Of a stretch of 64,000 bases of DNA, positions 1-64,000 are shown in pieces. Each line of letters opens with the position of its first letter. Within the stretch, counting starts at the first letter, position 1. The notes beneath the pieces are model-generated. The model had not been told where the DNA came from, made no database searches, and was given only the letters and a program-made list of their open reading frames with translations. Both the position numbers and the translations under genes were made by a program. Source of the DNA: Ectocarpus siliculosus (lineage: Eukaryota; Sar; Phaeophyceae; Ectocarpales; Ectocarpaceae). The DNA lies in contig FN649746.1 of the NCBI GenBank assembly GCA_000310025.1, positions 1,249,924-1,313,923 of the forward strand. Direction: 5' to 3'.

Positions 1-400
1 CCCCCCTTTTTTCCCCCCCCCTTTCCCAAAACCCCAATGGGGGAATGCGGGTCAACCCTCCCCCCGGGGGGGAAGGGCCCGGGGGGTTCCAACACGTTGT
101 GGGAGGGTTAGGTAAAGGAGGGACCCCTAAAAAACTCGTTGGGTCCCACAAATGGGGCCCCCTTTTTTGGGCCCTGGGGGCCCCCCGGAAAGTTGGGGGG
201 GAAAGAAAGGTTTGGGGTGAAATGTGGGGGGGGGTGTGGGGGGGGGGGGTTCCCCTTTTCCTCCCTTCCCCCCCAATTTTTTTTTGGGCCCCTGGCCCCC
301 CCGCTTTTTGTAGGAGAGGGAAAAATTTTCCTCCCCAAAGGGGGGGCCCCCCCCGGGGGGAACCCCGGGGGGGGGGGGGGGGGGGTACTCGTGTATATGC
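1..400. repeat. G/C homopolymer-rich low-complexity stretch
   Basis: Most of this stretch consists of runs of 4 to 18 identical bases, mainly C, T and G. The overlapping open frames on both strands are artefacts of poly-Pro and poly-Gly composition. It could be a degenerate poly(C)-type retroelement tail or a poor-quality sequence end. I see no gene in it. Confidence 0.6.
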
Positions 401-500
401 ATACCTAGTTCGTTAGAGCATTGACCTCGCATCTCTACAGTGTCGGGACGGAGCGATACACCGGGTTTTTGCCGGCCCAGGCTCCGTTTCATCGTCTTTT
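365..500 (-). repeat. SINE-like poly(G)/poly(C)-capped repeat copy
   Basis: A G-run is followed by GTACTCGTG, then a tRNA-D-arm-like stretch (GTTAGAGCATTGACC), then a CGGGACGGAGC-like core. The same order occurs at 36980-37150 and, in opposite orientation, at 40590-40752. Read on the minus strand the copy ends in GAGTAC followed by poly(C), the same end as the LINE fragments in this window. It is short and non-coding. Confidence 0.55.
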
Positions 501-1194
501 TGTGCGTTCTGTGCCGACCAGATATGCCATGGGTTGATTTCGGGGAGGGGGGGGGGGTCGTGTCCTGGCGCCAGGGGTGGGTGGGGCTATGAAAGAATAC
601 AGAGGGGAAGATTGGTAGACGACGGCGCTGGGGACACGGTACGGGATATGGTACGGAACACCAATCCGGGAGTCTTCTTCCGATTGTGCCCGCTTGGTTA
701 CATCGCGTGATTCCTGACCCCACAGACGGGGAGTAGTCGGCACTTTGACGAGAAAGACAGAAGTAACTTCTGACTGTCGTTCACAGTTATTTCCACTTGG
801 TGCTATGCTTGGGCTTGGCATATGACGTAAAAATGGCCGAGTGATCGCACCGTCCCTGTATTCAGACTTTCATAGCTCGAATGCTCAACGACCGAGGAGG
901 CACCACATCGAAGAGAGTGGTTTGGGGACAATCTGAGAGCTTTGCTTAGACGTACTGGACGGGCTTCGGAGGAGGTTGATGAGCTTCCTGCAAGCGACTG
1001 CCGTTGCCACACTACATGGGGGCATGACTCTTAATTGTCCACGAACAAGGAAGAAATGGCTACACCAAGTGTTGCACCTGCGTTCCCCTCTCTCCCGGCA
1101 ACGCTGCTTGTGGCAACTGCATTGTTGGTGCCGTTCCCTTGTTGAGGGTGAGAGGCTCAAATGAACACCACGTTTGTTTGTTTTATGTGTTTCT

Positions 1195-1436
1195 CCGCCT
1201 GCACTGGGGCATAGGAAGTGGGTTGAAAAGGCGATAAGTGATATCGATAGGATAGATAGACTAGGGAACACATTTTTGACCCACCTTTGGCAAAGTAGGA
1301 AGGAACGATTGGCCATTTTTGATCGATCCTGTGGGAACAATGCTCCGTCCTCTTGAGGACGCGTGGTCAATGGTCTAATCGCTAAGGCATGTAACACATG
1401 AGCACGCTCCTCCCCCCCGCCTACCCCCCCCCCTTT
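1195..1436 (+). mobile_element. 3' fragment of a poly(C)-tailed non-LTR retrotransposon
   Basis: This is a 5'-truncated copy of the element family seen more completely at 8897-9433 and, on the minus strand, at 37505-38115. Its decayed frame still reads RKWVEKAISDIDRIDRLG and then LWQSRKERL, as in those copies. It ends in a segment resembling GGTCAATGGTCTAA, CATGAGCAC and C-runs up to 1433. The copy sits directly upstream of a PsbP exon, and its C-tract is part of the pyrimidine tract before that exon's acceptor. Confidence 0.75.
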
Positions 1437-1455
1437 TTGTTTTGTTTCTGTCCAG

Positions 1456-4400
1456 GAACTACCCGAAAGGGTGGATCGTCCAGAGGCCCAACACAGACAC
1501 TAACAAGGAAGCCGGGACGGTTTCAACGGGGGACTACGGCAGGTGAACGAACCGCAGCTAAAGAGCGAAACAAATGAAAGACAATACAACAGTAGTTGTG
1601 TAAGAAACGAATGAAACTATGAACGGCATAGCACTGCGGTTATGTAAGAAACGAGCGAAACAATGAACGGCAATGCAACAGCAGTTATGTAAGAAACGAG
1701 CAAAACAATCAAAGACAATAGAACAGCAGTTATGTAAGAAACGCACGAAACAATGCACGTCAACCGACACAACAGTTGTGTACGTGCAGTTTCTGTATGC
1801 ACTGTATCATGGACTGAGTAGAATGGAACGCACACCAAACCACAAAGAAGCTGTTATTGTTTTTCCACGGACGTTCACCTCGGACCAAGGTGAAAAGGAA
1901 GATAAAATCGTGAGAAAACTGTGCATGGTACCACATGGTTGGTGGTTTCTCTTTCGTTTTTCGCGACTTGTATAACGCTGCTCCCCTTCAGTGGCGGCCA
2001 CGATTTTCGTGTCCGTCGGGACGACTTTAGAGGCACATGCCCACTTGAAGTAGGAAACGTTAACGTTAGGTTACTTCGAGCGCGACTCTTTTTTCTTTTT
2101 ATCGTCCATGTCGGCAGGGGGGACTCGGCAGGGCTGTTCGTAGCGCCCAAGTCGCTCATCGGAGGGTCCAGCCTTTCCAGCAAGGACACAATGGAGGGGG
2201 TCCTCAAGAAGGCTCTATCGCAAAAGGTGATGTATGTACAAGTGATTCCTCCGGAGTGGGCTAATGAGAGCACAGCAGTGTCATCAAGGGGTGATCATGC
2301 AAGATGAGAGTGAATGCAGGCAGCAGGACCGATTCACAAGCTCAGCAGCTCATACAGCTGACGGGTTTTTGACTCGAACAGCCCAGCGAACCTCAACAAA
2401 CCAAAAAGAAAAAATGTACTACTTGTAACAGTGTGCATAAAAGTTTTTTTTTTGTCTATATATTCACTGTCGCAACGATTCGTGTGTCACGAGCCAACGC
2501 TGTGCTGGCTTTGCTCTCGAGGTGTATCGTTGTTGTGCCGACGCCTGCGATCGCCGTCCGGGTTGTTGTTGGTGCTGAGAGAGTGCAAAGGGCTCACTTC
2601 TGACTGCTTTTTTCGGGATGTCGCCACCTTTCCTCGCGTCCTTCTTCCAACAGGGCGAGAACCAGTTCCAAAGCTTCAAGCTGAAGAGCGTTAAGGACGG
2701 CGAGACAGAGTGAGTAACCTAACTCTAAACGTTTTGCACGCCTTTCCATGAACCAAAGTACAGCTGGTTGGGCAAACCAAACAAAATACTTGAGTAAATC
2801 TTTACCTTCGATATTTATGTCCAGTATACAATTTATTCGCGTCCAGAAGGGCGGCGGCAGAAGAGATGCCGTGTCGTGAAAGTAAAGAGGGGCGGCTTGT
2901 TGAAGCCTCATCTATTTTGGTTGTGGTAACCACCCCTTTTGTCGTGGGGATACCTCGATTCGAAAATCAACCCAGAAGGGGGGGGGGGGTGTACTCATGC
3001 AAAGTATTCCTACAATGCCGGAACGGAGCGATATGTCGTGAGGGTGTGAGGGCGATATCGTGTGCCACTTGCGATACCGTGGACCCTTGGGTTATCCTTG
3101 CCCTAGCCCTCTTTTGGACCCCACATTAATATCAAGTCTGCAACTCCATGTTTCCCCCGTCCGAAACAGTCATTTCTTACCTATCAACCACCCCTTATCC
3201 TAACCCCCTCCTGGCCGAACGTGCTTTGATGCTTTGCTTGCCTTCTTTGAAATACTGGGAACAGCTTCAACGGAAACAAGTACTACATTGCGGACTTCCA
3301 GTATGAGCTGCTCACGGGGGCTGGCTTCACTGTGGAGAGGAAGGGGGTGGCATCCGTCACCCAGGTGCGTGTACGACTGACGTATCGTTGTTGACACTAA
3401 TTGTTCCGGCAGACACTCACCAAGCTAGATCGTGACTTGAATGGCGGCTCGGTTACGTTTTTCTCCAGACGTGTACCCCTGTTGTTGTCGTTGTTGGTGT
3501 TGTGGACGTTCACCAAGTCTAGATGGGTGCAGTAGTCTTGGCGAGGATATTAAGCTCGGTTTTAATAGGGGGTACGGGGTTGGGTTGGGGATAGGGGTAC
3601 GAAACCCCCCTCTCTATCTCATAGTTCAATATTGAAAACCTGGCGAAGGCGGTCAGATGGGTGACTGTCACACGGACGGTCTGTTGTTGTTACTGCTGTC
3701 GTGGTCGCTGTCGGCATGGTAGACATGGACTAGCCCAAACGATGACTTCAGGTCATGGTTCCGTGGCTGCTGTTAGGAAAGTGTGTTTATCTCTCTCTGT
3801 ACTCTGTACGTCCTCGTCGTGTTGAAAATGGCGCTGCAACTGGACAGCGTCGGCACGAAAACACGGTCCTCTTAGAATTGAACACTGCACAACTCTTTTA
3901 AAACCCAAATAGCATTTGCCCGGGCGCGGCGCTCGCTTTATTTTTGGTCGATTTTGTGCTAATTATCCGAAAACGCCTCCCAAGCCAACCGACCTCGCCC
4001 GAACCCAGCCAACTGAAGGTGTGCACCCTGGGCTGCTGCTTTAGAGAAAAGTATGCAAGTACAAGAAAACCGGTTCAAAATATAACCACACTCGAGGGGG
4101 AGTCTTGACACTGCTTGGGACAATAACTGGCCGGATACTAGGTATATTTGAGTGCAATTTAGCAAGTGTGACCCCGTCTGATACCTCAGATATATACACC
4201 CCGACAGGCCTGTAGACTGGCGCCGGAATGGATGGGACGAACACACACGCACTTCTGTCTTCAATCCGGAGAGTAGCATAGACTCCCCTATGATGACACC
4301 CCCTCACAGGTCCCAGATCATGGCCTTTAAAGCATTTTGTGTTTTCATCTGCACTGAGCTGGCGTCTTTTCATTGGTCAGCCGGTTTGCGCGGTCGATGC

Positions 4401-4608
4401 TAACAAGAAAAAAAAAAACACACACACACACACCGAATAAATGTGTGCATGCTCGCGCTTTGCGCCCGATCGATTGCCGCGTTGACAGATCGGCAACAGC
4501 GTGAACGCGGTGGTGGGTGCGACGACGGCAAACCGCGCAAAGACGGTCAAACCGCAGCTGCAGGAGATCGCTAGGAGCTTCCGCGTCTACGAGGGAAAAT
4601 TCGACTGA
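1456..4608 (+). CDS. PsbP-domain protein, 5' end missing
   Basis: Five exons join in phase: 1456-1542, 2118-2226, 2654-2709, 3265-3364 and 4489-4608 (TGA). They give about 156 residues. The product reads NYPKGWIV, then NKEAGTVSTGDYG, DSAGLFVAPKSL, KYYIADFQYEL, ERKGVASVT, NAVVGATT and finally LQEIARSFRVYE. This order of an N-terminal GW strand, a central Y-rich sheet and a C-terminal helix ending SFRVY is typical of the PsbP/PPD family. Those proteins bind the lumenal face of photosystem II or assist photosystem assembly. All borders are GT/AG and phases agree throughout. The first exon, which should carry the bipartite plastid targeting peptide, was not found. A hydrophobic frame from ATG 1056 has a suitable look but contains an in-frame TGA before its donor. 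I cannot say whether this is PsbP itself or a PsbP-like paralogue; a paralogue is more likely given the short N-terminus. Confidence 0.85.
1565..1760. repeat. 45-bp tandem repeat, about 4.3 copies
   Basis: The core TATGTAAGAAACGAGC recurs with starts near 1601, 1645, 1690 and 1735, so the period is 44-45 bases. Because the period is a multiple of three, both strands stay open for a while and yield a repetitive 15-residue pseudo-peptide on the minus strand. It lies in the intron between the first two recovered PsbP-like exons. Confidence 0.8.
2978..3070 (-). repeat. Fragment of the poly(C)-ended SINE-like repeat
   Basis: A run of about 12 G is followed by TGTACTCATGC and then by GCCGGAACGGAGCGATA, matching the order in the copies at 365-500 and 36980-37150. 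It is inserted in the PsbP-like intron 2710-3264. The middle tRNA-like part is largely lost. Confidence 0.5.
4300..4445 (+). repeat. Dispersed ~130-bp repeat with CCAAT-type core and (CA)n end
   Basis: The stretch from the GGTCCCAGATCATGG region through GGCGTCTTTTCATTGGTCAG to an A-rich/(CA)n end closely matches 45850-45985, and is related to two pieces within 49495-49760. Here it lies in the last PsbP-like intron, about 45 bases before the acceptor of the terminal exon. It has no coding capacity and looks like a short non-autonomous element with a simple-repeat tail. Confidence 0.65.
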
Positions 4609-7600
4609 TTATAGGTTGATTGGGAGATTTCGATGAGACGATCCGAGCAATACTTCAAAGGAGAAATAGGGTGATGATGTTGGCCTTTTAGGATAGAGCT
4701 TACAGTTCCAATATTCAATAGCCCTTGAACAACCGTACGTTTTTTTCGGCGGCTGTTCGAAGGATGAAAACTAGAACGCTTTGGCTTGTTGCTCTTGTAG
4801 GAGTTTTGGGACTGCTGGTGGTACTTTTAGTACCGCTCGAACTTACGGTAGGACAAGAGGAGAAGGAGCCCTAGAGAGGGCGGTTCCTAGCACAGAGGCA
4901 TTTGTCGATTTGTGTAGATTAGACGCGAGCTCGACACGGGGGGAAGTACCGCTGACTCTAGACACTTAGTGCCGGTTTACGGGTTTATTGCTCTGCTATG
5001 TCTTGCTGGTCTTAGCTGTTGCTCTTGTCGATTACTTCGAGTATTTGATAGAAGCAGTGATTTTGTCTTTGGCTCGTCGCGGCCAACCACCATTTTTGGC
5101 ATTTTGACGTTTATCAAACGTTCGTTTTCGGGAAGATACGTGCTCTCCAAAGAAAGGTTGGAATGCGGTGGCTAGCAGAGTGACAAATACCGGGCGGCAC
5201 GACAGAGAAATGGCTACAGACAATCGCTGGGAGCAACGCTGTTGAGAATTCGCGGGACGATCTTAAGTCCCTTAGACTACATAGCGAGGAGTGCACGGAG
5301 GTATAGTGGAGTCAAGATGAGAGCGTTAAAACGACAGACTGCCAGCACGACTATGGACGTTGGGAAAAAGAGAAGAAAAAAATCTATGTCGCGGAGAGAA
5401 CGGGGAGGTGCGTCTTGCGGATGCATACGTCAACACTTTCTCCCCCCTTGGGATATACCTTTGGCCATGCGTGTGGGATCAGCGAATGGATGTGGGCTCA
5501 CACCTGTAAACTGAACTGTTCGGTGTTTGCCCCAGAATGCGTACCGATGTGAGTGTGCGAACGATACGCCTGGAGCATCATGCATTTGCGACTAAAGGAC
5601 AAAGATAAACGGCAGCCACATCAGCTGTTGGACTGAATTGATTGGTCTTGCAGCTGTGATACGTGATACACCTTGGTACTCCTCCTATGGTATGCGGTTG
5701 GTAGCCCTTCCTGTGTTGGAGTGAAATGAAATACCACTGGCTAAGAGGAAAGTGTTTACTATTGGGGTTAAAAGACGCCTGCTGGAGACGGGATATACAG
5801 TAGTTGACTCTACCTTGAGGAATAACACACCGGCTGCTGCTGAAAACGCGCCAGTTCAGCAGTTGTAGCAGCAGTCGTTCCTGTTCAACGGCCGAACAGG
5901 AACAAAATACAATTCCACCGCCTTTCGTCATGCCGCGCCCAATCGCGTGTCCATTCCATGTCCATGCTGCAGGCAGCAGGAAGGAGGCAGGGGAACCGGG
6001 GAGAGAGGCCCGCCGAAAGCGCCCTAGGAAGTGCAACTCATACTGCGGAGGGAAAATGCCTAATTGGCGAGATGAGATCGCCAATATGTCACCGGCTGAG
6101 GTAAAACATCACCTACAAGCAGGAAGAAGTTGAGCCGCACATGCCCAGCAGTCAGTCTTGGCTTCGCACAGCCTTGGGTCCATGGGAGCTGCCGCTGTAA
6201 CATGAGTAGGCGATAGCTTCCCGGGCTCCAAGGGAGGTTTCAACTTCAAATACTTTGTATTGCCCTTAAGTTTGTCTCCAACGTTGTGTCCACTACATAG
6301 AGAAACACGCTCAGTGCACACAAGAATGCGCCCATGGTGGACCGCTCGGCCAAATTTTGAACGCATAGACTATTGCTGTTTGGGTTGTCCCGCGCGCCAT
6401 CCTAACTCACTACTCCGTACAAACACATGCAGATGGCCTTGCGTAGGGCAAGCTGCCCCACAAGGATTCCTCCATCCCCTTTGTAGTACGGCTCGTTGAG
6501 CAGAAATTCAAGTATTCACGAATTGTTGCTGCAACAAAACGAGCGGAGAGAGTGGAGCGACGCAGAGACATGCAAGAGACTACGACTGACTCCGAGAGAG
6601 AGAGAGAGAGAGAGGGCAGAGAGAGAGAGGGCCGTAGAGACTACCTTTTCGGATGTGTATCTGTGTGCTAGAAGCCGCAGTTGGTTCAGGCCGTCTTATT
6701 CGAATCGAGGGACCACCCGGTTTTTCTTTCGGGTCGAAAGCTGCGATAATTGGCGAATTGTTAGCATAAATGTACGGCACTACAGTATCCAATACAGGAA
6801 TAGTATCGTTGGATTTGAGACGCTAAATTTACGGCCATGCCTACTCTTTGAAACGAACTGTTGTCACGAGAGCATGGCGCGGTTTCAAACCTATCTCCAG
6901 TCCATAGCGGACGACTCACTTTTCAATAGCTCGCCCGCCATGCATGGGACGTGTCGCTTGCGAGTCGTTCTGCAACCGGTGGTTGTCGGAGTCCAGAAGA
7001 AGAGTGTTTAGCGATGCTATCTTTGTGGGTGAATCCTTCAGACAATCTCTCCGCAGAGAAGCGGCACATGCATCGATTTTACGCGCCGTAATTGGATAAA
7101 GCCCCTCGTTTCATGAACGTCGCGAAACCAAAGTGCATCAAATTTGTTATTAGATCCTCTTCCTGATGATGCCATTGGAGCGTGTGCGAGCCCCGCAGTC
7201 GCAATGGTATCTGTGGCTAGAATACAATTGGCTAAAATTCAATTGCTGAAGAACCAAAATTTCAGGAAAGTCGTGGAGTTCGAGCAACCTTTTGAGGCGT
7301 GCCCCTAGCAGATAAGATGGTTGCCAGAAAAGTGTACAACGAAATCTACCTGCCCTGTATCGGCTCCTTTGCCTAGAAAACACACGCGACGCTGTGGCTA
7401 CTAATGCCGCAAACGACGGGCGTTCCGACAAGACTGAACATGCATCTCTATCCGAGGCCAAAAAGCTACGACGCTTCGTCATTGTGAAGCCGTGATGTAA
7501 TATGAGAGGAACATGTGTGCTCAGCGACACGGGGGAGTTGATCCAACCGCGTAAGGCCTACTGAAAGGCGACGGCCTTTTCGTGATACTTGGGTACGACA

Positions 7601-8530
7601 TCCGGCCTGGGAAATATATGTGTGTAGGGATATGCTCTCGGGGGTTCAAGTGCGGGCCCCCTCGAGGGAGAGCACGCATATGTGTTCAGGTGATTCTCTA
7701 TCTTGGTCTGTTTGTTTACTGGAGGGAGTACGCTGTTTTTTTCTGTCATCATCGTTTGGTCCTGGGATAACATGGTCCCCATACTTGACTTCTAGCCTCT
7801 GCGGAAAGGCGCCGGGGTGCACTAACAGCCTTTCACCGTGGCCGGCACTAGAAAAATTGCCCAGGTTCAGAGCAACCAAACGCTGATGATGATCATCTGA
7901 TTTTGGGCTAATACCCGTCAATCCTGTCGACAACGAAGTCTTGGGCTTGGGGGAGCGTGTGTGGTGAAGAAACAAGTCCTCACCCGTCCACGCGTGTCTT
8001 AGCTGTGCTGCTTCTGCCGTTCAAAACAAGATCACGGGGTGAAAATTCGTTGACCCTCGGCCATGAGCATAGCCCGGCGATGTTACGGGGAATGTGTCTG
8101 CAGAGTGCGCGTGTACGTTGTTTGTCCCAATTGGGCGAATAGAGAACCAGTGTATCATGACCTTATCTGCGTTCGGCCGAAAGGGCGATTAACGAGAACG
8201 AAAGTGCTCTGTCAGGCCGTTCTGGTTCGAAGGACGTTTTGTTTTCGGGCAAGATTTCAATCACAGGCACGATCGATTAGTTCATCTTTTCTCACGACCG
8301 ACGCCAAGCAGACCCTTGTTAATCGTTTTTTTTCAAGCCGTGAATGAGTTCGTCATTGAGAAGCACGGCTTGAATCTCCACGACTTGTAATGATATGAGC
8401 GAATGGTCTATTATTTCCCAATCTGCCAGAAAATATACCACAAACATCTGCGTACCACTGCGGGACATGCGTACGGCTCATAACCCTGATGCCGCCTTTG
8501 CCTCACATCTGTTGCGTTCGAAAACAACCT
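4609..8530. other. Gene-poor interval, no supported gene
   Basis: Several frames of 60-170 codons occur on both strands, but none has recognisable family motifs, consistent exon borders or biased codon use. A 67-codon plus-strand frame at 5930-6133 carries a Cys/Lys/Arg-rich segment (RKRPRKCNSYCGGK) and a 171-codon frame lies at 6496-7011. I cannot support either as a gene. A short GA microsatellite is at about 6595-6631. The interval may include the promoter and 5' exons of the EF-hand gene. Confidence 0.5.
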
Positions 8531-8539
8531 CCCCCCAAA

Positions 8540-8681
8540 GATTCGAGAACGAAATCGAGCTGTGTATCGCGTCGAGGTGGGGCAACCAGGCATCAAGTGG
8601 CGGATGTTCCAAGAGCGGTGCCGGAAAGAGCAGCGCGAGCTCGCCCGCCTAGAGAAGAAATCCGGCGAGATACCGAAAGAG
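8540..8681 (+). CDS. Candidate early exon of the EF-hand gene (charged helix)
   Basis: The frame reads AVYRVEVGQPGIKWRMFQE, then CRKEQRELARLEKKSGEI, ending in GAG followed by a strong donor GTAAGC (exon end 8681, phase 0). The peptide is highly charged and predicted helical or coiled-coil, unlike the random frames around it. The 3' acceptor is uncertain; the AG after the C-run near 8540 is one choice. It lies upstream of the EF-hand exons on the same strand, but an exon must be missing between them: the next sure exon (11734) needs a phase-2 donor, and the first half of EF module A is absent. It could also belong to a separate gene. Confidence 0.45.
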
Positions 8682-8896
8682 GTAAGCCGTGGTCCCTTCG
8701 TACTTAGGTGTGTGACTCCTTACGCCGGCCTTCATACACCGGGATTGTTTAGGGTTCAGTGTCGTACCAGGGAGGGCCGTAGGATGGGCAGGAGGTGCCT
8801 TGAAACGCACCAACAGCAGCCTCTAAGCGTGCAAAAGTCTTCGTTTGTCTTTACTCGCCGATAGCGTTTGTTACCACCATGTTTGTCCTAAGGAAG

Positions 8897-9433
8897 GCAT
8901 GGATTGTCTCGCCTGAAAGAAGGAATAGGGTTCAAGGAGTACCTACATGGGCCAATGGATGCAGGGACAAAGCTGAAGGTCAAATGTAGGACCGGGGACA
9001 TTGGGCTTCAAGAACGTAGACGAAGGTTTAGGAAGGTAGACGATGAAGACGGCAAGTTCAAATGTGCGGCTCCAAGAGCGGAGACCGTGTTCATGTAGTT
9101 GCGGAATCTCGGTTGTCCAAAGGAGAGAGGAGTATACATGATTGTGATCTGATCGGAAAGTAGAAGGAGGATACAGGGAGATGTTTTAAAAGTTTGGAAT
9201 AGCCACGGTATCTGTACTGGGGCATAGGAAGTGGGTTGAATAGGCGGAAGTGATATCCATGGGATAGATAGGCTAGGGAAGACATTTTTTTGTCACGTTT
9301 GGCAAAGTAGAAAGGAACGATTGGCCATCAGTGATTGGTCCTGTGGGAACAATGCTCCGTCCTCTCGAGCACGCGTGGCCAATGGTCGAACCGCTAAGGC
9401 ATGCAAAACATAAAAGTATGCCCCCCCCCCCCA
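8897..9433 (+). mobile_element. Decayed 3' end of a poly(C)-tailed LINE
   Basis: The frame LKEGIGFKEYLHGPMDAG, then KVKCRTGDIGLQERRRR, matches the C-terminal part of the reverse-transcriptase ORF found in better shape at 37505-38115 (minus). Frames are broken by stops and indels after that point. The copy ends in the family 3' motif (GTGGCCAATGGTCGAACCGC, AAGGCATGCAAAAC) and then about 13 C. The 5' part of the element is missing, as is usual for LINE insertions. It lies before the first sure EF-hand exon. Confidence 0.75.
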
Positions 9434-10248
9434 GCACACACAACTAATAACCACCCCCAAACAGGCGTCTTTTCGATGGCACCCTTCTTGTTTTTACATA
9501 GTTTCCGGCGATGGTTTTGCTCTGGGATTCACAACCCGAAATATGGCTTGCTTTTTTTCAGCTGGGACAACCTGGTACATGTAAGACTACCGCATGTCTC
9601 GCAACCGCACTCACATTCATGCGGTAGTACTGGATGCCGTATTTCGCGTAGTCAAGAATGGAGTCAATTTATCCCGATTTTTCATCCTACAACTGTGAAG
9701 GGCATGTGGCATGTTCACCTGTTTCCTACCCATGCATGCATGTACATGAACTTACAATACCATCCCTTACACGTTTCGTCGCATGCGCAACCCGTGTCAA
9801 CTGGCTCCCTTCCTCGTGGCACCCAACCGATCCCTGACACGAGCAGCCATCGCACGTCGTCAACACGGTCCTCAAGAGGATAAGGTACATGTCCGACCGT
9901 CAAGTGAAAGAACACGGGGGTCAGGCGGGCTCGAACCTGCGCCGTATTTTTCTCCACTGGGACCAGAACAACAGGCGAGGCAGAAAGGAGTGACCGTTTA
10001 GATATCGCACCCCCAAACTGTATATATCCCTGTTTCATTATCACAAAGGGAAGCCAAACGAAGACCGGAATGGGCCGGAACACGTATCATTTACTTCTTG
10101 TGTACATTCTTTCTGCATAATATCGCATTTGTTTCTTGAGTAAGTTTTTAGGCTGACCCACGAAAGGCGATGGAAATAACCCGCTTGCTCGATTTCTTGT
10201 TATTGTTCCCTTTCGCGGAGGGATTGCGAAGGCATTCGAGGTTTTATC

Positions 10249-11189
10249 CAGTGATGTACATTACCCGCGTCAGACCCCTTTACCGACCGGTAACACACCG
10301 AAACCAGCAATCGGCTTTACCGACCGGTAATTTCCGTCCAAAGCGGGGATGAAAATCGACTGTCCCCGGGGTTTCCAGGTTGTTTTGTTCATGGTGCTGT
10401 GTGCTGCTCGGAGCGCTGGTACACCACCCCAAAACACTGTTACTTTGATGCTTTGACGCGGTGACCCCACATTGTTGGCGTTCTGGCACCTTCTTCGTGT
10501 ATTCGATATAGAGAACAATGTGGCCTAAGTAAACAGCAAGCAGTATACTGAAAAATCCTCGGTGTTGACGTGATGCTACAGTACAGCTTTTTGCCTTTCA
10601 ATTATGTATAGCAACTGGGCGTTGTGTGTTAGACATGTATGTTGTTAATTGGTGTGTGGGCGGGTGATGAGCAGGATGCAGGGAGGGCTGCTGGTACGGC
10701 TCACCCCTCGTCTACAGCTCCACATCTTGACAGCACTATCAATCAATCAATAGAAGAAAGGAAAAATCAAAATCCAAGATGAAGGCTGAATTCTTCAAAG
10801 TTTATCACGTTCCCGTACATGGCCTCTTCATCTCCTCCTCGAAGAATTACTGGATAGAAAAAGAGAAAAAATAATCTATATACGAGCCAGAGAATCCGTC
10901 AACGAGACCATCAGCAGCTTCCTCCACCACGGATGTCGGCGAAAGCGCGCTCCAAGAAGCCATGGTGGTCTTTCAGTGTGCGTGTGTCAGAGTGTAGGTG
11001 GTCTGCTACAGCTCGGGAGGGACACTGTGTGGAGAGCTGCAGCAGCTGCGCCTTTAGCAAGACAAGGGCTGAGGGGGCCCCGCAAGTGGATGGGGGGGGG
11101 GGGGCGAGGTTTACCGCAAAATTTGGACTTTACCGACCCCGCCTACCCTTTACCTTTTAATTCCCGGTAAAGGGTAATGTACATCACTG
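10249..11189. mobile_element. Non-autonomous hAT-like DNA transposon (941 bp)
   Basis: The element begins CAGTGATGTACATTACCC and ends with the exact reverse complement, giving 18-bp terminal inverted repeats. It is flanked by an 8-bp direct repeat with one mismatch: GTTTTATC at 10241-10248 and GTTTCATC at 11190-11197. The starting CAG(T/G)G and the 8-bp target duplication are the known signature of the hAT superfamily. Both subterminal regions carry repeated TTTACCG motifs in both orientations (about 10280-10330 and 11110-11170), as expected for transposase-binding sites. No transposase-like frame lies inside, so it would need an enzyme supplied from elsewhere. Confidence 0.85.
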
Positions 11190-11733
11190 GTTTCATCCCG
11201 CATGAGACTATGCTCACTCGAAGCGTGCACACGGAGCGGTGAGCTAATTAGGTAGCCAGTGAGGCTGACCATATCCAAAGTATATTCAGCCACAACCAGA
11301 GAAAAGGCTCAAAATTGAACGCAGTTCCAGTAGTATTACGACCAAGGCAATCTGTGCGCTAACCCCCCATCCTTTTTCCAAATAATATGGCCACGTTCCT
11401 ACGTTTTGGGACACAAACAAAATAACTCAAAAGTATGTTGGTGGCATGGGCGTGACGTTGAGAGGAGCAGAACACGTCGACGTCGCTTAGCAGTGCTGTG
11501 CCGACTGAATAAGTTCGTAACACCATTTGCTATTTAGAGCCAGTGCCTTCCGATTGACATCCTAAAAACATTGTTGGAAACGATGGCAAACCACCATGGT
11601 TGTTGCGTGAAAAAAATAATTCACGGCGGGAAACTACGAACGAGTATAATTTTCGTTTACTACGCGTTCCGGTTTAAAACAAAAAATGAAAATTGGACAA
11701 ACAATCATGTCTGCTCCTCGCCTACCCTACTAG

Positions 11734-14700
11734 CGGCATGATCAGCAAGGAGCACTTGGTCGGGGCGTTGTCGCAGCTAGGAGTTTCCGTCACCCGTATG
11801 GAGCTGGAGGAGACCATGAACCATTACTCCACACAAGGTGCGTGTGGGCTGTCTCAATTGCGGACGCCCAAGTACACTACGACCATGGACCCCACAGCAT
11901 CCCGTAGACAAAGCCGGGATGGAGCACGCCGGCTTTTTGCGGGCAGGCGTCTACCAGTCAGAGAGCCCATGCCCACGGGTGGCGGTTGGTAGTACTCAGG
12001 AGGCGTAGTCCTCACATCGTTCATAACCAGGAGGGAGCACAGTTGTTTTGGACGACCATGACCCTTCACGAGGCCGTTCAGGGAAGGGTGCGTACAGGGG
12101 TGGGGGGAAGAGGCGTACTCGGGTTAAGTCTGTAGGGTGGGTGTCCCCAGGTGCTCGAGAGCCAACCTCACACAAGACTACTATGGGCCACGTGCCGAAT
12201 CGTTCGAGGAAGATCCCGAGCGTAGCGATAAAAGAGAGAATTCCCATCGTTCGCCGCAACACCTGAACCGAGAAAGTACGCAAAACAAGCAGAGAGGCAT
12301 AGCTATACGGCAAGACCAGCGCCGGACACACTCGCCATCCGTCTCCCTGCGAACATACTCCAAGCAGCCGTACAGAAAAGGGAAGCACGTCCAAGCGTCA
12401 AAATAAAATGGAAACACGTCCAGACAAACTTCAAGGAAAACTCAAGCACCCCCACCCGCCCATCCAGCTCGAATCTCACATTACCTTTACCACCCCACCC
12501 GTTACGATCGTCCAGATGCTTCCCGAGTGGAAAATGCTCGATGTCAAATTCCGCACGCGGACCTCCTGCGGGACGCCGCGGCGGGGGCCCCGTCTCTGTT
12601 CGAGTGCGGGCAGTCCATCACCGAGAGACTCATGGGTTCTGCCCGAAGCCAAGGAAGTCTGCTAGGGAAGTCGAGGTCGGCCAAGGACGAATCGCCCATG
12701 ATCCGGGCTTTTCGCACCAAGCTTCAGCAGGTGCGATCGTTTTGATGCTGCAGTGTTCTTTCTTCGCTTTGGTTTTTGTCGTTCAGGCAACACCGTGGAG
12801 ATGCGTATAGATAGGTCATGGTACACCATATTAAGCGTGCCAAAGACGGTTTTACCGGAGGAAAGGTGCGGTAGGTGTGATACTGCCGCTTGCGAAGGTT
12901 TATGCCCTTCTGCGTGGCTACTTCGCATCATGCTGCCAAGAGATCGACCTACCGTAGACAATCAACAAAATATAGTTTGACCCAGGATCGGAGCTCTTGA
13001 GCTCAGGTAGGAAGGTCGCAACAACAGCAGTGCCATGAGATGCCAACAGCGAGAGGCGGTAGCAATTGCGACGACTTAGCAAAACTTTCACCGCAAGAAA
13101 GCGTACCGTACGCTTCAGGATGCAGCTTTCTGCAGGCTGTACTGATTGTTGATTGGGATGTTTGTAGACACGTTTACCCTTTCCTTCCATTTTGCAGGTG
13201 ATCGACAAGCGGGTTAAGTACGCGGGCGGCTCGCCGAGTCGCATCCTCAAAAGCCTCTTCCTGAAGTGAGCAGCAAAGCAGCACGCCAAGCTAATCGGCG
13301 CTTGTTTTGGCTATACGAAATTGATATGCATGCATCGCGAGTAAGGATTCAGCCCACCATCAATCCATTGGCTCTTGCGCGAACGAAGAAGCACATTGAT
13401 TGGTGCTCTTTGTGTCGTAGGCAAGGTATCTGGACACCTCACTTCAATGCAATATTGAGCGAGCACCCGAAGGAAAAGGGTCACCGGGCTGCAGTACGAA
13501 ATCCGGTCGCACCAAGAACAACCATACCCGAACCCTCTTGAACATCTCAACTATCAGTGCCCACAGACACAGCAAGTTACTAAACTGCTCATGTTGAACG
13601 TGGCACCAACAACAAATCACCAACACCACCAACATCGGCAAGTACCCCTGCATCAACAACGAAAATTATTAACTAAACAGCTGGGATACGGAGCGCATCG
13701 GTGCCTTGGACACCAAGCAGCTGCGCGGAGCCCTCCGGACGCTCAACATGCGTCTTTCGGCCACTCAGGCCAAGGAACTGACCAGGTGAGCGCGATGGAG
13801 ACCCTATGTGAACATCGGGCTTATCAGCGTGTGCGAAAAGGAGGGGGGGGTGGGGGGGTCACCAGCTTGATAACGTGTTTGAGAAGTGGCGCTTGAGGAA
13901 CATACATCGGGAAAAAGGTGCCTGGCGACCACCGCAGCTCTTTTCCAAGGTTACGCGATGGGAGTGAGATGGACAATCGCTATATAGACGACAAAATAAG
14001 TAGGCCATGCTATTTGCTCCACCAGTTGAGTAAGTTCTTATTTGCTCCACCAGGCAGATCTCCACCCACAGAGGTTCAATCGACCTCAAACCAATTGCAT
14101 CGTGTAGGTATGGACTACAGCTATCCGCAATGTACTTACAAGCTAAATCCGACCGGTGGTTGCAGAGATATGCTGAAAAAGGGGGTTCCGCAGCATGTCA
14201 GGAAGCAGTAATCGTCTCGAACCTCCGTCCACACCGCTCCAATTGACCTCAAACCTTTTGCGTCGTGTCTGCACGGTCACTGCCGTTCTTCCAAGCTATT
14301 GGACACGCCCATCCGATATATTCCCGCAGAGATATGGTCAACCGAGGGGTTCCGCAGCATCTAGGGGGGGGTAAATGTCAATTGTCCTGCTATACCTCCC
14401 GTCACATAGCTGAACCACGCCTAACTCGGCCCGCATCGTGTTGGCATGACTCACAGCTATCATTCAAGCCATCCTCCACCCCAATCGGACCAGTGGGTGC
14501 AGAGAAACTTCCACACGCGGGGGCTCAGTGGCTCAACGGCCGGTGGAGCAGATAAGCTATCTGCTCCACCAGGCCAAACTCTATCTACCGGGCGCTGTTT
14601 GCTTACGAAGACTTGCCTTGTGTTGTCCCGGCTCACAGCTATCATACACGCCATCGGACACCCCGATCGGACCAGTGGGTGCAGAGAAACACCCACCCAC

Positions 14701-17700
14701 CGGGGCTCAGTGGCTCAACGGCCAGTGGAGCAGATAAGCTTAACTGCTCCACCAGGCCAACCTTTATCTGCCGGGCGCTGTTTGTCCTACGAAGACTTGC
14801 CTTGTGTTAGCCCGGCTCACAGCTATCATACACGCCATCGGACACCCCGATCGAACCAGTGGGGGCAGAGAAACACCCACCCCTTGGGGCTCAGGGACTC
14901 AAGGGCCGGTGGAGCAGATAAGCTTAACTGCTCCACCAGGCCAAACTCTATCTACCGGGCGCTGTTTGTCCTACTACGGCTTGTATTGTGTCGGCACGAC
15001 CCATAACCATCATTCAAGCCATCGGGCACCGCAATCGGACCAGTGGGTACAAAGAAACGCCCACACACGGGGACTCATCGCCCCAATAGCCCGGAGGGAA
15101 GCCCGTGTGAGAAAATTTCCCGTATCCAGGGGGTACCCCTATCCTGCCACAGTCTTCGCAAGACGATCAGCGCCGGTAAAAAAAGTTTGGCTTGGTGGAG
15201 CAGGTAAGCTCCACCGGCCCTTGAGCCGCTGAGCCCCCGTGGGTTGGCGTTTCTCTGCACCCGCTGGTCCGATTGGGGTGCCCGATGGCTTGTATGATAG
15301 TTGTGGGCCGGGCCGACACAATGAAAGTCTTCGTAAGACAAACAGCGCCTGGTGATAGAGTTTGGCCTGGTGAAGCAGTTCAGCTTATCTGCTCCACCGG
15401 CCCTTGAGTCCGTGAGCCCCAAGGGGTGGGCATTTCCCTGCACCCACTGGTCCGATTGCGGTGTCCGGTGGCTTGAATGATAGCTGTGGGCCGTGCCGAC
15501 ACAATACAAGCCGTAGTAGGTCAAACAGCGCCCGGTAGATAGAGTTTGGCCTGGTGGAGCAGTTAAGCTTATCTGCTCCACCGGCCCTTGAGTCCCTGAG
15601 CCCCAAGGGGTGGGTGTTTCTCTGCCCCCACTGGTTCGATCGGGGTGTCCGATGGCGTGTATGATAGCTGTGAGCCGGGCTAACACAAGGCAAGTCTTCG
15701 TAGGACAAACAGCGCCCGGCAGATAAAGGTTGGCCTGGTGGAGCAGTTAAGCTTATCTGCTCCACTGGCCGTTGAGCCACTGAGCCCCGGTGGGTGGGTG
15801 TTTCTCTGCACCCACTGGTCCGATCGGGGTGTCCGATGGCGTGTATGATAGCTGTGAGCCGGGACAACACAAGGCAAGTCTTCGTAAGCAAACAGCGCCC
15901 GGTAGATAGAGTTTGGCCTGGTGGAGCAGATAGCTTATCTGCTCCACCGGCCGTTGAGCCACTGAGCCCCCGCGTGTGGGAGTTTCTCTGCACCCACTGG
16001 TCCGATTGGGGTGGAGGATGGCTTGAATGATAGCTGTGAGTCATGCCAACACGATGCGGGCCGAGTTAGGCGTGGTTCAGCTATGTGACGGGAGGGTATA
16101 GCGGGACAATTGACATTTACCCCCCCCTAGATGCTGCGGAACCCCTCGGTTGACCATATCTCTGCGGGAATATATCGGATGGGCGTGTCCAATAGCTTGG
16201 AAGAACGGCAGTGACCGTGCAGACACGACGCAAAAGGTTTGAGGTCAATTGGAGCGGTGTGGACGGAGGTTCGAGACGATTACTGCTTCCTGACATGCTG
16301 CGGAACCCCCTTTTTCAGCATATCTCTGCAACCACCGGTCGGATTTAGCTTGTAAGTACATTGCGGATAGCTGTAGTCCATACCTACACGATGCAATTGG
16401 TTTGAGGTCGATTGAACCTCTGTGGGTGGAGATCTGCCTGGTGGAGCAAATAAGAACTTACTCAACCGGTGGAGCAAATAGCATTGCCGAAATAAAATAG
16501 TGTTTTTTCAGCCATGTGGGCGTGTCGTTCCACCAGCGTGAGTTCAGTTATTGGAGCCCAACCCAAACAGGATATGCCTAGCGTGTTCCTTGCTTTGACG
16601 AGGATCTCAAAACTTGCACACGCCGCTGCGTACGTCAAACGCGCCACGGACATGCTCAGTTGACCCTATTGACGCCGCCCCCCAGCTTCACGCACACCTG
16701 CCATTCCATGCTTTCGCCCCACTTCCCACCCCTTTATGTTTGCTCTCTACGTGGTCCCTGCTAACTGCTCTCCGCCTTTCGCTTCCTCACACCCTCGCCC
16801 TTCCCTCGCGCTCTCTACATTCTGCCAAACCCTTCATGTCTCCACTTCTATGTCTCTCTGTCCCTGTCACCTTCTCTGCTATCGCCTAAAATCTGCGAAA
16901 CGTTTCCGAAATTTCTGGGAAGGTTCTACGCGAAGAATGGCGACCCCGCCGCCGGCTGCGATTGCATGCAGCTCGTCGACGACGTGTGCGGGTACGATCA
17001 GGGCCTGTTCGTTAACCAACTCCCGAAGGTTTGTAGAGTTTTTTTATTGTCTGTTGACATTGCCAGATGCTGAATCAGGTACATAGTACGGCACGGCCCA
17101 ACATTCACAACACGCACATGTTGAAGCTTGTCCTGATAAGCCCAAAGGGTCCGTACGGTTTTGTTGTTGCAGTTGTCCTCGGCTCGGCAAGCAAAAATAC
17201 TCGGCCCTTTTAACCCCGAAAGCTCGCAACCAGGGACCAGCCTCGTTGTGGCCTAGTCGTCGGATGGGCTACTGCAAACAAGACCCCTTAGCGCTCGCGT
17301 TGCGTACTTTTCCAATCGCAGTGGTTTTACCAGTTTCTGTGTCGAGTTCCAGGCTTGTTTGCACGTGTCCATGTTATTTCTTGTTGAGAGGAAGACAACA
17401 GCTTGAATTATTACTTCCTAGCAATCGTAGCGTAAACCCACGTGCTTGGGTTCCCCCCGCAATGTTTCTCAGAAAAAGGGAAGGTAATATGTGTTGAAAT
17501 ATCCACTTGCAGATACCTGCAACGGACACTGCCTTCATGGGTCACCACCGTAACAGAAAATTTCACTTCGGTTTATAGTTTTTCTTTCGAATTGCCATTT
17601 TTGCATTAATGTTCATTTTTTTCTTTAATGTTTTCTCTTCACACGCGGGGAAGAGAGAGAAACGACACTGACAGAACGCGTTTCCTGAAGACTCCCTCTG

Positions 17701-20700
17701 CGCCTGTCCTACCGTGTCTCTGTCCCTCAGTACTACTGTCTCTCTCTCTTCCCTAAGAAAAAAGCCGGGGGTTTCTCTTTCCACCGGTGAGGGGAACTCT
17801 TCCTACTGTACGGAACCTCTTAGACGACCAAGTCCCCAAATGGTACTCCATCATTTACTCTACCCAATTCGAGGTCGTCATGATGGGTTTACTCCAGTGG
17901 AACATCGTCTCTTCTTCCTGCTAACCCACACCGTGTTCTCCCCCGGCTGTCTCGCCGCTCCCATTTCCTTATCGCTGCTCGACACCCGTCGCGAATCCTC
18001 CACGTTGATTTCTGTGTATGGCTTGTACGCATCGTACTTCCACCTTCCTGCCGTCTGGATTACTCGTTCCCAAACCTCCCCAGATTGGAAGGAAATGCAT
18101 ATCCAAGTCTTTTGGTTCACCCCCCGACTTCTTGACAACCTCGCTAAATGCCCACAGATCCTGGCCATACCTCAGCGCTTTTACTTCACGACCGCTACGG
18201 TACGAGGATAATGGCGCGTCGTCGGGCAGCGTCGCATGACAAGACACCAATTCCACTATCAGAGCCACGGCACCGCCGTTTGCTCTGTACCCCGACTGCG
18301 CGCCACTAACCTCATCCCATGTGCTACTCGAGACACCAAGCAGCAAGGTCTATCACAGCCCACACCATCTCTTCGGGCGAAGCACCTCTTCGCACGAACA
18401 TATTCAGCCCCATCAGCCTACGAAAAATACACAAAACCGAAAACCTGACGCGCTGACTAATCGCACGCCGCTCTTTCAAGAAACGTACTAGACGTACCAG
18501 TGAGTCCAGGCGGCCGCCGTGTCCAGTTTGATGGCTCGATTCTCCTCAGCTGCGGGCTCCGCTCCAGATGCGCCGGAGCTCCCGACTCCCGGTCTCCCGG
18601 AATCCCAAGCTCCCAGAAAGAGAAAAGAACGCGATTTCTTGGCCTCCTAACCTGGCTAATCCTTTGTATCCCTCTCTCTGAGTCCACCTTCTACTGATGT
18701 TGTGTAGTTCTGCTATTGCACGCCTGTTCAGCAGGCCTTCTCCTTGCACATGAACTCTCCGAGAGAGTTACCACTCCAAAATACTCTTCTCCATTCAGAT
18801 ACCCCGAAATACAGGAACAAAAACGCCTCTGGTAAATTCGACGGTTTCAATAAACAGTAGTCTGCATCGGCTATATCTGCCTCACGAAACTTGCTTTCGA
18901 TCCATATGATGTTCATGTACAATTGGGCCTGCCTGTACGTCGATCGATCTGCCCACGCGCTTCTGTGAACGAACAGCGGGATCAAACCCATTTGGCCAGC
19001 ACGAAATATTGGCATTTATCCGCAAATGCGAGCATTTCGTACATTGAACCATGCACAATCTTCAGAATGTTTCACCTGTTGCTGTCGTTGTTTTTGTCGT
19101 CGTCGTTGTCTTTGATGATGAGATGGGTGTTGTTGTTGTTGTTGTCTTTACGTGACGGCTTTTCTCACCATTTTCCAGAACCTCTTCTTCAAGGCTCTTC
19201 GAGGTCATAAAAAACCGTTTCCGCGGTCAAAAGCCAACCCAACGCCGGGTATTGTTTCATTATGATATTGTTTTCTTCACCCCACGTATCATGACTAGGG
19301 CATGGTATCTTGTCTCAAACACGTTCAGCAAACGAGGCGTGGCCAAGGAGCAGCGTTCGGCCGAGAACGCAAAACGTACGGCGTTTGTACGGTCCTTACG
19401 GCGGGGCTCCCTTCGCCATCTTGTTCTCCCACGCTACAGACACACGCCAAAACAGTGGGAACACGCCATCCCATCAGTCCGCCAAACAAACCAGTCCCAA
19501 CTGCATGAACCCACCCGTACACCCCGCGGACTAGAACTACTATATCGCCAATAACTTTCCTACCTTCAAGACTCAGGTATTCACGCCTTACCTACGAACA
19601 AGGGCCCGAGAAACGCCAAAACATAGTCTAATATACAAGACAAAATCTAACCGGTGAGCAGGAGCAAACGGACAAGACGGGAGGCTGGGACGGTTCGGCG
19701 CCAGTAGTGGCAAGCGACGGGAATCCCGGCAACAGCACCAGCGAGGGGTCAGACAGAAACCACGCGAGCCTTCAATTCACGGCGAGGCCGCACGAAAAAC
19801 CCTCAAACAGGTACACTCGTCCCTCGGGCAAGGACTTGTAGTCTATGGCTTTTCGTTGAAACAGGTGTCCGTAAGCCGGGTGCTTAAGATTGATACCCTC
19901 CTTATGTTATACATTCCACAGGGCACCATGCCTGCGAAGAAAAATGTATTTAGCCGGGTGAGGACTGGGTGAGAACTACAAAGCAGTGTCTACCTTGTCA
20001 ACTGATCATTTCATCTACGTACGATTAGCCTTGGTTCTGTTGGGCGTACCTAAAAGGGATTCTTGGCCTGGTATGCAGCGACAACAACCCGCATCGAAGG
20101 TGTACATGTGAAACGGCAAAAAATGCCATGATAGTCTCCAAAACCACTTCAGTTAGTTTCTTGGCCTCTATTTCTATGAGTGAAACATTCACGAGTGAAG
20201 CAAGAACACACACACCAAGAAGGACCGGCACCGCAATCGGACTCAATAGGCCGTTGCAATATTGAAGATTTTAGTTGACCTTGACCAATCTCGAGATAAC
20301 CCACAGCAACACATTATCCCATATTTCATCCATGGTATCCCATGTAAACAGTCATCACGGCATCATAGAACTATTTTTAAACACGTATGTGACGATACCC
20401 CACTTCGAATGAATTCATCGTCGTGCTTGCGGTGGGCAGGGTCGTGGACCGCTTCAAGATGAGACTAAGAGATGCTCTGGAACAGACGATAAAAACGAAG
20501 GGAGGTGTGAGCCACGCCATAATCCGGGAGGCGTTCCTGGACTGGGATGCGGACGCATCAGGGAAGCTGGATCCACGGGAGCTTGTGAGTTCCCCAATGC
20601 CGCCCTCCAGCATGTTGTCGCGATAGGATAGGGTCTTTTCTCATCATGGTTTCTCTTTGGCCGAGCTGTGTGAGGCTTTTGGCCACCAACTTTCCCCCGT

Positions 20701-23700
20701 CAGCTGTTTTCAGTGTGTACGCAACCCACTCGCAGAAACCATAGATTTTTTCGATGTGATAGCAGAACAACGACGACAGCAAAGCAACAGCATTTCGATA
20801 CCTTCTACGCATGGCTGGGAAAATTCTTCAAAAATCTCCCAACCAAGAATATTTTCAGGTGGGCATCAGACGTTCCCTCGTGCCCAGCGGGTGAGCCTTA
20901 ATCGAAATCAGCGGAAACCTTCACTCCCGATTAACCCTCGAGGGTGTATGTAGTGGTTGAAAATTGGCTATTGCCGTACTCTTCGACGAGCTCCACGACC
21001 ACATACATCGTTCCTGTTTCTGGCGAAACTACGCTCGGCTTCCTTTTGCACAGAGCCCCTTTACAAAGGGTTATCATTGGTACGTTAGGGGTAGAATGTA
21101 GTCAACAGGTGGAATGGGAAGCGTTTCGTCAGCCGTTTTCCTTTCTTTTCGATTGGAGAAAATGAGGTATTGAAACATTTGCTGCCAGTACAATGGTTTC
21201 AAGCTGTGGGCCTCGCTCTTGATCCCCATTGTACGCGTAAGCTAGCGACCACTGAGTTGCTTGTTTCTCGCCGCTTAAAAGCGAAATGCCCTGCAATCAC
21301 ATCCATTACGACGGGAAACGGAGGTACTCCGTGGAGACGGCTTGTACTGTGCAAAGATCGACATCATGAACACCGTTGGCAACAACGACAGCGACGAGAA
21401 AATATACAGTCCATCGTTCAGAAAAAGAGCGGTACGAGGTACCAGTAGCGGGCACCTTTTATCTCTCTCGATCTGTGCTCCGTTTGCACCCGAACGGCTG
21501 ATCCCACGAGCCGAGCACAGTGAAGACATATTTGTCTTGCTTTTTTTACATTCACCACCTCTTTCGCCGCTCAACGCCGGGCAATAACCAATGAAATACA
21601 TCGATCGGTGGAAAACCAGGTGGGGGCGCTGAAGCGGATGGGGGTTTACGCTACCGAAGACGAGGCGAACGCTGTGGTTGAGTACTACGACCTCGACGGC
21701 ACTGGGGAGATGAGCTACGAGGTATGAACGGTACTGTTGAAGCACGGTAACAATCAAGTGGCTTGAGGTGTTGCGGCGACCTAACCGGAAGAGGGATGAT
21801 ACGACCGGTTTGTGTGCATACGTGTGCTTGGCCTAATCAGTCTAGTTTAGGACAAATCGTTAGCTCGGAGTTGTTGGCGGTTGTCGACGTGAAGCACGGA
21901 ACTGGTTAATGAAGACGACCCCAAAGCACGGGTGGCCTGATTCGATCAAGATCAGCTTGTGTACAACATGTCTTATTGCGCTTAACGACGACTTATGGAA
22001 CAAGTGCCGAATATCAAGGGAAACACAAGAGGTGTGTATGTCTAAATTGATAGAAGAGTCGTGGTCGTCCTCTAGCCTGATCAGATTCTTTGGAATTTGC
22101 TTCAGCGGATACAGCTCTCGTGCCTCAGTTTCTTCGACTGATATGCGTGTGCAGCACCCATGCCTCAGCCGGTATTGGTCATTGGCTGCACTGACCCCCA
22201 GCCACGCACGTGTTGCCACCATTTGCATAGCCAAAGACACGCAAAAACGTTTTCGTGGACCCACACTCCTCTTTTTTCATTTCGGGCCGGCTGAGGTGGG
22301 GGGGGGTGGCGTGGGTGCAGGATTTTTTTCGTGTACCATTGGCCTAGCCAGCCTTTTCTGCGTTAGGTTGGTCAGTGAGGTCACGTATTGCCTTTTCGAC
22401 GGAGCCCGTGGCATCAAGCAACTCGTCTTGTCGGTTGTGCCGGTGATTCATGGCGTGGCATTTTCTTGCATTCCCGTTTTAACCCGACGCAGCTCTTGTG
22501 CAAGGAGATCAAGACCATGTCGCACCCGATGCTGTCCTACATCGAAGAGGTGGATGTACTCAACGGGTTGGATCGCACGGTGAGGGTGTCTCTCTTTCGT
22601 AACGCTCGCTGCCGATGGTAGATACCTCCAAGAATACGCGTAATTCCAACACAGTTAATCCAGGTTAACGTGGAACAACCTGGACTAAGGGAACACTCAC
22701 CTCAAACGAGATGGAGGCGCGCATTGGTATGCGTTGGAACAACACGCACGGCTGATCAACAAATGTTTTGTTGTTTATTACGGCAGATCCGCTGACGGCC
22801 TTCGTGAGCTTGCAAGGACTCTGCCACAACGACCACCGCTAGAAAAACTGCCACGATAACAGCCGCAACAACAACAAATAAAACAACAACCTCCGGCTCG
22901 CCTCTTCAGGTTCGAGCAATTGCTTGGACAACGAGTTTCGACCCAGTTGCCTTGATGCCGATCACGTTAGAAGTTTAGGGATGTGCTTACCACCAAACTC
23001 GTAGCGCGGAACATTGAGCCCTGAACGTTCGCTCTTTTAGCCTATGGTTGCGGATGTTTTTTCAGTCCGGGCGACATCGCGACCCATTACTCCTTTCTAC
23101 TAAACACTGAAACTCCAGGCAGGGTTATAAAATTTTCCCCACCCATTTTTTGGGATAAAACCAAAAGGGGAATAAAATTTTTGACAACCCCGCTTGCCCC
23201 CTGAACCCGGTCGCCCCCCCCCCCCCGGTGTCAACATCAATGCGTCGGTAAGTGACTGAAGACCGGCACCTCGCACATTTTCCTACCCGCTCAGGTCCGG
23301 GAGCCAGCGGTAGTCAAGAACGCGGTGGAACGTATCAGGGTGGGGGTGACCGCTGCGGCGAAACGAGCGGCCGGGTCGGCCTCAACGTTACCCCTGATAT
23401 CGCCTCGGGACTTGCTTGAAGGAACGATATTGCGGTTCGACCATCAGGACAGTGGTCTGGTCGGCGTGGACGAGTTGCGGCAGGTGATGCTGTTGTTGTG
23501 AAAGCTGCGTGTGGGCTCGCGTGCTTGGACGGGAATTTTTTGCACATTGCTGAGGTTGTTCACATGCTCGAAACTGATATATATATCCTTCTCGTCTTCA
23601 GCCGCACGCTCCGTCAACATGGGCACGCTTTATGCATTGAGCTTGTTTTTCGGAGTTCCACACGTTTTGACGAATTTCGAGTTTCGACGCGAACTTTGTT

Positions 23701-25175
23701 CTCTCTTGCCTTCTACTTGCCCAATGTTGGCCGGCAATACCTCACTAGGCTCCCGTCGTCCATGTGTTGCTTCCCACAGGAGAACGAAAAGACCTATGGC
23801 AAAACCTTTCCGAGACTTTCGTTTTTGGCAGACCCTCGCAACCAAAAGGCGAATCAAAACAACGAACTCATCTCCATATATTACTCGAAGCCATTTTCGC
23901 GTTATTGACTTCTCTCCTCGCCTTTACGGCAAGCGTACTGGTAGCAGGTTTCTCCTCACACGGGTAACTAGTCTCGCGTCCACAGTGTCTTGGACGAATT
24001 GGTACCCATAGAGGAAGCGGTACATTGTATGTTTGAGTGTTGTGAGAAGGACCGCTTGACCTCGTTGTGAACACCTTTCTTTGGACACTATCTACATGAT
24101 GAAGTATCAACATGACCAGTTGCGCCAAGGACGGCCAAGAACTAGAGGGAAAGACATTTTCTGGAGCTGCTGCCCTTGCCATCGCAAACAGCTCTGCTTC
24201 ATTGGCGGAGATATTCTCCTCAACACTTCATTCATACCTGAATCATCGCTCACAGCGTATCGATTGCATGAAGTTACTGCTAATCATCACTAGGTCACCT
24301 GGTGCTTATCAGAAAGGCAAAATACGGTGCCTTCGTGGCATCGATCCCTTCACCGGAGATGTCGGCGTAGACTGAGGGCGCACGAATGGTGATTTGGCAC
24401 CGCACGTCATTCGTGCATCTTGTCACGACATACTTGCTGCGTGTCGCAGGTGTGGAGAGAGCTAAAGATTTGTCTCAGGACATCCGAAACCAAGGCCGTC
24501 GTGGCCTGGCTCGATCGGAGCACCGCCAAGAAGCTGCACACTTCAGACCTCTGCGACGCCGTTTTCGGCGTGAGTAGATCAGGCCACGACTGCAACGGGA
24601 ACTCGCCGCCCGGGCTTCTCGCGCCTAACAATCTCGGGGAGAGACATAGCAAGCCGAGGCCCAAGCCGCACGTCGTCCAAGCTCACCGTTCGGCCGCCTT
24701 GGCAATGGGGGCGGCCAGCAGCGGCAGCAGCAGCGAGGACAGCGGCAGCATCGCCTACCCGCCCCTCCCGTTGCCGTCCAAGAAAGACCGCCGAGAAGTA
24801 GCAGCAAAGAAATTTGATAGAAGGGCAGCGTGGAACTGGCAGGGCCCGGCTGCTGACGCCGTTGCCCAACGCGTAGATCCTGGGGGCAAGAACGAAGGTA
24901 GCAACAAGCCTGTGGCCGGGGGTGGCGGCGGCTGGACCGGCGGGGACGGTGGCTCTGCGGTGAGTCGGGGAGCAACCCCGTTGCGCTTGGGGGGGGTGTT
25001 GCAGGCCAGTGGCGAGGCGGTCGTGGCGGAAAAGGCTAGGATCGAAAAGCGGCTAAAGGAGCTCCGGCGGGAGAAGGCCTTGCTGCTACGGGAGAAGAAC
25101 GGGATGGAGTGCTGGGGGGAGCGGGGGAGGGGATCAAACCCGTCCTACGTTCCCATGAATAAATGCGCGGGCTGA
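11734..25175 (+). CDS. Multi-EF-hand protein (four diverged EF modules)
   Basis: Eleven exons join in phase: 11734-11837, 12516-12730, 13198-13265, 13681-13785, 16923-17028, 19662-19810, 20440-20584, 21620-21721, 22493-22579, 23295-23483 and 24450-25175 (TGA). They give about 665 residues; the N-terminus is missing. Four roughly 100-residue modules repeat the plan helix, loop, helix, then a second half-loop. Module A has SGMISKEHLVGALSQLG, B NWDTERIGALDTKQL, C LDWDADASGKLDPREL followed by YYDLDGTGEMSYE, and D RFDHQDSGLVGVDELRQ. Module C has both loops close to the canonical calcium-binding spacing; A, B and D lack some ligands and may only be structural. The last exon adds a Ser/Gly-rich tail and a charged coiled-coil (EKARIEKRLKELRREK) before the stop. 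Similar repeated-EF proteins are common in flagellated protists, but I cannot name a family. The introns are long and hold the foldback at 14007-16484. The gene converges on the helicase gene. Confidence 0.8.
14007..16484. repeat. 2.5-kb foldback element with ~180-bp tandem repeats in both arms
   Basis: The ends ATGCTATTTGCTCCACC and its complement lie at 14007 and 16484, and sequence folds back about a centre near 15245. The outer part of the arms (about 14007-14450 against 16040-16484) is nearly perfect. The inner part is a tandem array of a roughly 180-bp unit: four units on the left (starts near 14450, 14630, 14812, 14996) and five inverted units on the right (near 16030, 15850, 15665, 15485, 15300). 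The extra right-hand unit and unique sequence at 15075-15190 make the loop. Each unit contains its own small hairpin, GGTGGAGCAG...CTGCTCCACC. Long frames inside (14446-15006 plus, 15385-16044 minus) come from the repeat and are not genes. This matches the architecture of foldback (FB) transposons. It lies wholly in the EF-hand intron 13786-16922. Confidence 0.88.
22980..23230. other. Homopolymer-rich stretch, possible low-quality sequence
   Basis: Repeated short runs (AAAATTTTCCCC, TTTTTTGGG, AAAACCAAAAGGGG, then 14 C) resemble the first 400 bases of the window. The stretch is in the EF-hand intron 22580-23294. The neighbouring exon borders are unaffected, and I see no feature in it. Confidence 0.4.
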
Positions 25176-27033
25176 TTGGACTTGAATGAAGTGAAATACA
25201 TCGGCGGCACGTATCCGAGATGTTTGGGATGCGGCGGCCGCAGGACGTTGAAATATGTTGCTTTCACAGAAAGTGTATGTATTATTACCGTATGGACAGG
25301 TGTGTTGTGCTGTGACCGCTCATACTGTTGGGGGCCAATGGGGTGCCTGCCTTGTTGCGTTCCTTGTACTTTCATGTGTTTGCACAACAACACATGTTCC
25401 TTGCCTTTTCTGACTATTGTACAGTCCTCCCGTGCAACTCCCTCCCTGTACCCGTGTGCTTTTTAGACCCCATCATATCTCGTTTTTGTGCGATGGCCGC
25501 TTGGCGGGCTTTTGTGGTGGAAGTGAACGGATATTTGCGAAGGCTAAACCTCCACGGGAGGTTGTTGTAGTTTTTGTGGCTGCCGATCGCTTGAGTTCTC
25601 GGGAGATACAGTAGCTCCCACCGGTGAGAATAGCAATGATTGGACGAATTCACTTGCCGTCCCACCGGTGGGGGCAGGACACCCAGCGCCGTGGGGCGCA
25701 CTTAATTGATCACGTGTGTCATCATGTACGTACGCGCCCGCTGTTCGGAGCTTGGAGGCGGCGATGTATACCAAAACCTGGGCCGACATGCAGCCTACAT
25801 GTTCCCCGTCTCATATTTCGCATGCCTGTGGCCACACGTCCGATTCACAATACGTTCCGGTGCCCTCAAACCACACAAGTGTCAATAAAACCAAGGGGCA
25901 AGAGCAAAATGAATTGAGTTTGGGCCAGAGAAAAATACCCTCCCGGGAACGGATTATTTCACAAGAACTGGACACAGGGAGGGTAACCGCGGTATCGAGT
26001 TCAGGATGATGAGCGGAAACGTATGGAATGCCTGCACACGCGGCAAATCAGGGCTAAAGGGGGTAAATTCTTAATCCCGACACAGACGACAGAGAACTCG
26101 ACTCAATCCACATGAATGCAAGGAACACCAGCACGGAAACGGCATATGGGCAATAGTGCCCGAAACCAACATGAGAGCAAAACATCTACATATCGTTCCG
26201 GCCAATGTTATCCACCGCTAAGTCTCAACTCACTGTGCAAATAACGGAACCCAATCAGATCAAGCCACCACAGTTTGCGCTTGGCTTCCTACGCTGCCTG
26301 CATTGTTTTGCATTCCACTTCACACCACACTTCCACTCACTCGGCTCTAGTCATCTCGGCATGATACTCCAAGTAACAGCACGAGGCACAGCACACCCGA
26401 GATTCTCTACCGTGCTAGCCTACCGTCGTCACTCGTTGAAGCAGCACGACGAAAAGGTGCACACGCGTCGTGGACAGTGGGAATCCGGATACGAATCTCA
26501 AGCAAAACACGCAACAGATACACACACAAGTGACTTCACGCCACACACTCATCATTCTGAGGGAACCGGAGAACATCGTCCTTCACACTCGACGCAAATC
26601 CAACGTTTTGTTGCCAGTACGTTGGGGTTCTCTGACAACCAACACATACTTCGTCTCGTTTTCTTTTTCAGTTCGATACTCGCACTATTTACATTATTCA
26701 CGATGATCAAACTCACTCCAGCGGCACGACGCGCCCAAGCGCCCTACAGTACAACGCAAATGGGGACACCTAACACGTGATAATGATTTCGGTGTAGCCC
26801 GATACAACCAACAGAGTACTGTACTCCCACCGAACATAGACCACTAAAAACACAGTCACCAACGTACGTGCACAGCCGACCCGATCCTCCGTGTAATGGT
26901 GGGGTAGTCGACGACAAAACAAGCATTCCATTCTATTCGAGAGTTCAAAGGCTTCGGCAGACAGGCGTCGGCTGACGACACACCTGCGAAGTCACTTCTT
27001 GTCGGCCCTGTCGACGTCTAAGGGGTAGGGCAT
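25176..27033. other. Convergent intergenic region, no supported gene
   Basis: This gap lies between the stop of the EF-hand gene (plus) and the stop of the helicase gene (minus), so it should hold both 3' untranslated regions and terminators. A 191-codon plus-strand frame at 26205-26780 is His/Thr-rich with a hydrophobic patch near its end, but shows no family motif or clear exon borders. I see no repeat of note. Confidence 0.5.
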
Positions 27034-30000
27034 TCACTTTTTCTTACTGCTGTCCCCCCAGGTGTCGCTAATCCCCTGCAGGATGTCCAGCACGCTCGTG
27101 CCCCCACCACCACGGGACGCCTCTGACTCCGTCTTCTTCGCACCACCACTTTTGCCGCCGCTGCTACCGCCTGACGCTCCTGGTCTGCGCGACGCGGGTA
27201 GCTGCTTCACGACTCCTGCTTTTGAACTGGCCCCACCGCTCCCGGCACCGGTCGCTGCCGCTGGCTCCACACGTCTTGCTCGTTTCCGCTGCTCAGAAGG
27301 CTGTGGGGGCGGCTGGCTGTGCTGGTTTGCCCCCCCACGGAACTGGTTCCGACCGACCCGGGCGGAGCTAGCGTCTCTTCGTGCTGTCGAGGGGGCGACA
27401 CGCCTTGCATTCACGGTGCTGGCGCTGCTGGTGCCTACAGCACGTCCACCGTTCCTGGCATCGGTCGGTGTAGACGGCGGAACCACTCCAGTGAAGCCTC
27501 CGCCGCGGTGGCTGCCGCGTCCGCCGCGATCATCACTTTCGACCGGCGTTTGGCGGCCGGTGGCGGCGGCGGCGGCTCGGGAGGAGTGGCGGGCAGGCGG
27601 AGCTTGCTTGGGCTCTACCGGGCGGCTGAGTTCGGTCACTCGGGCGCCGCCGAGGCGCGGGGCTGCTGCCACCCGCCTCCGTTCCTCATCCTTCGTCGTG
27701 CGGTGCAAACATCAAACGCGAAAGATGGCGAAAGTCGAACGGAGTCTGGTACAAGAAATTGATGGGCATTCCCGCCGATGCTGAAGGTCTCAGTAGTGTC
27801 CAACCGCAGAAGTTCCGGTGGTCCTAACCGAGAGAATAGTGACTAAGGGGGTAGCATTGCCATGGAAACATATCCGTAGCTGTCTTGTGTGATCGTTCTC
27901 AGTGAGGATTATTTCATTGTTAGAGTTCGATTTGGTGAAGCCCTTCTGCGGCGGCCCGTGGTCCCGCCCAAACTTCGTTTTTTTTTTGTCGTATTTCAGA
28001 CCATGTGCCACGGGCCGAAGCTCCCCAAACTTCTCACAAAACTCAAGAGTCCGAGCACGCTTCGGGCTCCAATGGTTTGGCTTCTTCTCCGCGAACGGCG
28101 GCTTGTCCAAACACACGAGGAAGCCTAGCGATCTCGGCAAGTCAGAGAGAGCACCACGACAAGGACAACGGGAACAAACTACGAAACGCTAGTGTGGGGA
28201 GATTCCCCCCAAAACACCAGGAGGGTCAAGCGCTGCGAGGAGTGCGGCACGAACCATCGGCACCACACAAGCCAATGCCTAGGGTACATGGCTGACCGTG
28301 AGGACATGCAACGTGGAGATTCGGAGGGCCATTCACCGGCACCATCTTGAGTGATACCCCTTCTTCTTCGTCGGCAAAGGATTAAACACTAAAGGATGCA
28401 CCGTGCTCAAAGATCAACCTAAACCCACCTCGCCGCCTCTCAACCCTTGCCGGAAGTCGTGCTCTTTGCCCGAGGCGATTCCGCCCGCGTTGGAGCTCAG
28501 AGAGCTGAGCAACCCTCCAAGAAACCCGCCGTCAGGAGTGCTAACTCTCTTCGCCGCTCCTTGGCCGTCAGCTCGTGCCCGCTTTTGCGGACGGTTCGCC
28601 GCTCCGCCGTCCGGCCGTCTGCAGGCCGATCCTCGAGGTGTTGGCTTCGCCCCTCCGGCTTCTTCATGGCGCTGCTGGCGCTTATCAACAGGTGGGCGGT
28701 CTCGTACGCTCCCTTCAAGCCCAGCGGATGGTCTAACTCCGTCACCGCCACGCGACGACGGCTTCCGTCGCTGACCGCTGCCGACGCTCTCCGGCTCGTG
28801 TCGCGGGTTCGCTCTCCTGTCGGCACAATGTTCCCCGATGTCAGCCACAGCCGGAGGGACAACCACAGCAGCAGCAGCACGGTCGTCGGGGACGTTGATG
28901 CCGCCGCTGCCGTCTCCACGGCCGTGTCCTCCCGTGCGGCTGCCTGCAGGGCGCCGCGGCGCTTGGATCTCCTTCTTGTCGCTGCCACCCGCGACTCCCG
29001 AGCCGACGGCGTCGTCTGCCTCGCCCCTTCCTCCGCGACCCGCTCGGTTCCTTCCCGTGCTTTGGCGATCGCCGCTCCGATCACGTCCCCCTTTCTTCCC
29101 GGCGGCGGTCTCTTCCAATCGCGCGCACAACGCTTCCCCATCACCGCCCCCACCGCTCCCACCGCCGGACGTCCGCGCCTTAACCGCCTCCGGCTCCAGC
29201 CGGTCGCGCGACTTGGAGTGGTCGACGAGCGCTTTCCAGGTCCCATCGGAGGACAGCCGGCCGACGTTTCCTAGGACAACAAGGGAACGCCTGGCTCGGG
29301 TGAGCGCCACGTTCATTCGCCGCTGGTCGGCAAGGAACCCTATCCCGCCGCCGCCGCCACCGCCGGATGACGGGGCGCGGACGCACGAGAAGAGAACGAC
29401 GTCGACCTCTTTTCCCTGAAAACCGTCCACCGTGCTCACCTGCGAGAATAAAAAAAAAAGGGCACCGATGAGACGTGGTTCTACGGTACAGGGCAGCGTA
29501 GACTTTTGAAGCGGGGGTTGGCGTGAGGACCCGGGCCAACCGTCTCAGGATCGAACCGAAACGCCTCGTGGCCACGTCTTGATTAGATGTTCCAAGGGTA
29601 ACCGCATCGTTTCTTTTTAACTGGGCGAAGGGTGTTCCTCTAGAATCGAGACCGGAGTTTCGGGAAAGTATTGGGGTAGATGCCAGAGAAACTCTCTAAA
29701 AGTCTCAAGTCCAAGGCTGGGTGATGACACATGGGAGATAAATTTAGGACCAAACACAAAAGGAAAAGAAGAAGAAAACGCTCCCCCGAGGTGGCTTCTT
29801 GTCACACGGGAAAGCGCGAAGCAACAACAACGCCTCGTTCTGCACCATTGCTCGTCCGGAAAAACAGCCTCAAGCTTAAGCTTCCCGCACGCGCTGCTGC
29901 TACACGGAGGACAAAGAAAAGCGTGAGTCGGGAGAGCGCTCACCTCGGCATCAACCCCGCCGTCTTCGACGCCCCCCTTTAGCCGCCGGCCGCCGCCGCC

Positions 30001-33000
30001 GCCGCCGCCGCCGCTTAGCTCCTGCTGGATGCAGTGCACCTGGCCCCGGTAGGGTGTGATGACGCCCACCCGGACCACCCCCGACTTTTCCCGGTCCTGC
30101 CCGCCGCCCGCGGCAGTGCCGTCGCCGCCGCCGCCGCCGGCTTTGACCCCTCGGCCGCTCCGCAGACCGGACGCCACGAGGCGCGCCAAGAACGCGGAAA
30201 CGAAGGACGCTTCGCGTGGGTTCTGGTACGAGCTCCCGGCGCGTCGCTCGGAGCCGGACGATACGTCCACGAGGAGGAACGGCGGGAAGCACGGCCCGAG
30301 GGGCGGGAGAGCAGTCGTCTCCGATGATGGCGATTGTGCCGGGATCGCTGCCTGGTCCCTGTTTCGGAGAGGAAAGAGAGGGGCGCAAGGTGTGCGGGGG
30401 CGGCAATGCTGGAGTTGTTAACGAATACGACTGGGCAGTGCGGGCGGGGGTGCTCATTTGTTGCCTCCGTCTTAGGTTGTTGAACCGCGACGGGGCATCC
30501 TGTTGGACGCGGTGCACCATCGTGAAGGGCGACTCAACGGAAACGCTAGGGCCTCCCGCGCGACTTCCATCACAGCGAGCGGTCTGACGGACAATGCGAA
30601 AACGGGTCTTTCCATGTTGAAATTGTCGCAGAGTGCAACGTATGGTGCACACTCATCGTACACTCATCGTACACTCATCGTGAAATGTTTGTAAGAGACG
30701 GGCGAAAGGGCGTTCGTAGGAAACACAGTGACGGCAGGGGGCCCGTCTCGCTCACCTTACGCATGGAGCGTCAGTCAGCCGGCCATTGTAAAAGCGCGCT
30801 GATGTGCCGGAATGTACCACGTAGCGAAAAGACAAACATATAGAAACGACAGAGAAAAATGACAGGGAGGGTGGGGTACGACGGGAGCAATGACGGTAGA
30901 GGTAGAAGGGCAGAGAGACAGAGAGAACAAGTGGCAGATAAAAGATTCGGGAGAGGGGAGAGGAGGAGAGAAAGGAACGAGGGGTTGATTCTAGCAAGTA
31001 TAAACCGGCGCACACACGACGGCACTAAATGAAACGAGGGTTTGCAAAGGATGGACATAGAACGTCGTGCCCAAGCCGAAACGTACGTACCTGTACAAGC
31101 CGACATCGATGCAGGTTCGACAAGAAATCAAATTGAGCTCCTCGCGATTCATCCCGGTATGTCTAGACCAAACTGGAGACACCCGTCGAACAGCACTTTC
31201 AGTACGGCGAGGGTGTGTGTGGTGGGGACTTTGCCCAAGACGGATAGAAGGGGGGGCAGAAGGGCGTTCTCGCATTTGAGTAACGCCATGGTGTAGTATG
31301 CATCCTCTTCAGTACCAAGCACCGTGCCTCTTCCTGGTAATATAGAGACGCCTCCAATACTTAAGGGCGCTCAACACGCCTTTGGATGATGGGTATAATG
31401 AGGAGGTGGATTCACGCCTGCCGAATTCTTTGATGGCCAACCCACCTGACGGAAAGGCTCGAATCTCGGGATGCATCCGGTACTGCACCGTGAGCATGTG
31501 GACGGGGTAGCCCGCGCGCTCCAATCTTTCGAAGAGGCTAACCTCTAGGTTCAAGCTGCAAAACGCCAAGATCAAGCGCAAACCATTGGGGGGGGAGGGA
31601 GAGGAGCATCATGTGATGGACTGCTCCAGAAAAAACGTCCCAAACCATAGCAGCAGCTTGAAGATACTGAGACAATACCGTGCGTTATACAATTGTAGCG
31701 ACAGCAAAAGCAACATCACCAAAAGTATAACTATATTGTATAACGACGGCACCAGCACCGCCATTACCAACACCACAACCACCAAGAAAGACAACACGAC
31801 GTTGAGCGACAAGCAGGAACCTGCACCCGCAGAAAGCGATCACTCGCACGTGCACAAACGTGTCCCCAAGACCAAGCACACCGACGAACCGCGACTACAG
31901 TGGGACGCCGTCCGACATACAACGTTTGACTGCTAAAATCTTACGGAACTACCTGTAGACGATAGGGCTGCTTATTAACCTTGTTTTTTTCGTCTTATTT
32001 TCAATCCCCATCATCCCAAACACTCGGGAATACACGATCCAGCAAAAGTTTCGGGCGTACCAGCCGGGGGTTGCACAGATAGGACTCCTCTTCTTGCCCA
32101 CAACGTTTATCGCAAGGAGGGCGGGTCAGCGACCCTTATCTGTCCAACGCCGGGTCGACACACGTCGCATCGGAGCACATCCTAAGATTCACCACGTCCA
32201 CGAAACCATGTACATCTGCGTTCCCCTTTCCTTCTATGTTTTTTTCATCACGTTAAATAATATATATTCCGTTGGAGAAAAACAAAATCTCACCGGGCCG
32301 CCCGTTGGCTGATAACCGTCGCCGGAAGCTGTCGAGGGTCTCCCACTAGAATGAGGCGTTTGCAACCTAAAGAAAGGGGTATCAGTGTACTTGGCTCCGT
32401 CGCCTGTACAACGGACAGAAGTCGGCAGGCAGCAACCACGGGCATCCGCGTTTGTGCGTCGGGGGGGGGGGTATCTCCTCGGCGGCTAGGCCGTAAGGTG
32501 ATGGCGAGATTTCGGGTGCCGTCGTTGTTTCTCTACATCTAGGGCAGTGCACGAGGAGGTGTACCATACGCTCTCTGCAGACGTGCTTGAAAGGAATGCG
32601 GGGCGCAACAGCTCCAATCTCTGCCGGTGCAAAAGTTAGTCCGCGTTATGCGCTGTCTCTTGACGGCAAGCTGACAAACGCCTTCCGTACCTGGCAAGCC
32701 TCGTCTACGATAACGGTGTCGAAGCCCTTGCCCGAAAGGCTTACCGCCTCCACCATAGGCCCCGACCCACATCCGGAGAGCGTGGCGCACACAACCTGCA
32801 AGCGCAAGGGCCGCGCGGGGTGGCTACATCGGCTCGCCGAAAGACAGCGGCCCGATGGAAACAAGCGTGAGAATGTCGCCGAAGGAAGACCCGCAAGCCC
32901 TTTGTTTCAAACGCTCGAAAAATCGTCCGCCGTGCTGCTGCCCCTATGTGGACTCTACCATCGCCAAACACAGAAACAGCTTCCTCACACGTCTTTCTAC

Positions 33001-36000
33001 GCCATCATACGCCGGTGCTGGTACTGCTACCGCTGCTGCCGGGGTTCCCCGCTCTACGGCCTTTCCAACGTTCGTTTCCGCTCTCGCCGTCCACGCGATC
33101 GACCACGCCTAACCAAGCCTTGCCTGAGCGTTGCTCACGAGCGAGCGCCTGATCTTGCCGCGCTCGACCTCGAGGCTCCTGAGGGCATCCCTGCGCCGCT
33201 GCTTGGCGACCAGAAGCTCCCCGCGAAGGCGCCGGATGTGGGTGTTAAGCTGGTGACGTCTGGGGGCGCAAGCCGCGAGGAAAACAAAACAGAACAGGAA
33301 CAACGCGGGGAGGGGGGGGGGGGGGGTGATTGCTTCGACCACGGCAAGGTGGCGAAACATCTATGAAGATGGACACTCTGGTGGCACAATATTAATATTG
33401 CGCCGGCCGAAGGGTAGGTACGTAGGGTCCGTAGTCCACTTGCGGGTGTCTAGGGGAGTTTATCCCGTAGCTTCCGCAGCGTGGCCGTCCGCAATACAAA
33501 GCGTGACAGGCGCGGGCGCACACACACACCAACAAACTAACTTCATCGCACACGCATCGTTCATCATCCACTCGTATCGCCAAGGAAGACAAAGCGCTGC
33601 AGTGATGCCGGCGTTCCGTTCGATTGGAAGGACAGGATCGATCGCTGTGATGCCAACGGGCATGAAGAGCGGTGGTTGGTGCGGCCCCTGCTTGCAGCTG
33701 ACCACAGGCTCAAGGCGAAGAAGAAGAAATGTACTTCATGCTAAAAATGGATTGAGCACACGTAAAAGCGTTGGCGCTTTGTCTAGTTTTAGATGAAACC
33801 TGACACTCGCAATGTTCCCTTGCTCTCTCCCTCTTTCTAGGCTAAAGAGATCGGTGCTAGTTGCCGAGGTGCCCGTCCTTTCGCTTCGAAAAAAATAACT
33901 CGTCAAGCCGGTCACCTATTCTCTGCGCTTCCGATTCCAGCCACACCGCCAACCTCGCCGACACCACCGCTCCTCACGGCACGTCCGGCCTCGTCGATAC
34001 GCGCGTGCGTTTCTCTGATCTTGGTCTCGGCAGTTCTCGCCTCGGCGCTCTTGGCGTGGAGCTTCACTCTGGTCGGGGCAAGAACACGGTGCGGACACAC
34101 CGACAAGACCAGATGTTAGCGGGTTGTGCTTACGCACGCGTCATTCTACTCAGGTCCAGGAACGGTGCAGGTGCAGACACGCAAACATATCAGATATTAG
34201 CGTGTGTGTGCTGCACGCGTCACTCTGCTCAGCACAAGGCCGGTGGAGACAAATAGACCAGATGTTAGCGTGCGGGTGCATGCACACGTTCGGCGGGGTG
34301 CGGATGGCATGAGGGAGCGCCATCGAGGGGAACTTTACTCCGCGCGCGGATGGTCGAATGAGTCATCTTCTGGTTTGGGTTGGGCAACGAAACAGGCAGG
34401 CAGCAGGCCAGCAAGGTCCATATCATATTTGAGACAACAGGGGGGGGAACTGCGTCTGAGACGTATGACGACTTCTCTCTTCCCCTCTGGCATATTAGAT
34501 CGACCGTGAGCCTCTCACCCGCTTCTGTCATGCTTGTGCCCAGAGTCGTCGAAGTCACAACCACTAACGACGACGACACAAACAACAACAACAACAACAA
34601 CAATAACAATTACAACAACAACAACAACAACAACTACAACAACAACAACAACTACTACAATTACAACAAACACCAACTTACAACAACGATAACTACAACA
34701 ACAACAACAACAACGACAACAGCCGGTCACCTCTCTTCTACCATGAACTCAAGAGACACGGCCTTGACCCGATCCGCCGCGTCTTCCGAGGGCTTTCCCA
34801 GGCGAACCACCCTCGGCGCAACAGCATTCCCGCGCTGGTCCCAAACTCCGCCCGATTCCAGAGCCAACCGTTGGGCGAGCTCGTCTACAGCACCGTTGCT
34901 AGGGGCGCACACGAGTATCTGCGCAGTCCGGAGTTGGGTCGGGGGTCAAGAAACAGGGCGCAGCGGTGCCCATTTCAACAACGAACACACGCATCAATAA
35001 CAACAACAGCAGCAACCGTGGGAGCAGGAGAAACGCCTACAACGATAAATACAGCATAATGCGCTTAGAGAGGAATGGGTCTTATGCGGAACATCCGGGA
35101 AGTCCCGGCGGGGGGGCGGTCGGAAGCGACACAGTTGACGTCGGATGTACAACAAGGTTTGAGTGGGCCCTCAATTGCCCTGTTCCTACACACGACAAGC
35201 AAGTCGAGGTCTGCACGGAAACCGCACATGCCAAGAGCCTGCCACAACCAGAACGCCGAGCACGCAACAGGAACGCCGCCGCTCGTCAGCGATTCCTCAC
35301 TCACCCGTTGGTGCGTCTTCGCCGCAACCCACCTACCCGCCACCCCGGGTCGCTTCTGGCGCGCCCCAGGCGCCAGCGTGGTGCCCATGCCTCGAGCGCC
35401 CGCTCCGCCACCCCCGCCACCGCTACCACAATCTTTCTCCTCGCGGCGGGCAAGGATGGCGCTCACGACCCCGAGAACGGTGCGGGTCTTACCGGTGCCC
35501 GGGGGTCCCTGCAACAGCACCACACCCCCCTTGGACCCTCCTCCCCGCGCTCCGCCTTCCCTTCGATTCGCCGTCGCCGCCGCGTGGTTGACCGGAGCGC
35601 GCCTCTCGGCCAGCACCGCCGCTTCAGGAGTCGCCCGTCCATCGTTATCTCTGGCGGCTGCCGCGAGATCCTCTTGGGCTTCGCGCGCGCTCGCCGCGGC
35701 CGCCCATATTGCCCTCAGCTGAGAAACGTTGAACTCTTGCGAAAGACGGTCCCAAAGAGCTGCGGGTACCAGGCTGGGCCGTTTGGGCGTCTCCTGCCGC
35801 TTCTTCTGTTGCTTCTCCGGAGGGCAGGTGTCCTTCGGAGAAACGTCGGAACTGGATGAACCAGCGTCAGGTATGGTTGCTGGGGATTTGTGTCCCGAGT
35901 CCGATATGCCCTGCTGCTCGTCGTTCTTCTCCTCCTGCTCTTTCTCTCCCACTAGCCTCGGCTTTGTCGAGGCCGCCGGCCGGACGCGTTCAACCATTTG

Positions 36001-36256
36001 TTCAGCCCCAACTTTAGCCTTGGCTCCACCTTCACTGTCACCACCACCACTACCGCGCTCCTCGCCTTGGGATCTCTTTGTCGCCGCCTTGGCATTAGCG
36101 GTCGCGCCGCCGCCCACGTCAACCACCCCTCTCCACGCCCGGAGAAGACGAGCGGCAACGTTGCGGACGTCAGGGCCCCACACCTCCGACTTGGAGAGGC
36201 GCTTGAGGCGCTTGGCGGTACCACGGCCGTGAGAGGTAAGGAGTTCCGGGGCAACC
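27034..36256 (-). CDS. Helicase core: TND second half, motifs I-VI, C-terminal tail
   Basis: Exon 36256-35344 opens with VAPELLTSHGRGTAKRLKRL and DVRNVAARLLRAWRGVV, the TND second half, then a charged linker. The RecA1 part follows: EFNVSQLRAI (Q motif), LLQGPPGTGKTRTV (Walker A). Later exons give ILVCAPSNGAVDEL (Ia), a stalk-like helix pair (LNTHIRRLRGELL), VVCATLSG, TVIVDEACQ (II), LILVGDPRQLPATVISQ (III), MLTVQYRMHPEIRAFPSARF (IV), FYNGRLTDAP, VGVITPYRGQVHCIQQEL (V) and STVDGFQGKEVDVVLFSCVR with MNVALTRARRSLVVLGN (VI). All catalytic residues expected of an active ATPase are present. Motif II is DEAC rather than the commoner DEAA/DEAG; DEACQ also occurs in known Sen1 proteins. Exons of 49, 43 and 73 bases encode parts of the core. 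The last two exons give a roughly 450-residue disordered tail rich in Gly, Arg and Ala, ending in KKK. Confidence 0.9.
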
Positions 36257-39200
36257 CTGTTGGCGGGGTGGGGTGGGGGGGGGGGGGGGGGGGCGTACTC
36301 ATTTGTTGCTTGCCTTAGTCATTTGACCATTGACCACGCGTCCCTTTCGAGACGGAGCACCGTTCCTACGTCTACTAGAGACACCACCAACATTGTGGGA
36401 GCTCTTTACGTTTCTGCCACAAACTACATAAAAAAGTTCTTGCACATCTTATCCCCGTCCTCTAGGGCCTCTTGTGCCCACCATCTATCCCCAATTATCG
36501 CGATCGTTTTTTCCCTGTTGTCTAATTTACCAAACTTGTCCATGTCACACTCTCTCTGTCTCATTTCCTCCTCGAGATCCTCTCTTTCCTTCCTGTACAA
36601 CTCACACTCCCCAACTATGTGGGGTCTACTCTCCTCCGATTTGCCACATGGACATGTGTGTCTATCCTCCTCTTCCTCTCTCCTACGGCTGGTATACCTC
36701 GTCCTCCGTTCTGGCAAGTCCAGATCGCCTACTCGAAATTGTAAGTTCAGCTTTTTCGCGTAGTCCATGGGGCCGTCCAAGTACGTCTTCATCCCTATCC
36801 CTTCTTTCAACTTCCCGTATATCTCCAAGTGGTCTTCGCTTCGTACCTTCTTCCGAAGGGTTGCCTCCTCCCTACTTTCTAGCATCTGTGTCCAACGTCT
36901 CCTCCTCGTCTCCCATCTCCTTCCAAACCTTCTCTACCACCTTGTCCCATCTGATTCCCTTCTTCCCTGGAGTCGCTTTTCCCCAACGGGGGGGGGGGGT
37001 GTACTCATAGTCGTGCATGCCGCAGTCGTTAGACCATTGACCTCGCATCCCTACAAAGCCGGGACGTAGCACGCCGGGTTCTCACCGGACCAGGCTCTCA
37101 CATCACCAAGCGCTAAGCGCCGTGAGGTATTTGGCGAGTCGCATGAAGGGTGAGCTGCATCCTGCTAAGGGTGTTCGGCATCTTGTGCTTACTTCCTTGC
37201 GTACGGATGACAGCTACGTATGACTTAATTTATTTTCTGGTGCTTTCACTTCCAGAGACTGTTGTAAGCACTGTGTAACTGCTTCGAGGATGCTTGACCA
37301 TTTTAACACAACGTGGTGCGATCATCCCCCTTGCGCGGAGTGAGGGTTCTCCACCCCGCACAACATGATCTACTCGACCACCATTATGGTTACCGCCCAA
37401 AAAAAAAAACGAGGTAAAAAAAAAAACCGGTAACCTGGTTGCCGAGTTCACGAAGTGAATTGGCTTGTTTTACAACGTCGTTGCCAAGCGACGAAAACCC
37501 AACCCCGATGGTAAACACCGGGGGGGGCGTACTCTTATGCTTTGCATGCCTTAGCGGTTAGACCATTGACCACGCGTCCTCGAGAGGACGGAGCATTGTT
37601 CCCACAGGACCGATCACCGATGGTCAATCGTTCCTTCCTACTTTGCCAAAGGTGGCTCAAAAATGTCTTTCCTAGTCTGTCTATCCTACCGATGTCACTT
37701 CCCGCTTTTTCAAACCACTTTCTACTCCCCAGTACCGCTACCGTCCTCTCCTCTCTATTCCATGCCTCAAACATCTCCCTGTACGTCCCTTGTATTCTTC
37801 CCAGCTCGGTCATGTACACTTACCTCTCCTTTTCGTACCACGGACATTCCGCGACTACATGAACACTGTCTTCGCATTCGAAGCCGCAATCGCATTTGAA
37901 CTTGTCGTCTTCGTCGTCTACCGTCCTATGTCTTCGTCGACGTTCGCGAAGGCCTATGTCCCCGGTCCTGAATTTGACCTTAAGATTTGTCCCTGCATCC
38001 ATTGGTCCATGTAGGTAATCCTTGAACCCTATTCCTTCTTTCAACATTCCGTACACTTCTAGACCCTCCTTATCCTTGGTTTCTTTCCTTAGATTCTGTG
38101 GGGGGGGTGGGGGGGGGTACTAATGTTTTGCAGACCTATCTGTTAGACTTCTGACCACGCGTCTCGAGAGTTGTGGGGGGTACTCATAGCCGTGCATGCG
38201 CGTAGTCGTTGGACCATTGACGTTGGCGGGGGGTCAAACTTTGAAAGTGAGTCACCGATCGTCGGGGGGTCGTCGGAAAGGAGGACACCACCCCTACCGA
38301 GGTTTCGGCATCAAGGGGCACTGGGGTTGAAATGATCCAACCACATGGTGAAAAACAACCGGCGGTACCCGTAGAAAACAAGAAAATCACGTTCTTTTCA
38401 TGGGTTAAGGCGAACCCAACCCACCGTCATGACTGAAATCATCCAACCACATGGTAAAAAGCGTAAAAATCAACCAACACTACCGCTAGAACACAAGCGA
38501 ATTACGTTCTGTTTCATGAAACGACGATGCTAAACCCACCGCATCTGCGAAGAACGGGCGACGAGGCCCTTCGTCAAGAACCACGCCTGTGCCACGGTTG
38601 CAGAGTTGCCACTCGTTTATCAATCATGCTGTGCACCTGATTCTGCGCTCTAAATAAACCAAACTCGCGGCGCGGGCTTGCCCCACAACCTAAGGTCGAG
38701 GGACGCTCCTCGCACCCACCTGAAGCTGGCAAGGCACCCCAGCGATCGCATCAGCGACTCCGCCGGCCCCGCTATGTCAGCGGCCAAACCCGCGGCGATA
38801 GCCGGACTCCCGCCTCCGGCACCGGACTCCCCGAGAAGGGCAGAGTCTTCCACTGACGATAGTCGCTTGCAGGCATCCGCAAACGAGGCTTCGTCTACCA
38901 GGTAGGGAGGCGCCAATTTCGTCGCCCAGAGGTTGTCGTTGCTGGTGGTGGAGTTTCCGGGCGCCCTTTGAGGGGTTTCTTGCAGGGGCTGCAGACTTGG
39001 TTCCGACGTCGCCTGCGCCACCATCAACAAGCGTGATTCTGATTCCATGCAGCGTCCGAAGGTTCAGCACGGAACCATCACTATTATACCATCATCAACA
39101 ACCAACACGCATGGTTCTCATTCCATGCAGCGTCCATAGGTTCAGCAGGGAACAACCACCACTGCCACCATCAACAACCAACACGCGTGGTGCTCATTCC

Positions 39201-42200
39201 ACGCAACGTCCAAAGGTTAATGTGGACTAAACCTTCTAGGGAGAACAAACTAGGATAATTCTACCCCGGCATAATTACAGGGGATGGCGGACTGAGCCTT
39301 CTAGGGAGAAAAAAAACAGGGTCGTTCATCCTCCGGCACAGCAGTCTTGTTGTGAAAAAGTACCTGCAAGATGTGGTGCAACAGGGCCGCACGAGGCGAT
39401 GCCTCCAGCGCCACAAACTCTCGGGTCGACGTGCTCAGCCCCTCCAGCCGCGTTACGCGCACCTTTGAAGACGAACGAGTGCAACGCAAAAAAAATAGGT
39501 TGGGCGCACACGTGTGATACCCGTCACCAGGCACAAAGGGCAAAACATGGTACAAGAGTAGGAGATAAGGGGCTCCGACATTGCTTGGACGGTGAGAGAC
39601 GTCAGCCATGGTCGAGATGTCTCGACTTGGTTAGAGAATGACCCATCTGTTTCCCTGAGAGAAAAAAATTCTAGATGCCATGGGCGGAGGAGGAGATATT
39701 CCATCGCGCGAAGGATAGAGTCAGTTGGGATGCGCTTTGCTCGTATAGGCTCTTGAAGCTGGCGAGGCCTATGGCATTTTTGTCGGTCTTTCGAGTTCAG
39801 AAGCAACGGACGGCGTGCTTCTTATCGTGTCGGGAGTATTTTCGACCACTGTCACAACATGTTGAACACGCCTCGTTCCAAGCTGGCGGTCGGACCAACA
39901 CGAGATTTGGCGAACACGCTTGAGAGATGCCCAACGAGAACAGCACAAACCTGTGAGCCCAGCTCTCGGAACGCCCGCAGTACAGCGCTCGCGGCTTCTT
40001 CTTCCCCTGAGGATCGCATCGTGTGGGTTGGCACAGTCGTTCGGGTTGGAACGGCCATGTACGGATTTTGCAACAGACGGTGACTCCAGTCCATACAAGT
40101 CACAGAAGAATCTGAAGTGTTGGTTTGTTCTAGTTACCACACTAATAACGATCGATTTCGTTATAACTGATTAAGGCAGTTGGGAGAGGGAGGGAGGAGG
40201 CGTGTATGTCCCATAGACATATGGTAGCTTGAGTGTTCCACGCTGCAGGGTGCACAGAAAACACCAAATGCAAGGTACGCTACGGCAGAGAAAGGGCAAG
40301 TGAGTGGACGGGTTGGTCGGTAACCAGCGAATAGGTCACAACCCGGAGTACACCATGATAGTACTGCTGGCTGAGTCAAACCCAACACAGCTTGCGCGCC
40401 AGTCCCCTACAGTCCCCTGCAGCAGCGGTCACAGGGGTTGTGGTTGTTGGAATCCCCTCCCCCGGCCTCCAACATCTTGATCAGTGGAAACCCAACGCGC
40501 TTCGTGCTGAGATTTCGTAGAGATGCGACGGTGCTCTATCTGAAGGCGACGGGGTAAGCATGCATGTGAGTACTCCCTCCCCCCTCCCCCCCCGCCCTCT
40601 ATGCGACTCGCCTAAAACCTCACGGCGCTTCGCGCTTGGTGATGTGCTCGCCTGGTTCAGTGAAAACCCGGCGTGCTCCGTCCCGGCTTTGTAGGGATGC
40701 GAGATCAATGGTCTAACGACTACGGTATGCACGGCCATGACTACACCCCCCTTGCCCTCCCCTCCTCCCCTTACACGCACCTTGCCCTTGTCCCCGACTC
40801 TCAGCCGTGGCTTTCTTCGGGATAATGGCCCCTGCGCCTCTTTCGATCGTGCTCCGATTGCGACCACGGTCTCCGGGCGCGGTAGATCGGAACAGCACTT
40901 TCGCCTGGGACACGTGTTGAGACAGAGGCCACGCGACGTGATAGGAGGGTGGGCGTCTTAGACAAGGCAATCATTCGCAGCATCGCCAGACAGCAAGACT
41001 GACGGATGGATAGCCAGCCAGTAACAGATATTGGGTTCGGAGCTGATTTTGGGATATTTATCACCAAAACCTTGAGAACTCGGAGAGACGAAACAAAGTA
41101 CAGTCAGGGACCCTCCATAGAGCGGGTACGTGCCAAGCGCTGTCACCCGCACTACACCGGGCACTCGCACCATATAACCCGAACTGTAGAGGGGCTCCGA
41201 CTGTGCCTGTGAGGAACGCAGACAAACGGACAGAAACACGCCTTGTAGGCGCTTATTCGGGACATTCACAAGGAAAATCTCGAGGCCTCGGGAGATACAC
41301 TAGCAGCCTCGACTAACGCGTGTACACCGCTGCCGTGTCAAGCAACAGGGTACCCACCCGAACCGACGACCTCCCGCTCCCCGGCATCCCGGCCGGCCCG
41401 CGGGCTGCTCCGCGGGGCTCCTTTTCGAAGAGTCCGAGGCAAGCCGTCGTGGTTGCTGCTGAGCCGCCGTCTCCACTCACGTGACCGCCGCCGACCGCCC
41501 CGTCCGACGGTTTCGCGAGGGACAGCAGGAGGACGTCATCATGAGCGAACCTGTAGCGCAATTGAGATGCGACGCGGCGCAATGTTGTTTAGCATGCTGT
41601 TACTGTTGTGGTTGTGGTTGTTGTTGGTGGTGGTGGTGGACGCACTAACGGTGGTATCCCATCCGCCCATTAAACCACCCAGACTCCGAAACTTGGCGAT
41701 CACAACCTACTTTCTGAATCATCGTACAGCTACTCTCACGGAACTGTGCCACCACAAACTACGTATTTTTCTCATCGTGTCGCTACTTGGTTGCGCCGTA
41801 CGCCAACCAAACTCACCGATGTGAACTACCCCCGCCGTCGTCCGCGACCATGGTAATGTGGCCGAACCCCCCCTTGCCGCCCTCAACCAAGGATGCTACG
41901 CGCAGCGTCATTGCCTCCGGGGGGCCGCCCCGCCCCCCACCACGACCACCGCTGCCACCACCGTCGAGGGCGGCAACCAAAGTGGCGAAAATCTCGTCGA
42001 GCAGCAGGCCCCGAAAGACCTCGAGGTACTGCTCCACGCTCTGAAAGCGGGTCGGAACCTGACATTTGGGAAACCAGCACTGCCGCGGGTTGATAATTTG
42101 GTCGCGGGAGTCGTCGCAATCACGGACGGCATGGTCGGTGTGGTGCGGCCGAAATTGAACTCATGGGATACGAATCAACCGAAAAGGAAATCTAAAATAG

Positions 42201-45200
42201 GAGCGCGAGTCCCCTCCCCCCCAGCGGGTTCCCAATCGGCCGGCATCGGCAACAACAACTATAAGGCAGAGCCGACGTCGGTTTAGCAACCTTTTTGGCC
42301 GGTAGCACTGCCATGTGCACCAAGTCGAGTTATTTGGCTAACAGACATATCTGCCCGCCAACGCAAACCATATGGTAGTCCTGAGACAGCAGCAGTGCGG
42401 CTACGCCCAACGAACCTTCGACAGCCACAGGCTGCTCGACGACGAGCGCCCAACTTCGTGCCCCCTCTTGGGGCCCTGAAACCTCCCCCCTGACCGAGCC
42501 GACTTCGTCGACGCGGCGAAAAGCTCCGGGACGGTCCACGACGATAGGACAAGCTTGTGGAGCTCCGTCGCGCTAGCCTCGGCCAGCGACGCGTAGTCGA
42601 GCGTGGCCGCCCCCGCCACGGTCGTGGCCAACGATCCGTTCCCGCCGTCGGGAGAGTCGCCGCGGCGCGCTGCTGCTTGCGCTGCTGTAGCGAAGGCAGC
42701 CCTGGCCTCTTTGGAGGTGGTCTGTGCTGCCGCATTTCTTGGTGATCTCGCCTGCTCTTGCTGCTGCTGGAGCGAACGGCTCTGAGATGCGGCTGGCGCG
42801 GACGCTACTACTTCCGTTGTCTCCCCCATCTGCCTGCGCTGCATCTCGCGCCACCGTTCTACTACCGAGCCTCGCGGACGCGCCGCCGCCGCCACCGCCG
42901 CGGCCGCCGCCACCTTTGCGGTGTTTGCTTTCGCCTCCGAAGCTCTTGCCGCGGCGGCTTCGGCAGCAGTGACGTACGTCTTTCTACCGCGAGCGCCGCT
43001 GCTACTGCCGACCTCGTCGTCGTCGTTGGCCGTCGAGTTGGAGACAGCCCGCGAAGCCGTCTTCTCCGGTCTAACGCCGAGGCTCCCCCCTTCGGTGGAC
43101 GCTGCAGTGCTCCGACCACGAGAGTCGCGGAAGCCGCCGCCGCCGCCGCCTCCGCCGCCTGCGGTAGAGCCGCCGCCTTGCCGGGCTTGGGATGAATCGT
43201 TCCCGCCAGCCTTCGGGTAGTGACTGCCGCGTCTTAACCCGGGTGTTCTCGCGGTCCGTTCTGGCGCTGCTGCGGGAGAGCTGTAAGTGATCTGAGCTAA
43301 CGCTGACTCCGACAATGGCCGCCCCGCGGATTCCGACGACGGGGTGGCTGAGTTACCGACGCCGAGTCTATCCTCCCACGGTGTCCGCGACCAGCCGCTG
43401 GCAGCAGAAGACCCCCCGTTTCCTCGGCGTGCGGCGGAGAGCGCGAAAGGATTCCTTGGTGCTGCTGGGGAATGCGGGTCAACCCTCGATCCTGCCGCCC
43501 CTCCCGTTGCTGCCGGCGGACTGCAGGGGTCGACGGCGGTACCCTTGGCAGTAGCCGCAACGGCGGCCGATTTGAGCGCCGCCAACAGATCAGCCTCTGG
43601 CTCCTCCGATGACAGCGCCCACGCGGACCTTCCCTCGCCCTCCACAGCGCGCAACTTGTCTCCCACAAGCCTAACCGTCTTTCGCGGGCTTACCCCGACG
43701 CTTGGGTCGTCGTCTCCGCGGGCCCCCCTCTCGTCGCCGCCGCCTGCGGCTGAACCGCACGACGAGGCGTGAAGGAACGGAAGGAGAGAGCGCTGGACAA
43801 AGATTGCCGCCGCCTCTCGGGCGACCCGGGGCAGCCAGGCCGCCGAGACCCACGAGAGCAAGGGTTGCAGCCACAGAGAGCGGGAGCGATAGAAACCGTC
43901 CGTCAGGCGGGGGCGCCGACGCTGAGCCGCCGGGCCGGTCAAGAGGGGCCACAGGCTACAAGCACATAGCGGCGGTGGGATGCATGGAGCAGGGGGAAGC
44001 AGGTTGGCATGAGTGACTTCGTGGAAGACATACAAAACCCATCGGTTGAAGCCCTTGCGAGGACAAGCAGGTTGCGCGGAGGGCTCGATACAAGTGGTAT
44101 GGAACCCTGACGGGAAACATGAAGGTGACCGCCCCGTGTTTCGTGGAGACATCAGCCTGGTAACAAGGCTACCACTTTTGCCTATGAGGAGTAGCGTCAG
44201 CCGGCGGGGGGCGGCTGCCGGCACTCCACCATCGATAGGTGGGCTCGAGCACACATGGTTGTTCGTGCAAACTCCAACGCACCGACCCCCAAGAAACGGT
44301 AGCACTAACGCGTCACATAGCCTACCTTTCAAGCGATCCAAACAGCGCCCGGAACGCTTCTTCAAGCCTCGTCGCATGTTGCTCTCTGAGCGCGGGCAGA
44401 GCCTCGGGGATCACCTGTCACAATCGTACCCGCAACCCTTAGAACCCTTCAGAATTCCCAGGTCCACAAGGCGCGACGCTTCTCGTCAACCTACCAACAC
44501 CTTAACCTCGAAACCGGGTTGGAGGTACCTACGCTGCTGTGGTACCGCTTCTCTTACGGGGTAGAGGGAATCTGCGACAGCAATCTGCGGGATGGTACTG
44601 AGGAACCTGTGCTCAGGCTTCGATCAAGCTGTCCAGTTGGTTGATGATTTAATATGGTAGCAACGATCTGCTCTTGGTTTCCGTTGGTTTGCGGTCATCT
44701 TGTGACCCCTCTCTCGTAAGCTCCGAACGAGGCACCTTGCCGACCAACTACCTCATCACCCTCCGGACACGACCGTAAACGTCCTCCTCTGCAGTGTGAG
44801 CACTACAAACGGTGGTTTGTGGGTTGCGGTCGGCACTGTTGTCCCGTGAAGATGGCCTGCACCTTCCTCTGCACGGGTTAGGGGGGACCGGCCAAGCGTG
44901 AACAGCAGCGGAGATGGTCGAGGCCGCTACAGCAGTCCCGCAAGACAATTGGAACTCGCCCGGCAAGCCACCAAGCAGAATCAACAGTCAACAGGGCAGA
45001 GCATCGACGTACTACCCCACCTGCAGGAAAATGAACTCCCATACCGCCTCCAAAACTTCCCACAGTTCGTCTTCTTCCCCCTCTCCCTCGCCCTGCCGCT
45101 CCTCCTCTTCCTCATCCCCGTCTGCCGCTGAGGCCTTGGGCAATAGCACCGCGCATCCAAGTACGCCCACGGCCTGAAACAGGGGGCTCCATGACTTGAG

Positions 45201-48200
45201 GGAGAGGTGAGGACCCGCAGCGGCCATCGCTCCTAGGGCCTGGGCGCAGGTGTGATAAGAGCCAAGTTTTGCGATTCTCGGGTGAGTACATTGCATGTGG
45301 TGAATGGAAGAGGAGCGCCGTCATCATTATCGTGCTTGCCGTGGTCGCTAGACCTTGCAGCCCGGAAACGGCGCGCGACAGGCTGCACCAAACCAGGCGA
45401 GCGTACCAAAACGCGTTACAAGGACTTGAGGAGTTCAGCGAATCGCACAACGGCGACTTGCACGGTGGAAAGCGTCGAGAAACATTCGGCTAGCAGGTTT
45501 GCAAACCATCAGTACACAAAACATTCCGAGGACAACAAGACCCCAAAAAGGCGCCAAGAACGGGGTGGTGCGCGCGGGGTAACGTCAGAACGAACAATTC
45601 CACCCGAATTGATCGCTACCTCCCGCGTCGGCCTCGTAACGCGCAGCGCCTTACCGACGACGCAAGACTTTCGAGTGCCACGCATGTTTTTTGTTGCACA
45701 CGCGTCTGCTTAAACCTTTTCCCTTGCTGCCTAAGCAAAACCTCCGCTGGTAGCCCACTGCAACTTGCTTAGCACTGTTCTGAATCAAAGAAATTTCCGG
45801 GTCCAGCACAGCGGTGAGAAAAACAAGTTTGCAAACACACACACGCGCCTCACGGGGTCCCAGGTCATGGTCCTGAGAAGCATTTTCTGTTTGTAACCGC
45901 ACTGAGACTGGCGTCTTTTCATTGGTCAGCCGATTGCACGGTCAACGCCAATAACGAAGACACACATACACACACAGGATACAGCAACACTCGGCCCTCA
46001 GAGGCACGGCACAGGCGAACGCCAACTGTTTTTGCAGACCTGCGGGACGGCCTGGAAGCAGGCCCGAGCGCAGTCCGGAGGGAATCGGCCGAGCAACGGC
46101 CGCAGGTCCCCCCGCCTCCCGCCGTCGGAGAAAACGGAGCGAGACACAAGCTCCTCGAGGGCCGCACGTGCCGTCGGTACGGCGGCGAGGAGCGCCTGCT
46201 CAAGGGCGGGGCGGCGGGAGTCGCAGGGAGGAGTCGGCGGACAGCGAGCATACACGGTCAAGGGAGCACAACAGTGACGCCAGTTCGAGGTGCGTGTGCA
46301 TACAAGCATGCGTGTTCTTGGCCTTCTTCATTCGGAGGAATGACATTAACAGGTCATGCACGGAATTTAGCGGCGTTGCCAGGGCGCCGTAAATTAGTTT
46401 CAACGTGGAGCAGCACCGCAGTTGCTGCATGTGTGAGCAAGCCTCAAGAGTGAAACAACAGCTAGAACTGGGCAGCGTCTGCAGGCACCCAGAGAGAACA
46501 AAAGACGATCAACATTTGAGCAGCCTGGTCACCGCGAATATCGTGTTGTCACGAAAACACTCCGAACACACAGTTGTTGTGGTGCATATGTAGCTTGCCT
46601 GAAGAATAGAAGGAGCTACCTGCGGCAGAAGAGCTGGTGACACCGATGCCTGCACGGCAGGTACGGTAAGCCATAGGGAAGGGGGGATGGTAACATCACA
46701 GGCGCACCACGTAAGGCAGTGTATGCCCGAAAATGTGCGAACGCAATGAAAGAAGTTTCCCTACCGCAAGATTTGAGGCATACTGTTGTGGTATTGATTA
46801 CACAGACAAAGCGGCCAAAGTCACACACGGCGAAACATACCGGAAACATCCTCATGACCCTCTACTCAACTTGCTACCCATCTCCTCGACGAGAAAAAGG
46901 GCAACCCCGCGAGCCCCAAACGAACGTGGGATCCTGTGTGGCACATCAGTTGATCAAACAAGCACAGCGGCCTCACGGCTGAGGAGATATAACCTAGACA
47001 GGGGTTTACCCTATCCACACAACATCGCGCGGGCGAAAACCACACCAAGATAGCACACGTACAACCCATGCTAGTACCTGCAATGCAGCCGAAGTCCAAC
47101 CCCGACAGTACAACCAACACACCCACACGAAACGACAACAAAGCAAAACGAACACAAATACGTACCCCACGGTTTTTCACGATCTCTGTCAGGCCTTGGA
47201 CGTACGGCACGAACAGCCTCACGAACTGCGACATCATTCCGGAGTGTAGCGCCGCCAGCACGCGCGAGGCGGCGGGCCCGCCTCTTCCCTCCGCGGCCCG
47301 GATGGCGGAGTGTCCTTTCGGAACACAACGTTCGAAGAAGAAGAAGAAGAAGAAGAAGAAGAAGAAGAAGAAGAAGAAGAAGAAGACAAGAAGGAAAAAA
47401 AAGGACGAGAGAAGGAAACACGAGAGAACAAACAGACAAGACACCCGTCAGACAATGCGGAGAACGACGACAAAGGGGCAGAGCACTACGACATAAGAGA
47501 AGTCGAGGAGACGTGGAATAGTCGACGCGTCGGGCCGAAAGCTTCTCAACGCTCTGCCGAAAACACACGCGGATGCCGTTGCGTTTTAGACGAGCAGAAG
47601 ACTCGAGCAGCCCGATTTTTTTGTAGAGAAAAACTCAGCTTCTTGACTCCTACGTGAACCAAACCCAAACGTCCCGGTTCCAACGAACGCGACAAATGGG
47701 GAGATATTCCTCCACAAATTGCCCTAGGCCCAAACAACTGTGTTCGGGCAAAAGTCGCGTTCCGTCATACCGCACGGTAGGAGCGACAGCCACCCGTGCG
47801 CCTCAAACACCGCGGCGTGCACGCGGACGGGTAGGTCCATCAAAGGCAGCTCCAGACAAATCCGCTCCAGGAGCGGGCCACAGAGCGGTACCACGCACTC
47901 CTCGTCCTCCATCCTGCCGCTGCTCTGGGACGCAGAGCCACTACCGGAGGATGATGCCGACGGCGGCAGCCGCAAGGCGGAAAGCGCCGCTCTCCACGCC
48001 GCCCCCCCGTGCTCCCGGAGCACGAGCTGCACGACTCTCGCCGCTCGATCAACCACCGCCACGGCGGTGCTCTCGCCGGAGGCCCTTCCGCTGCGGTCGC
48101 CCGCGATGTCTGCGAGCCGTGGGCCCCACGACGGCACGCTGCGAACAGGCCACGATGGGTAGCACCAAGCGCCGCTCGTAGCAGCAGCAGCAGCAGCAGC

Positions 48201-49148
48201 GCTCGCCGCGGCAGCGTTCCAGGGCCAGCTCTCGGGTTCAAGCAGGTCGGAATCATCATCGCTCTCGCCGCCACCTGCAGAGCCGTTGTAGCACGTCTCG
48301 AGGACACCGAGCAGGGCTTTCGCGAGCGCCATTTGCCGCCTACCGTGTGCGCCGCGATTGTTCTCTGGTGCCACCGCCGAGAGCGAAGCGATTTCACGCG
48401 ACAGGAAGCTTAGGACCGCGTCGGCCACGGGCAACACGCCCGCTGCCGCTGCTGCATCATCGATATGTCTCGCTGCCACTCCGGGGTGATCTGTTCCCCC
48501 CCCAATCCCCTGGTTTCCGTACACCGCGGTGCCCCAGCCTGTAGCACCGGATGGCCTATCGACAGCAGCCGCGGAGGACACCAGCAAAGGCAGCATCTCG
48601 AAAACCTTCTTCTGGATAGCCTCGTTGGGCAGCATTCTTCTCCCCGTTCCCCTGAAATCGGCGGTGTCCGCGCCGTCCCCGTAGCTAGTCTGACGCTCGA
48701 GGGCTTCGAGCACCTCTGACGGCTGCCGAGAGCTGTACTCCCACATCTCGGCGCCCAGGAGGCGCAGAAGAGCGGAGAGGCAGCCGCACACCTGACAGAC
48801 AGAAAACGCGCGCGTTTTTCGGGAACGCAGGGTTGGCCCACAAGAACAAACCACGCCGTGACGATTGGCGGAAAAGGTGCACATAAATCTGGCAAGGGGA
48901 AGCTCTCTTTCGTCGGCAGGGACGAAACGGTAGCCGGTGGTCGGTCAGCATAGCGCCCATCGGGAGACCGAACGGAAGACTGTCCGAAGTAACCGCGGTT
49001 CAATCGTTCCTGCCGCCGGCCAAAGGACAACGCGACCGGTAACGCCGCCAACACCATCGGTAACAGCTTCCAAGGAGGAACAACCTAGACAACCCCCACC
49101 TCTCTTTCCTTCTCTGTCTCTGTCTCTGTCTCTGTCTCTGTCTCTGTC

Positions 49149-49201
<53 letters not shown>

Positions 49202-52200
49202 CTCTCTCTGTCTCTGTCTCTCCGTCTCTCTCTCTCTCCTCCTCTCTCTGTCTCTCTCGCAAGACCAAGTTAAGAGTCCCGACAAAAAAAAATGAATCCC
49301 ACACATGTCGAAGTTGGTTCGCGCTGGCTGTGCGGAATGGCCGTCGTCGATACGCAGCAGCACCCAACACAGAACCTCACGCGAAACGAAAGCCATGCAT
49401 GACGACAGTGTCCGCCATCCCCCCAGCTGCTGATAACAAATTACGCAAACAGACGCGGGCCGATACATCTGCCACCGAGGAGGACACGCATAGACTGTAC
49501 AGAGATTTGTGTTTTGGAATTAGCATTCAGAGTATTGTGCTTTTTTCCAGTTTTACCCGCTGGCACTGACGTATTTTCATTGGCCAACCTCTAGCCCAGT
49601 CTTGCTACGTAGTAGAGAAACACACACGTCTCCACCGCGGCCCGCCAGTCGGGGAGGGGCGCAGACTAGAACAGACTGAGTCTCGTTCATTTGCCGGTTA
49701 GCGCGGTCGATGCAACTGAAAGAAACACGCACACGATTACGTACTAAATATGTGTGCTTCGAACCTGCAGGTACAGGGAAACACCCCGGGGTCCGGGACC
49801 GTCGTCGAACTTCTGCAGAGCCAGGTCCACCAACGTTGGAAACCCATACGCCAAGAGCGGCGCCGCACTTGGCTCCAAGAGCTGAGGAACACCACACAGG
49901 GGGACAAGGGACATGGGAAGAGCCAACGAGTACGTTGAGAAAGGTGCTGGCAATAAGAGGGCGTGAGAGGAAACGGGCAGGGTCAAGCAAGGCCCTCGGA
50001 ACATGAAAGTTACACTACGTCTGTCGACTTGTACTGCTGCCTTCACGCGTTTCCGGTCGACCGATTCAAACGTTCCCCGAAGAAAAAAGTGGTAACGGTT
50101 TTGTGCCCATGGTAATTCCGTGGAAGTCGTTTGCGAAGTCGTCCACAGAGTGCGTGTGAATCACGCTGTGTCCCACGATTCGAGACACAATCATACAGAT
50201 CCCATTTCGATACGGTGAAGCACACAGTGGTGTTCGAGGTTTTAAACCTGCAACGCCACGTGCAGTCCGCTCCAATGCAACCGCTCCCCGTCGCTGTCCG
50301 GATCAGACCCGGATGCCGTCGGGTGGGCGCCGCCGCTGCTCAGGCCTCGTTCGAGTACGGGAACCCAGCGGTCGATGACGGGGCTGAACGTCCCGTGTAG
50401 GCAGGGGGAGCGGAAACCCGTCGAGGTGGCGATAGTTGAGCGACAGACAAAAGGAGAGGGGGGGAGGTGAGGACCATGATAAAACAGATCGATTTCAATG
50501 TTTTTTTACTGTTAATGATAGTCTAGAAAAGTGCAAGTCGAAAGTAATTTGCTGTGTGAAATTCCCACTGAGAAAACGTGTACGGCCCGCAGCAACTATA
50601 TAATACGACGGGCTGAAAGAATATCAGTCGGATACGTGCGGTTTGAGATGTACCCCGTATCGCACACTCGTGCAGAAGAACCGCCTTCTCGCGGGAATCA
50701 CACGGTACGGTACGACGGTACGGTACGGCACGGTACTTCTCTCCAAGGCGGCAGCAAACACAGAAAATACACTGCTCGACGTTGCACGGGGCTCCGGACT
50801 GGCGCATAACCCCCCAACCCACCCGGCCGTACCGTGATGCGTGGCCAGCCGTTTGGCAGCATGAGGTTTTCGTGAACAACTATCTCCCACTGCATCTGTA
50901 CTACAACATCGCAAGAGCAGGAACGGTGCTTCGACATACAACGGGTCCGAGGCCATTTGACTGACGACATCACTTGATCCTATCCCCTCCCCCCCACAAA
51001 GCCATCTTTGGCAAAAGTAGGGTAAGTAGGAAGGAACGATTGGTCATGCGTGATCGGTCCTGTTATAACAATGCTCCGCCCTCTCGACGGCGCGCGGTCA
51101 ACGCTCTGCCAACGAAGACATGCAAAACACGAGTACCCCCCCCCCCCAAAAAAAAAAAGACTCCGCGTTGCCCCATAGTGAGCACTGATGCCACGCGCTT
51201 ACCTCAGCACCTCCACGTACTCCTTCGCGCGGATTCCTCCGGCCCTCCTCGCCATCGACTGCGCCCAGGCTCTCGTCGACGCCTCCCTGTGCACCAGTAG
51301 GGTCAGCACGCCAGGCCAGTGCTGATTCCATTCTTCCCCTGAGAAGACCCCCTCGCCGGAGCTGGTAACCTGAGCTCTCGAATGGGGGCGGGCGGCGAGG
51401 AAACGGCGAGCGTTCAGTCCGCGGCGAAACACAAACGGCGGGGGAGACGATGGTCCAAGGGAATGGGACGGTGAAACGTCAGCAATACAACACCGGAGAG
51501 TGGTGCAATATCGAGTAGAGACTGCCTATCAATGACGATAAATCAAACAAACCCAAGTTCGCGAAGAACGGTTGAGGTTTTCATCAAAGCATAAACACAC
51601 AGGGATGATTTTGGTGGAGACTTTATCCCAAATATTCAAGGCGTCCTTCTGCGTGGCCGTTGTCAACCCCCACAAGAGCCCAAATGGACGAGAAGGAGCA
51701 GTCAAGCCCGTTTTCGTCTCGAGAAGAATGAGGTTTCTCTTCCCGTCGTTGTCTCAAGGGTTCCCCCTCGCCTCCACCTCTGCGCCACCGCATGCTACCG
51801 AAGCGACACTGCCGCTTAGGAGGTTCCCGGGCTATTCCGTGCACAAAACAACTGCCAGCAACCTCCCAACAGCAGTACCTGCGAAAGGGCCGCCAAGAAG
51901 GCTCCTTCTATCCCACCGTCCTCCAGCAGCTGCGAGTAGGACAACACCTCCCAGAACGCCAGGGTGCCATCCACCCCGAGAGGGAACGACGAAGAAGCAG
52001 TGGCAGCAGCCCCCGTGGTTTTGCAGGCTTCGCCGTCGACTCCTGCTAACCCTTGTCCGGTCGCTACCGTCCCGGACCCCGCCCCGTCCGATCGCGCCGG
52101 TATTCCGGCTGGCGCTTTCCCGGTAGAGCGGAAGGAGCGTTGGAGCCGGTCTCGGTCATGTTCGAGGACCGCCGCTTCAAGCCTCTGGGTCTCGGCGGGC

Positions 52201-54157
52201 CTGGGCAGCCGGACGGAGATAAGAACAAGTTACTATTGCTGTCGGGTATCGTGGGGGGCCGGGATGCCAGGCTGTTTCCCTCATATGTACTGAGTGTCAT
52301 TATAAGCCGCTGTTTTTTCCTAGGAACCCCAGCATTGGTTCGTTGACTGGGAGCGTTCCAGGCGTGTGCTCTGTTGTGCGACACCAACACGAGGACTTAC
52401 AGTAGCACGCCACACAAACCGAGTGCAAAAGTAGACCATTCCCACAGAAGAACCCAACCATTTCTCCATCACATTTCACCAACACTCACGTGATTCCTTC
52501 GTAGGCGCCGCAACTTGGCCGTGCAGATGTGCACGCGAGGTGTGGCGATCATGCCTACGGCGACTACAGTTTTTCCCATTATTTGAATTAAATCAGCGCT
52601 CACACACGGCGTTTCTTACAAAACTAAAATAACAATCGCCGATGTACGCGTACCGTTCTTCCTCCGAGAGCAGCCTCGCCAGTACAGTTTCCTTGGCGGC
52701 GTGGTAACGGCGGAGGCAGCGCTTGCACGTGGAGAGTTGGAGGCTCACCGTCTGCCAAACAATACCTACCCCGGTGAGGCTGTCCGAGCTGGACAAAGGG
52801 CGGAGGTGTGGGGACAGGAAGAGGTTAGATAGATCTCCTATGGACACGTTCGCTGTGACGGGGCTTCAGATCCTGTAGACCAAAGAAGCTCATCCATGCA
52901 AGGGGATTTGTCTCCTCATCCCCAAGAAGCTATGACGCGTGAAGCGAAGATCTCTCCAACCACCCGCGTGCATCCCTGCTGTACCTGGTTGTGCTGGTGT
53001 CTGAAGTCACCGGCGCGTACGGCAGCCCTTCGCTTTCGCACCCACCATCCAACGATAGCAGCATTTCAGCCATGGCATCTGGATACCTGCCAGGAGAGGA
53101 AGTGTGTATTGATTGCAGTTTGCCTAATGCTTAGTATTATAGTGCACACACCACGTCGTAAGGGAGCACGAACAACGGCGGGATTTCGATTATTTTGCCG
53201 GTGAATTCAAGACGAGCGTGTGTCCGAAAAACCGAAAACGACCTTCTGGTGAGGAGCCCTTCGTTAGATGAAGCAAGTTATCAAATTATCAATATAATGC
53301 ATGACTTCGAAGTATATTGTAGCGACGTGTGCTACCTTGTGCGTGATTGCAGGATGCTCTTCCGCATTTCTCGAAGTCAGTCAAAACGACGATTGAATAT
53401 CCGTGTCCCTCGCTAACATGTCCGGTGTACTGCTGTATGCGGGGCGACACCTACAAATGTATGAGAGCGGGCACTGCCGCGTGCATGCTAACGTTCAGTA
53501 CCATTTACACTTGGACAAAGTTGCCTGGTGCATGGACAGCAGTGCCGTTACCCGCCATGGGACACCGTGGAACCATAGAACACCACGGGACACCACGGTG
53601 CCCAATGGCACACCGCGGGACGCCATGGCGAGCCATTGGATACCACGGCACACCGTGGCACGCCATGGGACACAGGGGGATGTCATGGTACGCCATGGCA
53701 CATGATTGGACACCACGGCACACCATGGGACACCACGGTGAACAATGGCACACCATCATGCACCATGGCACACCGTGGGCCGCCATGGGACACCATGGGC
53801 CGCCATGGGACACCATGGGATGCCATGGGATGGGACGCTGTGGGACACCACGGTGCACCATGGCACACCGTGTGGGACGCAATGGGACATGACGACGGGT
53901 TTAAGCACAGAGTCAGAAGTCATGAGACACTTCCCGACGCCATGAGACGCCATGGACCACCGTGGGACGCCATGGAGAAAGGGTGAACCATGGCACACTT
54001 GTGGGACGCCGTGGGATACCACGGTGCACCATGGACCGTGTAGATGTGTGCCATTTATTTTGTTCCCCCCCAACCAGGCCATTCCAGCGAGTCTTTGATA
54101 GGACCACAAGTCTCCAACCAAGCCGGGCACACCTGCTTCTTTTCACTACTGTACCCC

Positions 54158-54207
<50 letters not shown>

Positions 54208-54634
54208 GAGTATTCGAGTATGCATATGAAAGTTTGCAAGCTACAGCAGTGTGCAACCAACACTACATGTTTCTCTAGTTACTGTATGTAAGTACAGGGA
54301 CGATCATTTCTCACCTGCACCACCAGTGCTCCGGATGCCTGAGCAGCAACTCGGCCACGGCCTCAAACGGAAAACCGAATCCCTGGGCACTTCTGTGCAG
54401 ATCATCATACTCCTGCTCGAAGCGAGAGATGGCGGCCTCGCAGCCTGCTGCTGTAAGGTCTATCGTGTCGGTCGCGAGGTCGTGCTGCTGCTCCTGCTGC
54501 TGCGGCGGAATCTCCGCGTCCTGCTCGCCTTGGGCAGGTTGCTCCTGGCTGAAAATCTCCTCATCGCCGAGTTCTCCTTCCTCCAGGTTGCTCTCATCGC
54601 TTTGGCCGTCGACGCTTATCACCTCAACATCCAT
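27034..54634 (-). CDS. SEN1: Sen1/senataxin-type superfamily 1 RNA/DNA helicase
   Basis: About 27 exons join in phase from ATG 54634 to the stop at 27034-27036, giving about 2,900 residues, close to senataxin length. Recovered exons (high to low) are: 54634-54315, 52788-52620, about 52042-51879, 51369-51203, 50383-50248, 49881-49765, 48791-47771, 47314-47166, 46195-46040, 45239-45021, 43921-42416, 42058-41817, 41550-41326, 40904-40781, 39462-39364, 39012 or 38988-38720, 36256-35344, 34918-34731, 33259-33139, 32795-32691, 32618-32570, 32366-32294, 31555-31446, 30798-30756, 30358-29944, 29439-28429, 27690-27034. Sen1-family enzymes unwind RNA-DNA hybrids 5' to 3', end non-coding transcription and clear R-loops in the nucleus. 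Weak points are the join between exons 2 and 3, the donor at 42416 and the donor at 35344. Details are in the three sub-entries. Confidence 0.88.
34560..34730. repeat. (AAC)n / (GTT)n microsatellite
   Basis: Imperfect AAC/CAA trinucleotide repeats run for about 160 bases on the plus strand. On the coding (minus) strand they are (GTT/TTG)n and start just after the donor at 34730 of the motif Ia helicase exon. The poly-Asn and poly-Val frames across it are artefacts. Confidence 0.9.
36277..36890 (-). mobile_element. 3' fragment of a LINE with zinc-knuckle C-terminus
   Basis: A 153-codon minus-strand frame (36424-36885) reads GKLKEGIGMKTYLDGPMDYA, then RVGDLDLPERRTRYTSRR, TCPCGKSEESRPHIVGECEL and DRWWAQEALEDGDKMCKNFF. 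The CxC...H...C pattern near the end is the usual C-terminal zinc knuckle of LINE reverse transcriptases. The copy ends on the minus strand in GGTCAATGGTCAAA, ATGAGTACG and a poly(C) run (plus-strand G-run at 36277-36293). It is a different subfamily from 37505-38115, at clearly lower protein identity. It is 5'-truncated and sits in the helicase intron 36257-38719. Confidence 0.82.
36980..37150 (-). repeat. SINE-like repeat, poly(C)-ended
   Basis: A G-run is followed by TGTACTCATAGTCGTGCATG, CGTTAGACCATTGACCTCGC, AAGCCGGGACG, CACGCCGGGTTCTCACCGGA and a small hairpin AGCGCTAAGCGCC. The element matches 40590-40752 in inverted orientation over about 140 bases. It has no coding frame. Read on the minus strand it ends GGTCAATGGTCTAACGACT...ATGAGTACA(C)n, the end also used by the LINE copies. 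Confidence 0.75.
37505..38115 (-). mobile_element. Best-preserved 3' end of the poly(C)-tailed LINE
   Basis: Two overlapping minus-strand frames, 38056-37820 and 37819-37535, are separated by one stop or frameshift. They read KEGIGFKDYLHGPMDAG, RTGDIGLRERRRRHRTVDD, CDCGFECEDSVHVVAECPWY, then LGRIQGTYREMFEAWNREER and SDIGRIDRLGKTFLSHLW. The CxCxxxC...H...C knuckle is that of LINE reverse transcriptases. The 3' end runs through AGGACGCGTGGTCAATGGTC, TAACCGCTAAGGCATGCAAA and ends GAGTACG(C)n (plus-strand G-run at 37520-37526). The reverse-transcriptase core itself is absent, so this is a dead, truncated copy in the helicase intron. Confidence 0.85.
38098..38235 (-). repeat. Two small poly(C)-ended repeat remnants side by side
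   Basis: Two G-runs (38100-38118 and about 38174-38180) are each followed by GTACT(C/A)AT and then by a GTTAGAC/GTTGGACCATTGAC-like segment. Each is a short fragment of the shared 3' end of the LINE/SINE family, inserted next to the LINE copy 37505-38115. Confidence 0.55.
38720..43921 (-). CDS. Helicase middle region: disordered linker, beta-barrel, TND first half
   Basis: Exon 42416-43921 encodes about 500 residues, mostly disordered Gly/Ser/Ala-rich linker, ending TELHKLVLSSWTVPELFAAS, the conserved Sen1 entry motif before the core. Exons 42058-41817, 41550-41326, 40904-40781 and 39462-39364 follow with VPTRFQSVEQYLEVFRGLLL, HRFAHDDVLLLSLAKP, RPETVVAIGARSK, KGKVRVTRLEGLSTSTREF and VALEAS. 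These match the barrel/stalk part of Sen1, including the (T)TSxREF signature. The next exon (to 38720) continues PYLVDEASFADACKRLSS and then DIAGPAESLMRSLGCLASFR. That last segment is the first half of a TFIIS N-terminal domain; the second half is on the next exon, across a 2.46-kb intron filled with retroelement fragments. Confidence 0.8.
40590..40752 (+). repeat. SINE-like repeat, poly(C)-ended
   Basis: The copy runs CCTCACGGCGCTTCGCGC, a GTGAAAACCCGGCG segment, GTCCCGGCTTTGTAGGGAT, GCGAGATCAATGGTCTAACG and GGTATGCACGGCCATGAC, ending TACACCCCCC. It is the inverse of 36980-37150. A C-run and GAGTACTCC at about 40570-40590 suggest another fragment just upstream. It lies in the helicase intron 39463-40780, close to the donor of the exon ending at 40781. 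Confidence 0.7.
45021..54634 (-). CDS. Helicase N-terminal region (SEN1_N-like), exons 1-10
   Basis: The protein starts MDVEVISVDGQSDESNLEEG, an acidic tail with an EGEL motif, then a Gln/Glu-rich stretch. Exon 2 has WWCSSDSLTG and CKRCLRRYHAAKETVLARLL, a Cys pair of the kind seen near the start of the Sen1 N-terminal domain. Exons 3-10 are helical and Leu/Ala-rich (FWEVLSYSQLL, EWNQHWPGVLTLLVHREAST, PVIDRWVPVLERGL, FPTLVDLALQKF, RLFVPYVQGLTEIVKN, LEAVWEFIFLQ), as expected of the large alpha-solenoid that binds RNA polymerase II and other partners. The 1,021-base exon 47771-48791 carries poly-Ala and Ser/Gly runs. Intron 1 (52789-54314) contains a minisatellite and a GA repeat. The exon 2 to 3 join is unresolved: the strong donor GTAAGA at 52619 is phase 0, but the exon-3 acceptors in the right frame need phase 1, so a small exon may be missing near 52.1-52.6 kb. 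Confidence 0.8.
45850..45985 (+). repeat. Dispersed CCAAT-core repeat copy
   Basis: This copy matches 4300-4445 through GGTCCCAGGTCATGG, the AGCATTTT area, GGCGTCTTTTCATTGGTCAG and an ACACACATACACACA end. It is in the helicase intron 45240-46039, antisense to the gene. It lacks a frame and looks like a short non-autonomous repeat. Confidence 0.65.
47335..47388. repeat. (GAA)n microsatellite
   Basis: About 18 GAA units lie on the plus strand. On the coding (minus) strand they form a (CTT)n tract ending roughly 20 bases before the acceptor of the helicase exon 47314-47166, so the microsatellite serves as that intron's pyrimidine tract. The poly-Glu and poly-Ser frames across it are artefacts. 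Confidence 0.9.
49090..49262. repeat. (CTGT/CTCT)n compound microsatellite
   Basis: The stretch comprises CTGTCT hexamers, then TGTC tetramers, then CT dinucleotides with short interruptions. It lies in the helicase intron 48792-49764. The Arg/Glu-rich and Ser/Leu-rich long frames spanning it are composition artefacts. Confidence 0.9.
49495..49760 (+). repeat. Interrupted copy of the CCAAT-core repeat
   Basis: Two pieces resemble the repeat at 4300-4445. The first includes GCTGGCACTGACGTATTTTC and ATTGGCCAAC; the second includes TTTGCCGGTTAGCGCGGTCG followed by AAAGAAACACGCACAC. About 110 unrelated bases separate them. The copy lies next to the donor of helicase exon 49881-49765. The match is weaker than for the other two copies. 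Confidence 0.4.
50995..51160 (+). mobile_element. Short 3' fragment of the poly(C)-tailed LINE
   Basis: It contains AAGTAGGAAGGAACGATTGG, GTGATCGGTCCTGT, CAATGCTCCGCCCTCTCGA, a diverged GCGGTCAACGCTCTGCC and ATGCAAAACACGAGTAC, then about 12 C and 11 A. It matches the last 150 bases of the copies at 1195-1436 and 37505-38115. It is in the helicase intron 50384-51202, antisense to the gene, and ends about 45 bases before the donor of the exon that ends at 51203. Confidence 0.75.
53545..54040. repeat. Degenerate minisatellite built on CACCATGGGACACCACGG
   Basis: About 500 bases consist of variants of a 9-11 bp word such as CACCATGGGA or CACCACGG. Much of the sequence is near-palindromic, since CCATGG is its own complement. 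Several frames on both strands stay open and read as His/Gly/Thr/Trp repeats, which are not genes. It lies in helicase intron 1. Confidence 0.88.
54160..54205. repeat. (GA)n microsatellite
   Basis: About 21 GA dinucleotides lie on the plus strand in helicase intron 1, about 110 bases downstream (in gene direction) of the first exon's donor. No other feature is seen here. Confidence 0.9.
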
Positions 54635-55049
54635 GGCATATCCTAATAGCAGAGGGACCACCAGCACACGTGCAAATCCCGCCGTTCTAAACCGCGCTCG
54701 CCGAGGTGTGCTGAAGGCTACAGTCCCGTGAGGATCTACGAAAAAGAAAAGTCAACGCAGTGCGCTGTCATGCCCCTAGTTTTCTCGGCTGGAGCTAAGT
54801 CTTCGAGTGCAACAAGAGATACTATCGTCCATGCAACTGCACTCGCCCTCTCTCTTTCTCCCTTTCCGCATGACTTCTACTCTCCGGCACGCAGTGACCC
54901 GAAACAACACGGCAGCTAAGATGCGCCGCTCTTACTACGTCGTACACCAACATCTCCGAAAAAATGAAAAAATGACTCATGTTCGTGTATGTGCCGGTTT
55001 GTTGCACACACGACCATCTCTTCCACACTACCCACCAACAACAAGAGAG
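54635..55049. promoter_or_regulatory. Divergent intergenic region, probable bidirectional promoter
   Basis: About 415 bases separate the start codon of the helicase gene (minus, 54634) from the first in-frame ATG of the plastid protein gene (plus, 55050). Both 5' untranslated regions and core promoters must lie here unless there are upstream non-coding exons. I see no clear TATA box. A pyrimidine-rich stretch (CTCTCTCTTTCTCCC) is near 54845-54870. The call rests on gene layout, not on a recognised element. Confidence 0.5.
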
Positions 55050-57461
55050 ATGCCGCCATTATACCAGCCATGGTCGGCAATGCTGCTTTCTAGCTTGCTC
55101 GTGTCCGCCCCTTTCGGTTCCGGAGTCATTGGGTTCAGCACGCCCTCTCTGTTCCGAGCAAGCTCCTCCTCAGCTGGAGGGCGCACGTACGCCAGGCGGA
55201 GCAGGTCCTGGAAGCAACGCCCAGAAGGACGAAAGACGTCGTCGATACCGAGTATGTCTTTGCCAGCGGAGGGTGGGCCAACGAGCAGGAGCCGGGCAAT
55301 CGGACTTGGCATGGCATCTCTCTTCTCATTGGCCGTGGCCCCAACGCCTGGTCTTGGGCTTGACCCTGTCCGCAAGGTAGAGGTTGGGATCTCAACAGCA
55401 GTACTTGTATAAGCCCGAACTTGGCCAGTGCCGTACATGCGGTGGCTGCTCCCAAGGCATGGATCCAAGAACGAGTATTACGCACCTAGGCACAAGCCAC
55501 GTAGCTTGATAAGTAAGCGCTGAGAAGTGGTTCATGCAACATCTTGCCAGCAGAACACGAACTGCTGTGGGTCAACTTTGTTTCGGTGCATACTTGGAAT
55601 ACAGTGTAGAGGAGTACACACAGCAGTAGATTACAGCACATTCCAATCGGCAACGGTGAGCCAGACCGCGGTCATCTTGGGAGGAAGTGCAACCTTTCGT
55701 GCCTGCACAGGCATCTTCGGTTATGAAAACTATCGAAACGCGCCTGCTGTTGGAACCTCCCGCGCTGCCATAACGCAAGCTGGCCATCATGATTGGTCTC
55801 TTGTTGCCTCGTCTTTCGACGATGGATTTGAAGTGCCTATTTAGGGTGGCATGTTTCGAGGTCGTATCAATGAGCTGGGTGATGGCGACAACATGAAATG
55901 CTACTTGGAATGTTTGACCAGAAGAGTACTTTTCCATCCCATCCCCATCCCATTCCCATGCGATTTCGATGGGAGCACCATCCCACCACTTCACGGGAAC
56001 CGATCGGTTTCCCCTGCAGATCGTTACACGGTGCCCGTTACTTGTGATCAATATTCATCCGCCAGGTACAAGAGCAACTACGCATCCGAGCACAGGAGGA
56101 GTTCGACAACGTAGAGGCTCTTGCTTCACCAGAGGGAGGCAAGACCATCCAGCCTGTTCTTGCTCTGGTACCTATCATCACGTGAGCTTTGTACACCTTT
56201 CCTGCATCTCCAACATGTCCCTGAGAAATCGTTGAACTGTTCGTTCTCAGCAGTTTGTAAGCGACCAATTGAGGCTACGACAGCGGTATGTGTCGACTTG
56301 GGCCGTAGATTTTGGACAGGTGGAGGCGTCGTGCTGCGTTATATGCAATATCATATCTGCAGTTGCCCGGTTTCTCCCCCCCAAAACACTTGATGTAGCT
56401 TGAAACACGAAATAGGCATCACTACCTGAAGACTACGGAACAGGAGGTTTTGTAGAAATGTAAGAGGCTTTTGTTTTCTGCAGAGACGACTAAATGCGTT
56501 TTGCTATCATTCCCCGAGAGGACTTCAGGACGGCGCCATGTGTGTCTAGATTCGTGGTTCAAACACACACGTTTTGTTTTTTTTCGGATGTTGTTTAAGG
56601 TTGGTATGGGTTCATTGCTGTCGTTGCCAGTGATGCTCCATGTCTTGAGCTAAAGCAATAACCAATCCAGCCGCGCTTCCTCGCACAGCAGGCTTGAGCC
56701 TCGAAACAATCACTGTTTCTGGCCGAAAGGACGTTTTCGCATGGGGCAGTGGTAGAGGATACAACGTATGCGGTGTTTTAGCACACACTTGGTCTACACA
56801 GCCGGGAGAGTGTCAATGTCCACTTATACGGTGTTTTTGTCAGGCTGACGCTGTTGCTGCGATGCCGGTCGCCCTCTCACCCAACCATCCTGAAGACTAA
56901 ATATAATTTAAAGTCTCATTGTCGCGTGTGCTTGTCTCGTTCCCCGCGCGCCTCAAACGGCAAAGGCTTCGACTGCAACTGGACGAGGTCGAGAACAATC
57001 TCAAAGACCCACGGCGGTTCGGAGCCGCGTTGACCATCCTGCAAGCTCAAGACTTCCAGAAGAAAGACATCAAGCGCGTGTTCAACGCGTACAGCGACAA
57101 CATCTACTACTTGCCAGATTCGGACCGGGAAAACAAGTACCTCCAGGGCGGGGCGACGCCTTCCAGCCGACAAACGCTGCAGTATCTCCTCCGAAACGAC
57201 GTGATCGACAACGTCGAGGCTCTCACTGCGGAGATCGCTTATCTAATCAGAGAGAGGGAGTCCGGGGGCGAGGACGGGAGCGAGGCAGACACCGATGAGA
57301 AGGACTTGAGGATGTACTTGGGGAAGTGCAAGCAGGGCTTCGACAAGTACCTGGGCATGGTGCTGCAGAACGAGATCGACGAGGCAACAGACATGGCCAA
57401 GGTGGCCTTGGCCAGCAAGAGAAGGGGAAACGCACCCGCTCCCGCGAAAATGCCTCTGTAG
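55050..57461 (+). CDS. Predicted plastid (thylakoid-lumen type) helical protein, 312 aa
   Basis: Three exons join in phase: 55050-55376, 56066-56181 and 56966-57461 (TAG), giving 312 residues. The N-terminus MPPLYQPWSAMLLSSLLVSA, then GSGVIGFSTPSLFRA, looks like a signal peptide followed by a heterokont-type Phe at the cleavage site (VIG/FSTP) and a Ser/Arg-rich transit peptide. A second hydrophobic stretch (SRAIGLGMASLFSLAVAPTP) could direct thylakoid import. The mature part is mainly helical: VQEQLRIRAQEEFDNVEALA, LRLQLDEVENNLKDPRRF, KKDIKRVFNAYSDNIYYLPD, SSRQTLQYLLRNDVIDNVE and KCKQGFDKYLGMVLQNEIDE. I do not recognise a named family. The size and four-helix character recall lumenal PSII-associated proteins (PsbQ or Psb31 type), but that is only a resemblance. 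A second ATG at 55080 could also serve as start. The gene is divergent from the helicase gene. Confidence 0.75.
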
Positions 57462-57680
57462 CAAGCTTGTTTGCTAGCGAGAACTGGGGGAGTTTGTTCG
57501 ATGCTTCTAGAAACCAGTAGAAAGGTTCTGTATCGTGCTCTTTCCGTCTAGACGGTCTCCCGCCAATCCATCATCGGTAGCTATAGAGCGGTGGGATGTA
57601 GCCCTGTTGTGTTGATGGGTGTAACTGTGCTGAGTGCATGTTGTCAACCTTGCAGTTGAACATAAAGTATAAAAAGGCTG

Positions 57681-58716
57681 CGACTACAAGCTGGGCCAGC
57701 CAAGAAGCTCACTTTCGTTGTTTCGCGTCGCACGCTGCCAATTCCGCGAGTTTAGGCTTGAAATTTTGTGGCTACACTTGGAAGACCATCGAGGATGCGC
57801 CGGTGCCAGAATTTTTCGAATCTGAGTTGATTTGGGTATTGAATGCTCAATTGGCGGTGTAGTGGGAGATGGTTCCGGTACTGAAATCAGTATTAAAAAA
57901 GTTTTACAGATTAAGCCGAAAATTAGTTACCTGGGAGCATTGCCAGAACAATGATGGTAGTTACAAGGCTCAGGTCGTCTTCCATCAAAAGTTATGGCTT
58001 CGTAAAAGGTCCTATACAACACCCAAGTGCGAAGGTGTACCGATTCTGGTAAAAGTCAATCGACGGATACCCTGCGAATCGGGTCCTCCTTAACACTCTC
58101 CACCCACAGAATTTACCCTCAACTGGGAACCTCTTGTGGCCAGGACGGGTAATTCGATGGAAGTGTCACAAGGTTCTTTATAGGATCGATTCCAAGAGGT
58201 GTTCTCAGGACTGACACACAATGCGTCCATGGGAACTGTCCAAGTCAGGAGAAAAAAAACGTGCACCCAAGGAGATTCGAACCAGTATCCAGCTGACGCC
58301 ATAACGAAGGTGTACCGATTCTGGTAAAAGTCAATCGACGGATACCCTGCGAATCGGGTCGTCCTTAACACAAGATACTGAGCGAAAGTGAGGATATCGC
58401 GATTTCCGAGCCGGTTTTTACAAATTGGAACCTGAAATTTTGATATGTGATTGGGAGTGGTCTTACAAATGCCCCCGAGTCAGGTGCCGTTTTTTTTTTT
58501 TTTTTTAAGCCACAAAAACCCCGATGCTAGGATTCTCAGTTATTGAATATAGGGATACCTCGCCAAAAAAAAAAAAAAAACGGCACCTGACTCGGGGGCG
58601 TTTGTAAGACTGTTTCCAATCACATATCAAAATTTCAGGTTCCAATTCGTAAAAACCGGCTCGGAAATCCCTTCTAACCATTTTGTTGACTTCTTGGCTG
58701 GCCCAGCTTGTAGTCG
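57681..58716. mobile_element. 1.04-kb inverted-repeat element with a nested hairpin
   Basis: The two ends are a perfect 27-bp inverted repeat (57681-57707 and 58690-58716, core GCTGGGCCAGCCAAGAAG). Inside are a second, 105-bp inverted repeat (58401-58506 against 58566-58669), whose loop is bounded by T- and A-runs, and a 67-bp direct repeat with one mismatch (58030-58096 and 58305-58371). There is no long frame, no transposase motif and no clear target duplication. It resembles a composite MITE or foldback inserted between two convergent genes. The superfamily is unknown. Confidence 0.7.
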
Positions 58717-59515
58717 ATAGGTTTGTTCGTGATAAAGACTAACGCGGTGTACCTCGTCAATGATCTTGGAAGGTGAGTACCAACGGAGTAGCGTGTATCA
58801 TGCACTTGAAAAGCTGAAAAGTCTCTAGAAGACGTGTTGGAAATCTGTGTTATTGTGAAGACGGAAGAACAAGCGTACCAACCACAATCCGGCGGCACCT
58901 GTCGTTTGAAAATATAAAAAGGACAAAGCTTTGTTTGGAGTCAAGCCGCAATTCTGCCAGACGCGACAAAGTCGAGCGGCCACGTTGCAGACAATTTACC
59001 GGGTAGACCCATGCATATCCTTCATGTCTTTCTTTGGCGACTGGCTTAGGTCATTGTAGACAAGAAGCGAGAAGTCGGGGGTGGTCTCAAAAACGAAACA
59101 GTCGCGGGATGCACGAGCACGTGGCGCGAGTGGCGCTCCGACCCCGCCATTGCGAGGAACTCGTCCGTTTGACGGCGTTGACGTTTTATCTTGCGCATAT
59201 TCCGGACGAAAAAAGGGTGCCATTCAAGGCGGGGACTCAGAAGTTCCTGAAGTCTGTTTAGTGCGCGTTTCCCCGCCCGCCTGTACACAGCACGAGCGTT
59301 GGGCCAGCCATGGTCACGTAGCTCTATTCTGGGCGCCCGGTGGCGAATCTTCTCCGAACCCGTCGTCATCTTGTTGTTGACAACAGGGTAAACCGATCAC
59401 CCCACCGAGGTTATTCACAGCGCACACAGGACCGGTGACACTGCTCCTCGAAGCTTGCCCACTCTCGGTCCTTCTGTCCCTTAGCGCCCGGCGCCAGCTT
59501 TAGCCTCCGCGCAGT

Positions 59516-62500
59516 TTACAGCCGATATGTGCCGCTGTTGGCCTTCATCCACTGCTCAAAGTTTTCTTCTGAGGCCGTGGTCAACAGCCACCTGTGCTCG
59601 CCGAAGTCGGGAACGACGCCTCTCTCGACCATCAGCGTCGCCCTCGGGCAGATGCGATAGTCGAGGCTGTAGCCGAGGAGGCTCGGTGTGGCCACCACGG
59701 CGGCTCGAATGTCGGCAACCGATGCCTTCAGGGTCGTGCGGAAGAAGCAGAACTTCGGCGCCAGATTCTTCGTTTGGCTGCATCCCAAGAGGCTGGGATA
59801 TCTGGCGACCATTTGTATCACCTGCCGGGAGGAACCGCACAGTGTCATGTGATTGACGAGGATGAGAGCTCAAAGGGTTATTCGTTGAGGGGGGCGTGAG
59901 GTTTTTGTTTGAAACACCCTCGGAGAGTTTAGAACACCCCTGAGGGTACAAACCAAGAGTGAGATTTTACCAGATGACCCGTCCACCAGACACCCATGCT
60001 TCGGAGGCGAAACGTCGCCATATTCCCACCATGAAGTACGCACAAGGAGTCGGGAGGAGCAACGGCTGCAAACACACCACACCGCAGCAGGCGTGGGGTC
60101 ATGCAAGACACCACAGGATTTGCCATGCGCCACGCTTCCCAATCGTTTATTTGTTTATGTACCGTGGAGCATCACAATCTCGACCTGCGGTGCTCCCTGC
60201 AAAAACAGAAACGTCACGCGCGAGTGAAACACTAACACTTGCTCTCCGATTGCGTCGGACCCTCTTGCTTTAAAAGGCAAGCATCATCCCATTAAGAGGT
60301 TCAAAGCTTTCGCGCGACGCCAAGCGTTCACCAGGGAGTCACCTCGTCGGGTGAAGCTCTCAGCTCCTTCTGCAGCCACTCGAGCATTGGAATTACTTTC
60401 TCTTCGATACTGTCTGCGCGAAACCAAAGCAAGGTCGTACGGGCGAGGAAGGCAGCACGGCAGCTTTGGGTTGACGCTTGTAGCACACAAGTCGGCCAAA
60501 GAAGGTTGTGCGAAAGGGTAGGACGACAAAACGCGCTTGCGTTGGGGGGGGGGGGCGAGAACGTTCCAAGTTCATCGCCTAACGGTGTGCCCAGATCGCC
60601 TTTTCACACGGTTTTCGCAAGGTTGAGGCAACCGTATTTCCCGAACGCGGCCCACACCTCACTGCTGTTCAGGCCTGCCGAGAGGGCAAAAGGTCATGAA
60701 TTGGTTCAGACATGCTGCGAAATATTGAGCACAACGAACACCAACACAACCTTGCTCTGGTGCGTAGCACAAGCAGCAGCACGCAGTCCTTTGGCGGGAC
60801 AAGGATGCGCGGCCGAGCGGGAAGATAGCAAAGGCAGCCAACTATCCAGTGCCCCCAGTCGCGACAAAGCACTCACAGCTGAAAGTTTCGGGATGCAAAA
60901 GCACCATCTTGCAGACCTCTTTGCGGCTAAGCCCGAGCGACTCCAAAAACCTGCGACAGTAGGGTGGTTAGCACGACTAGAGAAATAAGCCTGCAGTTAT
61001 CCTGTTGGCGAATCAGGTTTCAGTGACCCTTTCTCTATTGCGCCTTGGCCTGCCCCAGAAGCATGCGTTCAATACCCAAGCTGACGCCCATGGGATATTG
61101 GTTGATTACTCCAAAGATGGAGGTGCTCAAATTTACGGCAGAGCATACCGATGAGTCTTGGGAGCTTTCCCTTGGCAACAGACATGACGCACAGAACGCA
61201 CCTAGCCGTGTCCTCAATGTTCTCATCGGGCTTGAAGCTGAAAAGCTGCGGTAGTCGGACCACCAATCGCGCCACCTGTATACAAAGTGCGAAACAACAC
61301 CGCGCAAAAGTTCCGGGCATGGGATCGTGATTGCTGCAGAACCTCAGGTCATTCGTGCGAGACGGCAGTCGACGTGGGTGCTGAATTGCAGCAAACCACC
61401 GCTTTTGTGGGCAAAATCTGAAACAACATTTTAAGTGAAGACATGCAGCGACAGCATCTGTGTCGCGCCTTACGGGCGCAAGACGGGCGCGAGATTCACT
61501 AGCTCGGTGACGATATTGCTATCAACAGATTCCAACCGAACGACCCCGGGCGTACACATTGGTAATCTGTTGCCGCTGGTACCATCATCGGGCAACATCC
61601 CCAAATGGGCGAGACAGGGTACACTCGAGGTGCACACACTACAACTGCTGTTGCTCCGCAGTACTCGGTGCCCGGCAACCATTGGTGCTCTCGATGTCAA
61701 CAAGAAACGGCGGGTGACTGTTCGTTTCTGGTTCGGGGCTAGCCTCCCAAAAGAGACCAAACGATACTGCCTAATCAGTGTCAGGGCAACCGCTCGATGA
61801 ACGTTGTGCACCACTCTACCGCAACCCCTAGCTCCTTGCCTTATCGCAACTCTCATTTTCTCATGGGAAAAAAGAGGCAGCAATGGCGCTTACCTCCCGA
61901 GTGTCCATCCCCAGGTATGATCTGAACCACTCTACCAGGGGAGCGTAGCTCCCCTTCTCGCTATACCCGAACAACCTGGGGAACTTTAGCAGCATCTTCA
62001 CGAGTTTCTTCTTGCTGAGGCTGAGAGTCTCCGACTTGCGCGCGAAACGATTCCAAACATGCGGACACCGTGCGGGTTGATAGCGGCAGCTGGCAGAAAT
62101 CCGTTGGTCGGGATGTAGCGATGACGTTTGAAAAAGCGCAGCGAGAGGTTTCAAAGAGCATGTCGGTAGCCTTAGCGTACGCTCGAATCGTACGCGCATA
62201 TCTTTTGAGAAGCTGCATGGAGAGGGGGAGTCCTGACATAGGGTTTAAGCCAGATCTCTAACTTGCGTTGTCTTCCTGCGACGACTCGGGTGTGGCATTG
62301 TACAAGCAGCACGCACGTTATAGTTGGCATCATCTTGAATGTCGTAAATAGTTGGACAACCAAACTCACCAGCCAGGAACATCGATCCACCGCTTGCTGT
62401 CGAGGCATGAACAGGAGTTGCGGGTGCCTCGATATCAAAGAGCGAATGTTTGCCTTAGACATGCGAAACTCCACTCTGAGAAAACCCTGTTTCATGCGGT

Positions 62501-63549
62501 AGGGCACAAGGTCAAGATGGTAAACATGCGGGGTGGTTCGCGATGTTGCGGCTACTACAGCACTGCTGCGCGTCAAATGCTGCTGATGATGTACACATGA
62601 CCCGCACGCAAACGCAACAAGCTTAGGAGCAGTGGCAGCGATTGCTAAGGACTGTTTTGCTTTGAATTGGAAGTGTCAGGGTTTTACTCATCTCATCGAC
62701 GTCACCTCCTCGTTTACGCCAGTCTACTCTTCTCCATCAACCATCTGTGCTTTAAGAGCCGAGGTCACCCCTTCATTCAACAGACCGGGGCCGCTCCGTC
62801 GAAATCCAACCTTGGTCCATGCCTTCATCTTCATTGCAACAAGGATTTCGCAGATTCCTTTTCGGAACACTTTCTAGAACGCTATTGCAGGAGGACTACG
62901 TTGTTTCCCACCCGAGACAATCCTCAAAGGGGAGAGGTCGGGTAGGTGTACCAACGGGGTCGAGGCCAAGGTATGTAGACTTGAGTGCTACCTATGACAG
63001 TGTTGCAGCTCTTCGAGCCAAATGGCTTAGTTTTGGAGCTCCCTTTCCCCTATTTTTGGCACACGACCTCCCGTTGCCTGCCTCTCTCCTTTCCCTCACC
63101 AACACAGAGTCGGTTTGCCCATTGGCCAGCAGGTCGAGCCTTTGGTCGAGGAGGTTGCGGCGTGACGCGGATGTGAGCGCCCCTCGCAGCTTGTCTATCT
63201 CCCGTTCGGAGAGGCCCAGCCATTCCCTGACGCTCCGCGAGTCGGTCTTCCAAGGCGAGGCGCCGAGATCCGTTGCTTTACCCCCCATGGACAAGCTGCT
63301 CTTCTTGCCTGGGCTAGAACTTGACAACAGGAGTTCATCCTGTAACAGCAGCATTGGCAGGTTCAACTGCTGCAGCCACCGAGGTCGATTCCTGCAGTCA
63401 CTATTCAAAATCCCTAGACTTGCTGTATACGATGGTGGCCTTGGTGGGACAAATGCATCCACGGCGTATATCTTCGATGGCCCGCCACCGTCGATGCTGA
63501 CGAACAACAGTAATAGCATGGTCTTCGAAACGCATATTTTGCCATTCAT
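59516..63549 (-). CDS. mTERF-family protein, predicted plastid-targeted
   Basis: Exons, high to low: 63549-63100, 62475-62370, 62034-61894, 61276-61203, 60950-60877, 60413-60343 and 59821-59516 (stop). Phases agree from the second exon on. The protein is a chain of helical mTERF repeats with the usual Leu-rich, Pro-containing pattern: IRSLISRHPQLLFM, LVKMLLKFPRLFGYSEKG, VARLVVRLPQLFSFKPDENI, EVCKMVLLHPETFSYSIEEK, VIQMVARYPSLLGCS and AAVVATPSLLGYSLDYRI. mTERF proteins bind organelle DNA or RNA and control transcription or intron splicing. The N-terminus MNGKICVSKTMLLLLFVS, then YAVDAFVPPRP, looks like a signal peptide with a Phe cleavage site typical of heterokont plastid import. The donor at 63099 is phase 0 while the acceptor at 62476 needs phase 2, so an exon is probably missing between them. 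Alternative starts are 63579 and 63519. Confidence 0.83.
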
Positions 63550-64000
63550 GGCTATGCTGCTGTGCTGTGGCGCTGGCATTTGCTGCTGGCACGGGGTTGG
63601 GCGGGCCAGCGAGGCGAGAGGTTGGAGAGAGGTGCAGTGGGGGGCTCACAGAGGAAAACGTATTCCCGGGCGGTGGGTATACCCATACACCCCCCCCGTG
63701 ATGTCAAACCACGCACAGGTCAGTGAGGTAGGTCCTGCCTTGGATTAGCTTTCGTTTCCCCAAGCACAGCGGACAGCAGGAGTGAAGGAACAACACCGAC
63801 AAGGGAACCAAGCGCAAGGTCAGTCAATCGTCGATGAATGTGTACCTGGTGTTTTACGCTCCTGGAAACAAGTTTATGATTTTTGGCCGGGACGGATGAC
63901 CCTTCTTTTTTTTTTTTCCGACCGAAAGGTCGGAGCAGCGAAAAACACTTGCTTGCTTGTGGACAAAGGGGTGAAGCGATCACACTTACGTGATGTGAGG
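63550..64000. other. Upstream region of the mTERF gene, no supported gene
   Basis: This should contain the promoter of the mTERF gene. An 87-codon minus-strand frame (63720-63983) has no family motif and spans an A/T homopolymer. I see no repeat or regulatory element that I can name. Confidence 0.4.

Follow-up and report, generated by a model that had tools for sequence, protein, structure and literature searches.

Does a predicted helicase gene of the brown alga Ectocarpus siliculosus carry a TFIIS N-terminal domain (TND) ahead of its motor? The question is raised by the window, i.e., the whole stretch of 64,000 nucleotides that was analyzed, in which a first-pass annotation had joined two exons to a TND lying inside a Sen1-type helicase. 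The features of the locus are listed in Table 1.

The gene model comprises 12 exons (39462-28429, minus strand), encodes a stop-free protein of 1187 amino acids and has GT-AG borders at all junctions. The exons were chosen by eye for frame continuity, and thus the open frame is partly a matter of construction; according to the phases of the model, omission of exon T1 would break it. The protein matched the Pfam families AAA_11 (3.2e-57) and AAA_12 (1.3e-52), and the SF1B core was complete, with what we take to be motifs I, Ia, II, III, IV, V and VI all present. A search of PDB sequences revealed yeast Sen1 as the best relative (207.9 bits), followed by UPF1 (162.1 bits), SMUBP-2 (119.2 bits) and DNA2 (93.2 bits). 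The motifs and the closeness to Sen1 compared with UPF1 bear out the claim of a Sen1-type helicase, and the gene is predicted to encode a Sen1-type SF1B RNA/DNA helicase with intact motifs. It has the AAA_11/AAA_12 core, motifs I to VI and the stalk helix sequence in common with Sen1/senataxin (yeast PDB 5mzn and 8ram; PDB 8ftm). It differs from Sen1 by about 300 residues added after the stalk helix and before the P-loop region, the TND-like segment included, and by its partial N-terminal model of 583 amino acids, which yielded 0 Pfam families and therefore lacks a match to the helical N-terminal region SEN1_N, presumably Pfam PF12726.

Table 1. Features of the helicase locus (positions within the window).
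Feature	Position	Strand	Basis or remark
C-terminal part of the Sen1-type helicase gene as modelled, from the barrel end to the stop	27034..39462	-	Pfam, PDB relatives
N-terminal exons of the Sen1-type gene	44326-49881 (modelled)		39463-44325 left out of the model
Exon B1, last part of the 1B barrel plus stalk helix (TSTREFVALEAS)	39364..39462	-	8ftm alignment
Exon T1, first half of the insertion	38720..39012	-	38988-38720 in the first-pass annotation
End of exon T1 (AESLMRSLGCLASF), putative TND helix 2			
Intron dividing the putative TND	36257..38719	-	
Start of exon T2 (VAPELLTSHGRGTAKRLKRLSKSEVWGPDVRNVAARLLRAWRGVV), putative TND core	36121..36256	-	PF08711 11.8-14.0 bits
Charged low-complexity linker, putative TND to Q-motif	35734..36120	-	
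Q-motif (FNVSQLRAI), Ala/Gly-rich insert, motif I GPPGTGKT	35344..35733	-	
Nine exons, covering motifs Ia to VI and a tail of low complexity	28429..34918	-	
Likely final coding exon, ending TSVLDILQGISDTWGDSSKKK-stop	27034..27690	-	

The size of the insertion became apparent in the alignment with PDB 8ftm, which is listed as a 5'-3' RNA helicase-like protein and which we take to be Chaetomium Sen1. The distance from the stalk helix to the P-loop region was about 333 residues in the algal protein versus about 30 in 8ftm, and because these are equivalent points, the large insertion in the predicted protein is real. The peptide TSTREFVALEAS aligned with 8ftm residues 180-217, ahead of the P-loop, at 0.8 bits, and thus this alignment is weak by itself. 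The claim of a large insertion following the stalk helix and preceding the Q-motif is supported, but TSTREFVALEAS, previously named as the barrel motif, is presumably the stalk helix that follows the 1B barrel. A further insert, rich in Ala and Gly, is found in the same protein between the Q-motif and motif I.

The joining of T1 (38988-38720) to T2 (36256-35344) in phase 2 reproduced the peptide that had been reported, free of stops, and the predicted exon junction and its open frame are thereby confirmed. The T1 donor (CTTCAG/gtgggt) and the T2 acceptor (ccaacag/GGTTGC) are both canonical, and the T1 acceptor may lie 24 bases earlier, at 39012. In the frame needed for the junction, the codon log-odds were +0.44 per codon for the 3' half of T1 and +0.35 for the start of T2, and they were negative in every frame for two flanking intron pieces. 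Over its full length T1 was ambiguous, with +0.17 in this frame versus +0.18 in another one. The intron itself contains four repeat tails ending in poly(C) as well as parts of a retroelement-like ORF of high abundance, and one poly(C) end lies directly 5' of the T2 acceptor.

Next, the TND likeness was analyzed with Pfam. PF08711, the TND family, was listed for six of the nine queries containing T2 and was the top family in five. It was found with all five T2-containing trims of one series (E 0.046-0.22) and with a separate trim of 80 amino acids (E 0.085); with a trim of 130 amino acids it was outscored by SseC. It was absent from the listings for the queries of 394 and 97 amino acids and from that for the full protein of 1187 amino acids (E limit 0.1). 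The best score was 14.0 bits, and the cut-off of 20.6 bits was never reached. Membership in PF08711 is not established, and because the gathering score was missed, the segment is filed as TND-like only; what is left of the original claim is a TND-like helical segment. The match of about 33 residues lies wholly within T2 and T1 contributes nothing to the score, and, thus, the share of T1 in the domain is based on weaker tests. Ten other windows of 60 amino acids from the same protein gave no Pfam family in nine cases and the true family AAA_11 (E 0.032) in the tenth.

A profile of eight single TNDs (L001, L002, DST1, IWS1, MED26, ELOA, TCEA1 and PPP1R10) matched the joined segment across the junction with 8.9 bits, which was equalled by none of 5000 full shuffles. 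When only the T1 part was shuffled, 99 of 5000 equalled the score, and two of 144 alternative in-frame donors scored better than the chosen one. The decoy set consisted of 3863 six-frame segments from 24 records. Ten of these reached at least 8.9 bits, and all ten derive from three true TND exons or duplicates of these, two of the three exons having been in the training set of the profile; the joined segment outscored every other decoy. T2 in its unspliced frame reached 6.3 bits, lower than three unrelated decoys. With hhalign the joined segment obtained 42.6%, versus at most 2.5% in 200 shuffles, and T1 raised the score from 19.1 to 23.6, an increase equalled by four of 200 shuffles of the T1 part. 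A five-TND profile gave a weaker result (5.2 bits, 19 of 20,000 shuffles at or above it); only 13,700 of these shuffles were reported at all, and the test was counted as evidence against a TND. The matches to single TNDs were equalled, per 400 shuffles, by 41 for L002, 20 for DST1, six for IWS1, two for MED26, one for ELOA and none for L001, TCEA1 and PPP1R10, and the best of the eight was attained by four of 4000 shuffles.

The nearest of the eight TNDs was that of PNUTS/PPP1R10. Its Smith-Waterman score was equalled by none of 20,000 shuffles, and the six of 3863 decoys at or above it were T2 itself and two further TND exons, each present twice. The alignments revealed the Leu/Trp core and the G..K..L pattern of TNDs in the algal segment. 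The helix pattern and the Leu/Trp core are common also to the TNDs of TFIIS, Elongin A, MED26 and IWS1, but their pairwise scores of 26 to 43 are below the 51 of PPP1R10. With the PNUTS TND (PDB 6vti) the segment shares TAKxxKxLSKS and the AxxLxxxW core, and 13 of 32 aligned residues of the T2 piece are identical; two residues are added following the equivalent of L108. PMC12278311 names 11 residues of PNUTS that contact the TIM. Seven of these are identical in the algal segment, two are conservative and two are changed (K109 to T, M141 to R), whereby nine positions were compared by script (six identical) and L108 and K109 were mapped by eye. The enrichment over the rest of the aligned piece was not significant (six of nine versus seven of 23 identical, p 0.07). 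PNUTS is a PP1 scaffold, and according to the same source four additional helices are packed on its TND.

Two separate, unspliced fragments were predicted by AF2 to be helical at low confidence (pLDDT 65 and 56), and the first of them found no match in the PDB with Foldseek. The PDB sequence search listed a TFIIS domain at E 0.82 in row 13 of 23, after unrelated proteins, and a shorter query listed no TFIIS. Collagen IV rows (E 2.6e-6 and 2e-5) were rejected as chance matches because the whole-sequence values arise from summed repeats, the single printed stretches having E values of at least 16; HPPK rows, which like those of collagen IV ranked above TFIIS, were likewise rejected.

The resemblance to a TND is suggestive but weak, and TND identity of the inserted segment is probable. 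The insertion might instead be a lineage-specific, helical Ala/Arg-rich linker unrelated to TNDs, the likeness of its last two helices being due to chance. We consider this rather unlikely. Such a linker would fit the other low-complexity inserts of the protein, e.g., the Ala/Gly-rich one, the sub-threshold Pfam score over so short a stretch, the five-TND result, the ease with which shuffles equalled two of the eight single TNDs and the low confidence of the predicted fragments. However, the other windows of the protein did not produce spurious families, no shuffle equalled the eight-TND profile or the PPP1R10 match, and the PNUTS contact residues are largely conserved.

It is far less probable that T2 holds a TND-like half to which T1 is not the partner, another acceptor or donor being used, with the result that the domain is cut short or that the mature mRNA lacks the segment. 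The confinement of the Pfam match to T2, the two better-scoring donors, the ambiguous coding bias of full-length T1 and the repeat-filled intron with poly(C) next to the acceptor would agree with this, but near the junction the coding bias of T1 and that of T2 are in the frame which the joining requires, the phases agree with the whole 12-exon model, and the gain in hhalign score due to T1 was rarely equalled by shuffles.

In the alga's own genome no paralogue of the TND segment was detected, as the three matches were its own two exons and one at E 0.72 with two stops; nor was there one of the barrel piece (five matches, two of them its own exons and three at E 0.54 to 2.4). A TND family search of the genome found three exons above the cut-off, and T2 was not among them. 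A search of viral_contigs returned 10 loci, none over the TND part of the query, and one of genome_contigs returned no locus, and no orthologue was found in either; both collections are ill-suited to algal genes. Among the matches listed from the open-access literature, none described a TND in Sen1 or senataxin, which, given this scope, speaks only weakly for novelty. Upstream of the IWS1-type exon of the genome, an acidic frame contains two TIM-like VFGSDS motifs and is a possible partner of the TND-like segment; the motif stretch had no match among PDB sequences.

Taken together, the first-pass interpretation is partly supported, and the best reading, which we regard as reasonably likely as a whole, is that the gene is the brown alga's Sen1 orthologue and that a tethered PNUTS-like TND docks it onto elongation factors. 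Long flexible linkers would carry the TND at its site after the stalk helix and before the first RecA domain, and it would most likely be a tethered docking module. Its basic/hydrophobic groove, in which Ala-Lys, Lys, Lys, Ala and Trp of PNUTS are conserved, may bind short TIM motifs in the disordered acidic tails of IWS1, SPT6 or PAF1. The helicase would thereby be held at elongating Pol II, where it could remove nascent RNA, resolve R-loops or terminate transcription. We infer the dock itself, and the TIM-like motifs upstream of the alga's own IWS1 exon are in its favor. More tentatively, the inserted PNUTS-type TND of brown-algal Sen1 might itself directly read the TIMs of IWS1, SPT6 or PAF1, and the elongation complex might recruit R-loop removal or termination without an adaptor such as Nrd1 or PNUTS.

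To our knowledge, the route by which Sen1/senataxin reaches its polymerases outside yeast is unclear. Domains of the TND type link RNA polymerase elongation factors to one another, and the algal segment resembles them, if weakly. If the reading is true, two separately known modules would be joined in one protein, which would allow a simple binding test, a motor enzyme would be added to the list of TND proteins, and a TND built into the helicase would directly explain, for one lineage, how Sen1 reaches polymerases.

The predicted gene product is a Sen1-type helicase, in agreement with the first-pass annotation. The gene is located on the minus strand. A model of 12 exons, chosen by eye and spanning 39462 to 28429, has GT-AG at all borders and a single open frame of 1187 aa. 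Pfam analysis of the model protein revealed AAA_11 (3.2e-57) and AAA_12 (1.3e-52), and the closest solved structures in a PDB sequence search were yeast Sen1 (207.9 bits) and 8ftm (199.8 bits), with UPF1 behind (162.1 bits). The entry 8ftm is listed as a 5'-3' RNA helicase-like protein, and we take it to be Chaetomium Sen1. Helicase motifs I to VI were all found. The likely last coding exon ends at 27034 and is open up to the stop; the C-terminus (27034-27690) has a long low-complexity tail and then a short hydrophobic end, VLDILQGISDTW, a possible linear motif. Six upstream exons, modelled separately at 44326-49881, yielded a further open frame of 583 aa. The searched eukaryotic genome comprised 189 Mb in 492 contigs and contained at least 150 repeats of the EsV-1-7 family (150 of the 880 candidates were scored), which is a mark of brown algae.

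Positions of the TND-like segment and of helicase motifs in the model protein
Feature	Residues (1187-aa model)
Stalk motif	11-22
TND-like segment	117-176
Q-motif	306-314
Motif I	381-388

At the level of sequence, an insertion between the stalk and the P-loop region is certain. The interval from the end of the aligned stalk to the start of the P-loop stretch spans residues 217 to 247 in 8ftm and 40 to 373 in the algal protein; the stalk stretch aligns with 8ftm at just 0.8 bits, and thus its register relies on the motif. The first-pass annotation had placed a TFIIS N-terminal domain (TND) here, encoded by two exons joined at 38720/36256, and its exon coordinates, phase 2 and joined peptide were all correct. 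A second insert, Ala/Gly-rich and about 66 residues long (35509-35706, model residues 315-380), is found between the Q-motif and motif I.

The inserted segment is probably a TND, a reading of fair rather than full confidence. With a profile of eight TNDs the joined segment scored 8.9 bits (profile positions 8-60), which was reached by 0/5000 full shuffles, 0/5000 shuffles of the second part and 99/5000 of the first part. Ten of 3863 six-frame decoy segments scored at least 8.9 bits, every one a TND exon, and the best other decoy reached 8.0. Read without splicing, the frame of the second exon scored 6.3 bits. A smaller five-TND profile was far less convincing (5.2 bits, equalled by 19/20000 shuffles). 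With hhalign, the joined segment obtained 42.6%, the second exon by itself 19.6% and a genuine IWS1 exon 95%; the score was equalled by 0/200 shuffles and 4/200 first-part shuffles. Another clear TND (32.9 bits) is present at 1501-1659 of L002, one of the two loci included in the eight-TND profile.

The Pfam results stayed below the PF08711 cut-off of 20.6 bits. PF08711 was listed in six of the nine queries that included the second exon, with 13.1 bits (E 0.085) for an 80-aa trim and 11.8 to 14.0 bits (E 0.22 to 0.046) for five further trims, and the match was always confined to the second exon. It was the top family in five of these six; SseC ranked above it in a 130-aa trim. It was absent from the listings of the 394-aa query, the 97-aa query and the 1187-aa protein (E limit 0.1 for the last). 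Two reversed sequences gave no family, and ten other 60-aa windows of the same protein gave just one, the true AAA_11 (E 0.032), in listings where HMMER filters conceal most matches above about 0.1; a match of E about 0.05 is thus not common by chance for this protein. Two contiguous fragments, one per exon piece, were folded from single sequences. The helices of the second-exon (9-22 and 28-48; pLDDT 65, pTM 0.36) and first-exon fragment (14-33 and 43-69; pLDDT 56, pTM 0.27) are compatible in order and length with a TND, at a confidence too low to count, and a Foldseek search with the second-exon model gave no match.

The first exon (38720..39012) plausibly contributes to the TND-like domain. 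When all 144 in-frame donors from 42000 to 36300 were scored with the TND profile, the real donor (8.9) came third, behind two with 10.1 and 9.3. Coding bias backs both sides near the junction, but not the full length of the first exon. The intron (36257-38719) harbors four minus-strand tails of one poly(C)-ended repeat, near 38221, 37570, 37041 and 36334, the last poly(C) lying directly before the acceptor of the second exon. It also has zinc-knuckle-like ORF remnants; for an 80-aa piece, at least 150 close copies were counted across the genome (150 of 1053 candidates were scored).

Among the eight TNDs, the segment was most similar to that of PPP1R10/PNUTS (score 51, versus 26 to 43 for the remaining seven). 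This score was matched by 0/20000 shuffles against PPP1R10 and by 4/4000 against the best of eight; for the other seven singly, 0 to 41 of 400 shuffles matched the segment's score. The paper PMC12278311 gives the conserved PNUTS residues binding TND-interacting motifs (TIMs) as L108, K109, A114, K115, K118, K122, A133, V137, W140, M141 and I144. The corresponding residues of the segment are L, T, A, K, K, K, A, L, W, R and V, seven of the eleven being identical and two conservative, with the equivalents of L108 and K109 mapped by eye because the scripted alignment begins at T113. From there, six of nine contact residues are identical, compared with seven of 23 others (p 0.07).

The same paper reports micromolar affinities of the PNUTS TND for TIMs in IWS1, SPT6, PAF1, LEO1 and MYC (PMC12278311), and TIMs are present in the N-terminal region of IWS1 (PMC13175633). 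An IWS1-type TND exon also occurs in a gene of the algal genome, its best PDB matches being IWS1 (E 1.2e-5). In front of this gene, on the reverse strand of L024 (another stretch of this genome) from about base 5461, lies an acidic open frame with MDDVFGSDSS and DADVFGSDSEEE; it has a lysine-rich stretch as well as two VFGSDS motifs. Judged by its position, this frame probably encodes the IWS1 N-terminus. Such FG motifs are presumably TIM-like; a PDB search with one VFGSDS-type stretch gave no match. By analogy, the TND-like segment would have a putative role in elongation-factor docking, as the first-pass annotation had suggested. Based on TIM binding by the PNUTS TND and on the TIM-like motifs before the alga's own IWS1-type exon, a tethered TND could hold Sen1 at the elongating polymerase.
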